Part shown: positions 1 through 64,000 of the stretch, piece after piece
Layout: each line of letters opens with the position of its first letter
Position numbering within the stretch: position 1 is the stretch's first letter
Source of the DNA: Rhodamnia argentea
Taxonomy: Eukaryota > Streptophyta > Magnoliopsida > Myrtales > Myrtaceae
Reading direction: 5' to 3'
Length of the DNA: 64,000 bases
NCBI RefSeq assembly: GCF_020921035.1
Contig: NC_063160.1
Span: 12,234,095-12,298,094, forward strand
Translations under genes and position numbers: made by a program
Notes under the pieces: model-generated
Seen by the model: only the letters and a program-made list of their open reading frames with translations
What the model was told of the DNA's origin: nothing
The model's database searches: none

Positions 1-1745
1 CGGCGGCGGTCGGAGGTTATGCCCGGAATGCCGCAGCTCCGCAATGATGGACAATCACGCATTTAAAGCTCTAGAACGTGAAATGCGTGAATTTTACGAA
101 TCCTTAGGCATGAAAGTCCACCAGCGAACGATTCCACTGTACTTGGTGAACGAGGAAGAGATGAAGGAATTCAAAGCACCAGATGAAAAGAACGTAAGAT
201 GAAGTTCAGCTTGTAATTATCGCCAAACATTTTAATCTGGCGCTCGGTTAGAGACTCGTTTACCCTAACGCTCCGTAAAATAAAGCATAGTAGTCCGCTT
301 TCTAGCATTATTCTACGGCGTCATCAATAGAAGTCCACACAATGCTGAGCTGAGAAATTGCAAAGAAAATTTCCATCCCACGCTCCTAAACTTGAGTTTC
401 TGCTCCGCACTTGATAGGGGCATCATCGATTGGACGGGACACGTGGAAAGACAAGGTGGTCCGTCGATCGTATTTGTACCGTAAGTGCTTCTCCGCACTT
501 GAGATTTTTTCTCATTTTTCACATCGTTTGCTTGTGTCAATCCACACGCAGAGAGGTAACCTTTTCTTTCTGTTTGGTCTCTTTGAATCTTTAAGACTGT
601 GGAAGGTAGACCACATACGCTAGTCGCCCACTCTAAAGTTGTATCCATAAGAGTGTTGTATGGTCTGCCGAGGTACTTCTCTCCCCTCCCCTTTTCTTAC
701 CAATTACAATCTCAAAGTAAGGTCTCTCATTAGAAGAAAATGAAAAGATTCAGATTGAGACTAGTTATCTTTGATGAGAAACTCCCCTAGAAAATTCGAT
801 GTTTTTGTGCGGGTTGCTCACGGGGCAAATCCTCGCTCATGAGATGATGCACGCGTGGCACATACTCGAAATCGACAGTTCGTCTCTTGATTATGATGCG
901 GTTTCTACCTCTAATTTTGCATCTAACGAAAAAGTGATAATACCGCAATTGACTCCATAATAAGATGTTTAGAAAAATGACACAAATGGTCCTTAAATTT
1001 TGGCTCAATATGCGTTGTGATCCTTAAACTTTTAATTTGATCAAAATAGTCCATGAACTTTAGCCTAATGTGCAATGTAGTCCATAAACTTTTAATTTGT
1101 TCAATATGATCCTCGAATTGTTAAAACATGTTCAACTTAGTCTTCAAATTATAAGAAAATGTCCATTGTCGTTATTGAATTTAAATTAATGAAATGACTA
1201 TATTGAACATCTTCCTATAGTTTAGAGGTTGGGTTGAATATGTTTCAAAAGCTCGTAGACCGTATTGGTCAAATTAAAAATTCAGGGACCGCATTGCATA
1301 TTAGGCTAAAGTTCGGGGACCATATTAGTAAAATTAAAAATTTAGGGATCACATTATATGTTGGGCCAAAATTCGTGAATTATTTATGTCATTATCCCTA
1401 AGATGTTTCGATCTTTCCTCCGGGACATTACGGTTTTGAACTATAAATTTTTTCATATACTTGACAGGTTATCACAATTTGAGTCTTGAGGTCAAAGAAG
1501 GCCTTTGTCAAGTTCTGGCTCACATGTGGTTGGGTTCTCAAATCCGGTCCATGTCTAAGAGCAAATCTCCGCCATCTCCACAGCTCGACTTCCCGAAAAG
1601 GCTCGCCAAGTTTCTTCAGCATAGAATCGAATCGAGAACCGATTACCCTTACGGCACTAGATTTCAACTAGTGAAGAGGGAGACGAACATGCATGGCCTC
1701 AAGGGCACGCTTGATCACATACGTATGACCGGGAGGCTTTCCTAG
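1..1745 (+). CDS. DA1-like LIM/zinc-peptidase protein, partial (exons 7-11)
   Basis: Partial copy of a DA1-related gene; the DA1 family are ubiquitin-regulated peptidases that limit organ growth. Exons read by phase: exon 7 (already open at base 1)..193, exon 8 418..480, exon 9 596..672, exon 10 813..877, exon 11 1468..1745. The peptides show CPEC of the LIM domain, the VLYGLPR motif, [15 protein letters not shown] with the HEMMH zinc site, and [12 protein letters not shown] ending in [11 protein letters not shown]. Exon 8 is 6 bases shorter than in copy 2, in frame. The exon 10 acceptor reads GG instead of AG, so the gene may not splice correctly. Intron 10 contains an inverted-arm repeat. 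Exons 1-6 would lie left of the window. Confidence 0.72.
962..1402. repeat. Inverted-arm repeat, family B (in DA1-like intron 10)
   Basis: AT-rich element whose left arm (words such as 'ccataaacttttaatttg') returns as reverse complement in the right arm ('aaattaaaaattcagggacc'). The outer ends read as a degenerate inverted pair around 'atgacacaaatggtcc' and 'tgtcattatccctaag'. Related copies lie near 13.3, 17.8, 50.4 and 59.0 kb. No coding capacity was seen, so a non-autonomous element is likely. Confidence 0.65.
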
Positions 1746-3377
1746 ATGATCCGTACATACTGTTGAGGAATTCTTCTGATGATTGATTGTGTATTCCCAA
1801 TCTCTCTGTCCACCTACAAACCAAACACATGAGGTGAGTTTCGCCCAGCAATAAGATGAATATTATGGGTGGAATAAAATGCTTAAACATTGGCCAGCTT
1901 CCTTGTGATTCCGTTCTCTTTCATATTTTGTTGAAATTTATTCAGTTCACACGAAAGTCGCTTGAGTCATCATCCTTTGCGTGCTGTCTTAAGGAAGGGA
2001 GATGCACGTGTGGATTATCAATATATCACGTGGATGAGCAACAACTGTTGAATTGTATTGTTTCCTGACGAGGTACCGATGATTATTAGGGGCGTTCGGA
2101 TAGGCGCAATATCGGTAGGTGGGTCCGGACCACGGGTGTTGAACAGGTCACAACTTTCAATCCAAGAAGAGTTACGAGATCCATAATACCACATCAACAA
2201 GCTCGTTTCGAGGAAAATGTTATGGCCAAAAGGGTTTTCCTTTTGCAATCTTTTCGGGTCATAAAATCCATCGTTCGGACAGCTACATTATATGCTATGT
2301 TTTAGCCCTTTATTTATAATTCGAACTTCTTAAGCGCTTATGGGTATTTTTAGGTTTTCTCATGTCATCCAAAGTTTTCATAGTACTGGCTTGTCCTTTT
2401 CGGATTATCCAAAAGATTATGCCACTATTTTGCTGAGCAAAGACCGAGAGAAATTTTTTTTGAATTGCACCCGTAAATGCTTTGCGCGTTTGTGTGTGTT
2501 TCGGATTGATTTTGTTTGGGTTTATCAAAGGATTTTTGCTGCTTCAGCTGATATCAAAGCCGGCAAAACTCACTCGAAGAAAACACGACCTTATTATAAG
2601 AGGCACTCTTTTATAGTATCGGTTACGACAACTTCTTACACATTTTCCTAGATATTTCTTGACAAATATATCCATAAATATTTCTCTCTTCATATACTCC
2701 TATGGTCTTTTTGAAATGTCTTAGGATAAATATCCAGATTGGACAGAGTAATCTAGAAAAATGCTAGATTTCTGAAGAAGAGAGGGTGGTGCGTCTCTTC
2801 TTTCAGTGTGACCTTGCAAAGTCCCCACCTTTACTGCTCTGCTCCTAGTCTCGGCTCGTAAGCCCTCCGGGCCTTCGGAAGCTCCAAATCGTCTTCTCCA
2901 TGTTTCGTCCTGAAGAGATATCATTGTGGAATTCTCTTTTGTCACGTTCTCATGGCCTTGTCATGGGTCGTCTCTCTTCTTTCCTCTCCTAGGGATGATG
3001 ATTTACGAGTGTTTGTGAAAGTTCACGCAAAATGGTGCCCAAACCGAAGGTGTTTGATGCTTTGCCCGACGAGTGATTCCTCTCGTTTTGCCTAAATTAC
3101 CTTCATGGCGTTTGAAGTCGTGCGAAAGCATTGAAAGGCTCTTTACTGCGCCCCGTTTCTGCGTTCTCCCTCTCTTCCTTGTTGTGGGTTTCGTGTTGCT
3201 GTGTGTGTCTGAGTCGAGACGTTTATCGGCACACCAGGCAGGTGTTTGATGAATCCAGTCAATTCATCCTTCGCTTGTAAAGTTGGGTCTCAGCGTCGTT
3301 TTGGCCCAGACCAGTCTCGACAGTCAGGAGCGAGTTTCATCTGTTATGCATTCGACATTTGAATTCGACAAAAGCCC
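1746..3377. other. Intergenic, DA1-like 3' flank and PPR 5' flank
   Basis: No gene was recognised. It presumably holds the 3' UTR of the DA1-like gene and the promoter and leader of the PPR gene. The same sequence recurs at 18,545-20,172 with scattered substitutions and small indels. Short open frames here do not keep their length in the second copy. Confidence 0.6.
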
Positions 3378-5369
3378 ATGTTCCGCAAGCATTTCTTTTC
3401 TGCTGGAACTGGCAGCCTGTTCAACGCCTTAAACCAGCAGACTCGCTTATTTTCTCGTGACCCTTTCCCTAGCAAGGTCTCGCACTACCTTTATAAAGCC
3501 AGAGTTATTGATTCCATCCGGCTTGCGCTTCAATCGAATTCCCAGAGTTCTCTTATCACTCTCTTAAGTGACCGGCTCTTGGACTCGTTTGTAGTCACTC
3601 ACGCTCTCCGTTCTGCTCCTTCTGCTGATTCTGCACTCTCAGTTATTGACATTCTTAAATCAAATGCGAATTTTAGTCACACGCAAGGTACCATTTACGC
3701 CCTGGCCAACATTTTGGCCAGATCCGGTCGAAGAGAGGAACTTGACGCTTTGGTTGATGCCATCAACGCCAGGAGCTTTAAAAATGTTCTGGTTAGCCAT
3801 ATGAACCTTATGCAGTGGTTTGCAGCAATTGGAGACCTCGACTCAGTTCTTGATACTTGGGATAATTATAGAGGGTTGGACAGACATGTGTGCACAGAAT
3901 CGTATAACATAGTCATGCGCCTATATGCAGAAAAGGGTGAAGATTCCAGGGCTGTGGAGATATTTCATCGGATGATTGTGGAAGGTGCAAACCCTAATTC
4001 TAGGACATATACAACTATTATTGAGCACCTTGCGAATTCTGGGAAGCTGGATGCGGCCTTGGAGGTTTTCAGTGTTTTACCATTGATGAGAATCAAGCGC
4101 ACAACAAAACAGTTCTCAATTTTGGCAGAGGGTCTTGTAAGTGTTCGAAGGTTTGATGAGGTGAAATTTTTACTCAGCAATATGGAAGCTGAAGGTATGT
4201 TGCCTGTTCGAGCTCTGCTTTGCTCGCTGCAACATATGAAAGAGGGAGGATATATTCGTGAGAATGATGAAATTCTTTCTGACATGTTGCCGGATGATAG
4301 AATAAAAAGTGTCGAGTATTTTGTAGATGATACAGAAGACGATGATGATGAGGCTGAAGCCGAGGAGGAGGATAACGTTGCTTGTGATGTCAACAAGGTC
4401 AATGGGGTCAGATTGAAACCATGGCTAGACCCTAGAGCTTTGGCAAATGCCTTGCAGAGTTGGAGCCCCAATGATGTTTTGGAATTGGAGAATGCAAAGT
4501 TTGTTTGGACAACTCGCTTGGTTTGCAAAGTCCTTAGGAATTTCAAATCTCCAGGGGCAGCTTGGAACTTTTTCTGCTGGGTTGCTTGCCAACCAGGGTT
4601 TACTCATGATGTTTACACAGTGCAGAGAATGATGACCCTTTTAGCGTGACATGGTCATGTCCAATTGGTAAATCAGGTGATGGATAAAATCAGACAGGAG
4701 GGACTAAAGCTTCCTTTCAGTACCATTAAATTGGTTATCGACTTCTGTGGCGTTTCCAAAGATCCTGATGCTGCTTTGAAGATTTTTCGTCACAATCGAA
4801 CTCTCTGTGGTTCTATCTCAAAGTTTAAGCTGATGGTTCTATATTCATCATTGTTACGAACATTGACCAAGTGCGGTAGGTGCCCTGATGCTCTTGAGGT
4901 GCTTGATGAAATGATTTTAAATGGCATTTGCCCAGATATTCAAACTTTTTCTGGTTTGATGGATCATTTTGCGAAGCAAGGAGACATCAAGAACGTGCAG
5001 AAGATCTTTGGAATGGTTAGGCAGAGCGGTATCGAGCCAGACACTTACATGTTTAAGGTTTTGATTCATGGTTATTGCAAGTGTGACAGAGCTGCTCTTG
5101 CTTTGAGGGTGTTCGAGGACATGAGACACTCAAAACTACTTCCTGACTCTTCCACGAAGGAGTTGCTGGTGAAAAGTCTTTGGAAGGAAGGCAGGAGGAG
5201 AGAGGCTGCGATGGTGGAAGAAAGTTGTGAGGAGATAAATGAATCTCTTCCTATTGCTTTACGTGGTCATATATGGACTGTGAGCTCAGCCAACCTCACT
5301 CAAGTTTATAACGTCTATGCAAGTACTTTTACATCAAGCTGTGATCCAACAGCAAATGGGGAGGGCTAG
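3378..5369 (+). pseudogene. PPR protein, copy 1, interrupted by a TGA
   Basis: Same pentatricopeptide-repeat gene as at 20,173-22,164. The frame is open for 423 codons, then meets TGA at 4,647-4,649, where copy 2 has CGA (Arg). The next codon but one bases also differ (CAT against CGT). Both changes fit deamination of methylated CpG. After the stop the same frame continues open to the normal end at 5,369, so the lesion is young and single. A truncated 423-residue product keeps the N-terminal targeting region, the first PPR motifs and the acidic stretch, but loses the C-terminal repeats. Stop readthrough or sequencing error are alternatives. Confidence 0.88.
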
Positions 5370-7252
5370 TAATGTACTGTATTATCTGAAAACTGCAATT
5401 GTTACTTCCGTTAGCCCCTTGACCAAGTTTAGTTCTGTCAAGTCCTAGCTGACTCACTTTAGTCTGTCACATAATGGGGGTGCAGATGCAAGCAAAATGT
5501 AATCTAATTTCTTTTTAATTCATTTTTTTTGCAGATGCAAGCATAATGTAATTTCATTTCTTTCTAATCATATTTTGTTTGAGGGAAACACCGATGTCTG
5601 TCCTCCTGCATATTGCAGTTTGTATCTAGTGCCAAAATCTACATGTGGTATTACTTTATTTGGTCAAATATACTCAATATTAAAAGAAATTATTTGAAGT
5701 CTGTTTACCACTTACTGTTAGTTTACATACTGTATCATTTTTCTGTTTGGTCTTTATTCATCTACAGTGTTCATGTCAATCTGAGATAGACTGGAGATGT
5801 GATCATCTGTCTATGAATGATTCAATGGTCTATGTTAGAAGATCTTGTTGTGTTTCGCAAATTGGCTCACATTATCTACGGAGACCGAGTCTCGATTTGT
5901 TTGTACCTTTCAGGATATCAGAAAACACTCTACTTCAACCAGCTGAATCATCTTCCCCTGCATGCTTGGTATGTTTATGGGGATTTGTTCGAAGGATTTG
6001 TTTGTGTGTATGGGAAAGCTATTTTCTGCTTGGCCCCTTCACAATGGCTCTTTCTGCTCAATCCTATTTGCTTGATTGATAGTAGATGAAACGATAATGA
6101 GACGGCTGTTCTGCTGTTTTGTCAGACTATCGTACACAATCAATTTTCAGGCGGGAGCTTTTGGCCTGGAGCTTGGTTATTCATTCCTTGTTTATCTGTT
6201 CATGTTATTCTTAATTATTGTTGCGTTGGACCATATAAACACAGTTTTCCGTTTTGGCAGATAAAAATGTCAGATGGATTGCAAGTAAGCTCATTCGATG
6301 GACCTTCTGTTCGACTGTCTTGTAACATCATGCCGCCTTTGGGCCTTCGAGGTTAGTCCATGGAAACCGTGTCCTCGAATCAAATTGGTAGGTTGCCAAC
6401 AAGAGGTCAATCTATGGCATCGTAGGATGAGACGGTGCAGAATTTATATGGAGCCATTTACGGTCTACAGTGAGGAACCTCACATTGATTTGCTAACTTA
6501 ATCTGTTAGCCCAGCTGAAGAGGCAGCTAATACTTTTGTCTCTACGGATTAAGAAATTGACTCGAGTTCAATTTCTAGATGACAAAAATTGGGGAAGTAC
6601 GTCCTTCTATTCTGTGCAGTCATTTCATCAGTCCTTCCGCAAATGGCAATAAATCCAACTTTGCGAGCGATCCTTCCGTGTATGATATCCCTCTTAGTTA
6701 CCGATCCTAGATAATATTCTGTGAGTTTCTTTGTGGTTTTTGAATTTTTCTTCAGTAAGATTTTGTGGCTCCAAGAGTTTTATTCTATTGTTTGGCTGAC
6801 TCTCTATGCGTGTGATAAATATGCAGGATGATCTATTTCGCCGGCCGAACTGGGGTTCCCTCGTCTTATATTAATCTGATGCTCATCGCATATTCTATTT
6901 CGAAAGCAACTACCAGCCAAAAACAAATACAGGTTAAATTGCCGCCTATTACTTTCTACCATACACATATATTGCCGCCTGTTATTTTCTATTCACTCCT
7001 CTCTACGCACAAAATCTGTCCCAAGGGAAGAAATTCTATTCGCAAAAGCTTATTCTATCATTGGAACCAAATGAGAATTGTTCAATTCAAAGCCAAAACA
7101 AGAACCTACTTCCAGGCTTTATTAGGAGAAGAGTTCCCTAATTCCAAGCGAAAGATTCACACTAGAATGGGTTTTTGGCTTTTTCCAACCTCGGAGCTTC
7201 ACCCTCATAAACTTAGGTTTGAGAGGCTGAAGCCATCCAAGCTCATAGCCAA
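5370..7252. other. Intergenic between PPR copy 1 and truncated NFP
   Basis: No supported gene. The first part should include the PPR 3' UTR and the last part the NFP promoter and leader. The region is duplicated at 22,165-24,091. Compared with that copy it has about 13 extra bases just after the PPR stop and lacks about 44 bases near 6,597. An open frame from 6,828 overlaps the NFP start in another frame but is broken by a stop in copy 2. Confidence 0.6.
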
Positions 7253-8128
7253 ATGGCCATCTTTCGTTCCTCCCCAAAACATTTACTTCTTCTGCATTTC
7301 TTCGTCTTCATCATCTCCGTCACAACTCAACCACTTCCTAGCCCGAGAGCCAACTTCTCATCCTCTGCCAACTCGCTGAGCTCATGCCCATCATATGTCG
7401 CCTACATCGCGCAAGGACCCGAATTCATCGACCTTGGAAGCATCTCCGACCTGTTTGGTGTCTGCCGTTTATCCATCTCGCAGGCGAGCAACCTGGCTTC
7501 TGAAGATGACCCTTTGTACCCCGGCCAGCTTTTGCTCATTCCGATCACGTGCGGCTGCAGTGGCAGCAGTTTCTTCGCCAACATAACCTATCAGATCAAG
7601 AAAGGTGACAGTTACTTCCTGGTCTCGACGAAGGCATTTGAGAACCTCACGAACTGGCAAGTCGAAGAGGAAATGAACCCGGGGATCAATCCAACTCTCC
7701 TGAAGATTGGAACCCAAGTCACTATTCCTCTCTACTGTAAGTGCCCGGCAAAAGCGGACTCGGAGGCTGGCTTCAACTTTCTTGTTACTTATGTATGGCA
7801 GCCCGGAGATGCACTTTCATCAGTGGCCAAAAAGTTCAACGCGACACCTGGCGATATTGTTAAGGAAAACAAAGGAGTCAATCTTACTGCGTCTGTCGGT
7901 CATCCTGTCCTCATACCAGTATCACAATTGCCAGCTCTTTCTCAACCACTGAATGCTCCTCCGAAGAGAAAAGAATCCAAGCATGAGTGGGTTATTGTAG
8001 CTTTAAGCAGTGTAGCAGCAGCTATTTTGGTCACTGGGTTAGCGGTTTCGCTAGTCTATGTTCGCCGTTTAAGGACTAAGAAACTCATGATCAGTCGAGA
8101 CATCGAGTTTGACGAGAATGCCGCCTAA
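7253..8128 (+). pseudogene. NFP/NFR5-type LysM receptor, kinase lost, fused to copia
   Basis: Residues 1-273 match the intact receptor at 24,092: signal peptide (about 1-25), three LysM modules with CGC and CKC motifs, and the transmembrane helix (about 249-268) ending in YVRRL. After base 8,071 the sequence switches to copia polyprotein and adds 18 residues ending in FDENAA before TAA. The whole kinase domain is gone. The reading frame is open, so a 291-residue membrane-anchored LysM protein with a foreign tail is possible if the transcript is stable. It also carries Cys37Ser, replacing a cysteine conserved in NFR5-like ectodomains, and a new Cys in the FGVCRL segment. Either a dead copy or a decoy-type receptor. 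Confidence 0.9.
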
Positions 8129-10278
8129 AACTAGGAGAACGAGAAGATCGAGAAGAAGTATGTCACCTTGCCTAACATACCACTTGCTCGTGAGGAGTCA
8201 ACAACACAAGAAGAAGGTGAAGCATCAGACTCCACCACTCACGACGTAACACCCCCATCCTCTCCGAGAGCAATGAAAGAAGAATCTACTCCAGATTCTC
8301 CAATACTAAGGGTAAAAACCCTTAGAAATCTATGACATGCAACTTTTCTGCTTTAGAACCAGAAAACCATGAAGAGGCGTCCAACGAAGAAGTTTGGATA
8401 AAAGCCATGGAGGAAGAGATCAAGATTATCGAGAAAAATGAAGCTTGGGAGCTCGCCGATGCCTCGGAGACAAAGAACTGATTGGCATCAAGTGGGTCTA
8501 CAAGACGAAACTCAATGCCGATGGATCAATCCAAAAGCATAAAGCAAGGTTTGTGGGGAAAGGATATTTGCAACAACCAGGTATCGACTATACTAAAACT
8601 TTCGGTCCTGTTGCATTCATGCTCTTATAGCTCTAGCGGCACGGAAAGAATGGAAGATCCATCAACTAGATATAAAATCAACATTCTTAAATGGATATCT
8701 TCAAGAAGAAATATATATGGAACAACCACAGGATTTTATCGTCAAAGGCCAAGAAGAAAAAGTGCTTAAAGCACAAGAAGGCCCTTTAAGGGTTAAAGCA
8801 GGCACAACGAGCATGGTATAGTATAATTGACGAACACTTCACCAAGCAAGGATTCAAAAGGAGCATAAGCAAGCCGACGCTCTACATCAAGACCCAAGGT
8901 AAGTTCGACACTCTCGTCATCTCTCTATAATTAGATGATCTCATATATATATATAGGAAATAATGAAAAGATGATTCAAGAGTTCAAAGAAGAAATGATG
9001 AAGACATTCGAGATGACGGACTTGGGCTTGATGCACTACTTCCTCGGCATTGAAGTCGACCAAAATAAAAGGATTTTCATTTCACAAAAGAAATTCAAGA
9101 TGGATTATTACAAATCAATTACAACACCGCTCATGACAAATGAAAAACTACTAAAGGAAGATGGAGCAAAAATAGCTGACCTCTCCCTCTACATAAGTCC
9201 GATTGGCGGTCTACTATATCTCACTGCCACACAACCAGATATCACGTACACGACAAGTCTACTGTCACGGTTCATGCAGAGTTCGAGACAAATTGGAGCT
9301 GCCAAGAGAATTCTAAGATACTTACGAGGAACTACATATTATGGCATTTGGTATCGGCCAAGTGCAACGACTAAGCTCATCGACTACACCGACAGTGATT
9401 GGGTAGGTTACGCCGATGATAGGAGGAGCACTACCGACTATGCATTCACATTTTGTTTTGAAATATTCTCGTGGGCATCCAAAAAACGAGAGTCGGTGGC
9501 ACAATCTATCGCGGAAGCTGAATACGTCACCTCTGCTACAACTATGAGTCATGCAATATGGCTTCGGAGAATTCTAGAAGACATTGGAGAAGCACAGACG
9601 AAATCGACTTCAATATTTTGTGACAACAAGTCCGCAATTACTATATCAAAGAACCTTGTCTTCCACGGAAGAACCAAACATATTGATAATCACTTCATAC
9701 GAGAAGTGCAAAATAATGGGGAGATCGAAATCAAATATTGCAAGACCGAAGATTAAGTTGCCGACATATTCACTAAAGCACTACCACCAGCAAAGTTCGA
9801 GGCGCTACGAAGTCACGAAATTGGATCAAGGAGGAGTGTTGATTTATGATCCATTTTCTAGTAGAGTTCATTTACTAGAAGAGTAGAGAAAGGGCCTAGC
9901 GAGGGACAGCTAGTGGCTAGAAAAGTCAAAAGAAAAAATGCAAAATAAAAAAACAAGTCTTCAGGCGTAGAATTGTCTAGAGTTTGGATAAAAGTCAATG
10001 AAGCTTATCTTTTTTTTTTTTGGTCCAATGAAGCTTATCTCTTGAACAAAAGAAAGTCGGTGATATGCCAATAAATAGGACTTAGAAAACGTCCATCTTG
10101 GAATAAGAAAAAACCAACAAAAAGCTCTCCTTCTCCTTTTGCAATACTCAAGAAACTAATAAAAGTTTTTATTCCCCTTGTTCCCTTGTACTCCCTTGCC
10201 GACAATATTTCTCATATTCCCATCTTTGTTTCTTTCCTCAATCATAAACTAGCTTATAAACCAAAAACCTAACCCCCA
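8072..10278 (+). mobile_element. Ty1/copia retrotransposon, 5'-truncated, degenerate
   Basis: Starts inside the integrase-RT linker (KKLMISRD, FDENAA), then shows reverse transcriptase pieces ([20 protein letters not shown] around 8,480-8,570; HQLDIKSTFLNGYLQEEIYM around 8,660-8,720), a decayed catalytic LDD box near 8,930, and a long RT/RNase H frame at 8,935-9,756 (YFLGIEVDQ, DSDWVGYADDRRST, SIAEAEY, FCDNKSA, TKHIDNHFIRE). After a stop the usual VADIFTKALP follows. Several stops and frameshifts make it non-functional. The 5' LTR, gag, protease and most of integrase are missing. It joins the NFP gene at 8,071/8,072 and ends in a 3' LTR. Confidence 0.93.
9837..10278 (+). repeat. 3' LTR of the copia element, with polypurine tract
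   Basis: A purine run 'aaggaggag' immediately precedes TGTTG at 9,837, as expected for a copia polypurine tract and LTR start. The LTR ends CCCCCA at about 10,278, giving TG..CA termini and about 442 bp. It contains an AT-rich TATA-like stretch near 10,068 and an AATAAA-like signal near 10,157. The next bases are DA1-like coding sequence. Confidence 0.75.
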
Positions 10279-10521
10279 GAGGTGGAAGAAGGCCTCTGTG
10301 AAGTCATAGCTCATCTGTGGTTGGAGTCTCAAATCTCGTCTAAGTCTGCAAGTCACAAGCACTTCGAGAAGAGGCTTGCTGAGTATCTCAAGTACAACAC
10401 CAAGTCGCGAACATCACATCCTTATGGAACTGGATATCGACAGACAAAGAGGGTGATTGGCATGTACGGCCTCAAAGGAACGATCGACTACATCCATATG
10501 ATAGATGCATTTCCCCGATGA
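10279..10521 (+). pseudogene. DA1-like exon 11 fragment (third copy)
   Basis: About 80 codons homologous to the last exon of the DA1-like genes: EGLCEVIAHLWLESQ, FEKRLAEYLK, a YPYG-like HPYGTGYRQ and GLKGTIDYIHM before TGA at 10,519-10,521. It lacks the first few residues of exon 11 (the GYxNLS part), which are replaced by the LTR. The sequence is clearly more diverged than copies 1 and 2 are from each other, so it is a separate, older paralogue broken by the copia insertion. No upstream exons remain here. Confidence 0.85.
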
Positions 10522-11972
10522 GTTGTCCCGAAGCTGGTATCTCCAGCTATAGGAACACAAGAAGGCAGTGGTTCTTTGAGTTCAGGAGTATGTTAGCCAT
10601 GTGACGATTATTGAAGGCAATGTTCAGCAGTTTCATACGTATCATCTGCTAAAAATGTGACAAACTTGATAGCTGACAAACCTTGTTGGTAACAAAATTT
10701 CGACCCCCTTTTGTTTGGTCAGAAACACGCTGGTTACGAAAAATTTTATGAGAACACGAACAGTTACCACTTGTTTTAAATTGCAAACTATTTCAATGGT
10801 TCATCGACATTTATTTAGGTAGCTTATCAATATGTTAAAACTTGTCACTTTCATTAAAAATTATCGACTCTTATTTGAGTTCATTCGTGAACATTACTTT
10901 TCATTGTTTCGAAATGACCAATTGTTCTAATAACTTGCCAACATTTAGTTGTTCAATTCACCAACGCATTACCCACCTGAATTTTCCAAATGGTCTAAGT
11001 TAGAAAATTCAAGATTCGAGAGCCCCGCTCGTTGCGAGTCTCTTTTCTCAACCAGAAATAATAATAATTACCTAAGTGTCCTTAGCAGCTCAATCTCATG
11101 TAGAAATTAAGAGCATTGCGTTTCGTCATAATTTGTCAATAGATTAAGAATCGATTCTTAGGTCTACTCCAGCACAAAAATAACAAAAAGCATAAAAAAA
11201 TTTGCATGTAAGGTCAACAGCTATTGGCGCTTCCAGTGGTAGTTCTCTCATGAAGGGTCAACAGTCAAGTTGGTGACTGAAGAGTATTATGTCTCCTGCT
11301 AAATCTTAAGGACGTTTATGGAGATATATACGTTGGGGAAATTCAAAAGTTTCAAGGTTGTTAAGGAACATGTATTACCTTGAATGGCTTGTAGTCAAAG
11401 AATCTGTCGTCGAATATTTTTTTACTATGAACATGCATGGTCTGGGGGTGGTTGTTTCTTGCAGAGTTAACCTGATGGAAGTTTCGGGATCAAAATCGAC
11501 CAACCCATCGACTCAATCGTGTCTATCGCAACATAATCTGCACCATCATGGTTAACCACCACATGACAGCGAAGGTCTGGCCGAGTCAGTGCTTCCAATT
11601 GCTTGTGAGTTCCTGGACTTTGTAATGGGAAGCAGTCTTCCTATAGTTTTCGAGTTTGTGTAATCAAATCATTTACTAATCGAGGAAAGGGAAAAAACAA
11701 ACAGAAGATAGTACAAACTGAATTACAATAAGAGGTTAGGTATAACTAACGATCATTAGAAAATGATGAAGAACTCTCATGCAGAATATGGTTTTGTTTA
11801 TTGTTCCAGTTCATTACAGAGTTGACTTGATGGAGTTAGACATATGACCAGCACATCAGCAAATATAACAATCTTGAGAAAATTAGAGGAATCTTGTAAT
11901 GTAACCGCTGGTACCACTCTATTAATCTGGATCAGAGTGTGCTCTTCTTTTGTGATAGCGTTTCTTCTCCTT
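10522..11972. other. Intergenic upstream of the full DA1-like gene
   Basis: No gene was recognised. 10,640-10,980 is AT-rich with 'ttggtaa' and 'ttaccac' words similar to those in intron 6 of the next gene. The phrase 'gcagagttaacctgatggaa' near 11,461 recurs in altered form near 11,817, a hint of local duplication in the promoter of the downstream gene. Confidence 0.5.
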
Positions 11973-14900
11973 ATGGGTTGGCTGAAAAGAATTCTCCAGG
12001 GTTCTACTTCCAAATCCAGATGGAGATCTAACGGAAGCTGCTGCGAGGTTGAAGATGGCCGTTCTTGTTCCGATGGGCCCAGCGACGCGGAGGCAATACA
12101 AGAAGTATAAGTCGGGGCTTATTTGTTTCTCTTGTATTCATTTGTTGTTGATTCATGGGTGGTTTATAATGCACAAGAAATATAACTGTGTAAGTTGGGT
12201 GTTGGGGGATTGATAGCTGCAGTAGAGCAGTCTTAAATGATTGTAGAACCTCGATGTGCAGGACGAATCGACAGAGGGCGAGGAAACAGACTATCAAATC
12301 GCCCGCATTGGCTCCTTCTCGGAAGACGGTCTAGGTAAATTGGACTGTGGTTCATGAACCTAGAACTCGTTGCAATCACATTTGAAAAAATTTTAACTTA
12401 GGGGTACAATGCACCTTCAGTAATGCTGATTCGGATGAATGGTGAATCTCGTTCAGCGTACAATCTCTATGGAGCAACATCGACTGAGGACTGGGTTCCA
12501 TACGAAGAACTGAAATGGGATGACGACGAAGATGAACGACCTGCCCAGTCTTTCCAACAAAGTTTGGCTTTCGAATCATACTCCCTGTGGGACATCGCAA
12601 ACATATTCCAACCTTCCCCCTACCTGTTTTATCCCGACAATGGGTACTCGCCTGCATAGTCACTTTTGGTTGTTTCGCTAGTCCTTACCCCAATTTAACA
12701 GGAACGTTGTTTGTGGGAGAAAAGAAAGAAGAAGGTGAGTTTGTTCACAAACAATTCATTAGCTTCCTTCTATACCACAGGCATGCCTTTCTGCATCCAG
12801 AATGCGTCTACCCTTATGCTTCCCATGATTTGCTCACCGGTCACCACGAGGTTTTTGTTTCTGGGGATCACTCTATTTATCAGAATATTGAGAAAGACCA
12901 CCACCTCAACCACGACTACTGGCACCATCCTCGCCCAATATGTTTTGTTTGTGGGCAACCTGTAAGATTTTTGGTTTTTCCGGCAACTCTTCCTCAAGCA
13001 GAATCTATGAACTGGATACTTTTAGATATTTGTACTTTTTATGTGATCAACCAAAGTATAGTTTCTCTAAATCTCCTGTTTTTCCCTTGCTTTATCCTGG
13101 TTTCAGATCCCAGTGGCTGCAAATGGCCGTCTTCTGTTCCGTCAACATCCTTTTTGGCGACAAAAGTATTGTCTTTCGCATAAGACAGATGGGACGCCTC
13201 GTTGCTGTGGTTGCAAAAGATTGGAGGTAGGAGTCCTTTCAATTAGATATGTCTTGTTGGTTTGTAAACAATTCCAAGCATCTAGGGATGGCATTAAAGC
13301 AAAAACACATGAAATGAACGTCTATGAACTTTATCCTAATGGACAATGTGGTAGCTGAACTTTCGAATTATTCAATGCGATTCATAAACTTTATCTTAAT
13401 GTGTAATGTGGTCCATAAACCTTTAATCTATTCACCGTAGTCCATGAACTTTTGGTACACGTTCAATTTAGTTCCTAAACTACATGAAAGTGTTCAATGT
13501 TATCATTCCATTAATTGAAGTTCATAGATAATATTGGCCTCCTTTATATAATTCAGGGATTAAACTGAATAGGTAACAAAAGTTCATGAACCACATTGAA
13601 TAATTTAAAAGTTTAACAACGATATTGCACATTGGGTTAAAGTTCATGGACCACATTGAATATGTAAATGTTGCTGAAAAAATGAGGTCTAAGTATAATG
13701 TCATAAAGTTGGAGGTCTGGGCCCTCTCAAGCCCCCTCTAAATCCGCCCATGCAGACATCATGAACATATTAAACTACCAACTAGTTTTGGATCATCTAT
13801 TCTTGTTTGAGTTTATCGACATTTAATTTATTTTAAATTGACCACTTTTTATTAGTCTTGGTTAGAAACCCCTTAGATTTATTAGTTTCTTTAGAGATCA
13901 CCAACCTTAAGTAGTATGACTTACAACATTTTTCCCATTTAATTGCGACCTAATATTGGTTACCAACATTCATTTGATTTACTTACCGTTATCCATTTAG
14001 TGCTGTTTTGTACAAACTTTACTTGCACTTGTTGGCAATGCTTTACCAACTCCTTTCAGTAATAATTCCCACAATTAGACCAATTTATTAAGATTTCTAT
14101 TATTAAGATACCAACTAGTTTTGTATTACCAACTCTCATTAGACTTTTACCAATTTTTTAAATTCTCTTATATTTTACCAACCTTTAGTTATCCTTATAA
14201 ACTACACTTTACTTTACTTTAAATGACTTATCAATTTTATCCGAGTGCATATAACATAATTCTAGGTTACGAACTCCCATTTAATTAGTCATCAATGTTT
14301 ACTTTTTTAATTTACCAACTACTCTTTGGTTAACATAATCGATGGTTAGTCACTTTAACAAATGTTGGTGATCTCATATAATAGTAGTAAGTAGTAAGAC
14401 ATCGGCGGGAAAGCAAGTTAAAGCTGGTAAAAGACGAGAATCTTTTTTGTCAAATATAAGAGAAGCTGGCAAATAAGACAAATAAAAGTGGTTGCTTAAT
14501 AGAAAAGTCGGTAAGTTAACAAAAGCAAATCGTCGTTCGTAAGAGTTGTTGATTAGAATTAGTTGTTAACTTAATCGAATAAAATTCGGCTGGTAAAAGA
14601 CAAGAGAATCTTTTTTGTCAAACATAAGAGAAGTTGGCAAATAAGACAAATAAAAGTGGTTGATTAATAGAAAAGTCGGTAAGTTAACAAAAACAAATCG
14701 TTGTTCGTAAGAGTTGTTGATTAGAATTAGTTGTTAACTTAATCGAATAAAATTCAATTGTTCGTAAGAGTTGTTGATTAGAAAGTACTGTCGTGCACAT
14801 AATAGAGATGGAACACCTTCTTGTTGTGGTTGCCAAAGATTGAAGGTAGGTTCCCTCCTCAATTAGTTGCCATAATATCATCCACTAATTAATCATTCTC

Positions 14901-17900
14901 TTAGCAAATGTATAGTAGAGAGTGTTGTTAAGGGATGAGTGGAATCATAAGTCAAAGCATTAATTCTCATGTTTGGAAATAATTACTCATCATTCTTCAT
15001 ATTTCGGGGTTAGAAACGTCATTGTTGTAGATAACACTTCCTAATAATGATACTTAATATCCTAAAGTTGAATGCTTTTTAGGTTAAAAATTTCTAGTAA
15101 TACTTCCTTACACTTTGGACTATAAAGAAATTGGATGAATATGTAAATGTTTTTTGAAAGCTGCGCTATAAGGCACAATTTCATCTAAATCCGCCCAAGC
15201 AAACATCACATAAATGTGAATATTTGTAAAATATCGGACCAACAGGACAAATCAAATCAACGAAGTAAACCTCTAAAACCTACTAAATGCGTAAAGTGCT
15301 GAAATTCATGCTTTTGTTCCGGAAGACTATTGGACAAAAAAAAAAAAAAAAGGCCAACACTTTCCAACACTTACATGAAATTACCAATTTGTTTACTGTT
15401 TGCAAATACTAATTTGTGTACTAACTTACTTTCATTCGCATAAGTTGTTAAATTATATTTGTCGACTCTTTTTAGATATTACCAACCTAAATTAACAAGA
15501 CACACCAACTTTTTATCTCATTTAGTTACCACATAATATTGAGTTACCACATCTTATTTGAGTTACTTACCACTATTCATTTGGGTTTTTCTATTTTATT
15601 TTATTTTTGAGCTTTTTATTCTCATGCAATCTTTTAGCTGTATTATTTAACAATACCTTAAATTGACCAACTCTTTTTAGAAAACAGTTACCTTAATTAG
15701 ACTGATTTACTAACTTTTTTCTAATTAAGTTACCAAGTAGTTTTGTGTTATTAACTCTCATTGAACTTATTTGCCTCGACCAAAAAAAAAAAAACCTTAT
15801 TTACCAAGTTTTCTTTTCCTTATTTCTATTTTTGAAGAATTTTCATTTAACTACGCCTAACTATAATTTAAGCAATTTATTAAGTTTTATCCGAGTGAGG
15901 GACTAAATATGTGTTACCACTCTCTTTTGTTAGTTATTAATACGCATTTGTTTTTTCCAAATTTACCAACTATTCTATAGGGCAACTCAATTAAGAAAGA
16001 AGTCGTTTTGTCACTGTGATAAAGATTAGTAATATCATATAATATTTGGTACATATAAAACTGTACTAGCAAAGGTAAATGTAATTCGTATTATATAAGG
16101 TAAGTTTCTATTGTCATATACAAGAGAACTTGGTAAATTACCTCAAATAAGTGTTAGTAATGCAAAAATAGTTGGTAAATTAATCCTAGAAAATGATTTG
16201 TAAGGCAGGCAAATAAAAGTGGTAACTTGGTAGATAGTTGGCAAGATTAAAAATATTCCTTAATAATCATTCATAAGCAACTCAAATGAGGGTTGGTAAC
16301 CCAAAATTAGTTGGTAACTTAACCAAAGAAAAATTGGCTAGTTGCACAAAAAAGTTTGGTAATTTAATATAGTAGTCGGTAAGTTTAAGGCGTTGTTAAA
16401 AAGGGTAAAAAAAAATTGGTAAAGGATAGAATATTTGGTCATAGATAAGGCAAAATTTTGGATTATGTGATTAAAAAAATGAGTTTATGACCCGTTTTGA
16501 CAACCCGATCCATTATATATGAATTAAAAAATGAGTTTATAACCCATTTTGACAAATCTAATTTTGCCTATTGACCGGTTGCACAACATTTTGAATTATT
16601 TGAGATAAAAAAAGGTCCTCACATCAATAGCATATTTCTATGCATTTCTTTGTCAAAAGAGAAAAGCAATTAGGTTAAATGCGTTCATGTTCACCCACAA
16701 TCTGTTTTAGCTTGCACAGACTCCCCAGCAACTCACAGAGTTGGCTAATGCTTATGAAACATTGTGCAGCCTGGAGGATCAACATATTCAACCCTCGGCG
16801 GCGGTCGGAGGTTATGCCCAGAATGCCGCAGCTCCGCAATGATGGACAATCACGCATTTAAAGCTCTAGAACGTGAAATGCGTGAATTTTACGAATCCTT
16901 AGGCATGAAAGTCCACCAGCGAACGATTCCCTTGTACTTGGTGAACGAGGAAGAGATGAAGGAATTCAAAGCACCGGATGAAAAGAACGTAAGATGAAGT
17001 TCAGCTTGTAATTATCGCCAAACATTTTAATCTGGCGCTTGGTTAGAGACTCGTTTACCCTATCGCTCCGTAAAATAAAACATAGTAGTCCGCTTTCTAG
17101 CATTATTCTACGGCGTCATCAATAGAATTCCACACAATGCTGAGCTGAGAAATTGCAAAGAAAATTTCCATCCCACGCTCCTAATCTTGAGTTTTCGCTC
17201 CGCACTTGATAGGGGCATCATCGATCGGACGAGAACGGGACACGTGGAAAGACAAGGTCGTCCGTCGATCGTATTTGTACCGTAAGTGCTTCTCCGCACT
17301 TGAGATTTTTTCTCATTTTTCACATCGTTTGCTTGTGTCAATCCAGCGACGGAGAGGTAACCTTTTCTTTCTGTTTGGTCTCTTTGAATCTTTAAGGCTG
17401 TGGAAGGTAGACCACATACGCTAGTCGCCCACTCTAAAGTTGTATCCATAAGAGTGTTGTATGGTCTGCCGAGGTACTTCTCTCCCCTCCCCTTTTCTTA
17501 CCAATTACAATCTCAAAGTAAGGTCTCTCATTAGAAGAAAATGAAAAGATTCGGATTGAGACTAGTTATCTTTGATGAGAAACTCCCCTAGAAAATTCGA
17601 TGTTTTTGTGCGGGTTGCTCACGGGGCAAATCCTCGCTCATGAGATGATGCACGCGTGGCACGTACTCGAAATCGACGGTTCGTCTCTTGATTATGATGT
17701 GGTTTCTACCTCTAATTTTGCATCTAACGAAAAAGTGATAATACTGCAATTGACTCCATAATAAGATGTTTAGAAAATGACACAAATGGTCCTTAAATTT
17801 TGGCTCAATATGCGTTGTGATCCTTAAACTTTTAATTTGATCAAAATAGTCCATGAACTTTAGCCTAATGTGCAATGTGGTCCATAAACTTTTAATTTGT

Positions 17901-18544
17901 TCAATATGATCTCGAATTATTAAAACATGTTCAACTTAGTCTTCAAATTATAAGAAAATGTCCATTGTCGTTATTGAATTTAAATTAATAAAATGACTAC
18001 ATTGAACATCTTCCTATAGTTTAGAGGTTGGGTTGAATATGTTTCAAAAGCTCAGAGACCGTATTGGTCAAATTAAAAATTCAGGGACCACATTGCATAT
18101 TAGGCTAAAGTTCGGGGACCATATTAGTAAAATTAAAAATTTAGGGATCACATTATATGTTAGGCCAAAATTCGTGAATTATTTATGTCATTATCCCTAA
18201 GATGTTCTGATCTTTCCTGCGGGACATTACGGTTTTGAACTAGAAAAGTTTTCATATACTTGACAGGTTATCACAATTTGAGTCTTGAGGTCAAAGAAGG
18301 CCTTTGTCAAGTTCTGGCTCACATGTGGTTGGGTTCTCAAATCCGGTCCATGTCTAAGAGCAAATCTCCGCCATCTCCATTGCTCGACTTCCGTAAAACG
18401 CTCACCAAGTTTCTTCGGCGTAGAATCGAATCGAGAACCGATTACCCTTACGGCCTTGGATTTCAACTAGTGAAGAGGGAGACAGACATGCATGGCCTCA
18501 AGGGCACGCTCGATCACATACGTATGACCGGGAGGCTTTCCTAG
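11973..18544 (+). CDS. DA1-like LIM/zinc-peptidase protein, 11 exons, 489 aa
   Basis: Exons: 11973-12104, 12262-12334, 12421-12643, 12702-12734, 12781-12961, 13107-13226, 16770-16988, 17213-17281, 17397-17473, 17614-17678, 18267-18544. They sum to 1,470 nt with all phases consistent. The start [11 protein letters not shown] matches the DA1 N-terminus. [16 protein letters not shown] is the ubiquitin-interacting-motif region. The LIM region covers about residues 143-275 ([31 protein letters not shown]). [22 protein letters not shown] (HEMMH at 385-389) and [11 protein letters not shown] mark the peptidase. DA1 proteins are ubiquitin-activated peptidases restricting organ growth; function here is inferred. 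Oddities: the first LIM half lost most zinc ligands, the exon 10 acceptor is GG not AG, and intron 6 is 3.5 kb. Other introns have good GT..AG sites. It may be a recent pseudogene. Confidence 0.75.
13293..13700. repeat. Inverted-arm repeat, family B (DA1-like intron 6)
   Basis: Contains 'ggtccataaacctttaatct' in the left half and the inverted form 'agttcatggaccacattgaa' in the right half. It is the same family as the element in intron 10. No coding potential. Confidence 0.6.
13768..14781. repeat. Foldback-like AT-rich block 1 in intron 6
   Basis: The left part (13,768-14,335) is full of 'accaac' and 'ttacca' words; the right part (14,360-14,781) has the complements 'gttggta' and 'ggtaag'. 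This strand switch suggests a large, diverged inverted repeat. The right part includes a 166-bp tandem duplication. Confidence 0.5.
14423..14756. repeat. 166-bp tandem duplication
   Basis: The unit starting 'gctggtaaaagac' at 14,423 is repeated at 14,589 with few differences. A third, partial copy of its end ('gttcgtaagagttgttgatt') follows from about 14,757. It lies just before the exon 6 remnant. Confidence 0.85.
14783..14845 (+). pseudogene. Exon 6 remnant of another DA1-like gene
   Basis: Twenty-one codons read [20 protein letters not shown] plus Lys and are followed by a GTAGGT donor. This is homologous to the 3' half of exon 6 of the host gene ([26 protein letters not shown] donor at 13,227). 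The 5' half with HPFW is missing and no acceptor precedes it. It sits inside intron 6, as expected if the gene formed by recombination between two tandem DA1-like genes. Confidence 0.8.
15340..16460. repeat. Foldback-like AT-rich block 2 in intron 6
   Basis: 15,360-15,990 is rich in 'ttaccaa' and 'accaac'; 16,020-16,460 is rich in 'ttggtaa' and 'ggtaaat'. The layout is the same as block 1, suggesting a second copy of one foldback family. A-runs near 15,338 and 15,781. No coding signal. Confidence 0.45.
17763..18200. repeat. Inverted-arm repeat, family B (intron 10, copy 2)
   Basis: Direct counterpart of the element at 962-1402, with a few substitutions and single-base indels. It was therefore present before the segmental duplication. 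Confidence 0.65.
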
Positions 18545-20172
18545 ATGATCTCTACATACTGTTGAGGAATTCTTCTGATGATTGATTGTGTATTCCCGAT
18601 CTCTCTGTCCACCTACAAACCAAACACATGAGGTGAGTTTCGCCCAGCAATAAGATGAATATTATGGGTGGAATAAAATGCTTAAACATTGGCCAGCTTC
18701 CTTGTGATTCCGTTCTCTTTCGTATTTTGTTGAAATTTATTCAATTCACCCGAAAGTCGCTTGAGTCATCATCCTTTGCGTGCTGTCTTAAAGAAGGGAG
18801 ATGCACGTGTGGATTATCAATATATCACGCGGATGAGCAACAACTGTTGAATTGTATTGTTTCCTGACGAGGTACCGATGATTATTAGGGGCGTTCAGAT
18901 AGGCGCAATATCGGTAGGTGGGTCTGGACCACGGGTGTTAAACAGGTCATAACTTTCAATCCAAGAAGAGTTACGGGATCCATAATACCACATCAACGAG
19001 CTCCTTCCGAGGGAAATGTTATGGCCGAAAGGGTTTTCCTTTTGCAATCTTTTCGAGTCTCAAAATCCATCGTTCAGACAGCTACATTTTATGCTATGTT
19101 TTAGCCCTTTATTAATATTTCGAACTTCTTAACTGCTTATGGGTATTTTTAGGTTTTCTCATGTCATCCAAAGTTTTCATAGTACTGGCTTGTCCTTTTC
19201 GGATTATCCGAAAGATTATGCCATTATTTTGCTAAGCAAAGACTAAGAAATTTTTTCTGAATTGCACCCGTAAATGTTTTGCACGTTTGTGCGTGTTTCG
19301 GATTGATTTTGTTTGGGTTTAACAAACGGTTTTTGCTGCGTCAACTGATATTAAAAGCCAGCAAAACTCGCTCGAAGAAAACACACCCTTATTATAAGAG
19401 GCACCCTTTTATAGTATCCGTTACGACAACTTCTTACACATTTTCCTAGATATTTCTTGACAAATATATCCATAAATATTTCTCTCTCCATATACTCCTA
19501 TGGTCTTTTTGAAATGTCTTAGGATAAATATCCAGATTGGATAGAGTAATCTAGAAAAATGCTAGATTTCTAAAGAAGAGAGGGTGGGGCGTCTCTTCTT
19601 TCAGTGTGACCTTGCAAAGTCCCCACCTTTACTGCTCCTAGTCTCGGCTCGTAAGCCCTCCGGGCCTTCGGAAGCTCCAAACCGTCTTCTCCATGTTTCG
19701 TCCTGAAGAGATATCATTGTGGAATTCTATTTTGTCACATTCTCATAGCCTTGTCATGGGTCGTCTCTCTTCTTTCCTCTCCTAAAGGGATGATGATTTA
19801 CGAGTGTTTGTGAAAGTTCACGCAAAATGGTGCCCGCACCGAAGGTGTTTGATGCTTTGCCTGACGTCTGATTCCTCTCGTTTTGCCTAAATTACCTTCA
19901 TGACGTTTGACGCCGTGCGAAAGCATTGAAAGGCTCTTTACTGCGCCCCGTTTCTGCGTTCTCCCTCTCTTCCCTGTTGTGGGTTTCGTGTTGCTGTGTG
20001 TGTCTGAGTTGAGACGTTTATCGGCACACCAGGCAGGTGTTTGATGAATCCAGTCAATTCATCCTTCGCTTGTAAAGTTGGGTCTCGGTGTCGTTTTGGC
20101 CCGGACCAGTCTCGACAGTCAGGAGCGAGTTTCATCTGTTATGCATTCGACATTTGAATTCGACAAAAGCCC
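18545..20172. other. Intergenic, DA1-like 3' flank and PPR 5' flank, copy 2
   Basis: Counterpart of 1,746-3,377. No gene recognised. The last few hundred bases form the leader of the PPR gene. Confidence 0.6.
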
Positions 20173-22164
20173 ATGTTCCGCAAGCATTTCTTTTCTACTG
20201 GAACTGGCAGCCTCTTCAACGCCTTAAACCAGCAGACTCGCTTATTTTCTCGTGACCCTTTCCCTAGCAAGGTCTCGCACTACCTTTATAGAGCCAGAGT
20301 TATTGATTCCATCCGGCTTGCGCTTCGATCGAATTCCCAGAGTTCTCTTACCACTCTCTTAAATGACCGGCTCGTGGACTCGTTTGTAGTCACTCACGCT
20401 CTCCGTTCTGCTCCTTCTGCTGATTCTGCACTCTCAGTTATTGACATTCTTAAATCAAATGCGAATTTTAGTCACACGCAAGGTACCATTTATGCCCTGG
20501 CCGACATTTTGGCCAGATCCAGTCGAAGAGAGGAACTTGATGCTTTGGTTGATGCCATCAATGCCAGGAGCTTTAAAAATGTTCGGGTTAGCCATATGAA
20601 CCTTATGCAGTGGTATGCAGCAATTGGAGACCTCGACTCAGTTCTTGATACTTGGGATAATTATAGAGGGTTGGACAGACATGTGTGCACAGAATCGTAT
20701 AACATAGTCATGCGCCTATATGCAGAAAAGGGTGAAGATTCCAGGGCTGTGGAGATGTTTCATCGGATGATTGTGGAAGGTGCAAACCCTAATTCTAGGA
20801 CATATACAACTATTATTGAGCACCTTGTGAATTCTGGGAAGCTGGATGCGGCCTTGGAGGTTTTCAGTGTTTTACCATTGATGAGAATCAAGCGCACAAC
20901 GAAACAGTTCTCAATTTTGGCAGAGGGTCTTGTAAGTGTTCGAAGGTTTGATGAGGTGAAATTTTTACTCAGCAATATGGAAGCTGAAGGTATGTTGCCT
21001 GTTCGAGCTCTGCTTTGCTCGCTGCAACATATGAAAGAGGGAGGATATATTCGTGAGAATGATGAAATTCTTTCTGACATGTTGCCGGATGATAGAATAA
21101 AAAGTGTCGAGTATTTTGTAGATGATACAGAAGACGATGATGATGAGGCTGAAGCCGAGGAGGAGGATAACGTTGCTTGTGATGTCAACAAGGTCAATGG
21201 GGTCAGATTGAAACCATGGCTAGACCCTAGAGCTTTGGCAAATGCCTTGCAGAGTTGGAGCCCCAATGATGTTTTGGAATTGGAGAATGCAAAGTTTGTT
21301 TGGACAACTCGCTTGGTTTGCAAAGTCCTTAGGAATTTCAAATCTCCAGGGGCAGCTTGGAACTTTTTCTGCTGGGTTGCTTGCCAACCAGGGTTTACTC
21401 ATGATGTTTACACAGTGCAGAGAATGATGACCCTTTTAGCACGACGTGGTCATGTCCAATTGGTAAATCAGGTGATGGATAAAATCAGACAGGAGGGACT
21501 AAAGCTTCCTTTCAGTACCATTAAATTGGTTATCGACTTCTGTGGCGTTTCGAAAGATCCTGATGCTGCTTTGAAGATTTTTCGTCACAATCGAACTCTC
21601 TGTGGTTCTATCTCAAAGTTTAAGCTGATGGTTCTATATTCATCATTGTTACGAACATTGACCAAGTGCAGTAGGTGCCCTGATGCTCTTGAGGTGCTTG
21701 ATGAAATGATTTTAAATGGCATTTGCCCAGATATTCAAACTTTTTCTGGTTTGATGGATCATTTTGCGAAGCAAGGAGACATCAAGAATGTGCAGAAGAT
21801 CTTTGGAATGGTTAGGCAGAGCGGTATCGAGCCAGACACTTACATGTTTAAGGTTTTGATTCATGGTTATTGCAAGTGTGACAGAGCTGCTCTTGCTTTG
21901 AGGGTGTTTGAGGACATGAGAAACTCAAAACTACTTCCTGACTCTTCCACAAAGGAGTTGCTGGTGAAAAGTCTTTGGAAGGAAGGCAGGAGGAGAGAGG
22001 CTGCGATGGTGGAAGAAAGTTGTGAGGAGATAAATGAATCTCTTCCTATTGCTTTACGTGGTCATATATGGACTGTGAGCTCAGCCAACCTCACTCAAGT
22101 TTATAACATCTATGCAAGTACTTTTACATCAAGCTGTGATCCAACAGCAAATGGGGAGGGCTAG
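20173..22164 (+). CDS. Pentatricopeptide-repeat protein, 663 aa, intact
   Basis: Single-exon PPR protein. PPR proteins bind organellar RNA and act in its editing, splicing or stability. The first about 30 residues (MFRKHFFS, several Arg, Ser and Phe, few acids) fit a mitochondrial targeting peptide. Clear PPR units include ESYNIVMRLYAEKGEDSRAV, RTYTTIIEHLVNSGKLDAAL, YSSLLRTLTKCSRCPDALEV, QTFSGLMDHFAKQGDIKNVQ and YMFKVLIHGYCKCDRAALAL. A very acidic patch (DDTEDDDDEAEAEEED) separates an N-terminal from a C-terminal repeat block. There is no E, DYW or SMR tail, so it is P-type. The RNA target and orthologue cannot be named from the sequence alone. The start is the first ATG of the frame. Confidence 0.92.
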   Translation: MFRKHFFSTGTGSLFNALNQQTRLFSRDPFPSKVSHYLYRARVIDSIRLALRSNSQSSLTTLLNDRLVDSFVVTHALRSAPSADSALSVIDILKSNANFSHTQGTIYALADILARSSRREELDALVDAINARSFKNVRVSHMNLMQWYAAIGDLDSVLDTWDNYRGLDRHVCTESYNIVMRLYAEKGEDSRAVEMFHRMIVEGANPNSRTYTTIIEHLVNSGKLDAALEVFSVLPLMRIKRTTKQFSILAEGLVSVRRFDEVKFLLSNMEAEGMLPVRALLCSLQHMKEGGYIRENDEILSDMLPDDRIKSVEYFVDDTEDDDDEAEAEEEDNVACDVNKVNGVRLKPWLDPRALANALQSWSPNDVLELENAKFVWTTRLVCKVLRNFKSPGAAWNFFCWVACQPGFTHDVYTVQRMMTLLARRGHVQLVNQVMDKIRQEGLKLPFSTIKLVIDFCGVSKDPDAALKIFRHNRTLCGSISKFKLMVLYSSLLRTLTKCSRCPDALEVLDEMILNGICPDIQTFSGLMDHFAKQGDIKNVQKIFGMVRQSGIEPDTYMFKVLIHGYCKCDRAALALRVFEDMRNSKLLPDSSTKELLVKSLWKEGRRREAAMVEESCEEINESLPIALRGHIWTVSSANLTQVYNIYASTFTSSCDPTANGEG

Positions 22165-24091
22165 TATCTGAAAACTGTAATTGTTACTTCCATTAGCCCC
22201 TTGACCAAGTTTAGTTCTGTCAAGTCCTAGCTGACTCACTTTAGTCTGTCACATAATGGGGGTGCAGATGCAAGCAAAATGTAATCTAATTTCTTTTTAA
22301 TTCATTTTTTTTTTTCGGATGCAAGCCTAATGTAATTTCATTTCTTTCTAATCATATTTTGTTTGAGGGAAACACCGATGTCTGTCCTCCTGCATATTGC
22401 AGTTTGTATCTAGTGCCAAAATCTACATGTAGTATTACTTTATTTGGTCAAATATACTCAATATTAAAAGAAATTATTTGAAGTCTGTTTACCACTTACT
22501 GTTAGTTTACATACTGTATCATTCTTTCTGTTTGGTCTTTATTCATCTACAGTGTTCATGTCAATCTGAGATAGACTGGAGATGTGGTCATCTGTCTATG
22601 AATGATTCAATGGTCTATGTTAGAAGATCTTGTTGTGTTTCGCAAATTGGCTCACATTATCTACGGAGACCAAGTCTCGATTTGTTTGTACCTTTCAGGA
22701 TATCAGAAAACACTCTACTTCAACCAGCTGAATCATCTTCCCCTGCATGCTTGGTATGTTTATGGGGATTTGTTCGAAGGATTTGTTTGTGAGTATGGAA
22801 AAGCTATTTTCTGCTTGGCCCCTTCACAATGGCTCTTTCTGATCAATCCTATTTGCTTGATTGATAGTAGACGAAACGATAATGAGACGGCTGTTCTGCT
22901 GTTCTGTCAGACTATCGTACACAATCAATTTTCAGGCGGGAGCTTTTGGCCTGGAGCTTGGTTATTCATTCCTTGTTTATCTTTTCATGTTATTCTTAAT
23001 TATTGTTGCGTTGGACCATATAAACACAGTTTTCTGTTTTGGCAGATAAAAATGTCAGATGGATTGCAAGTAAGCTCATTCGACAGACCTTCTGTTCAAC
23101 TGTCTAGTAACATCATGCCGCCTTCGGGCCTTCGAGGTTAGTCCATGGAAACCGTGTCCCCGAATCAAATTGTTAGGTTGTCAACAAGAGGTCAATCTAT
23201 GGCATCGTAGGATGAGACAGTGCAGAATTTATATGGAGCCATTTACAGTCTACAGTGAGGAACCTCACATTGATTTGCTAACTTAATCTGTTAGCCCAGC
23301 TGAAGAGAGGCAGCTAATACTTTGTCTCTACGGATTAAGAAATTGACTCAAGTTCAATTTCTAGATGACAAAAATTGGGGAAGTATAATTCTTCGCAAGT
23401 CTCATAGCGAAATTTGGAAACCAAAGTCTAGGCAACTACGTTCTTCTATTCTGTGCAGTCATTTCATCAGTCCTTCCGCAAATGGTAATAAATCCAACTT
23501 TGCGAGCGATCCTTCCGTGTATGATATCCCTCTTAGTTACCGATCCTAGATCATATTCTGTGGGTTTCTTTGTGGTTTTTGAATTTTTCTTAAGTAAGAT
23601 TTTGTGGCTGCAAGAGTTTTGTTCTGTTGTTTGGCTGACTCTCTATGCGTGTGATAAATATGCAGGATGATCTATTTCGCCGGCCGAACTGGGGTTCCCT
23701 CATCTTATATTAATCTGATGCTCATCGCATATTCTATTTCGAAAGCAACCACCAGCCAAAAACAAATACAGGTTAAATTGCCGCCTATTACTTTCTACCA
23801 TACACATATATTGCCGCCTGTTATTTTCTATTCACTCCTCTCCACGCATAAAATCTGTCCCAAGGGAAAAAATTCTATTCGCTAAAGCTTATTTCATCAT
23901 TGGATCCAAATGAGAATTGTTCAATTCAAAGCCAAAACAAGAACCTACTTCCAGGCTTTATTAGGAGAAGAGTTCCCCAATTCCAAGCGAAAGATTCACA
24001 CTAGAATGGGTTTTTGGCTTTTTCCAACCTCGGAGCTTCACCCTCATAAACTCAGGTTTGAGAGGCTCAAGCCATCCAAGCTGATAGCCAA
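22165..24091. other. Intergenic between PPR and NFP, copy 2
   Basis: No supported gene. It holds the PPR 3' UTR and the NFP 5' region. A 179-codon open frame at 22,602-23,141 is broken in copy 1 and has no family signature. Intron-like 'ctacag' and 'ttggcag' sites could mean spliced UTR sequence. Confidence 0.55.
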
Positions 24092-25936
24092 ATGGCCATC
24101 TTTCGTTCCTCCCCAAAACATTTACTTCTTCTGCATTTCTTCGTCTTCATCATCTCCGTCACAACTCAACCACTTCCTAGCCCGAGAGCCAACTTCTCGT
24201 GCTCCGCCAACTCGCTGAGCTCGTGCCCATCATATGTGGCCTACATCGTGCAAGGACCCGAATTCATCGACCTTGGAAGCATCTCTGACCTGTTTGGTGT
24301 CAGCCGTTTATCCATCTCGCAGGCGAGCAACCTGGCTTCTGAAGATGACCCTTTGTACCCCGGCCAGCTTTTGCTCATTCCGATCACGTGCGGCTGCAGT
24401 GGCGGCAGTTTCTTCGCCAACATAACCTATCAGATCAAGAAAGATGACAGTTACTTCCTGGTCTCGACGAAAGCATTTGAGAACCTCACGAACTGGCAAG
24501 TCGAAGAGGAAATGAACCCGGGGATCAATCCAACTCTCCTACAGATTGGGACCCAAGTCACTATTCCTCTCTACTGTAAGTGCCTGGCAAAAGCGGACTC
24601 GGAGGCAGGCTTCAACTTTCTTGTTACTTATGTATGGCAGCCCGGAGATGCACTTTCATCAGTGGCCAAAAAGTTCAACGCGACATCTGGCGATATTGTG
24701 AAGGAAAACAAAGGAGTCAATCTTACTGCGTCTGTAGGTCATCCTGTCCTCATACCAGTATCACAATTGCCAGCTCTTTCTCAACCACTGAATGCTCCTC
24801 CGAAGAGAAAAGAATCCAAGCATGAGTGGATTATTGTAGCTTTAAGCAGTGTAGCAGCAGCTATTTTGGTCACTGCGTTAGCGGTTTCGCTAGTCTATGT
24901 TCGCCGTTTAGGTGGGAAAGCGAACCCGAAGATTCTGAATTGGAATGCTTCCTGTTGGGAGGTCAGAAATCTCGTAAAAACTAAGGAGTTCCCTAAAGAA
25001 GGGAAATCTGAGTCATCCAAGACGAAGGTCATCCAAGATAAATTACTTCCCAGCATTTCGGACTACTTGAGCATTCCGATCATGTATGGGGCTAAAGAGA
25101 TCATGGAGGCAACGATGAATCTTGATGAGAGTTCTAAGATCAGGGGCTCAGTGTTCCGCGGCACAATCGACGGGAAAGTTTTCGCCGTGAAAACAGAAAC
25201 TATGGGCAAAAACATGGAGGAGCTAAAGATTCTACAGAGAGTAAACCATGCGAATCTGATAAAGTTACTGGGTGTTTCGTCAGATGCGGGCGGCAACTTC
25301 TTTATGGTATATGAGTACGCTGAAAACGGTTCGCTCGATAAGTGGCTGTGTCAGAGGCCTTCGTCTTCTTCAGAGTCTGTCAACTTCCTCACTTGGATTC
25401 AGAGGTTGGGCATCGCTTTCGATGTCGCCAATGGCCTCCAATACCTTCATGAGCATACTCAACCGAGCATCGTCCACGGAGATATCAGAGCAAGCAACAT
25501 TCTTCTGGACTCCAATTTCAAGGCCAAGATATCAAACTTCTCCAAGGCCATACCAGCTACAAGTGCTGCGATGTTGAAAGTTGATATTTATGCTTTTGGG
25601 TTACATTTGCTTGAGTTACTTTCGGGGAAGCGGGCCATGGGCGTGAGTGAAGTAATGGAGATCTTGGAAGCGGAAGAGAATAGGGAGGAGAGGTTGATGG
25701 AATGGATGGATCCGGACTTGGGGAGCTTTTATCCGATCCATGACGCGCTGAGCCTAGCAACCTTGGCCCAGGCGTGCACAGCAGAGGAATCTTCCGTGAG
25801 GCCAAGCATGGCGGAGATTGCATTTAATCTCTGCATGCTCGCCCAGTCGTCTTCGGTGGCGTTGGAAAGTTCTTGGACGACAACAATAGAAGCAGATGAG
25901 AGCGTTCAAGTTATCATTCCGGCTACTGCTCGCTGA
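24092..25936 (+). CDS. NFP/NFR5-like: NFP/NFR5-type LysM receptor-like pseudokinase, 614 aa
   Basis: Intronless LysM receptor of the LYR-I clade, which in legumes recognises Nod factors with an active LYK partner and elsewhere is linked to mycorrhizal signalling. Order: signal peptide (1-25), ectodomain with Cys37, Cys45, CGC and CKC, three LysM modules (about 45-225), transmembrane helix (about 249-268), kinase-like domain. Family-specific strings include SCPSYVAY, ENLTNW, TYVWQPGD, LIPVSQLP, GVSSDAGGNFFMVYEYAENG, EENREERLMEWMDPDLGSFY and the C-terminal ATAR. The kinase keeps the VAIK-type Lys (about 366) but HRD is HGD (462-464), DFG is NFS (482-484), and the activation loop is almost absent, as in NFR5. 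It is therefore a pseudokinase. The orthology call comes from remembered family sequences, not from alignment. Confidence 0.92.
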   Translation: MAIFRSSPKHLLLLHFFVFIISVTTQPLPSPRANFSCSANSLSSCPSYVAYIVQGPEFIDLGSISDLFGVSRLSISQASNLASEDDPLYPGQLLLIPITCGCSGGSFFANITYQIKKDDSYFLVSTKAFENLTNWQVEEEMNPGINPTLLQIGTQVTIPLYCKCLAKADSEAGFNFLVTYVWQPGDALSSVAKKFNATSGDIVKENKGVNLTASVGHPVLIPVSQLPALSQPLNAPPKRKESKHEWIIVALSSVAAAILVTALAVSLVYVRRLGGKANPKILNWNASCWEVRNLVKTKEFPKEGKSESSKTKVIQDKLLPSISDYLSIPIMYGAKEIMEATMNLDESSKIRGSVFRGTIDGKVFAVKTETMGKNMEELKILQRVNHANLIKLLGVSSDAGGNFFMVYEYAENGSLDKWLCQRPSSSSESVNFLTWIQRLGIAFDVANGLQYLHEHTQPSIVHGDIRASNILLDSNFKAKISNFSKAIPATSAAMLKVDIYAFGLHLLELLSGKRAMGVSEVMEILEAEENREERLMEWMDPDLGSFYPIHDALSLATLAQACTAEESSVRPSMAEIAFNLCMLAQSSSVALESSWTTTIEADESVQVIIPATAR

Positions 25937-26252
25937 ATCTTTGAGACGCAAGGTTCACGTAAATGTCTTCTCTTTTCCATGCTGTAATAAAAGCCGAGGC
26001 ACGCAAGTTTCTGCAAATTTCACGACACATTGGACTGGAAGCGTGAATTTCCTCCTCCTGAATTCCATTGTAATTGTGTCTTACCGTAGATTCATCAATG
26101 CAAGTATAGTTGAAACTACAATTACATTCAATATACATGAAATAGGATCTTGTATTCAGTAGGAGAACAGAAGAAACGAATATGTAGTGTCTGTATCAGT
26201 GCGTTTCTGTGCAAACAATCTAATTATGGCTCGAAGAAATGCAGAAACTTCG
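25937..26252. other. Shared 3' region of the tail-to-tail LysM receptor genes
   Basis: 316 bases separate the two stop codons, so the 3' UTRs of the two receptor genes probably overlap or abut. An AATAAA-like 'gtaataaaag' lies near 25,983 on the + strand. No other feature seen. Confidence 0.6.
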
Positions 26253-28190
26253 CTACCTAGCGAGGATGTTCTGGTGTTCACAGGCCAATGACGCCGTGAG
26301 GACCTTCGACAGAGACTGCACGATCTCATCCATGGAAGGGCGATCCACGGGATTTTTCTTCAGGCAACTCTTGATTATCCTGACAACGTACACGGCAAGG
26401 TCCAACGGGTACGTCTCACTCATCGTAGGGTCGATCAACCGCATCAGCCTCTCGTGCCCGCCATCCTCAGCAAGCGCCAAACTCACAATATCATACGCTT
26501 GCATGTTTTCTCCTCCACACAAAGAAATGACCTCTTTCCCGGTCATCATTTCCAGCAAGAGAACGCCGAACGCATAGACGTCTAGTTTCACGGAGATCAA
26601 ACCGTTCTCCAAGTACTCAGGAGCCATATAGCCTTTTGTCCCGACGATGTGCCTTGTCAAGGCAAATTCCCCGCCCTCTCCTTCTGCCGATCTTGCGAGT
26701 CCGAGACTCGCTATCTTGGCCCTGAAGTCGCTATGGAGAAGAATGTTGCTGCTCTTGATGTTCTTGTGGACGAAAGGCGGGGTCGTGAAGAGATGGAGAT
26801 AGTTGAGCCCGGTGGCCACATCCAAAGCGATTTGCATTCTCTGCATCCAAGTTAAGAATCTCCCTTCGCTGTTATTCTGGTAAATCCATTCGCTCAAGGG
26901 TCCGTTCACTGCATATTCATATACAAAGAACCATTGCCCCTCGTCGAAGCATACACCCGAGAGGCGGATAAGACTGGAGTGGCTGATCTTGCTCAGTATT
27001 TCGGCTTCCCTCGACACGTTCCCGTTCATTCTCTTGATTGCTGCGTGATCTCCGTTGATTTTTCCACGGTAGACCGATCCCTTGATCAAACAGCTAGAAC
27101 TGAAGTTCTTGGTTGCGGCTTGCAGCTCTTCGTAAGTATACACCTTGATGGACTGCGCGATGCTAGATACGCTATCGAGGAAATCCAGAGAGTCTTCATC
27201 CAACCTCTTATTGCTTGGTTTTTCGAATGCCTCAAAGCTATCCGAGACCACGGTCGAGTCGATTCTCTCTCTCTTAGTCCTTCCTCTGAAGAACATAAAG
27301 AAAACGACTGTGCCTAACACCGCAATCACAGCAATTCCACCAAGAACACCGATAGTGACATAGACCCATGTACTCGAACTTTTGCCTGGGGGAGATGTAA
27401 CGGTGGAAGGCGGCGATGGTGGCGGTGATGACGACGGAGGAGGAGACGGTGACGTGGTTTGAGAACTCGTGGGCGGATTTTCCAACGGTATGAGAAGTGT
27501 GGTGAAAGCATAGATGGTGTCTTGTCCAGAGAGTCCATTAGCTTCTAAAGTAGCAGTGAAATCGGCTCCGAATCTTTCGCTAATATCGGAAAGGACATCG
27601 CCATTCACGGTAGCATAGGTCAAGAGATAATTTATACCCGCATCACTCTGGTTTTTTGTTGGGCAAGCACACCTAACAGGGACAGTAATTGATGCACCAA
27701 CAGACAAATCAGAAGCACTCATGTTGTTCACATTCTGGAGAGCTTGGCATGTCGAGAGGGCTTGATAAGTGTTATTGGCAATGTACAAGAAGGTATCTCC
27801 TGACTGGACAACATAACTGGCATTCTCTTGATAGTACTGACCTGAACATGAGCAGGTGATTGGGACTATCACCATCCGATCCGTACCAAAGCTCGTGGAT
27901 TCAGAGACCGAGTTTATCGATGAGACTCGAGACGGGCTTGAGGCGAAGAGGGTCGAGACGGACGAGACCGTGTTGTAAGGGGATCGGGACCGGAAAATGA
28001 GGTAGGATTGGCAGCTCGTGTTGAGGCCGTTGCAGGTGTATCCGAGCTTCGAGGAGGAGTTATCGATGGCGTCGCAAGCTGTTGTGGTCAATCCCTCATA
28101 AGGTTGCTGGGCAAGAACCACCAAAGACGACGGCGGCGGCGTGAGGAAAACAAATACTGAAATAAGGGAGAATAGAGACAGGAGAGCCAT
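26253..28190 (-). CDS. LYK4-like: LYK4-type LysM receptor-like pseudokinase, 645 aa
   Basis: Intronless. Start placed at the ATG ending at 28,190 because it opens a signal peptide (MALLSLFSLISVFVF); an upstream in-frame ATG at 28,265 would put 25 polar residues before it. The mature ectodomain starts QQPYEGL and has GYTCNGLNTSC, CSCSGQYYQENASY, TYQALSTCQALQNVNN and RCACPTKNQ, typical of LYK4/LYK5 chitin co-receptors. A Pro/Ser-rich linker precedes the helix (VYVTIGVLGGIAVIAVL). In the kinase-like domain, Lys (about 386) is present, HRD is HKN (475-477), and DFG is SLG (495-497), while the GTKGYMAPEYL segment is kept. It is thus a pseudokinase that would need an active partner such as CERK1. 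Likely role: chitin-oligomer perception at the plasma membrane. Confidence 0.92.
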   Translation of the reverse strand: MALLSLFSLISVFVFLTPPPSSLVVLAQQPYEGLTTTACDAIDNSSSKLGYTCNGLNTSCQSYLIFRSRSPYNTVSSVSTLFASSPSRVSSINSVSESTSFGTDRMVIVPITCSCSGQYYQENASYVVQSGDTFLYIANNTYQALSTCQALQNVNNMSASDLSVGASITVPVRCACPTKNQSDAGINYLLTYATVNGDVLSDISERFGADFTATLEANGLSGQDTIYAFTTLLIPLENPPTSSQTTSPSPPPSSSPPPSPPSTVTSPPGKSSSTWVYVTIGVLGGIAVIAVLGTVVFFMFFRGRTKRERIDSTVVSDSFEAFEKPSNKRLDEDSLDFLDSVSSIAQSIKVYTYEELQAATKNFSSSCLIKGSVYRGKINGDHAAIKRMNGNVSREAEILSKISHSSLIRLSGVCFDEGQWFFVYEYAVNGPLSEWIYQNNSEGRFLTWMQRMQIALDVATGLNYLHLFTTPPFVHKNIKSSNILLHSDFRAKIASLGLARSAEGEGGEFALTRHIVGTKGYMAPEYLENGLISVKLDVYAFGVLLLEMMTGKEVISLCGGENMQAYDIVSLALAEDGGHERLMRLIDPTMSETYPLDLAVYVVRIIKSCLKKNPVDRPSMDEIVQSLSKVLTASLACEHQNILAR

Positions 28191-28568
28191 TGTTCTTTGA
28201 GCTGGGAATGATCTGAAGGGAAGGTTGTGACAGGTTCTCTGTGTTGGGTTTGAATATAATTCCAATCTGCTGTGGGGTTTTTGGAAGCTCTATGAGCATT
28301 GACTTCTTCTAAAGGGAAGAGAGACAACTTACGTATGGGGTTGGACCTAACCATCTGCATATGGTGCTCTACTTTATTCCCACAATTATTGACAGTCAAA
28401 AAGAGAAGGCAGATTAAAAAATATTGCACATTGTTGAATCTTTCTTCTTCCAATCACTGGTGGTGCCACGGAAGATCGTTCAATACACGCAAAACACGAA
28501 ATTGGTCGCAAAAACTCTGATATACAACCGGAAAGCAGGATGAATCAAAAGTTTCAAAAGTGTTTCCT

Positions 28569-28600
<32 letters not shown>

Positions 28601-29103
28601 TTGTCATTGTTAGAATATTGACAGTAAAGTTTGATTGTTTCTTATGTTAGTTCTGTTGCTCAAGTGGACGAAAGATGGTTGGTGGTTACTTTGTTGGCGC
28701 CGGCTGAGTAGAGGTTCTGGAAAGGTGGCAAAGTTGACTTTGTAGTGTCTCACGTTGTGGCATATCTGTTCACGCCAACACTGAAAATCTCACATGCCAT
28801 GGACAAGTCAAAGCCTAAATTGAGACGTAAATGCAATGATCGGCTTGTCTTAGGATTTGAGAAGAGACCATTCTTTCCGCATTCTAATGAGGTTCGTCGA
28901 CCCTCCTGACTTTAGAAACAGAGAGACTCGCATCAGAGCTCAACAGAGAATACGGATCTTGAATACAGCATGAAAAGTGAGAATGAGTTTAGCACCAGGG
29001 TGAGGTGAATGCTCAGCAACAACTTCACCGCAAAATCAAAAGGCTCGAGCAAGCATGATTTGGATCGAAAAGTGCGAGACCCATGTCATTCGAAGCACAG
29101 AGC
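28191..29103. other. LYK4-like promoter region and intergenic
   Basis: Promoter and leader of the LYK4-like gene (transcribed leftward) followed by the 3' flank of the next minus-strand gene. A (TTTC)n microsatellite occupies about 28,567-28,601. No other gene seen. Confidence 0.6.
28567..28601. repeat. (TTTC)n microsatellite
   Basis: About eight to nine uninterrupted TTTC units in the region upstream of the LYK4-like gene. Confidence 0.95.
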
Positions 29104-32100
29104 CTACCAAGTACCTTTACACAAGTAATATATTGTAAAGAAACAGAGAAAGCCCACCCCGAGACAATAACCGAAGCAATGCCAATTGCAATCCCAATTA
29201 GCGAGTCCGCCGATGCCCCTAATCTCATTTACGACCAGTATAATTCCTAGAATTAGACAAAATATGCCGCCCGCCATGCTGTCACGTAGTTCATTGGCAA
29301 TCCAGTCAGGAGTTACGACGAATAAGATAAAACGAGAAACTGCACATTAAGAGATGAGCAGGCAGAGCTAGTTAGAAGCTATTGATGGAGAAGAACAGCG
29401 ACTCTGACGTTGAAGTTCTCCAATAGGCACAGTTCTTAGAGTAGAGAGAACAGTTTCAAACCTGTGAAGGTTCGAGGAAAGAAGAGGTTTGCTGCGACGG
29501 CGAGAAAAGCAACCCAACAACCAAACTGTCCCCTGCATCATTGTTTAGGTAACATAAGTAACCGAAGCAGAAGGTTGCGGAGAACATTTCTAGAAAAGGG
29601 AGTAATTAAGTCATTTTCCTTTGCTGACAAAAAGTATGAATCACAATCTACCTAAGAATTTTGAAGAGTGCAGTAGGAAAACTTGTGAACAGATACAATA
29701 CAAGAGCAGTAGTTTGCATGGATGATTTCCTCCCGGTTCGATTCATGATCAACAAGAATCTGCGAAAGCAAGAAGATGAATAAACGCTTTTGCCTAAGAA
29801 TAGTCCAGCGACTAGCATACCCATGTCAAAAGAGAACTCGGATCAAAATTAAGGAAAGAGCATGGCAAGCTCAAGGCTCATACTAATAGAATGACAGGTA
29901 ATTTGTAGCACTTGGGACAAAGTCACTGAAAGTCCCAGTCTTCAAATGTGTCTGTGATACTTTTAAGAGGCTTTCCCCAACAATACTACCTCTAAGAATG
30001 TCGGATGACCAACCAACATAAAACTTCATGCTGATTATCTTTATTTCACAGCCATGTGATCTGCTTTAACAATAACATGCAGTCTAAAATATCATGTCGA
30101 ATGGTCTACTTTGAATGAATAGTGTCTCTAAAGAAGTACAATCAGTTACAATCAGATAGCAAAGCTTCTTGTAATGGTGCTATCTTTCTGTATAAGTAAA
30201 AGCTTGGCATAAATTATGGCATGACTCTGGCATCTGAAACTGAAGAGATTTTCCCTTTTCAATTCAGTGTGGCTTTTGAAAACTCTTTATAAATCTGAAC
30301 CATATAAAAAGTAGGTCCGTTGGCCAAAATTCAAACTAGAATACAGTCAAACGAGGAAATTAGGCTTTATTTGACAGACGCAGGTTCACTTAATGGAGAA
30401 GAAATTGCTTCATTAAAACATGACAACCACTAAGAGATTGAAATGACCTGTAATTTTTCTTTAGACTGCTATATTTATAATATTCTTGCCTTACTATATC
30501 TCCATACCAAGCTCCTCAGCTCCTTTCTCACACACAATTCCACCACAAGGCATCACCACGTCAAGTTAGAACATAAGCAAAACATCCTTGCATCATCACT
30601 TAGTCATTACTTCAATTCTTTTGTCTGACAGATGCTACAAGGTTTTGATTTATTCACACTATTCATCCATGCCTGCTCTTCTTTCTGGGCAGACTTATAC
30701 AAATCCGAACCAGACTGCATTGCAAACACACAGTTGCAGTGTTTTATTTACATGCATTGCTATGTAACAATCGAACCAGACTGCATCATAAAAGATCTCA
30801 AGGGCTAAGGATTCACTAGTACCTAAACAATATTCCATCACTTCTCATGACATAGTTACTTCACAATAACACAATTTATCTAACGATGATTGCAGGTTCG
30901 AATTTCCAACAACATATAACTTGGAAGAGATTAAGTACAATTCAGTATCGCAGTAGGCATTCCATTGTGCATCCAATTAACCATATGGCATACATACATG
31001 GACACTAAGTTTCGTGGGATAAACATGATTCCAAGCAAACAGTCACTAATTGTCTGAGGCATGGCCTGGAAGCCTGTCAGAATTTTCTCAAATGCAGCAA
31101 AATTTTGTGCAGATTTGAGCCGTACTAATGACGCTGTAGGCAGCAATGTGTTGTTACCCTGCTACCCACCAACAACTAACAAGAAGTTTATATACGGTCA
31201 GATCATCTGGCAATTATACAAAACTTGTGTTGGAGAATCAAAACCTTATTATTTGCTTTTCGACTCCATTAACAATAAAGAGAGAGAACCTTACCAAAAA
31301 AAAAACAATAAAGAGAGAGAATATATGTAATTTCTTTCCTAGTCCTTTCCCAATGAATTCTGAGATCCAATCTACTCTGAGTTATGCATCAACTATAGAT
31401 TGGATCTTAATGTGTTTTTGCATATGTTGTTTACTCTGCTTGATAGCTGAAGCCTTTCGTACGGGAAATCCTTCTATCCCGCTTGCATTTACAATCTTCC
31501 ACATCCGTTCTCAACTCAGATTGCAAGAGCACTGGTATCGACAATCTGACATCACCTAAAGGTGCATTTTATAGCGCTTCTATTGCAAAATTTCTTGCTC
31601 CACCTACTTACTTGAGATTCCAGGCCCGGACATCACAAACCAAGCAGTTACCCCTCTTATTCTAAGGAGCTTGGCTTCCATGTACTTCCACACCCCAGTA
31701 TTAATTCAGTTTCAGATTATGCCCCAAACAATCAAACATTGCATTTCCATCCTCTAGGCTAAGTTCAGCTGACAGAGACTCCAAACTAGAAATTGTCCTA
31801 CACTGTAATTCATGTTCTTGATTAACTAGTGTATTGGCTCAAATTGCGAACCGCGGAAGCCACAAATGGGCTGACAGAGCCGCAAAATCTTGAAAGCTAT
31901 GAAACCCACCATCCCTTTTAGCCGAACCTCCGAGCTCAATTGACACGCGCGTGCATCTTCAAATCATCAGTCCGTCGTGATCCGGCAGCCAATGTTCCAA
32001 GAGAATCAAACAAAAGTAGGGAAGAGAGAACAACTCACATGGCAGAGATCGTCCCACCCCACTGAAAGGTGGCGAGAGTTCCGCTGCTCGATCCAATCTC

Positions 32101-32109
32101 GCCATCCAT
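29104..32109 (-). CDS. COR413-like multi-pass membrane protein, 4 exons, divergent
   Basis: Exons on the minus strand: 32109-32039, 29759-29652, 29532-29462, 29339-29104; phases agree and give 161 residues. Peptides follow the cold-regulated COR413 family order: TFQWGGTISAI, FLLIMNRTGRKSSMQ, YLFTSFPTALFKILR, GQFGCWVAFLAVAANLFFPR, FVVTPDWIANELRDS, then CLILGIILVVNEIRGIGG. All introns have GT..AG. COR413 proteins are cold- and drought-linked membrane proteins of about 200 aa. The N-terminus is short: homology (LELAIISDRSGLLQLLQ) continues upstream in frame without an ATG, so an exon may be missed. After GIGGLAN the expected helix (LIGIAIGIASVIVSGWAFSV) is found in another frame, indicating a frameshift. 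Intron 1 is about 2.3 kb. Possibly a decaying paralogue. Confidence 0.6.
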
Positions 32110-32384
32110 CGGCGTTCGAAGCAGCTGCTGCAGCAGCTGCAACAGCCCACTTCGGTCACTGATAATCGCAAGCTCAAGCGATTCTCGAATTCTGATTCCG
32201 GCAGAAATCAGTTAAAAATTTTCATTCTTTTATCTTATTCTATTCTACGAGGCCAACAGCTCGGAAGAAGGAGAAGAAGAACAGGCGGCTTGGCGCGTCC
32301 CAGATGGTTGGTGCCTAATCTCTGACACGCGCGCACTAGGGTACGAGGTTGTTGCTCGTACCCATTTTGTGAAGGATAAAAAAG
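32110..32384. other. 5' region of the COR413-like gene
   Basis: In-frame extension of the COR413-like exon 1 runs to about 32,205 (on the minus strand up to a TAA) without ATG. A candidate acceptor 'gaatcag' lies there. Beyond it no gene is seen. Confidence 0.4.
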
Positions 32385-32654
32385 TGCCAAAAAAAAATCA
32401 TAAATTTATTATATTAATATTTAATTTAATTTTAATTTTTTTAATTGAAATCAAATTAATCTTAAATTTTTTTATATTTATATTAATTTAGTTCATTTGA
32501 TCAATTTTAAAGAAAATCGCTAATGTGAATATCGCGTTGAATAGTTAGCACTCACGTATATATTTTTTTAATAATAATTTTAATAAAAGATATCTTTTTA
32601 ATTTTTTTTTTCCTGAACTTTTGCCCCTTTGCTTCTGTCTCTTTCTCTCTGCAA

Positions 32655-32696
<42 letters not shown>

Positions 32697-33575
32697 GCAA
32701 CCACTCTCAACCTCCGTCTCTGTTTCTCTTCTTTGAAGGGAAGTTTTGCCTTTTTCTTCCCCGCGAGTAGATGGGGAAACACAAAACTTGACCAGATTTT
32801 ATCGACTTTTGACTCGGTCAGAGTCTTCCAAGTGCTCTATATTTCGTCTTCTCTTATGCTTTGCCGAGTCTCCCCCAGACTCACTTGGATTTTTTCTCTT
32901 CTCTTGATCCCGAATTCAAGCTCTTATTCTCTCTGAAAATTGCCGAAGTTAAGGCTAAGATTAAGCCGTGGTATCACAGTATCACTGCTAAAGACTGTTG
33001 TGGACTCGTGCTCACTGGAAACACCAAAGAAAACCTGCAAAGAAATCGTCTATGAAAGAATTCAGATCTGGTTTGGGTTTTAAACTTACAACCTCTGTGA
33101 AAGAATCCTGCCACGATGAAGATGCGAGAGCAAGCACAAGAGCTTGAAGAGGTGCAGCTGCGGGAAAGGCAGACACAGGAGCTTGTGCATCACTAGAAAT
33201 CGTCAACGCTGGACCGAGCGTTGCGGAGGCCTCGCCGTGGACTAACCTGATTTGGGCTCGTAACGATGGCAGATAAGAGTTGCAGAGGAAGAGAGAGAAA
33301 GAAAGGGGCAAAAGTTTGGGAAAAAAAGGAAAAAATAATTAAATAATAATGATTTTCTTAATTAAATATTATTTAAAAATATTCACGTCGTCGCTAGCCG
33401 TCCTACGTGGCATCATCGGCATCAACGTAAGCAATTTCCTGCCACAATTTGGCGGATAGACTAAATTAGCACAAATACAAAAAGGTTTACGACTAAATTG
33501 ATCCAATTAAAAAATTTAAAACTAAATTAGTATCAATATAATAAATTTAAGACTTTTTTTGTATTTTCCCCCATT
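32385..33575. mobile_element. Inverted-arm element, family A, with internal captured sequence
   Basis: The left arm (32,385-32,590) and right arm (33,335-33,575) are reverse complements at about 200 bp, for example 'cataaatttattatattaat' on the left against the complement of 'taatataataaatttaag' on the right. The centre (32,600-33,330) differs from other family members: it has a CT-rich leader-like stretch with a (CT)n run at 32,662-32,694 and gene-like higher-GC sequence. This looks like a non-autonomous DNA element that captured host DNA. No transposase seen. Confidence 0.6.
32662..32694. repeat. (TC)n microsatellite
   Basis: Uninterrupted TC dinucleotide run of about 33 bases inside the family A element. 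Confidence 0.95.
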
Positions 33576-36229
33576 TTATGGGCACTCGACCTATAGTAGA
33601 CGACTCGGACAGCGGAATTCATGGGAGAAATGAAGTAGGTGGCATCGATTCTCAACTCAATTGCTATCGAGTAATTTTGTGAAATCTTGCCTCTCAATTT
33701 TTAATATATTCAATATAATCTTTAAACTGTTGGAAATTGATTAATCTATTCGAGTCCTTATTGAATATTGGATAAAAATTTACGAATTATATTGAACAAT
33801 TTAAAAATTGATTAACGATATTACTCATTGGAACAAAATTCGAAAATCATTTTAGTTTTTTTTTCTTGATTTTTTTTTTATTTTTTTAGTCCAAGATTTT
33901 TATTTTATTTTGAGTTGGTTGTTCTTAAGTATGAAATTGACTTAGTGGGTCAATTTTAAAAAACAAATGAAAAAAATGCTGTTAGGACACTTGTTAAACG
34001 ATCAATTAAGGGAAATATCACAATTTTCCATCGTGACTTTATTCGTGATAAACATAATCAATTTTTTAAAAATCAAGTATTTAACATATTCAATAAGTGT
34101 CATGGGACACTCGTCCACAAAACCATCTTTTAAGATTTAAGACTCGCGTCCCTGCCACCCAAAAATCACAGTATCGAAGGATCCAACCCGGGTCCCAACG
34201 CCTCGACCCGGGACTAAAAGGCTCACACTCAAGTGTTAGGCCCTCGGACAGTGTCCCTGGTGGCTGGAACTAGGACCTCAATGTATAGACCCATTCCTCG
34301 ATTCAACACCGCAACACCCGGCCCGAGACCCGGCTCCCAGGACATTAGACCTGAGACAGGCCCAAAACAGATGAGGCCTAATGCGATGTGATTCCTAAAC
34401 AACGGTTTAGTCAATCCAGACAACATGATATAACAATACTTATTCAACGAAATTTAATTACAAGCAACAAAATTTGATTCAAGTATGATTACTCAACGGA
34501 CTCTTTATGGACAGAACCAAACGAGCCTAGCAATTATAACACCGCTACGTCGAAATTATATCTTGAAGAGTTAATACAACGAAAAACCCCAAATTAGTAC
34601 ATTTGTAACAAATTTATTCCAAATTATTTTTTTTTACTACCAAAAACACCAAATTAGTACATTTGTGATAAATTTACCCCAAACTGGTACACCCATGATA
34701 AATTTACCTCCGTTAATTTTTGTTAAATCTAATCTTCAAATTATCGAGTTGGATGATACGTGGTAATTAATGGATATACTAGTTTAGGATTTTTACCCTA
34801 TGTTGTCATAGATGTATCAATTTGAAATTTTTCGTGGTATTAACCCAATTTTATGGAGGTTAAATTTGTCATAGGCGTATCGGTTTGGGGTTTTTCATGG
34901 TTTAAAAATTTAATTTAGGATAAATTTGTCACAGATATACCATTTTATGATTTTTTATGGTCAAACAAATAGTTTAGGTTAAATTTGTCACACATGTATC
35001 AGTTTGGAATTTTTCGTGGTTAAAAAAATAATTTGGAGTAAATTTGTCACAAGTATATCAATTTGAAGTTTTTCATGATATTAACCCTATCTTGAATCAA
35101 GGGACGAGCCCAAAAGGGGTTAGAAGGTTCGGCCCCTCCAGGAGCACGAGCTCTAATAGAAAGCCTAGGTACAAATGGTTGAAGGCCCAATCATACTGCA
35201 TACATTTATTGGAACTCGCCCTGATTTCTTCTTCTTCTTTTTCATCAGTAAACTTCACCTAAAACTTGGTAAAAGCAAGTTTCTTTGGTTAATGAAACTT
35301 GAGGGAATTTCGACTGCGAAAACCTTGTGTTCGTTCTTCTCTTTTAATACTTTGGGTGCGTTTGCTTCGCAGAAAACTCGAAATTTGAAAAAGATTTTTC
35401 AAAAAATGATTGGTTATATCTCATAGAAAAATTGGTCAACGGAAAATGTTTTCATCGTCGATAGGAATTTATACCTAACTATTTTGGTGGGTGATGAAAA
35501 TATTTTACATTCATTCATTCATTTTTTGTAAACGATACAAGCGATTATTTTTTCGGCAAAGGTTATCCAATTCTTGAGTTTTCCGTGAAACAAATGCACC
35601 CGTGATTTTAATTGTGACAGAACGCGGTCACCAAATCTATGAGAGGACTCGATGCTAACTTGGACAGTTGACTTGTGGGAGATAATCATCTTGAGTTGCA
35701 AAAGATGAACTCAAGCGAGCTCGATAGTGTTCTTTGGTTCACATTTCTCATTGAGTTATAGAACTTGTGAAATAGATTGACTTCTCTGTGAATTTTCGGA
35801 TGGTGATAAAAAAAAAATAACAAGGGATTTTCTCGTTCATATTTGGATTTTGACTTCGTCTGATTCGGTTTTATTAATGCTGGCGATTCGAAATGCTTAT
35901 TTAGAGCGATTAATGTGCAAAATCTCGTGTCATGTATCATTTGTAATCTCCATCATGACCACAACAAACGGGACAAGACCGTATAAATTTCTATATGGCA
36001 AGCAAATGTTCTGTATTAGTTCTAGCTTTCTTCTTGTTGGGCAGACAATCCATGATTTTGTGCTTGTATGGTAATCCTCTGTCGTAGGCCTTGGAGAAGA
36101 TTGACCCTTGTTAGTTTTGGGCCTTAAACCCATTAGCAGAATCCATCTGAGTTTGGTCCTCCTCATAAAATTTAATGTCCCCTTTAAAATGAAATTTAGG
36201 AGGGAAAAATCGTTCAAAACGTACCAAAC
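33576..36229. other. Intergenic, repeat remnants
   Basis: No gene. 33,690-33,850 is a shortened family B element. 34,140-34,400 is a higher-GC stretch without a recognisable frame. A family C block occupies 34,565-35,090. The remainder (35,100-36,229) shows only short unrelated open frames. Confidence 0.5.
34565..35090. repeat. Family C repeat (subrepeats with inverted halves)
   Basis: The block is built from a sub-unit of roughly 70-80 bases containing 'aaatttgtcacagatatacc' type words, present forward in the right half and inverted ('acatttgtgataaatttacc') in the left. Sister blocks lie at 44,745-45,205 and near 48.0-48.4 kb. No coding capacity. Confidence 0.6.
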
Positions 36230-37680
36230 CCAATTGTATTTTTATTAATTCAATCCTAAAATTTTAAATTTTGCCAATTGAGTCTTAAATATTTTTACAG
36301 TTTGCCTATTGAGTCCATTCGGCCAAAATTGGCTGAAAATTGTGGACACCGACCGTCCTACGTGGCACGATCGGTACTGACGTGGATAGTTTTTAATAAT
36401 ACTTTGTATTTTTTGAATTTTTTCTTATATGTCTTTGAATTTTTTTTATTATTCTTCCTTTTTTTCTGTGCTTTTTCCTAGGCCAACGAGGGTCACCGAT
36501 GACCCTCCCCAGCCACGAAGGCCTCGCCTACGATTGTTGGGGGGGTGAAAGCCCTATGTGTTGAAATATAACGTGCGGAAACTAATCCAGATCTTGCAAA
36601 TAAATCAATACGAAAAGCCCAGAGAAATAACGATGAATAATAAAAGACATAAGAGATTACGTGGTTCGGTCCGAATATCGGTACCTATATCTACGGGATA
36701 GTCAACAAGAATAATCTACTATAATCGGAGAATCGGAATTACAATTGCTCAATACATTCATGTTTTCCTCACCTAAATTATACCCAATCCAAAGTATTTA
36801 TAAATAAACAACTTAATTGGATATATGAAAACTCCCATAGCACAAAATGATGAATGTTCAAGCTTGAACGAAAACTTTAGCACACGACCTTCAAAACCAG
36901 AACACTGTACGTGCTCACCTTTTTTTCCCCTTCGCATGGTGGCCACTGCTCTCTACTGCAAAAGGTACTTGAAAATAAAATCCCTATATTTTATTTCCTT
37001 TGTTTGTGCAGCTTTAAGAAGTCAAAACAACTTCTTTCTTCGTTGACTGACCAATCACACCTAAAGGTGGAGTCCCCTGTACGAGCAAAGGAGCAATTAT
37101 CTTGGATGGCAATCTTGGATAACCTTCCTTTAACAGAATAACAAATCTTCATGTGATTTGATGAGGTTTAAAAAAAGGTTTTAATCCAAGATTTCTTTTC
37201 TTCTCAAATATATCCATTTACAAATCGATATACATTCTTCAATCCGTTCGAATTCCGCAAACGATTCAAACTCGAGACATAATTAACATTGTGCATTCCA
37301 TTCGGTTCGCTGGTTGCGGGCGAGGGCCTTTGCGACACCCTCGAGCGTAGGCAAGGCAACCCTTTCCTAGATCTAGCGAAGGCTTTCACGCCCTTGCCCA
37401 CAACCGAGGAGGGCCTTTGTTCCCTTATGTGCAGCCGGCAAGGGTCGCTGATGACCCTCACTAGCCTAGAAAAAAAAAAGCAAAGAAAAAAAAGTAAAAA
37501 TCATCCATGTCAGCATCAGCAATATCACGTAGAACGACTATTGTTCACGTCGGCGATTTTCGGCCAAAATTAGCCGAATGAACTCAATTGATAAATTGTG
37601 AAAAGGTTTACGACTCAATAGAAAGATCGAAAGATTTAAAATTGAATTAGCAAAAGTATAATGCGTTTAGAATTTTTTAG
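36230..37680. mobile_element. Inverted-arm element, family A, interrupted
   Basis: Arms at 36,230-36,470 and 37,490-37,680 are inverted copies ('gtccattcggccaaaattgg' against 'ccaaaattagccgaatgaac'). The internal GC-rich piece ('gagggtcaccgatgaccctc', 'cctagatctagcgaaggc') is shared with other members at 53.4, 60.1 and 61.1 kb. A block of about 730 bp splits this internal piece. Confidence 0.6.
36559..37290. repeat. Possible solo LTR inside the family A element
   Basis: Starts TGTTGAAATATAACGTGCGG and contains 'acgtggttcggtccgaatat', words usual in plant copia LTRs. It interrupts the GC-rich core of the surrounding element. The right boundary is uncertain ('taattaaca' near 37,290) and no clean target duplication was seen. 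Confidence 0.4.
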
Positions 37681-38029
37681 ACAATTTTTCCAAGTTGGAA
37701 GCTATAGTCTTCATGGCATGGAGAGTCGGTGTTTACAACTCAAGACACAATCCACTTGCACGACACCAAGACGATACAAGGTAAAACACGAGCCAGTGGA
37801 ACTAGCGAGACCGGAACTTAGTTCATTTTCAACTAACAAGTGTTTCCCAACAAGAATCCAACGAATGGACTTGTTTTTTTGTTCTACCTTATTGAGTTTA
37901 GTAAGACCTAATGACCAAGGTACAATTGAATAGCAACTAGTGACTCCTCATCGACATATCGATCTACTTACATAATCCACCATCACATAAAATCATACTA
38001 GACTTCATTATTTAATGCTTCGCGAATAG

Positions 38030-39120
38030 ATGTGTCAATATGGATTTTTGATACACTTTTTAACTCACTTTTATTCATTTGAGTCAAATATGGGTTCAAC
38101 AAACTTAAAAAATGGGTCAAATATGGATTTAGGCCTATAATGCCTATGCAAATATGGGTTCTAACTCTACCCATTTTCAACCCATTTTTGACCCGTCACC
38201 TTTGCAAAATAATTTTTATTCACTTTTAAACTGCTACCCACCACCTGTACGCCGTCATTGCCCGCTCGCCACTGCCACCACCACCCACCCGCACCCCTCC
38301 AACGCCACAACTGTGGCCCGCCCCCTGCAGCCCGCTCCCTATATATCTTCTATAACCGATCTCGATTTCTATCGATCCTTTTGTTAATTTGTCAGTTTCG
38401 CTCTTGCATCGATTTCTTTATGTCAGTCCAATGGCATTTTATTTTCGTGTGTAGGTTAACCGAAATTACAACATATCGTAGGCGCATACACTACGTCTTC
38501 GTAGGCACCCACTTTGCAATGTTTCATTTTCTTCATAGGTTAATCTCATACCTCCAGCCTACCATGGAAATTTGAATGCGATTCCTTGGCTGTCTCGTGG
38601 GATGTGAAAAATCTGCAGTTTGGAATCGCAGCATGATGGCTGGAGGATTTTGAGGATGAGCGCTATAATCTGTTGACCTTTTCCTTTCCAGAGTTCAACC
38701 ATATAACACGAAAGAGAAAAAGGAAACGGGAAAGAATTTTGCCGCTCATCCGGTAGCGGCAGGCGGGAGGGTGGTGACGGGAGGCAAGCAATGGAGGTGG
38801 TGGGTAGGCCACCGTTGTAGCGGTGGTGGCTGGCAGGCAGCGGCGGTGGGTGATGACGGGCGCCCCACAGGGGCGGCGGTTGGGCGGGCCACGGTGGCAG
38901 CGGTGAGTAGTCGGCGAAACAATTTTTACACTTTTTAAATTTTATTAAATGAATATTTCATGATTTGGTTAATATATAAGTATTTAAATTATACGGATCA
39001 TGTATGGGTCATAAAATTTATACTACGTGAAAATGGATCAAAACGGATTAAATGGGTCGGTATGGGTCGGACCATATTCGATCCGACCCAAACCCGATCC
39101 AAACCACTCATTTAACACCT
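38030..39120. mobile_element. Inverted-arm element with GC-rich core
   Basis: The left end (38,030-38,200) has repeated 'atgggtcaaatatgg' and 'cccatttttgacccg' words; the right end (38,940-39,120) has the inverted set ('aatgggtcggtatgggtcgg', 'gacccaaacccgatcc'). The core has a C-rich stretch near 38,225-38,345 and a G-rich complement near 38,750-38,910, so the foldback extends inward. Unrelated sequence sits at the centre. A related single arm is at 42,310-42,450. Confidence 0.55.
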
Positions 39121-40149
39121 CCATTTATGAATAGTAATGCGGATTGTTTCTTCAATTTTTCCTTCTTTTTTTTCTTATTGTTGTAGTTCTCATGCATGAG
39201 GAATTTTACATCAAAAGTCCTATTATCTACAACTCTAGTGGAGAGAGTTATCCAACTGCTCCCAGAGCACAAATATTCATGTCCATACAAATCAATCGTG
39301 GGGTGCCCAGCATAACAAACTTTCTCATTGTCTTTAGGCGCTCTACATTGCTCAACCCTAGAAAGAACTAATCAAGCTATTTAATGCACATAAAATTCAG
39401 ATTATCCTTCTCTAATCTAATTGAATTTGACAGGCATGGACAATGATTAAGTGAAAAATGAACTTTCACATTCGATAATGTTGTCGATAAACGTCAAACT
39501 ACGTGACGACTTGGAAGTAATATTCCATTGCAACTAGATAAGCACAATTTTCCTATTTTGCTCTTTCCCCTAGTAGTTTCTCCATCTAATTTTCTTTTTA
39601 TTTTTTTTTTGTCTAGTTCTATTCTATCCAATTATATTTTAGAAGCCCCACAATGTCCGTTATATACTGTATGTAGGTTACAAAACCTTGATCTTTCATT
39701 CACACATCCCCACCCCCAACTCCCTTGAGAAGGTGGGGAATAGAATTCCCCAGCTCTAACTTCTCGAGTGAGAAGGGTAACTACTGGTGCAACCTCAGTG
39801 GTTACATTTAAATTGAATCTGCGGTGGTTGTTTTCATATATTAGATAATTATTTTATGCTCGACGCAACCCATCTAAAGGGGCTCATCTTTAGATATTAT
39901 GTTTAGGACCGATCAAATCACAGCCAATGCTTTTCAACGACACGATTTCGTTCATTATCTTATCGTGTTCCGAAACCCTAATAAAGTAGAAGGGTTTATG
40001 TAGAAGGTCATGCCCAACACGAATAAGACTTCAGTAGGTATGTAGACGTCATAGACTCTCTCATGCATACGAACATTATAGGCATGCGTTAGGCAACTCG
40101 AGCACGCCTAGCTTAGAAAATATATTATTAGCCCATCATTCTTGGTTAG
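39121..40149. other. Intergenic, nothing recognised
   Basis: AT-rich sequence with short open frames only and no repeat structure that I could define. Confidence 0.5.
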
Positions 40150-40870
40150 AGTATGACAACTATTCTATTCTAGAAATAAATTTCTGGCTAGAAATAGATT
40201 TCTATTTCTGTTTATGGATGAGTTTTTGAATTAAAAAATGTGTTTAATAACGGCATAAAATTTCTGATTCTGGAGCAGAAGTTCGTTTGACAATATTTGA
40301 AAATTTCTAATTCTAGAAATTATTATTTACTATTTAAAAATAAAAGATTATTATTTATATTTTACTCCAGCAGCTATGGTGGTTGTGGCGGCCTGCGGTG
40401 GGGTGCAGCAGCCGGTAGAGGTCGGAAGTGCTCGGCGGCGGCCGATGGTAGGAGACCGAGACCGGTGGTTGGTGACGGTGAAGGTCGGCGGTGGTTGGCG
40501 GCGACCAACGGAGGTTGGTAGAGGCCCGCGATGGTTGAGGCAGCCGGCGGAGAGTGACAATGGGTGGTGGTTGGCTACGGGCGGTGGTTGACAGTGGCAG
40601 CTGGTGGTGAGGCGGGGGGCGACGGCGGGCGGCAACGGGTGGTGATTGGCGGCTACTAGTATTTGAGAAAAAGTGATGGGCTATTATTTCTATTTCTGTT
40701 TCTTTGAGCAACTAAAATTTTTTGTTTTTGATTTCTCTTCCAAATCTATTTCTGGAACAAATTTTTGTTTCAGAAATAGAAAAATAGAATTACGTTACTA
40801 AAAGATATTTTGTTCCAAACCTGTTTCAAAATTAGGTTTGGAACAAAAATAGAGAAGTACAATGGTTGTC
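40150..40870. mobile_element. Inverted-arm element with G-rich core
   Basis: Both flanks carry 'tctatttctgttt' and 'agaaatagaaaaatagaa' words in inverted arrangement. The core (40,370-40,650) is strongly G-rich with GGTGG/GGCGG repeats, so it has long accidental open frames in several phases. The codon pattern is repetitive and not protein-like. Confidence 0.45.
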
Positions 40871-43840
40871 ATGCACAACCTTGCTGTTCAAAGTTGAGGG
40901 AAAAGTGGTAAAGATGGTATGAGTGGATGCAACTTGTTATGGATTGTCATGCACCACATCATAAGCTAATGAATGATTAATGATAAACGGTGCTTGTTCG
41001 AATCATCTCGTTCGAATCAGTACAAATCAGGCCCTCACCTTCAATCATCTCACCAACCCTTTTCGCTTTGCTTGCCCAGGCGCTGCGCTTTTTGGCCGCT
41101 GCATAATCCGATTCCTTCCATTAATTAAAGCATATACAGACTAAAAATAAAGGGTGATTAGGCCTATATGATATCGACCTTTCACCTCGAGTGAGAGAGA
41201 GAGAGAGAGAAGGCTGTGGTGCGGCGAGCGAGAATCGGAGGAGGCAAAACGACAAAAATCAGCAGGCTTTGGACCGAGCAAAACAACGTGGAGAATGATG
41301 GAAACCGCCCATGGAGTGGTCGAGTCATCGAAAGAGATAACGACGAGGGAGAGAGAGACCAGGGGAATCGAAATGATTGAAGTGGCTTCAGCTTCAGCTC
41401 CCCCCCATGCATCTGGACATGTGGCTCGCGGCATCCTGCAACAACTTGCAACGCCGAGACTCGTCGCCGTGTCTGTCTGATCTCATCTGATCCTGTTCGT
41501 GTCCTTATCCGACCCACCGAGCCCCCCCACCCTCCACGCCACTCACCGTTCTCCGCTTCCCATGCCTGTCGCTTTCGCTGGATTTTCAATTCCTGGCTAA
41601 AGAATAGATGAATTGCTAAAGGAACACATGACCTAGAATTCACAACCATGGGATATTCTCGAAATAAATAATTAAGATCTGGATACGCCGTCTCGGCGAC
41701 TACATATAACCGTGTCGAGCATCGCCTTCGGTAACTGATCATTCCAAGATTAAACAATTAAAAGAACCAACTTATAATAAATGGCTTCTCTCTTTGATCG
41801 AGATCGCGAGAGTAAAGAAGTTTTAGATCGCAGGCTTTCTAATTCCATGTGACATCGCTCTCGACATCACTCCGTTGGTTCGCCTGTCGTCGAAAGAAGT
41901 TCCTTCACGGAAGTGTGAAGAAACAACGTCATCAAAGCAAACAAGCTTTATGCGGGCCTTTTTGATAATAATGTCACAACAAGGGATCTATAACATGATG
42001 GAGATTGTCCACATTAAGTTGATAAACAGCCAATTTGGATTTAGGTATTCAAGATATTTAGAGTAGTCTGAGCCTTTCTATTGGACTTCAATTGCAATTG
42101 GCCACAGCGTCCTTTTTGTCTTTTTCTTTTTCTTTTTTTCATAATAGAGGTCGCCGTCAAATGAGCACATTACTCCAACACACCATCCCCTTTTATTTAA
42201 TTTAATTTTAAATACTTTGGCGAAAAACTCAAATTTTTTTTAATCCATTAAATTATAAGAGCATAATGATGTCAATACATACTACTCTTGCTTTATCAGA
42301 CTATACTTACGCTCCCAGTGGTTAGAATTATCAAACGGATGCATCGGGTTGCATTTGAGTGAGTCAAAAATGAATTTGATCAGAATTGACACATTTAACC
42401 TATCTTGACCCATTTTTATGTGATACAATTTTAGCGATTCACATCCGACTCAACCCAACGCATCTTCTTCTTCTTGAACTTTATGTCGAGAATGAGTGGA
42501 GTAGGAGTAAATTGTCTGGCTTTTGTGCTCTTTCTTGCTTTTTTTTTTTTTTCCCTTTCTGGTGGAAGCTTTCTCTGTTATTATGAAACATCAGCTGGCA
42601 AGATAATGTTAGGTTATTCGTACATGGCAGACGTTTTTATTTGAGGGAAAAGCAGATAGATCGCAAGTGGTGGTGCCTCATGTTGTTTGTGTTCTTGTAA
42701 ATATGGTAAAATAATGAATATCATTGAGGCTGACCAACCGATTACAGAGTTTTGCCTTTTGATTAACATGAGTTGCAAGGGATATATATAAGTCCAGATG
42801 CACTAAACCCTTACATAGTTGGGCTTTGCTATCCTAAACTGCTAACAATCTGTTCTTTTTTAAAAAATAATAATAATTTAGCTAATCCATATATGACCCA
42901 ATCCTCTGAATATGAGTTAGAAACACCTTTACCAATAACTAATGCCAGATCAATTGAATTGCGTTCTACTTTGCTAACGATTTTTCTAACACCCCCAGAT
43001 CCCCTATTGCAATTCTCGATAACTTAATGTACGACCATAACTACCTGGCTACTTAGAGGGACACCAACGTCCCCACTTAAAAGATGAGCCCCTCATGATA
43101 GGAATCGAGCTTACACCATATATTCCTGAGCTGAAAGCCCGTGAATGTCCTCGCCACTTGATCGATCTCAGGGTGGGTGGACCGGCCATTTCCACATAAT
43201 TTATTGTGTTTTGTAGAGTTGTAGATGCTCTTCCATTACCTTACAACATTTATTTTCACCTCTTCATTTACTACCAAACGAAGTTTCAATGGGTTCTTCT
43301 TCTAGTGCCTAAAGGAAGAGGAGTTGGGCTAAGGCCGTCTGTACCGGGGACATGATTTCCAAAGTAGCTGATTGCATTGAAGCGTGTGTCATTCCAAATA
43401 ATCATTGCCTTCAAGAGGGAAACTATTGACGAGCCTTATCCCCACTTTCCCTTTATCTACGTTCTCCTGCACATCATCCCTTCTCTTTAAATTTCCGAAT
43501 ACGGGTTTCAAGATGGATGGAGTATTTGGCCAACCTTGAAACCTACGCCTGTATGAACCCTGGTTCCACATTTTGAAACCTCGACTCCACCTTATGAAGT
43601 CCACCATAAGACCTGTTAAATTCAACAGTATCTATAACATAGAATGTACTCTTTCTTTCTTAGAAAGATGGCTACGTTCATATTAACAAAAATATAGATA
43701 TAAAAAAAAAAAAGCCAATTACACGTTTTGGAGAGCTCGCGCTCGAGATACTCGGCTCGGGAGGCTCGAACAAGTCGCACTTAGGAGTTTTCTATCTCTC
43801 GGTTGTCAAGAGAAATTGTGGACAAAGAGTTAACGGGGGT
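40871..43840. other. Intergenic, no supported gene
   Basis: Contains a (GA)n run at about 41,190-41,210, a 191-codon minus-strand frame at 41,182-41,757 without a known family pattern, and a diverged single arm of the 38-kb element type at 42,310-42,450. Nothing else recognised. Confidence 0.5.
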
Positions 43841-43996
43841 AGTCCCAATTCTACCATACACTTTTTTTTTGTCACATACTTTAGGTTTAGCCTCAATTCT
43901 ATCATGATTTTTTTTTGTCTAAAAAAAAATCATGATAGAATTGAGGCTAAACCTAAAGTATGTGACAAAAAAAAAGTGTATGGTAGAATTGGGACT
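43841..43996. repeat. Perfect 76-bp inverted repeat with 4-base loop
   Basis: Bases 43,841-43,916 and 43,921-43,996 are exact reverse complements by eye, including both 9-base T/A runs, with loop GTCT. The arm starts 'agtcccaattctaccataca'. Flanking bases (ending 'cgggggt', starting 'aattct') do not pair or form an obvious target duplication. Confidence 0.93.
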
Positions 43997-44744
43997 AATT
44001 CTAATAAATTTAGGGATTTTTTGTGGGACAAAGAAAAGTTCTAGATGGAATTGATAACAGACTTAAAATTTGAGATTTTATAGGGCATGAGGCCAAAAAT
44101 ATACAGAGATAGACAGATTGTCCATAAAATTGTGTGATAGCTCAGTAGCTTTTTCTCGATTTGTTCGATGAATTACTTGGACACTTTCGATTGTTTTCTA
44201 CTTTCTAGAGATCCAAGATGAGTAAAACCACCGAGCATGAACCTGTCGCAATTTCAAGGGCGGGTTCGAGGATGTCAGAAACAATTTTTTTTAGTAAAAC
44301 GAAACATGCTGCGGCGTCTGTCAACTTCGTCCATGAACTTAGCCCACTTTCTGGGATGATTCGAAGATCGGAAGCCCTATCATCGATCTTGGGAGGTCAA
44401 GTAAAGGCGGACGAGGTACAACCTTGCATGGTTATCGATCGCGCTTCTAACACGCATCCACCCGCCTCCGCCTCCGCCTCCGCCCCCGACACACACACAC
44501 ACACACCACACAAACACACACCCAACACACACTCACGCGCGCGCCCCCACACACACACACACGGATTCGATCGACATTCTTGTTTCCAGACACACATTGA
44601 AGGTGATGATCCACCTCTTTCCCTACATTTCTTTATGAGTCGTGACAATTTCAAACGGTCGATGTAGCAATTTACCAATTTAACAACCAATGTGAACATC
44701 CATAAATTTTTAATTGAAAAACCAATTTAAATACATCAAGTGGT
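43997..44744. other. Intergenic with CA-rich microsatellite
   Basis: A 149-codon frame at 44,218-44,667 owes its middle to the CA/CG dinucleotide run and has no family pattern. No gene called. Confidence 0.5.
44489..44562. repeat. Compound (CA)n/(CG)n alternating tract
   Basis: About 74 bases of alternating purine-pyrimidine, mostly CA with a short CGCGCGC core and small interruptions. Confidence 0.9.
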
Positions 44745-45205
44745 TTTTGCAAGCACTACCCCCAAACTATTTTTTTTGCCACAAAAAATCCTAAACCGGT
44801 ATACTTATGACAAATTTACCCTCCATTAGTTTTTGTTAAATCTAACAGTCAAATTGCTGAATTGGATGATACGTGGGAGTTCACGGATGTACCGGTTTAG
44901 GATTTTTATCCTATGTTTGTCACATGTGTATCAATTTGAGATTTTTCAGGATATTAACCCAATTTAACAATGATTAAATTTATCACAAGTGTATCAATTT
45001 GGAGTTTTCGTGGTAAAAATAATTAGTTTAGGGCAAATTTGTCATAGATGTATCGGTTTGGGGTTCTTAGTGGTCACAAAAATAACTTGGGGTAAATTTG
45101 TTACGGGTGTTCCAGTTTGGAGTTTTCCGTGGTAAAAAAAATTGAGATAAATTTGTTACTTGTATACCAGTTTGGGGTTTTTTGTAATATTAATCCAATT
45201 TTTTT
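44745..45205. repeat. Family C repeat
   Basis: Same words as 34,565-35,090 ('ggtatacttatgacaaattt', 'aggatttttatcctatgttt') with inverted halves and sub-unit repetition. Confidence 0.6.
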
Positions 45206-47267
45206 TTTTTGGATTAGGTACCAATCACAGATTGACACGTATATACCAATGTGGATTTAGATGAACAAAATAAAAATTCTCCATCCACCTTAATTTTTCT
45301 CCTCGACATGAACTTCCTCCTCCATCTTCGACGACCTTGAGCCCAACACCGCACCTCCCTCCGTCATCACCACCGGCAGAGTTGCCAGGCTGCATCTAAA
45401 GCGACTAGTGCCAGTCATCCAACCCTCTCTGTCGTCTCTGTTGCCGATGTTCCTGCCCTTAACTTCGTTGCTGCAGATTAGATGTGGATTCTTGGGAACG
45501 GAGTTACATATCTAAAGTCGACCACCGTCGCTTGTAGCCATGGACAAGCCACCATTGCTAAAGCCATGGTTGCAGATTTAAAAGTCCCATCGCTGCCATG
45601 GACGAGCCGGTATGGCTAAATCTGAAGGGAAGTTTCCTCAAATATGGAACCTTGACGGTGATGATAGAGGCTGCGACGCGCTAGAAAGCACGGACACTCT
45701 CTGGGGACCTCTATGTCTTGTCGAACGCATGTCGAACACTCCAACACTTTTCGACACTCGCCAACATGCGACCAACACATTGTCAACTCTCCAAACATGT
45801 TAGCGACACGCGAATTCAGCATCCCGACATGTCATTTCAACATACATTGGTCAATTTTAAGCATTTTCAATAAATTATGGGTCAAAATGTAAATCTATCA
45901 AAAATACATATACTTAAGTCATATACCTAGCCACCCTAAAATCAATATACCCAACTAGTCACAAAAAAACATAATCGTGAATATCAAATAGAAGAAAATA
46001 AAAACTCACCGCTGATATTTTTATATATACACGATAAAATGTCAATTTAATATACGTGTTCTAATGTGTTGGAATTATTTATTTATTGATTTTAGAAATG
46101 GCGTATAAACATATATTGTAGTGCCATGTTGTGTCACGTGTCGTATGCTAGTGCTACTTAGTTGACGGAGCCATTCAAATCCGATGGCATTTGGAAATTC
46201 GCCATCAGATCTTGTTTTTCTTACGGGGAAGTTTGTCGTCGGGATCTCAACCTCGCCAGTCGCCATCATGGACGAACTTTTCCCACGCTCGGAGAAAACG
46301 AAAACCCCAAAAAGAAGAGCTTCACAATGCATCCTCTCTTTTTCCTACTCTCTGTTTTTTGCTTTCAAGTTGCAAGGGAAATAGGACTTCGAGGGTAGCC
46401 TTCATATCTGTGCTTGACTGAAACTCTTAGATTTGGAGCCATCGTGCTGATGGCCGCAAGTTCCACATCTGGAGCCAAGGCTGCAATCGATGACGGTTTG
46501 TTCGGCGCCAGCGGCCATGGCGGGCCAGATATCAAGAGCCAGCGGAAAAGACGCCTGAACGCAGCGCCGATGGCCATGAACGACGGCTAGGTTCGGAGAA
46601 AATAGTGGATAGCGGAGGAAGAAGACAAAAGCTAGATTATTATTGTTTTTAATCCGGCTCAGCAAATGCATATCAACTAATTATTGGACATGAATAAAAA
46701 AAAACAAGCGCCACATCAGCAATTAATGTGACGCTCGCAAATTACTGAATATTTTCTTAGACAATAGGCTTCCTCGCTCTAATATCACGTGTCAACCTCG
46801 AGGTGATGATCAATTACTAAACATATTTTGAGAAATTAAATTAAGATGATAAATATATTTTCGTGAAAATAAGTGATGACAGTTCATCAGAACTCCATGA
46901 TTTTTATGGAAGATGAAGTATACTTGCTCGAGTAACGTCCCAGCGCGCCCTAGAAGATGAAAGGACTAGTCCTTCTCAAAGTGGCGCCATACTTGCACAT
47001 TGTATGGACGTCGTGCAGTGAAAACTGCCGGTCTGCCGTACAATCATTGAACTATATGGGAACCACAAAAAGAAAAAAAAGATTCAATCTTATGGAAAAA
47101 TTTAAACTCATATGACCACTCATATCACTTGCGAAAATAAATAAAAAAAATATTTTCTTAAAAAATATTCAGATGCAAATTACACTTGCTATTGGCTAAT
47201 TATGTTAAGAAAATATTTTCCATCATTTATGTTTCGCACAACAAACCAAGTCTAAAACTCTAAATAA
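45206..47267. other. Intergenic, nothing recognised
   Basis: 45,290-45,620 is higher in GC (words such as 'gccaccattgctaaagccat') and could be old captured or coding debris, but no frame persists. 46,160-46,580 has short overlapping frames on both strands without a family match. Confidence 0.45.
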
Positions 47268-47985
47268 GAACCGGGGTACACGTTTCAATTTAATTAGGGT
47301 ACTTCGATTAATGATAAGGTACGTGAAGTGACGTTAAAGCACACGTTTTGGATAAACTTATATTTCGCGATCAGCAGGTGTCCTCTCCATTAACATGGTG
47401 TGATATCATTACGTGCATGAAACTAGACTTGAAAATTGGATATCCAATCTCGTGTTGTCAATCAGTAGATAAGTTTTCGTAACCTTGATTTGGTGTTTCC
47501 AAGGGTCATCTTTGGTAATTGACGTGGTGATGTGTGCATACACTTCTTTTCCCCTTTAAGATTATTTTTCTAACCAATATTAGCAACATTAAAAATCTCA
47601 AACCAATACCTCAATGTCATATTTATCCCAAGCTAATTTTCGTTTGGCAGAAAATTCAAAACCGGTGCTCATGCAAGCTTGAATTTAATTAGGGCACATC
47701 GATTAATGACGAGGTATGTGAACCGACATGTTAAAACACACGTTTGGATAATTTATTTTCTGCGGTCAATCGATGTCATCTCCGTTAAAATGGTAAGATA
47801 TCATTACGTGCACGAAACTAGAATTGAAAATTACAAATCAAATCGGAGTATTATTAATCAATAGATACGCGCACGTTTTCGTGACCACGGTTTTCGTGCT
47901 TCTAAGTGTGGAGTTACCTTTTGAAATTGAACTAGTGATGTATGTATACCCGTCTTTTCTTCCTTAAGATTATTACTTTTAAAAA
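47268..47985. repeat. Diverged tandem duplication, unit about 390 bp
   Basis: 47,268-47,590 and 47,661-47,985 follow the same order of landmarks: 'ttaattagggtacttcgatt' / 'ttaattagggcacatcgatt', 'gatatcattacgtgcatgaa' / 'gatatcattacgtgcacgaa', and a closing 'aagattattt' / 'aagattatta'. The copies are clearly old, with many substitutions and indels. Confidence 0.75.
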
Positions 47986-47989
47986 TGTC

Positions 47990-48435
47990 AAATAACTGTT
48001 TTTGTGTTCCAAATATTAAACAACGTTGAAAATCTCAAATTAACACACATTTATCCCAAACTAATTTTGATCTAAAAAAAAAACACCCAAACCGATACAT
48101 CTGAACTAAATTTGCCCACTCTTAGCATTATATCCTGTTAAAATGCGTACTACTTGTCAATACACGTGGTTGACGACTGCTAGACGGATCTGACGTGAAT
48201 ACAAATAGATCCGGTGTGGAAAATTAACGAGTGTTGACATGTGCATATTTTCCGGGAGGGTAGATTTTGGTAAGCCGCACCGGTTTGTGATTTTTTGTTG
48301 CACGAAAATTAATTTGAGGTAAATGTGTGGTGTGGTACTAGTTTGGGATTTTTTATATGACAAGAAGTAATTTGGAGAAACTGTGACATAAGGTAATAGT
48401 TTGAGATTTTTAATGGCGTTAACCCTTTTAAGAAA
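47990..48435. repeat. Family C repeat, diverged
   Basis: Words such as 'ttatcccaaactaattttga', 'aaccgatacatctgaactaaatttgc' in part, and on the right 'aatttgaggtaaatgtgtgg' mirror each other as in other family C blocks. Confidence 0.45.
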
Positions 48436-48938
48436 GATGCGAGACAGATGTTTCGATGTGACGTAACACACACATGCACACACACACACATATGTATTAT
48501 TTTTTGTGGAAGGAATGGAAATTTTGGTCCGACATATTTGACAGGTCTACGGCCAACTTTCATCAGGAAGATCATTAGAGAACTTTTCATCAAATAAGGA
48601 AAACAAACGCGCACACGTAAAAAGCATATTATTCTATTTCTATGCATGCAAATGTTAAATTAGAAATAAGTAATCATACATTCAATTTAACATTAAAGGA
48701 AGAATTCCATTATTGTAGATTAGTGGGTGCTTGTCACTTGCCACTTCCACATTCTGTGGTTGGATGACTTAATCAACGTTGTTATAATCAGTCGAGTTTT
48801 TGCTTTTGCTTTTTCTTTCTTTTTTGGCCAGATTATTATCTTGGTCATCTAAATTATCGGCACCTTAAGTTCGAGAAGTTATTTTGGTCAACAGTTATGA
48901 TGCACGATATAACAAGTCAAAAAAGTCTTCAAATTCTC

Positions 48939-49238
48939 GGGGTGCGTATGAGAACACTTATGGAGTAAAATTTCTGCTCTAGAAGTGTTTCTGGAGCAAA
49001 AATCCATTTGGTAACGGAACTTCCGAAATGAAAATCTGTTTGGTTACGCAACTTTATTTTTCTACTTCTAGAACATTTTTCTTGCTCTAAAGGTAGCTTT
49101 GAAGCCACTTGAAGAAGTAAAAATATATTTCTCTCAAAATGTAGAAAAATCAACTTCCGCTCAAAAGTAAAAGTAGAAAAATTAACTTCTGATCGGAAGT
49201 TGGTCTCTAAAGGAGAAGTGTTCCCATGCACACCCTAA
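48939..49238. mobile_element. MITE-like element with about 20-bp terminal inverted repeats
   Basis: Begins 'ggggtgcgtatgagaacact' and ends with the near-complement of that ('agtgttcccatgcacaccc'). Interior arms also pair ('ccatttggtaacggaac' and 'tgtttggttacgcaac' type words). About 300 bp, no coding frame. It resembles hAT-type MITEs, but the superfamily is a guess. Confidence 0.6.
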
Positions 49239-49384
49239 GATTTGATCTTTCAATATCACATGCAAAAGTACCACTAATGTAATTAATCTCTTATAATGAT
49301 CACCACATCAAGTACTTTCTTTGACACTGTCGCTAGCATAGAGTTATAAAAGAAACAAAGAAAAGAAAAGAAAATTAACAGAAA

Positions 49385-49600
49385 ATTCAGGATTTTTTTT
49401 AAACTTATACGTGTCAGAGCCGTTCGCGTCGTCTAAAACAGGCAGCATCCATATCGGCAACTTATAGTCAAAATTGATCGGACATACTATAATGATAAAT
49501 TGTCAAAAGGTTTATGACTCTTAACACAATTAAAGGATTCAAGACTAGATTGTCACAATGCAATAGGCTTAGGACATTCTTGATAATTTTTCCCCTCAAC
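49385..49600. repeat. Single right arm of family A element
   Basis: Contains 'ggtttatgactcttaacaca' and 'gtcaaaattgatcggacata', the words of the right arm of family A, without a matching left arm nearby. Confidence 0.5.
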
Positions 49601-50360
49601 ACGACACTCATATGATTGAAAAAAAAAAAAAAAACTTATGACATTCAAGAGAGCGCGGTATAAAAATTATGGTACTGGTAATATCCTTTAATCCCAGTTT
49701 AGCTGGATTGGTCAAAAGTCACTTTAGGGAAGAGATAAGAGTATGTTTGGACCGTAAAACAAATCAATGGTTTGAACTTGAAATAATCATTCAACATTAG
49801 AATATGTCAACAACGGTGAGCATTGGCCGTCCATAGCGCGGGCTCCAACAGTAAAAATCGATTATTCGAACATGGAAATATCCGAAAAAAAAATGGAAAT
49901 AATCTCTTTACCCTAGACTATGTTGTCATATTGATGACAGAATGTCATCCAATCATAATCCTATCCCCATACGGCCAGGGCCATATGGGCCGTCAATGTG
50001 ATTTGGCTCTTCCTGTTTGGGGGCATCAAGAAGAGGAATATCCCTAGCTTGTGTACGTAAAATTAAATTTGGGTTTTTGTTTTGCGAGAAATGTTTGTCA
50101 AATATCCCACATCAATTGGCCACAGGATTTGCGAGTTATTCTCGTATACGTGATCTGTCTCTACCTATAAATTTAAGCTATCGGATTTGACATTTTGACA
50201 TGATATCCAAGTTTCGCCGACTTGCACGTGAGAGGAATTTTAAAGAAATTATATTAACCAGTGATGCGCCCTGAGAAAGTGTGAAATTAGATCTTCAACA
50301 TGAATTTTAGAAAAAAAAAATAAAGTTTCCCTTCTCATAATTATATTAGGTAGACATAAA

Positions 50361-50632
50361 GAAAAATGACACAAACGATCCTTGAACTTTAATTCAATGT
50401 ACAATTCCATCCCTGAACTTTAAAAATTATTCAATGTGATCTTTGATTCGGGAGTCAAATTGAACATGTACCAAGAGCTCATACACATATTGAACAAATT
50501 AAAAGTTTAGTGATCATATCGCACGTTAAGCCAAAATTCAGGAACGACATTGAGCGAATTAAAAGTTCGGAGATCACATAACACATTTGATCAAAGTGCA
50601 TGGATCATTTAAATCATTATCCCTAATTATAA
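50361..50632. repeat. Inverted-arm repeat, family B
   Basis: Left end 'atgacacaaacgatccttga', right end 'gatcatttaaatcattatcc'; inner 'agttcggagatcacat' type words pair with the left half. Short member of the family, just upstream of the PQ-loop gene promoter. Confidence 0.6.
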
Positions 50633-51043
50633 CTCTATCAGAACAAGTTAATAGTGTGAAGAATGCACGTCGCACCTTTATATAACACCGGAGATTCCGT
50701 GACCTGTAATTCGTGGTTTTTTTTTTTTTCTGTCCTATTTTTGTTTTCACACATCTAGAGCATCCATTTCGTAATATTCCAAACGGTTGAATTCACCTTG
50801 TGAGTTCTTGCAGGGTCTCTCTCCTCAAGAGGATCAAGCGAGAGAATATGCGTACCACGTAAAAAAGGCTGAAAAAAAAAAACATTTGTACGAGGATATG
50901 CATCAGTACGAGTACGATCCCCCGCATCACAGAAGGGGACCCCTTGTTGTCCATTATTAACAAGGGAATAAAAATGAAAAATGATGTCTCCTGCATTTAA
51001 TGGTTCATTTTCGATCGGTGCGATCCATTCTGTTCTGGTATTT

Positions 51044-51056
51044 TTATATATATATA
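51044..51056 (+). promoter_or_regulatory. TATA box of the PQ-loop gene
   Basis: The AT tract 'tttatatatatata' ends about 76 bases before the start codon at 51,133, leaving room for a short leader that ends in a (GA)n run. Position and context fit a core promoter; the transcription start is not known. Confidence 0.6.
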
Positions 51057-51132
51057 GGGACGACTGACCACCTTTTATACTCACTCGTCAACCTGCACTG
51101 TAAGAGAGGCGGGGAGGGAGAGAGAGAGAGAG

Positions 51133-54100
51133 ATGTCTTCGCCGTCACTCCCTTACTGCGCGAGCGAGAAGAAGCCATGCGTGAGGTGGGTTCAGAAGTA
51201 TTTCAAGGACTGCTTGTGCAGCGTCATGGACGAGGTGTCGTTCGGGTTCGGGCTGACGAGCCTGGTGTGTTGGGGCGTCGCCGAGATCCCACAGATCATC
51301 ACCAACTTCCGCACCAAGTCCAGCCATGGCGTCTCCCTCGCCTTCCTCCTCACTTGGGTCGCTGGGTCTCTCTCTCTCTCTCTCTCTCTCTTCAATTTGG
51401 GTTGCCATGCTAGTCATGGTTCAAGAAAGTCCCACTTCGTTTCTTCCAGCTAAAAGCTTAAAAGCTCACTTTCGCATTTTGTTTCCGTGGTTTGCTTTCT
51501 ATAATTTTGGTCTCTCTTAGCGCTTGAATCTCACAACACCTCGCACAGATTCTTCTCCTTTTGTTTATTTTTGGTTTTCTTGAGCGCCGTACTGAAGCTT
51601 CTTCTTATGTTGGGTTTGATAATTGATATGCAGGGACGTGTTCAATCTGGTCGGCTGTCTTCTTGAACCAGCAACGGTGAGTCTGTCAAGCTTGAAATCT
51701 GTGGTAAATGAAAAAACCAAGCAGGAGACGAGGCCAAAGAAAAAGGGGAAAAATCCAAGCGAACATATGTTTTGTTTAACGCAAAAAATTACGAAAGTAG
51801 AGAGAAAAAAGTGGGGGTCAGGATTGGACGGATGTTGTTCCTGCGACGCACAAACCCACCGCCGCCCCGCCCCATGTTTGGTCTGTTGTGTGCTTTCTTA
51901 TCCATCCTCACAGCACGGCACGGCACGGCACAGCACACAACACACTTTCATGCCTGAAGCTTATCCACACTTGTCAAACTTTCGTATCTTACTATATTTT
52001 ACTGTCCTTGTGTTTCTCCCACTTGCATGTCTGTTCATCTTCTTTAGAGCTAATATCATATGTTTTCTGAGCTTAATTAATTGGCCTCTCTCTCTCTCTC
52101 TCTCTCTTTGTTGCAGTTGCCGACTCAGTACTACACAGCCCTGGTAAGCTGCAAAACCCTTCCAGCTCTACACGTGTTCTTTTTCCTTAATATTTCAGAA
52201 AGTTTTTTTTGGGCGGAAGAAGACTAGAAATGCCAATATCTGTGTATGGCGCTCACTTAAATGCTAATTTTTTTGGATTACTTAAGTGCCAATTTTTTCG
52301 AAAAACGATTATTTAAGTGCCATCTCCGGTGAGGTCGTCGGATTTGGTACTTAAGTGATCGTTTTCTCTCCGATTTGGCACTTAAGTGATCGTTTTTTTG
52401 GATCACTTAAGTGTCAATTTTTTTTTAAAAACGATCATTTAAGTACTAAGTCTTGTGAGGTTGCCGGAATTTCTCCCCGTTGACACTTAAATGATCGTTT
52501 TTTCTCCGATTTGCTACTTAAGTGAGCCGGCGAAAAGAATTAGCACTAAAGTGAGCGCCGTATGTAAATATTGACACTCGAGATGTTTTTCTGTCCTTTT
52601 TTTTTTGGTAATGGAATTCTGAAAACCCCCTGCTCCCCTGCGCCCCCATGAACCCATCATGTTCCCTGATCTGAACTCATTTGCCCCAACCCTGCTCTGC
52701 GCATAGCTCCCCCCACGTTTCTCTAGTCCAACTGTAGTAGAGCCCCAATGGTGGCTTCTTTGCATGGCCAAGAAAGCTCATGGTTCAAAAAACCCTTTTT
52801 TTTTCCCCTGTTTCGCGAACTTATCGTCGCTCTCGTCTCCACATGACAACCCTTCTTTGTGCTTTGAACTCGACAGCTTTACACCACGAGCACTGTGGTG
52901 CTGGTGTTGCAGAGCTTGTACTACGACCATGTCTACAGGTGGCTGAAGCGCCGACACATCAAGAAACCCGACCAGAAGGTGAGCATTTTCCAGCCTCCTT
53001 TCCTTTAGTCTTTCTTGAAACTGTTAACCCCCTAGAAAGTGAAGAAGAAACTGTCGGAGATGATTCCCAAAGATGATTGTTGAACTCCAACTGCACTTTG
53101 AATGACTGACATTTGGGGATGGGGCAAATGTTGGGATAAATGTTAAAAAAAAAAAAAAAGTCATAAACTTATTGCATTAGTGTGAATTCAATGTTAAACT
53201 TTTTAATTGTGTCAATTTTATCCTAATCCTTTTATATTTGTATCAATCGAAACCATTTGGACAATTTTGGCCTAAAATCGATAATGTGAATAGAAACGGT
53301 CTTGACGTGGATATTTATTTAATATTTTTATTTTATAATAATTTTTATTTCTTTTTTTCTTTTTCATTTCTTTACTCTCTATTTTCTTTTCTTTTTTTTT
53401 TTTATTGACCTTTGCTGTCTGGTTGCCTGCCCTCGCCTAGGGCCAGCAAGGGTCGACCGGCAATCCTCGCTAGCCTTGAATCAGAATTAAAACAAAAAAA
53501 GAGAAAAGAAATGAAAAGGAAAAAAACCAAAAAAATTTTATTATAAAAAATATTCAAAAATGTCTACGTTACCGCTATCTGTGTCACATAGTCCTATGTG
53601 ACAGGCGTCCACGTTATCAATTTTGGGCCAAAATCATCTGGATTAACTCAATTAACACAAATGCAAAAGGTTTGGGACTAAATTGGTACAATTTTCGGCC
53701 AAAAAAATTTGCAAAATTAAAATGTTTAGGACTGAATTGATACGAATACAATAAGTTTAGAACACTTATCCTGTTAAATGTCGCCGGTTTCTTCGGTGGA
53801 AGATAGTTCTTGAAGTTTTCTGTGATGATCGGTTGCAGAGTGAAGAGAAGGAACCATTGGAACCAAAAGCGACTCGTCAATCGGGAATCCCCATTCCTAG
53901 CGCCACGGCTAAGGCGACTCCGGTGAAAGCATCTCCGAGAAGAGAATTCTATTACACGTACGAGATGTTTTGAGTATAATTGTCGTTGAAGAAATCTAAG
54001 TTAAATCTTGCTTGTCGTCCGTAACCCAAAATTGAAAGAGGAGTGTGTACTTGGTGTTTGTCTACCGCAGCTCTGCTAGGTCTTTGGCCAGGAGCGGAAC

Positions 54101-55434
54101 GCCGCCGTTCCGGACGTACATCAGGGTGGCTAGGAGTGGCCCGTCTGCCATGCAGCTGGAGAGCGACTCATCTTCCGACGACGAGGCCGCTCCGGTCCCG
54201 TCCGTGAGGTCGGTCAGCAAGCCCAAGCCAATCCCACGATCGGTGAGCACTAATTAAATCACATTAGATATATTGGTCTGTCCACAATTGAAATCCCTCT
54301 AATTTTAAATGTGCACACATCAAGATTCTATTTTTTGTTTTAAATTGTTATTTTAGGTGGGGTATGGGACATTTCTAGCATCATCCCTCACTCTCCCTCT
54401 TCAGAACAAAGCTTTCACAGAAGCTCGTGTCGGACTGGCCACGAGGAGATTGTTACAAGTATGAGTTAATCCCATGATTCCCAACCTTAAGTTCTGTAAA
54501 ATCTTACCCTAATTGATGAAATTCTCTCTCCTAATCTTTCTTCATTTTTTTTTTGGGTCTGGTGACTTTACATGAAGCAGGAAGGTGGAATGGAGCACAG
54601 TGCGTTCGGACAATGGCTTGGATGGCTAATGGCTGCCATATACATGGGTGGCAGACTCCCTCAGATATGGTTAAATGTACGCTAATCCCTTGATCATCTT
54701 AGATTAATAAATCCGACGTACCGACATGTCTCACATTTTCCTTTCATCATACTTGCATATGATCCGTCGCGATTCACTGATAGAGCGTATTGTTTTTGAT
54801 TCTTTCCCAGATCAAAAGAGGGAGCGTCGAGGTGATACTCTTTTCTTCCTCCTTCTCTTTCTTTAAATTGTAATTTCATCCTGATGAATACGACTACAAC
54901 AAGTCCGTAACATTCGACTTCGGCAAGTATGTAACCTTTCACGTTGATGTTATTTCAGGGCTTGAATCCTCTTATGTTCGTCTTCGCACTGGTTGCCAAT
55001 GTTACCTATGTGGGAAGGTTCTCTCTCTCATGCGTGTACATACACGAATTATATATATGCGTATATATGTACGTATGTATACATGTATATGTAGTATTTT
55101 AAGCAAGCGTTATACGGATATTGCAGCATTCTAGTGAGAACCACCGAGTGGGAAAGTATCAAAGCTAACATGCCGTGGCTGTTGGACGCAATCGTTTGCG
55201 TGGCACTTGACTTTTTCGTATCCTTACCTGACCTTTCTCTCTTAACAATAATCTGAGCACATTGGCGTTGATTTCAATCGTGAAGCTTACTACGAGTTAA
55301 TTACCTCCTTAACCAAAGTGAAAAATTAGATCATATTGCAGTACATCTACTACAGGCACTTCAGGAAAATCGAGAACAGCGACGAGGAAGGCCATGGATA
55401 CTACAAGGAAGCCGGCAAAGGCGCGGCATCTTGA
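51133..55434 (+). CDS. PQ-loop repeat transporter (vacuolar amino-acid type), 12 exons, 385 aa
   Basis: Exons: 51133-51365, 51634-51676, 52117-52143, 52877-52978, 53839-53957, 54071-54242, 54357-54458, 54581-54676, 54811-54831, 54959-55017, 55127-55217, 55342-55434; 1,158 nt, phases all agree. Two PQ-loop halves: FGFGLTSLVCWGVAEIPQII (Pro53-Gln54), then LTWVAGDVFNLVGCLLEP; and GWLMAAIYMGGRLPQIWLN (Pro293-Gln294), then IKRGSVEGLNPLMFVFAL. A long Ser/Pro/Lys-rich loop (about 136-232) joins the halves. Seven-helix PQ-loop proteins such as yeast Ypq1 and animal PQLC2 export cationic amino acids from vacuole or lysosome; a tonoplast role is inferred. A (TC)n run starts at the exon 1 donor, another forms the exon 3 polypyrimidine tract, and introns 3 and 4 contain repeat elements. 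Confidence 0.92.
52248..52559. mobile_element. MITE in intron 3 of the PQ-loop gene
   Basis: 312 bp bounded by inverted ends: 'ggcgctcacttaaatgctaa' at the left and the complement of 'ttagcactaaagtgagcgcc' at the right, with GTAT on both sides as a likely target duplication (52,244-52,247 and 52,560-52,563). The interior repeats 'acttaagtgatcgtttt' in both orientations. No coding frame. Confidence 0.85.
53145..53775. mobile_element. Inverted-arm element, family A, in intron 4 of the PQ-loop gene
   Basis: Left arm 53,150-53,360 ('taaacttattgcattagtgt', 'gtcaattttatcctaatcct') and right arm 53,530-53,775 ('gggactaaattggtacaatt') are inverted copies. The core has the family's GC-rich motif ('cgcctagggccagcaagggt', 'cctcgctagcc'). 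About 630 bp. Confidence 0.65.
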
Positions 55435-57114
55435 CTGGCACGTTTGCTGCGCGCGGCTCGTGCTCTAGGCGTCTCGGAATTCTTAGTTTTGTACTGTTTT
55501 CTTTTGAGGATGTGCCTTATTAGTGTTCATAATCTGCCGTCGCCCTTTTTAATCTTTCATGACCCAGTTATATGACCCAGTCATACACTGGATTGAAAAT
55601 TTCAGAGGCTAAAAGCGGGAAGTCATTATATATTTGCAGAGCCAAGTAAACTTTGGTTCGATTTAAGAAGAAACGCAATTCTGGACAAAGCAACCAATGG
55701 CGATGACCGATTAAGATAGGATCGGATAAAAGTTGGCTCTAACGATATCTATAAATCCATTGTTCAATCCTAGAGCAACAATTTCTTCTTTGAGTGTCCT
55801 CATGCCGATGTCATAAATACTTCCATCTTATATCTTATTGTCGTCTGCATCTTACGAGTCATCCGGGCCGTCAAAATCTAATTTGGCCCTTACTGTTCGC
55901 TTTCAACTTCCAATTTCAGTGAAAACCAAACTGCACACAGTTTTCTTTCGCATTTCCGGCGAAATCGCGGGTTTTCCTTTGAGCCTTTGCTTCATCAACC
56001 TCAAAAGCTTTCAAGTCATCTCCTTCAACAATTTCTGCAACCAGTCAATCTGCCTGTCCTACGTCCTCCTTTCATGCGAACCCCGACGAGAAGAAAACAC
56101 CGGAAAATACTATATAGAACATTTTGCCGCGCGATTTAGTATATCGATTACGTAGACCGGGGGTTTCCACCTCCTGCTCTAGTTTCTGGAGCAGTGCCTA
56201 ATAATAATACGCCTGCAAATCTCGCGTACAGGCGAAAGACTTCTCTAGTTACTTGTGTGCTGCCGGGCTAGTTTTCAAGTCACTTAGCATTGTTCCACAA
56301 GTTCTCTAGCCATTGCATTCATAGAAAGACACAACAACCTCCTTCACTTCTAAAGTGAAACAGGAGGGAGTGAATTCTCCTATCAAAACTTAGGATAGTA
56401 GATCCACAGGAAGCTCTTAGTCTCCATCCAACATCACATAAATTGCTTGACAAACAATAGCATAGACAGACAGCACTTAAGTGAGTTCAGTCAACACCAC
56501 TCCGGAAAAAAAAGCATGTGTTTGTACTCACAACTGCTTGTGATTTTCTGATCCCCACTCAGTTAATTAGAATTCATTATGAGAGGCAACAACAAACGGA
56601 AACGACCAAGGCATCTTAAGATTTCTTCAGCATTGGATAAGCACAGCATCGTGAATATAGCCCTTTTTAGAAGAACAATATGCAGAAACTGAGAAAAGAT
56701 CATGCAACAACTTCCAGAATCACAAGCACTTTCTTTTACTCGATTGCACTTGGAAAAAGAACAGATGCATCACCTTTAAGCATTGTACAGTTACAAAGAG
56801 AACACTCAAGACAGGTCCTATATTCCTTGGTGATGGCAAACAGAATAGATGACACTACTGAAGAGAACACGGGAAGTAAGTAAAAGGTTGCACGCAAATA
56901 TGAACAGGGAACCACGTGCAGACATAGACGAACATGTCTGCGCAAAGAAAAAGAGTGCGTGTTATATCTGAAACAGAATATCAAGGATTTGCAGATCATA
57001 TTGACAACCTCTGAACACCCAACTCGAACCTTTACTAGCCTAAGCCTTATGGAGCATGAAGACAACTGTAAAAAGAGTAAAGAGAAATCATCACCAAGAT
57101 AATCCAAAGTCAGA
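55435..57114. other. Convergent 3' flanks of PQ-loop and RMA genes
   Basis: No further gene recognised. The left part should hold the PQ-loop 3' UTR and the right part (about 56,600-57,114) the RMA 3' UTR. A 105-codon frame at 55,838-56,155 has no family pattern. Confidence 0.55.
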
Positions 57115-57792
57115 TCACCAGCAAAGCAGCGCAAGAACCACAAAGACTCCAATGAGTAGAAGAAGGTTCTTCAACACGGTATCTGCCTGCTGGCCTCGCA
57201 CAGCCGTCTGCGGAAAACCATGGGCATGACCACCGTGGAATGTGTTGAAGCCATAGGGATAACCCGACGTCGTCCCATACACGGTGGCATCCTGAAATCC
57301 ATGGAATTGCACATTGAACAGAGCAGGGATTAGACCGCCAAAGGCAGTGGAGAGCGTGAAGTTCCCAATCCTAGCATAGGCCATCGGCATGAACCCTCCC
57401 ATGAAACCAAACCCATAATTTGCGAACTGATTCGCTTCTGGAGGCGGAGCAGTTTCGGGCCTTTGTCCCGAAGGGCGATTGGGGATCTCAATTCCAGGAT
57501 AAGATTTGGATCTCGGGTCCGTCTGAGTCTTCCCCCTTCCGTAAAGAGGGACTAATTTCTCCTCTTGTATAAGGGCCTTGCATACTGGGCATTCGTGGCA
57601 ATGCGAGTGATGGCGCAGCCACCTGTAGAGACAGGGCCAACAATAGAGGTGACCACAAAGGGTCAGGACAGGGTCATGAGCCAATTCAAGGCAAATGTTG
57701 CATTCGAAATCGCCTGCATCATTGCTACTGTTGTCGGAGGAAGACACACTTTGGGCCAGCTTACTCGTCGATTCTCCAGCCCCGCTTTCCAT
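57115..57792 (-). CDS. RMA-like: RMA-type membrane-anchored RING E3 ubiquitin ligase, 225 aa
   Basis: Start set at MESGAGES (ATG ending at 57,792), eight bases inside the exon that opens at 57,800 after a TTTTGTAG acceptor. A longer frame upstream would read through the intron. C3HC4 RING at residues 31-73: CNICLELAHDPVLTLCGHLY, then CLYRWL and CPVCKALI. It is followed by the RNF5/RMA signature LVPLYGRG, a Gly/Phe-rich middle (YGFGFMGGFMPM), and a C-terminal tail anchor (NLLLLIGVFVVLALLCW). Plant RMA proteins sit in the ER membrane and ubiquitinate clients such as aquaporins in drought responses; the target here is unknown. The coding part is one exon, with a 5'UTR intron. Confidence 0.93.
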   Translation of the reverse strand: MESGAGESTSKLAQSVSSSDNSSNDAGDFECNICLELAHDPVLTLCGHLYCWPCLYRWLRHHSHCHECPVCKALIQEEKLVPLYGRGKTQTDPRSKSYPGIEIPNRPSGQRPETAPPPEANQFANYGFGFMGGFMPMAYARIGNFTLSTAFGGLIPALFNVQFHGFQDATVYGTTSGYPYGFNTFHGGHAHGFPQTAVRGQQADTVLKNLLLLIGVFVVLALLCW

Positions 57793-57800
57793 CAAGTAAC

Positions 57801-58497
57801 CTACAAAACAATCGAGAGAAACTATCAATGTAGTGAATTTACCAGCTATGCAACAGAATGTCTGAGACATTTATGAACATCACATCATGAGCAGAAAACT
57901 CTACATTGTCCTATATAAAGAAAAGGTCATGAAACTGCAATTAGGAAAGCTTTGTCTTTCCAGATTTTGAACTGATGAAGTCTTTACATTGAATTGCTCC
58001 GAAAATATTTGAGACAAAAAACAATCCAATGCTGAGTTTCTTAGCCGAAACTGCTGCTGTGACATCAGACACGGATCGCAGAGTAAAAGAATAAAATAGC
58101 GAGATTATTCGAAAAAGAATCAAATCTCACAACATCGCCGAACAAATCCCTGCAAAACCCGATACTTGGCACGAAATTATCAACTTTTAGGAAGGCAATC
58201 TCGACATCAACATGGCGAAACAGCAAAATCAGGTCTCCGCATCACGCACCCAAACCCTAATTCTACGCGGGAAGCCAGATAAACGGTCAATCAACGAACA
58301 AGCACTTCGGCGATTCCAAAGACACTACGCAATCCTAGACAGAGCCAGCGTCGGCGAATCCAAACCTCCACGCACACGAAACGAAACAGACATCGAACAG
58401 ACGCAGGCGAATCGGATGAAACTATTGCCCAGCGTAAAGACAGAAGAGAAATCTAAAACGTCAAAAGTAGGGGCAATCGGGAATCGGAAAACTCACC
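57801..58497 (-). other. 5'UTR intron of the RMA-type gene
   Basis: On the minus strand the donor 'cggtg|gtgagt' lies at 58,497 and the acceptor 'ttttgtag|gttact' at 57,801, leaving a 697-base intron. The upstream untranslated exon would run from 58,498 to roughly 58,740. The acceptor is strong; the extent of the first exon is inferred. Short + strand frames here are chance. Confidence 0.65.
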
Positions 58498-58984
58498 ACC
58501 GAATGAATCCAAGCGGAGCTTGAGCCAATCGAAGGGCAAAAGAAGTAGGATCAGGGGTCCGTCGGTGCCGTGGTTACCGAAGAGTTCGATGGTATAGGAC
58601 GATGAAGGAAGAAGAAGGAGAAGACGAAGAAGAAGGTTCGAGGGAATTCTGCCGATGTCCCACTCGGAGGTGGAGTCGAGATCTCGCACGGATCTGGCAC
58701 GTCCGCGGGAGCCGATCGGACGGTCGAGTTTGCTCCTCGTAAGCATCAAGTTTGACTTTTCTACCTAGATAATAAGGTTTGACTTGTAAATACGTCGTTA
58801 CAGTAAATCGATCGGATCGTCGGTGCCGACGACGACGGAACGAGGAAAGGTCGTACTTTAGTTAGGTATTGCAAGTTTTCTAATCCAGCGGGTAGACATG
58901 ACTTACGGTCTATTTAGAGTGTACGATTTCACGAGAATGCAATTCGAATTACGTGTTGAATTTATAGACAACGAAATTAACTTG

Positions 58985-59245
58985 ATGGTAATCGAAACGA
59001 GGGAAATGACATAAACGGTCTACGAGTTTTGAGTCGATGTGCAATGTGATATCTGAATTTTATATTTATTTGATGCGGCATAAGAATTTTAGCCCAATAT
59101 ACGATGGTTCCCGAACTTTTAATTTGTTCAAAGCGGTCAATTACGCATTGAGTTAAAGTTCATGAATTACATTAAACAATTCAAAGTCCACGGACCATTG
59201 CACATTGAGTCAAAATTCAAAAATCATTTTGTGCCACATCACTTG
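58985..59245. repeat. Inverted-arm repeat, family B
   Basis: Starts 'atgacataaacggtctacga', ends 'caaaaatcattttgtgcc', with paired inner words ('cgaacttttaatttgttc' left, 'aacaattcaaagtccacgga' right). Confidence 0.6.
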
Positions 59246-59904
59246 AAATGGTGTGCTTGTTTTTTTGATTGAAAGCAAAATTTCGAATGTGCAATGTTGG
59301 TAACCAAGAGCAAAACTTAAACAAGGACACATCTATGAAAACGTTTTTTTACACCATTCATTTTTTCAGGAACAAATATACCCTTAATTACGACAATTCA
59401 TGAAAAGTGCAACTTTCATCGTGACCAAGAGCAGAACGCCATAAATTTGGATCTTTTTCAACTACGACAAATCATAAGGAGTTACTACGGTTTATACTAA
59501 ACAAGAACAAATCGCCATATTTTTGTATTTTTATTTTCAATTACAACGCTTTGCAAAGGTTTTACGACGATCCAATGTAATCAAGAACAAAAACGTTGTC
59601 AATTTTGAATTTTTTTTTTTAATCACGAGGGTTTCCAATGTTTTACCACGTTCCATCGTAATCAATAACTTGACGTCGAAAATTTGATTTTCCATTAGAC
59701 GACAATGTTTTGCAAAGGTTTGCAACGATCCGTCGTAAAACGGCATTACGTTAGACTTTTGCTACATCGGACGTCCATTTGCTGGTGTGTGAAAGCAATG
59801 TTAATTTCAGTTGCAGCGTGGCGGAAATCTATTTTGCAGTGGGTGGGACGTCTGACCAGGCTCGAAAATTAGCAATCAGGTTGCGACTGTCTCAAATTTG
59901 ATGG

Positions 59905-60500
59905 GAAAATTATTAAAAAAATATCCTAAACCTATTGTATTTGTGTCAATTCAATTCTAAATTTTTTAATTTGACCTATTTAGTCCTCAACCAATTGATA
60001 ATTTTGGTCGAAAATCATTGATGTGGAGGTCGGTTTACTTATGCGACACGGTCGGCGCCGACAAGGACAATTTTTTTTTTCTATTTTTTAATTCTTTATT
60101 TTTATTTTTCATTGCTTATTTTCCTTGTGCTGCCTCGCCGGCCGTGAAGGCCGTGCCCAAATTGGGCAAGAGCCTTAGAGGCCCCATCGACAGCGAGCGA
60201 TGCGGCACTCACCTAGATCTAGTGAGGGCCTTCATGACCAGCACAAGGGAAAAAAAATGAAAAACAAAGAAAAATAAAAAAAATAATAAGTTCATTTTAA
60301 AAAATATATATATAAAAATTATTTACATCAGCTCCTATCTTGCAACGTAAGATGATCGATATTCACATTAGCGATTTTCAATCCAAATTGAGTGTAATGA
60401 TTTAATTGGCAAATTTTCAAAATGTTTAAGATTAAATTGATCAAATTTAAAGATTTAAGACTGAATTAGTATGAATATAACAAATTTACGATTTTTTTTT
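59905..60500. mobile_element. Inverted-arm element, family A
   Basis: Left arm 59,905-60,070 and right arm 60,300-60,500 are inverted ('aacctattgtatttgtgtca' against 'tagtatgaatataacaaatt'). The core contains 'cacctagatctagtgagggc', the family's GC-rich motif. Confidence 0.65.
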
Positions 60501-60904
60501 TTTTGGTAATGTTTTTCAAATTCGATGGTCAGAAACTTAGAATCTTGACATACCATTTAACGGCCACTTGCGAGGGTACGGTAAAACATCGTATCGCGGA
60601 AGTCTATGCATTATTATTATTATTTGGTTCTATCTTGTCCTATTATGCAATCTCTGTGGGCGTTATGTAGCCACAGGGGAGCAACCAAAATCCGGACATG
60701 TCGAAACAACCAACAAAATCTGAACCACCAACCTCCCCCCTCCACAACCCAAAAAAAAAAAAAAACCAGAGAACCATAGAACAATTTGGTCTCTAATGGC
60801 AATAAAATGTTCCCTAGAGAAACTAAACCTACCAAAAGACCGCCGTATATGGTTTCATTAACACGGATGCATCGCCCCATTAGAAAAAAAAAAAAAAACA
60901 TAGA

Positions 60905-61590
60905 GAAAAGTACTAAAATAGTCTTAAATCTATTGCATTGTTATCAATTCAGCCTTAAAATTTTTAGTTAGATTAATTTGATCATAAATCATTTTGTATT
61001 TATACTAATTAAGTCCATCCGATAAATTTTACCCCGGAAATCATTGACATGAATGTCGATCGTCCTATGTGGAATGAACGACGCCGACGTGGACAAATTA
61101 TACAACCTATTAATGTTTGTTTTACAACTTCAGCCGGTGACCCTCCTCGACCATGGGCAAGGGCGTTGGGCCCTTACCTAGATCCAGGTAAGGGCCACGG
61201 CTCCCATTGCCCAAATCAAGCAAGAGTCATTGGCTCTCGCCTGTGGCTAGCGGTGGTTGGCCGATAAGATTGGGATGAAAAAGGAATGAAAGAAAAGAAA
61301 AAAGAAAAGGAAAAGGAAAATAAAAAAAATACTAAAAATTTAGAAAATGTAAAAAAAAAAAGTTAAAAAAAATTATCCATATCGGCGTTGGCCAAGCCTA
61401 GTAGGACAATCGATGTCCATATGATCCATTTACGGTCAAAATTGACTAGATGGATTCAATTAGTACCAATACAAAAAATGGTTTAGGACTAAGTTGGTCC
61501 TTTTTTGGGTCGAAATTGATCCAATTAAAATATTTATGATTGAACTGATACAATTGCAATAGGTTTATGACTTTTATTGTACTTTTCCCG
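60905..61590. mobile_element. Inverted-arm element, family A
   Basis: Arms 60,905-61,110 and 61,370-61,590, with core words 'acctagatccaggtaagggc' and 'tggttggccgataagattgg'. Same layout as its neighbour about 1 kb to the left; the two are in tandem. Confidence 0.65.
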
Positions 61591-62819
61591 AAAGACATAC
61601 GAGAACATCAATAGATCTTCCGAAGTACATTCCTTCCATACTAAGTCCTCAAATTCCTTGCATGGTAGAGATTAACAAAGAGAATAGGATCCACACAACA
61701 TGATAAATACGGCATACCTCACATGAGGTAAATTAAATCCTGCATTTGTTGTGGAATAAGATTGTACATACATGCGTAGCAGAAAGATACCGACATGATC
61801 CAAATGTGTGCGACCCCAACTCACAGACAGTGTTGAATGAGACGGCAACCGCGTAGGGCTCATGTGATTCATTGGTGCATGCGAATATTTTGTGCTCAAA
61901 GCGGTCGATGTATCGGTCGTTTAGAAAGTGTGTCGGGATCATGTGACAATGGTAGTTTAGAAAGTGTATTAACTATAGGGAATATTTTCTTCTCAAGACG
62001 ATCGATATATTGGTTAAAAGGCATTTCAGCATCCTAAAGTTCTCGCTTTTCTTGATTTGATGATCTTGAGAAAAAAAAAATCTTTCTACACCTTAAAATC
62101 AGAACAATGTTATAAAACTAATTACTTTCTAACTTTAAAATAAAACATAAGTAAAAGACAAGATTTTCATTAATTTTGACCATAGAAGAAAGATTATGAG
62201 GGCAAAGTCCTATCTTGCAAGACTTGAGAGGTTGATGCATTCGTCTCTGGTTTCATTAGTTCATTTTCAAATGCTAAAGGAATTTATGGCACTAAGGTGA
62301 AGAAAATTATGTCATGGACCATAACATTTGGTAGATAGAACTTAGGATGAAAGATTGAAGAAACGTGGCAAGCTATATGAATGACATAACGAGAGTCAAT
62401 CAATTTTTCAGAAAGTATTTTAGATTTTGATAAGTAATTAAAAAAATCAATGTCCCTTTTAAATAAAAAGATATAGTATGTGATCATTGCATTAGATCGT
62501 GATCACGCAATGTTGGTGTGGTACAATCAAATCATCCTTACTTGCCTATTTTGAATAATGTCTTACCTGGCATCATGTATGAGATAGCTTACAGATACTG
62601 ACAATGGTGATTGGTTGGTTAAGTTAGATCATAGCTGCCACGTATCTAATCGTCGCACAGAATAATTTCTCCTATTGAATACTGTGATGCCGAAAAAGTG
62701 TTTTGAAACCATTAAAGCTGTCAACCGTGGGATCTTAGAGCGATCTTAACACAAACCAGACAATTCAGCAATATCTATATGATTATATTTCCACCGTCAT
62801 TCTTTTATATCATCTTATG

Positions 62820-64000
62820 AACGATATTTATTTTTTAAGGCATACGAGTGGCGTTGGTGTCTCACAACACATGTTCAGACATAATAAGCAAACTAAGTTC
62901 CCTTTAAAGAAAGGTACATAAAATGTGTTCCTTAACATCAAATTAAAATCAAAATCTAGAAATAAAATTACATCTCCCACGAACTCGATGTCGGCTTTAT
63001 TGTTGTTTCCTACGGTGAACTTTGATTCATCTTGATTTGACTTCCTCCAGTTTATGAATCCTTGTATGGTAAGCAGCATGATTCGTTGTACCTCTATCTA
63101 ACCACCATGAATTGAATGAGGCTTCTGATGGACTTAATTTACAAACAAATACTAAAGAATCATTACCTGCAGGTATCACGCTTAGATAACCAAGTTTTAT
63201 ATTTGTCGCAGTCTTTCTTTATGTGGCCTTTCTTATTACAAAAGAAGCAGCGGTCATCATTTTTTTTTAAGAATTCTTTTCTAGCACTCAAATTGTCGGA
63301 ATGACTAGTGATTTCATGAGTTCTTTTATAAGTATAATTTTTGGACCTCTTACTCTTCTTAATGCTGGAACTAGAGGCATACATGGCAATTTGTCCTCTT
63401 TCTTCAACTTCTCTTCCTCTATCACCACCTTAGTTATCGGGTCATTGATTAACCAAGTCTCATCTTGGCAATTGTAAATAGTCTTGATAATCCCAAAATT
63501 AGGTGGAAGGGTGTTTAGGGCTTGATACACAATGTAAGTATCGGGAATATAAACATTAAGAGCGTGAAGTTTTGTCTGTAGGTGTACCATTTTTAGGACG
63601 TAATCCCTAACCCTACCGGAACCATCATAAGTCATGTTGATGAGTTCTTGTAGGTGTGTCACAATCTCAGCATTAGACAAGACACGGTTCCTAGACTCCA
63701 AGGCTTCCATTATTTGTATGGCAGCAAGATCAGTTGGTAAACGACTCTTCAAGTGTTTCTAAATGGATCACTTCTGGATAACAAGCAAATCCGATTAATC
63801 TTCACCCATACGGTAAAAATGTGATTTCTCGGGTTCCGTACCGACGTCGGTGAAATCTACCGTCTTATCCTCAATAAGAGTAACATAAACATTCGTCAAC
63901 TCCATCCCAAATAGAAAATCCTCTATCCATTTATTGAAGTTTGAACCAGGAGAAGCCTCAATTGTAATGAGGTTTCCGTTCTGAGAGAAGGTGAATGAAA
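62820..64000 (-). mobile_element. Ty1/copia gag-protease fragment, degenerate
   Basis: Read on the minus strand from the right edge: gag core (FNKWIEDFLFGMELTNVYV near 63,880, then stops; RLPTDLAAIQIMEALESRNR, MTYDGSGRVRDYVLKMVHLQ at 63,288-63,752), a CCHC zinc knuckle (CFFCNKKGHIKKDCDKY near 63,220), and a protease/GAG-pre region (FINWRKSNQDESKFTVGNNN, LRNTFYVPFFKGNLV at 62,828-63,079). Frames are broken by stops and shifts. Integrase and RT are missing to the left, and the 5' LTR would lie right of the window. It is unlike the element at 8-10 kb in orientation and in the parts retained. Confidence 0.85.

Follow-up and report, generated by a model that had tools for sequence, protein, structure and literature searches.

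A kinase-less LysM receptor copy with a copia-coded tail at a tandem-duplication breakpoint in Rhodamnia argentea, probably a non-functional by-product

The nearest precedent that we found, a receptor still reported active although a copia-type element has cut it, is Xa21D. Like the gene analysed here, this rice LRR receptor kinase is a receptor of the immune type that breaks off after its ectodomain and has a copia-type element at its 3' end. The accessible part of the source presents it as the outcome of an insertion of the copia-like element Retrofit and as being said to give partial resistance (PMC3036077). Within the LysM receptor family itself, NFP-type (LYR-IA) genes of Trema, peach, beech and chestnut were truncated or pseudogenised after duplication, the Trema levigata pseudogene carries an indel and a double stop, and NFP-type pseudogenes occur in several species without nodulation or without arbuscular mycorrhiza, with no mention of a copia junction in the portions of these reports that were available (PMC6207691, PMC7536700). 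A kinase-less protein of this type has also been engineered: MtNFP reduced to residues 1-283, i.e. with nearly all of the intracellular region removed, is described in the available text as reaching the plasma membrane, having no nodulation activity and giving 0/20 cell-death responses with MtLYK3 (PMC3672211). The LYM/LYP proteins (CEBiP, LYM1-3), finally, carry three LysMs and no kinase, but according to the accessible sections of a review they form a separate family, are GPI-anchored and have 3-4 introns in the membrane-side part (PMC6207691). A search of titles and abstract openings for a copia-fused or kinase-less LysM receptor brought up no such fusion, a weak result, as most subscription journals lay outside the search.

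The window analysed here is the whole stretch of 64,000 nucleotides from contig NC_063160.1 of Rhodamnia argentea (positions 12,234,095 to 12,298,094), and its coordinates are used throughout unless C11 or C1 is given. Positions 7253-8128 form a single open frame whose translation has 291 amino acids, residues 1-273 being derived from a receptor and residues 274-291 (18) from copia, followed by TAA. The receptor part is one of three such stubs, which we call B, C and D (D being the one in the window), and E denotes the full-length paralogue.

7253..8071, plus strand: copy D, consisting of the 5' part of a duplicated receptor gene of the NFP type, with probable signal peptide, LysM1-3 and transmembrane helix
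8070..8072, no strand: duplication breakpoint between receptor and copia, with a 2-bp microhomology (TA at 8070-8071)
8072..8128, plus strand: copia tail of 18 codons, read in the frame of the element itself and closed by the stop codon TAA (8126-8128)
8072..10265, plus strand: 5'-truncated, decayed copia fragment, consisting of pol and then a probable 3' LTR that begins near 9837 (this start and the right end were set by eye)

We regard the case as a truncated receptor copy with an element-derived tail within a gene array, and it differs from each of the described systems in a definable way. Unlike Xa21D, the stub retains its transmembrane helix and lies at a tandem-duplication breakpoint inside pol, so that element insertion does not describe its origin; compared with the NFP-type pseudogenes of Trema, peach, beech and chestnut, its break is a duplication breakpoint that was itself amplified. 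With the engineered MtNFP it shares the layout of an ectodomain and a transmembrane helix without a kinase, although that protein was made in the laboratory and has a native ectodomain, and it differs from the LYMs in its NFP-type ectodomain and in what appears to be a transmembrane helix with a basic tail.

Three Pfam models, PF23446, PF23457 and PF23462, match the stub above their curated cut-offs, indicating three NFP-type LysMs, and the scores for LysM1, LysM2 and LysM3 (97.8, 94.3 and 74.9 bits) compare with 90.8, 91.2 and 73.1 bits in E. The closest solved relatives among the PDB matches are 7bax, a LysM type receptor kinase that we take to be Lotus LYS11, and 7au7 (NFP). On the basis of the Pfam subfamily models and these best matches, the stub is classified as NFP/NFR5-type (probably LYR-IA). 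A probable signal peptide was judged by hydropathy only, from the N-terminal hydrophobic stretch (windows 10-11), and a transmembrane-like helix at about residues 245-273 is indicated by 19-residue windows with starts at 245-255 and means of up to 2.5. VRRL and a charged tail come after this helix. The intracellular pseudokinase is absent from the stub and present in E, whose intracellular part has the kinase of Nod-factor receptor 5 as its top PDB match (8s79, E=1.4e-87). A preliminary description of this DNA had given the frame, the junction at 8071/8072 and the 18 retrotransposon residues before the stop correctly, and its account of an NFP-type duplicate that kept LysMs, transmembrane helix and probable signal peptide while losing the kinase agrees with the Pfam and hydropathy results.

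Across the junction the protein reads ...VYVRRL/RTKKLMISRDIEFDENAA-stop. In two unlinked copia copies (L006 and L007) the reading across the homologous point is ...VYNLRTKKLMIxRDVxFDEN..., which places the tail of the fusion in copia's own frame. We take this frame to be that of pol, judging by characteristic motifs and by an RVT_2 match in Pfam to the frame 8935-9753 further down the same fragment. Beyond its stop, a transcript of the fused gene would run into copia, where weak poly(A)-like signals begin at 8272 and the first AATAAA is at 9064, so that a long 3' UTR, and nonsense-mediated decay, are possible.

The junction is the breakpoint of a tandem duplication and not a copia insertion. 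Window positions 1-8071 align to 16796-24910 at 96.2% identity, homology ends at 8071, and the TA at 8070-8071 is common to the junction and both parents. When positions 8000-8200 were searched against the 346.7-Mb genome, at least 22 of at least 26 matches were copia without receptor, starting at window 8069-8075, and among the matches listed one was receptor without copia (E, ending at 8071) and three were receptor plus copia (B at C11:12122674, C at C11:12146864 and D in the window). The 819 receptor bases match four places in the genome, namely B, C, D and E, and because B, C and D have an identical junction, a single event accounts for the three stubs.

Self-comparison of C11:12038095-12298094 (260 kb) resolved four head-to-tail units. 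The first reaches from a point within copia (12060098) to stub B (12122745), the second extends from there to stub C (12146869) and the third to stub D (12242165), including about 71 kb of other sequence; the last unit and the gene that completes it lie in the window:

8072..24910, plus strand: unit 4, the last complete duplication unit, from the copia breakpoint to the receptor breakpoint (16.84 kb), followed by the rest of the full gene E
24092..25936, plus strand: full-length NFP-type receptor gene (copy E, 614 aa) with an NFR5-like intracellular kinase-fold part, at the right end of the array

We propose that about 17 kb, with one end in the pol of an old copia and the other just past the transmembrane helix of an NFP-type gene, was duplicated in tandem, with two non-homologous breakpoints joined through the 2-bp TA microhomology. 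This left a kinase-less stub with 18 copia codons, followed by an unharmed receptor gene, and later unequal exchange within the array probably raised the number of stubs to three, the order of multiplication and exchange being one that we infer. After such a duplication, the source copia should extend further to the left where the array begins, and an unbroken receptor should stand at its right end. Both were found: E is complete, and to the left of 12060098 copia continues for about 210 bp, with another piece of 64 bp beyond, and still reads in the same frame, with stops.

An alternative origin, in which copia inserted straight into the receptor gene and cut it, might be suggested by the fact that copia does adjoin the gene, and the wording of the preliminary description, "created by an in-frame fusion to copia", leaves room for it. 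Yet the junction lies inside pol, away from the LTR ends, the array has the source copia at its left end, and no second receptor half was found beyond copia in the stub units when the 260 kb were searched; the 3' part of the receptor occurs there once, at E, besides a 150-bp match of 70% in the neighbouring LysM receptor gene. With the junction within pol and the source copia visible in the array, we give insertion almost no credence and consider it ruled out as the cause, so that of the earlier wording the in-frame tail stands and any insertion read from it is replaced by a duplication breakpoint. The array could also be an artefact in which haplotype copies were placed side by side by the assembler, a notion to which the 99.8% identity of stubs B and D (2/819 differ) lends some appeal. 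Against it, B and D differ by 1-4.5% in their flanks, insertions and indels vary from unit to unit, and the 260 kb contain no N, and we regard haplotype duplication in the assembly as very improbable.

As a separate observation on the array, the other sequence that splits unit 3 (C11:12150152-12221226, about 71 kb) includes repeated blocks.

The stubs have not remained equivalent to E in their ectodomain. Up to the junction, the proteins encoded by B and D are identical, and relative to E they differ at two positions that involve cysteine:

7361..7363, plus strand: codon 37, a conserved N-terminal ectodomain Cys, here Ser in D (variable base 7362)
7463..7465, plus strand: codon 71, a Cys in B and D where C, E and the C1 paralogue have Ser

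Codon 37 is Ser in B and D and Cys in C, E, the paralogue on C1, 7au7 (MtNFP) and 7bax. Since C, E and the C1 gene have Cys37 and Ser71, B and D are derived at both sites, and their Cys71 is a new cysteine, unpaired or re-paired. Stub D thus has cysteines at 45, 71, 100, 102, 162 and 164, with both CxC pairs present and Cys37 missing, compared with 37, 45, 100, 102, 162 and 164 in E; the NFP-type pattern of CxC pairs plus two N-terminal cysteines is seen in E and lost in stub D. From CERK1-type structures we presume that Cys37 pairs with Cys102, the second cysteine of the first CxC, and Cys71 might replace the lost disulfide partner. In the accessible parts of the literature, the three modules of EPR3 are held by three internal disulfides (PMC7392887), the CxC cysteines of LysM receptors form bridges (PMC6207691), and the function of Medicago NFP depends on ectodomain disulfide bridges (PMC4273610). 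Loss-of-function ectodomain mutants of NFP have been attributed to ER retention in the part of the report available (PMC3672211). These sources deal with the CxC pairs and not with the N-terminal Cys in particular, and the product of B and D, if made, would probably be held in the ER owing to its lost disulfide Cys. The preliminary description had named frame-breaking alleles in other individuals as an observation that would speak against its view; a counterpart exists within this genome, as the sister copy C, which keeps Cys37, has a 44-bp frame-shifting deletion that removes the transmembrane helix and leads to a stop after 260 residues. Copy C could at most be a soluble protein. That the stub is one of three, that a conserved Cys was lost and that a duplication breakpoint was the cause had all gone unnoticed.

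The PPR gene carried along in each unit provides an internal control for how much an open frame means in this array:

3378..5369, plus strand: PPR gene copy in the unit of fused gene D, with an internal stop at codon 424 of the frame in E's unit
20173..22164, plus strand: open PPR gene in the last unit (E)
C11:12118052-12120043 and C11:12142193-12144171: PPR copies in the other two units that end in a stub

PPR is broken in 3/3 stub-ending units and open in the unit of E, unit B having stops at codons 257 and 424, unit C a 13-bp deletion and unit D the stop at 424. With the stop shared by B and D counted once, this amounts to 3 hits per 1992 bp, a rate at which 1.2 disabling hits are expected in three 819-bp stubs, against 1 seen, and at which the probability of zero hits in the B/D lineage is 0.44. 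There is therefore nothing remarkable in B and D having kept their frames open, and we reject the open frame as proof of function, as chance would leave as much.

Branch-specific changes in the stubs were sorted by hand for 31/32 variable sites, leaving aside 7879 (B=C vs D=E) and also the ambiguous site 8037, which lies inside C's deletion and outside the 32-site list; the C-branch count takes in 8006 and 8064, beside or beyond that deletion. The ratios of amino-acid to silent changes were 5:5 for B/D, 4:7 for C, 0:1 for D and 4:5 for E. With a neutral missense share of 0.688, taken from the array's own non-coding changes, the pooled fused branches (9:13) have a deficit of amino-acid changes relative to the non-coding mutation spectrum (P=0.006); the pooled P is 0.0063 as counted, 0.010 with 8037, 0.0019 without 8006 and 8064, and 0.0031 with 7879 taken as silent. 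By themselves, the open copies B and D give 5:6 and P=0.09 (0.14 with 8037), the frame-broken copy C gives P=0.027, and the PPR pseudogenes are near neutral at 32:17, two stops aside (P=0.17). The contrast between stubs and PPR pseudogenes is not significant (Fisher P=0.07; 0.12 with 8037). The deficit hints at constraint on the stub, and it comes largely from the broken copy C. In addition, B and D resemble each other closely, their 2 differences in the stub comparing with 10.8 expected at the PPR rate (P=0.0015) and 8.3 at the adjacent intergenic rate (P=0.011). Their divergence is 4.5% upstream of PPR and 0.24% in the stub, and is higher again in copia.

The likeness of B and D could come from recent gene conversion or from constraint. 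Conflicting site patterns between units, e.g. B=C vs D=E in PPR and its upstream region, point to exchange, and gene conversion can thus explain both the low ratio and the resemblance. Whether the stubs have been kept alike by conversion among themselves or from E, the low ratio then being borrowed from selection on E, is a matter on which we lean towards doubt while regarding it as possible; the dip in B-D divergence relative to both sides fits it, whereas B and D share changes missing from E, which speaks against recent conversion from E over those sites. It is compatible with the by-product reading that we prefer and does not exclude it. Positions 7168-8101, at which B and D differ at 2 sites compared with 1-4.5% in the flanks, resemble a conversion tract over the fused gene.

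Taken as a whole, we read the stub as a truncated, probably non-functional by-product of the duplication that is drifting to loss, and give this a probability of about 0.78. Having neither a juxtamembrane nor a kinase-fold region, the protein would be unable to signal, and as the engineered kinase-less MtNFP is reported to be inactive in nodulation and cell death, the stub could hardly do so; B and D appear to have lost an ectodomain disulfide Cys, and C its membrane anchor as well as its frame. The stub protein could in principle still be being made, and we counted the scarce amino-acid changes, the B-D likeness, the stub LysM scores slightly above those of E and a Cys71 that might stand in for the lost partner against the by-product reading. 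The few amino-acid changes on the pooled fused branches, together with the retained probable signal peptide, LysMs and transmembrane helix, would suit an expressed kinase-less decoy, with B and D at the plasma membrane competing with the full-length receptor for lipo-chitooligosaccharide or for a LYK partner as a natural dominant negative. Such a role would require expression, export in spite of the altered cysteine, and competition. Such a gene would have a duplicated promoter, about 1 kb of upstream DNA being shared with E (about 97% alike, apart from a 53-bp stretch missing in B and D), and a precedent of sorts in the truncated Xa21D. We nevertheless consider a decoy unlikely: Cys37 is gone in B and D, their frame is open no more than chance allows, constraint on these two copies alone is not significant, and the 3' UTR is possibly long, given the position of the first AATAAA and of the weaker signals before it. 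The comparison with receptor-like proteins drawn in the preliminary description holds for the membrane layout, if the gene is expressed, and finds no support as to function. It is more doubtful again that the B/D stub is young, expressed and selected, with the C37/C71 swap re-wiring the disulfides and the dose of the array tuning perception of lipo-chitooligosaccharide or chitin by the full-length receptor.

The locus offers a cleanly resolved birth of a receptor stub with a transposon-coded tail, by a duplication breakpoint and then array multiplication. If expressed, the stub would match in nature what was engineered as kinase-less NFP, and it would offer a means of asking whether clusters of symbiosis and immune receptors readily give rise to ectodomain decoys; otherwise, it is a warning that open copies with signal peptide, LysMs and transmembrane helix can be mis-annotated as receptor-like proteins.

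The full-length gene has changes of its own. E alone carries A53V, G118D, P165L and P199S, the other residue at each of these positions being common to B, C, D and the C1 gene, and it is without about 10 residues of the kinase C-lobe that are present in NFR5 and in the C1 gene; E itself may be relaxing. The C1 gene, a second NFP-type gene with an ectodomain 56% identical (C1:9444639-9445445), has an open 653-codon frame. Another LysM receptor frame lies near it at C1:9437021-9437650, and on C11 a LYK4/5-type gene (window 26253-28289, minus strand) likewise lies close to the NFP-type gene. This arrangement suggests that the receptor pairs on C1 and C11 derive from an old segmental or genome duplication, and the legend of a figure in a review, in the part available, mentions syntenic LYRIA and LYRIII genes (PMC6207691).

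Two further features of the window were noted. The duplication unit contains two diverged, similarly worded exon-like stretches, recognised by eye at 10281-10520 and 1461-1750, one of them directly behind the copia LTR, and we presume a resemblance to the end of a DA1-type peptidase gene. Positions 43840-43997 form an inverted repeat whose two 77-nt arms match perfectly around a loop of 4 nt.
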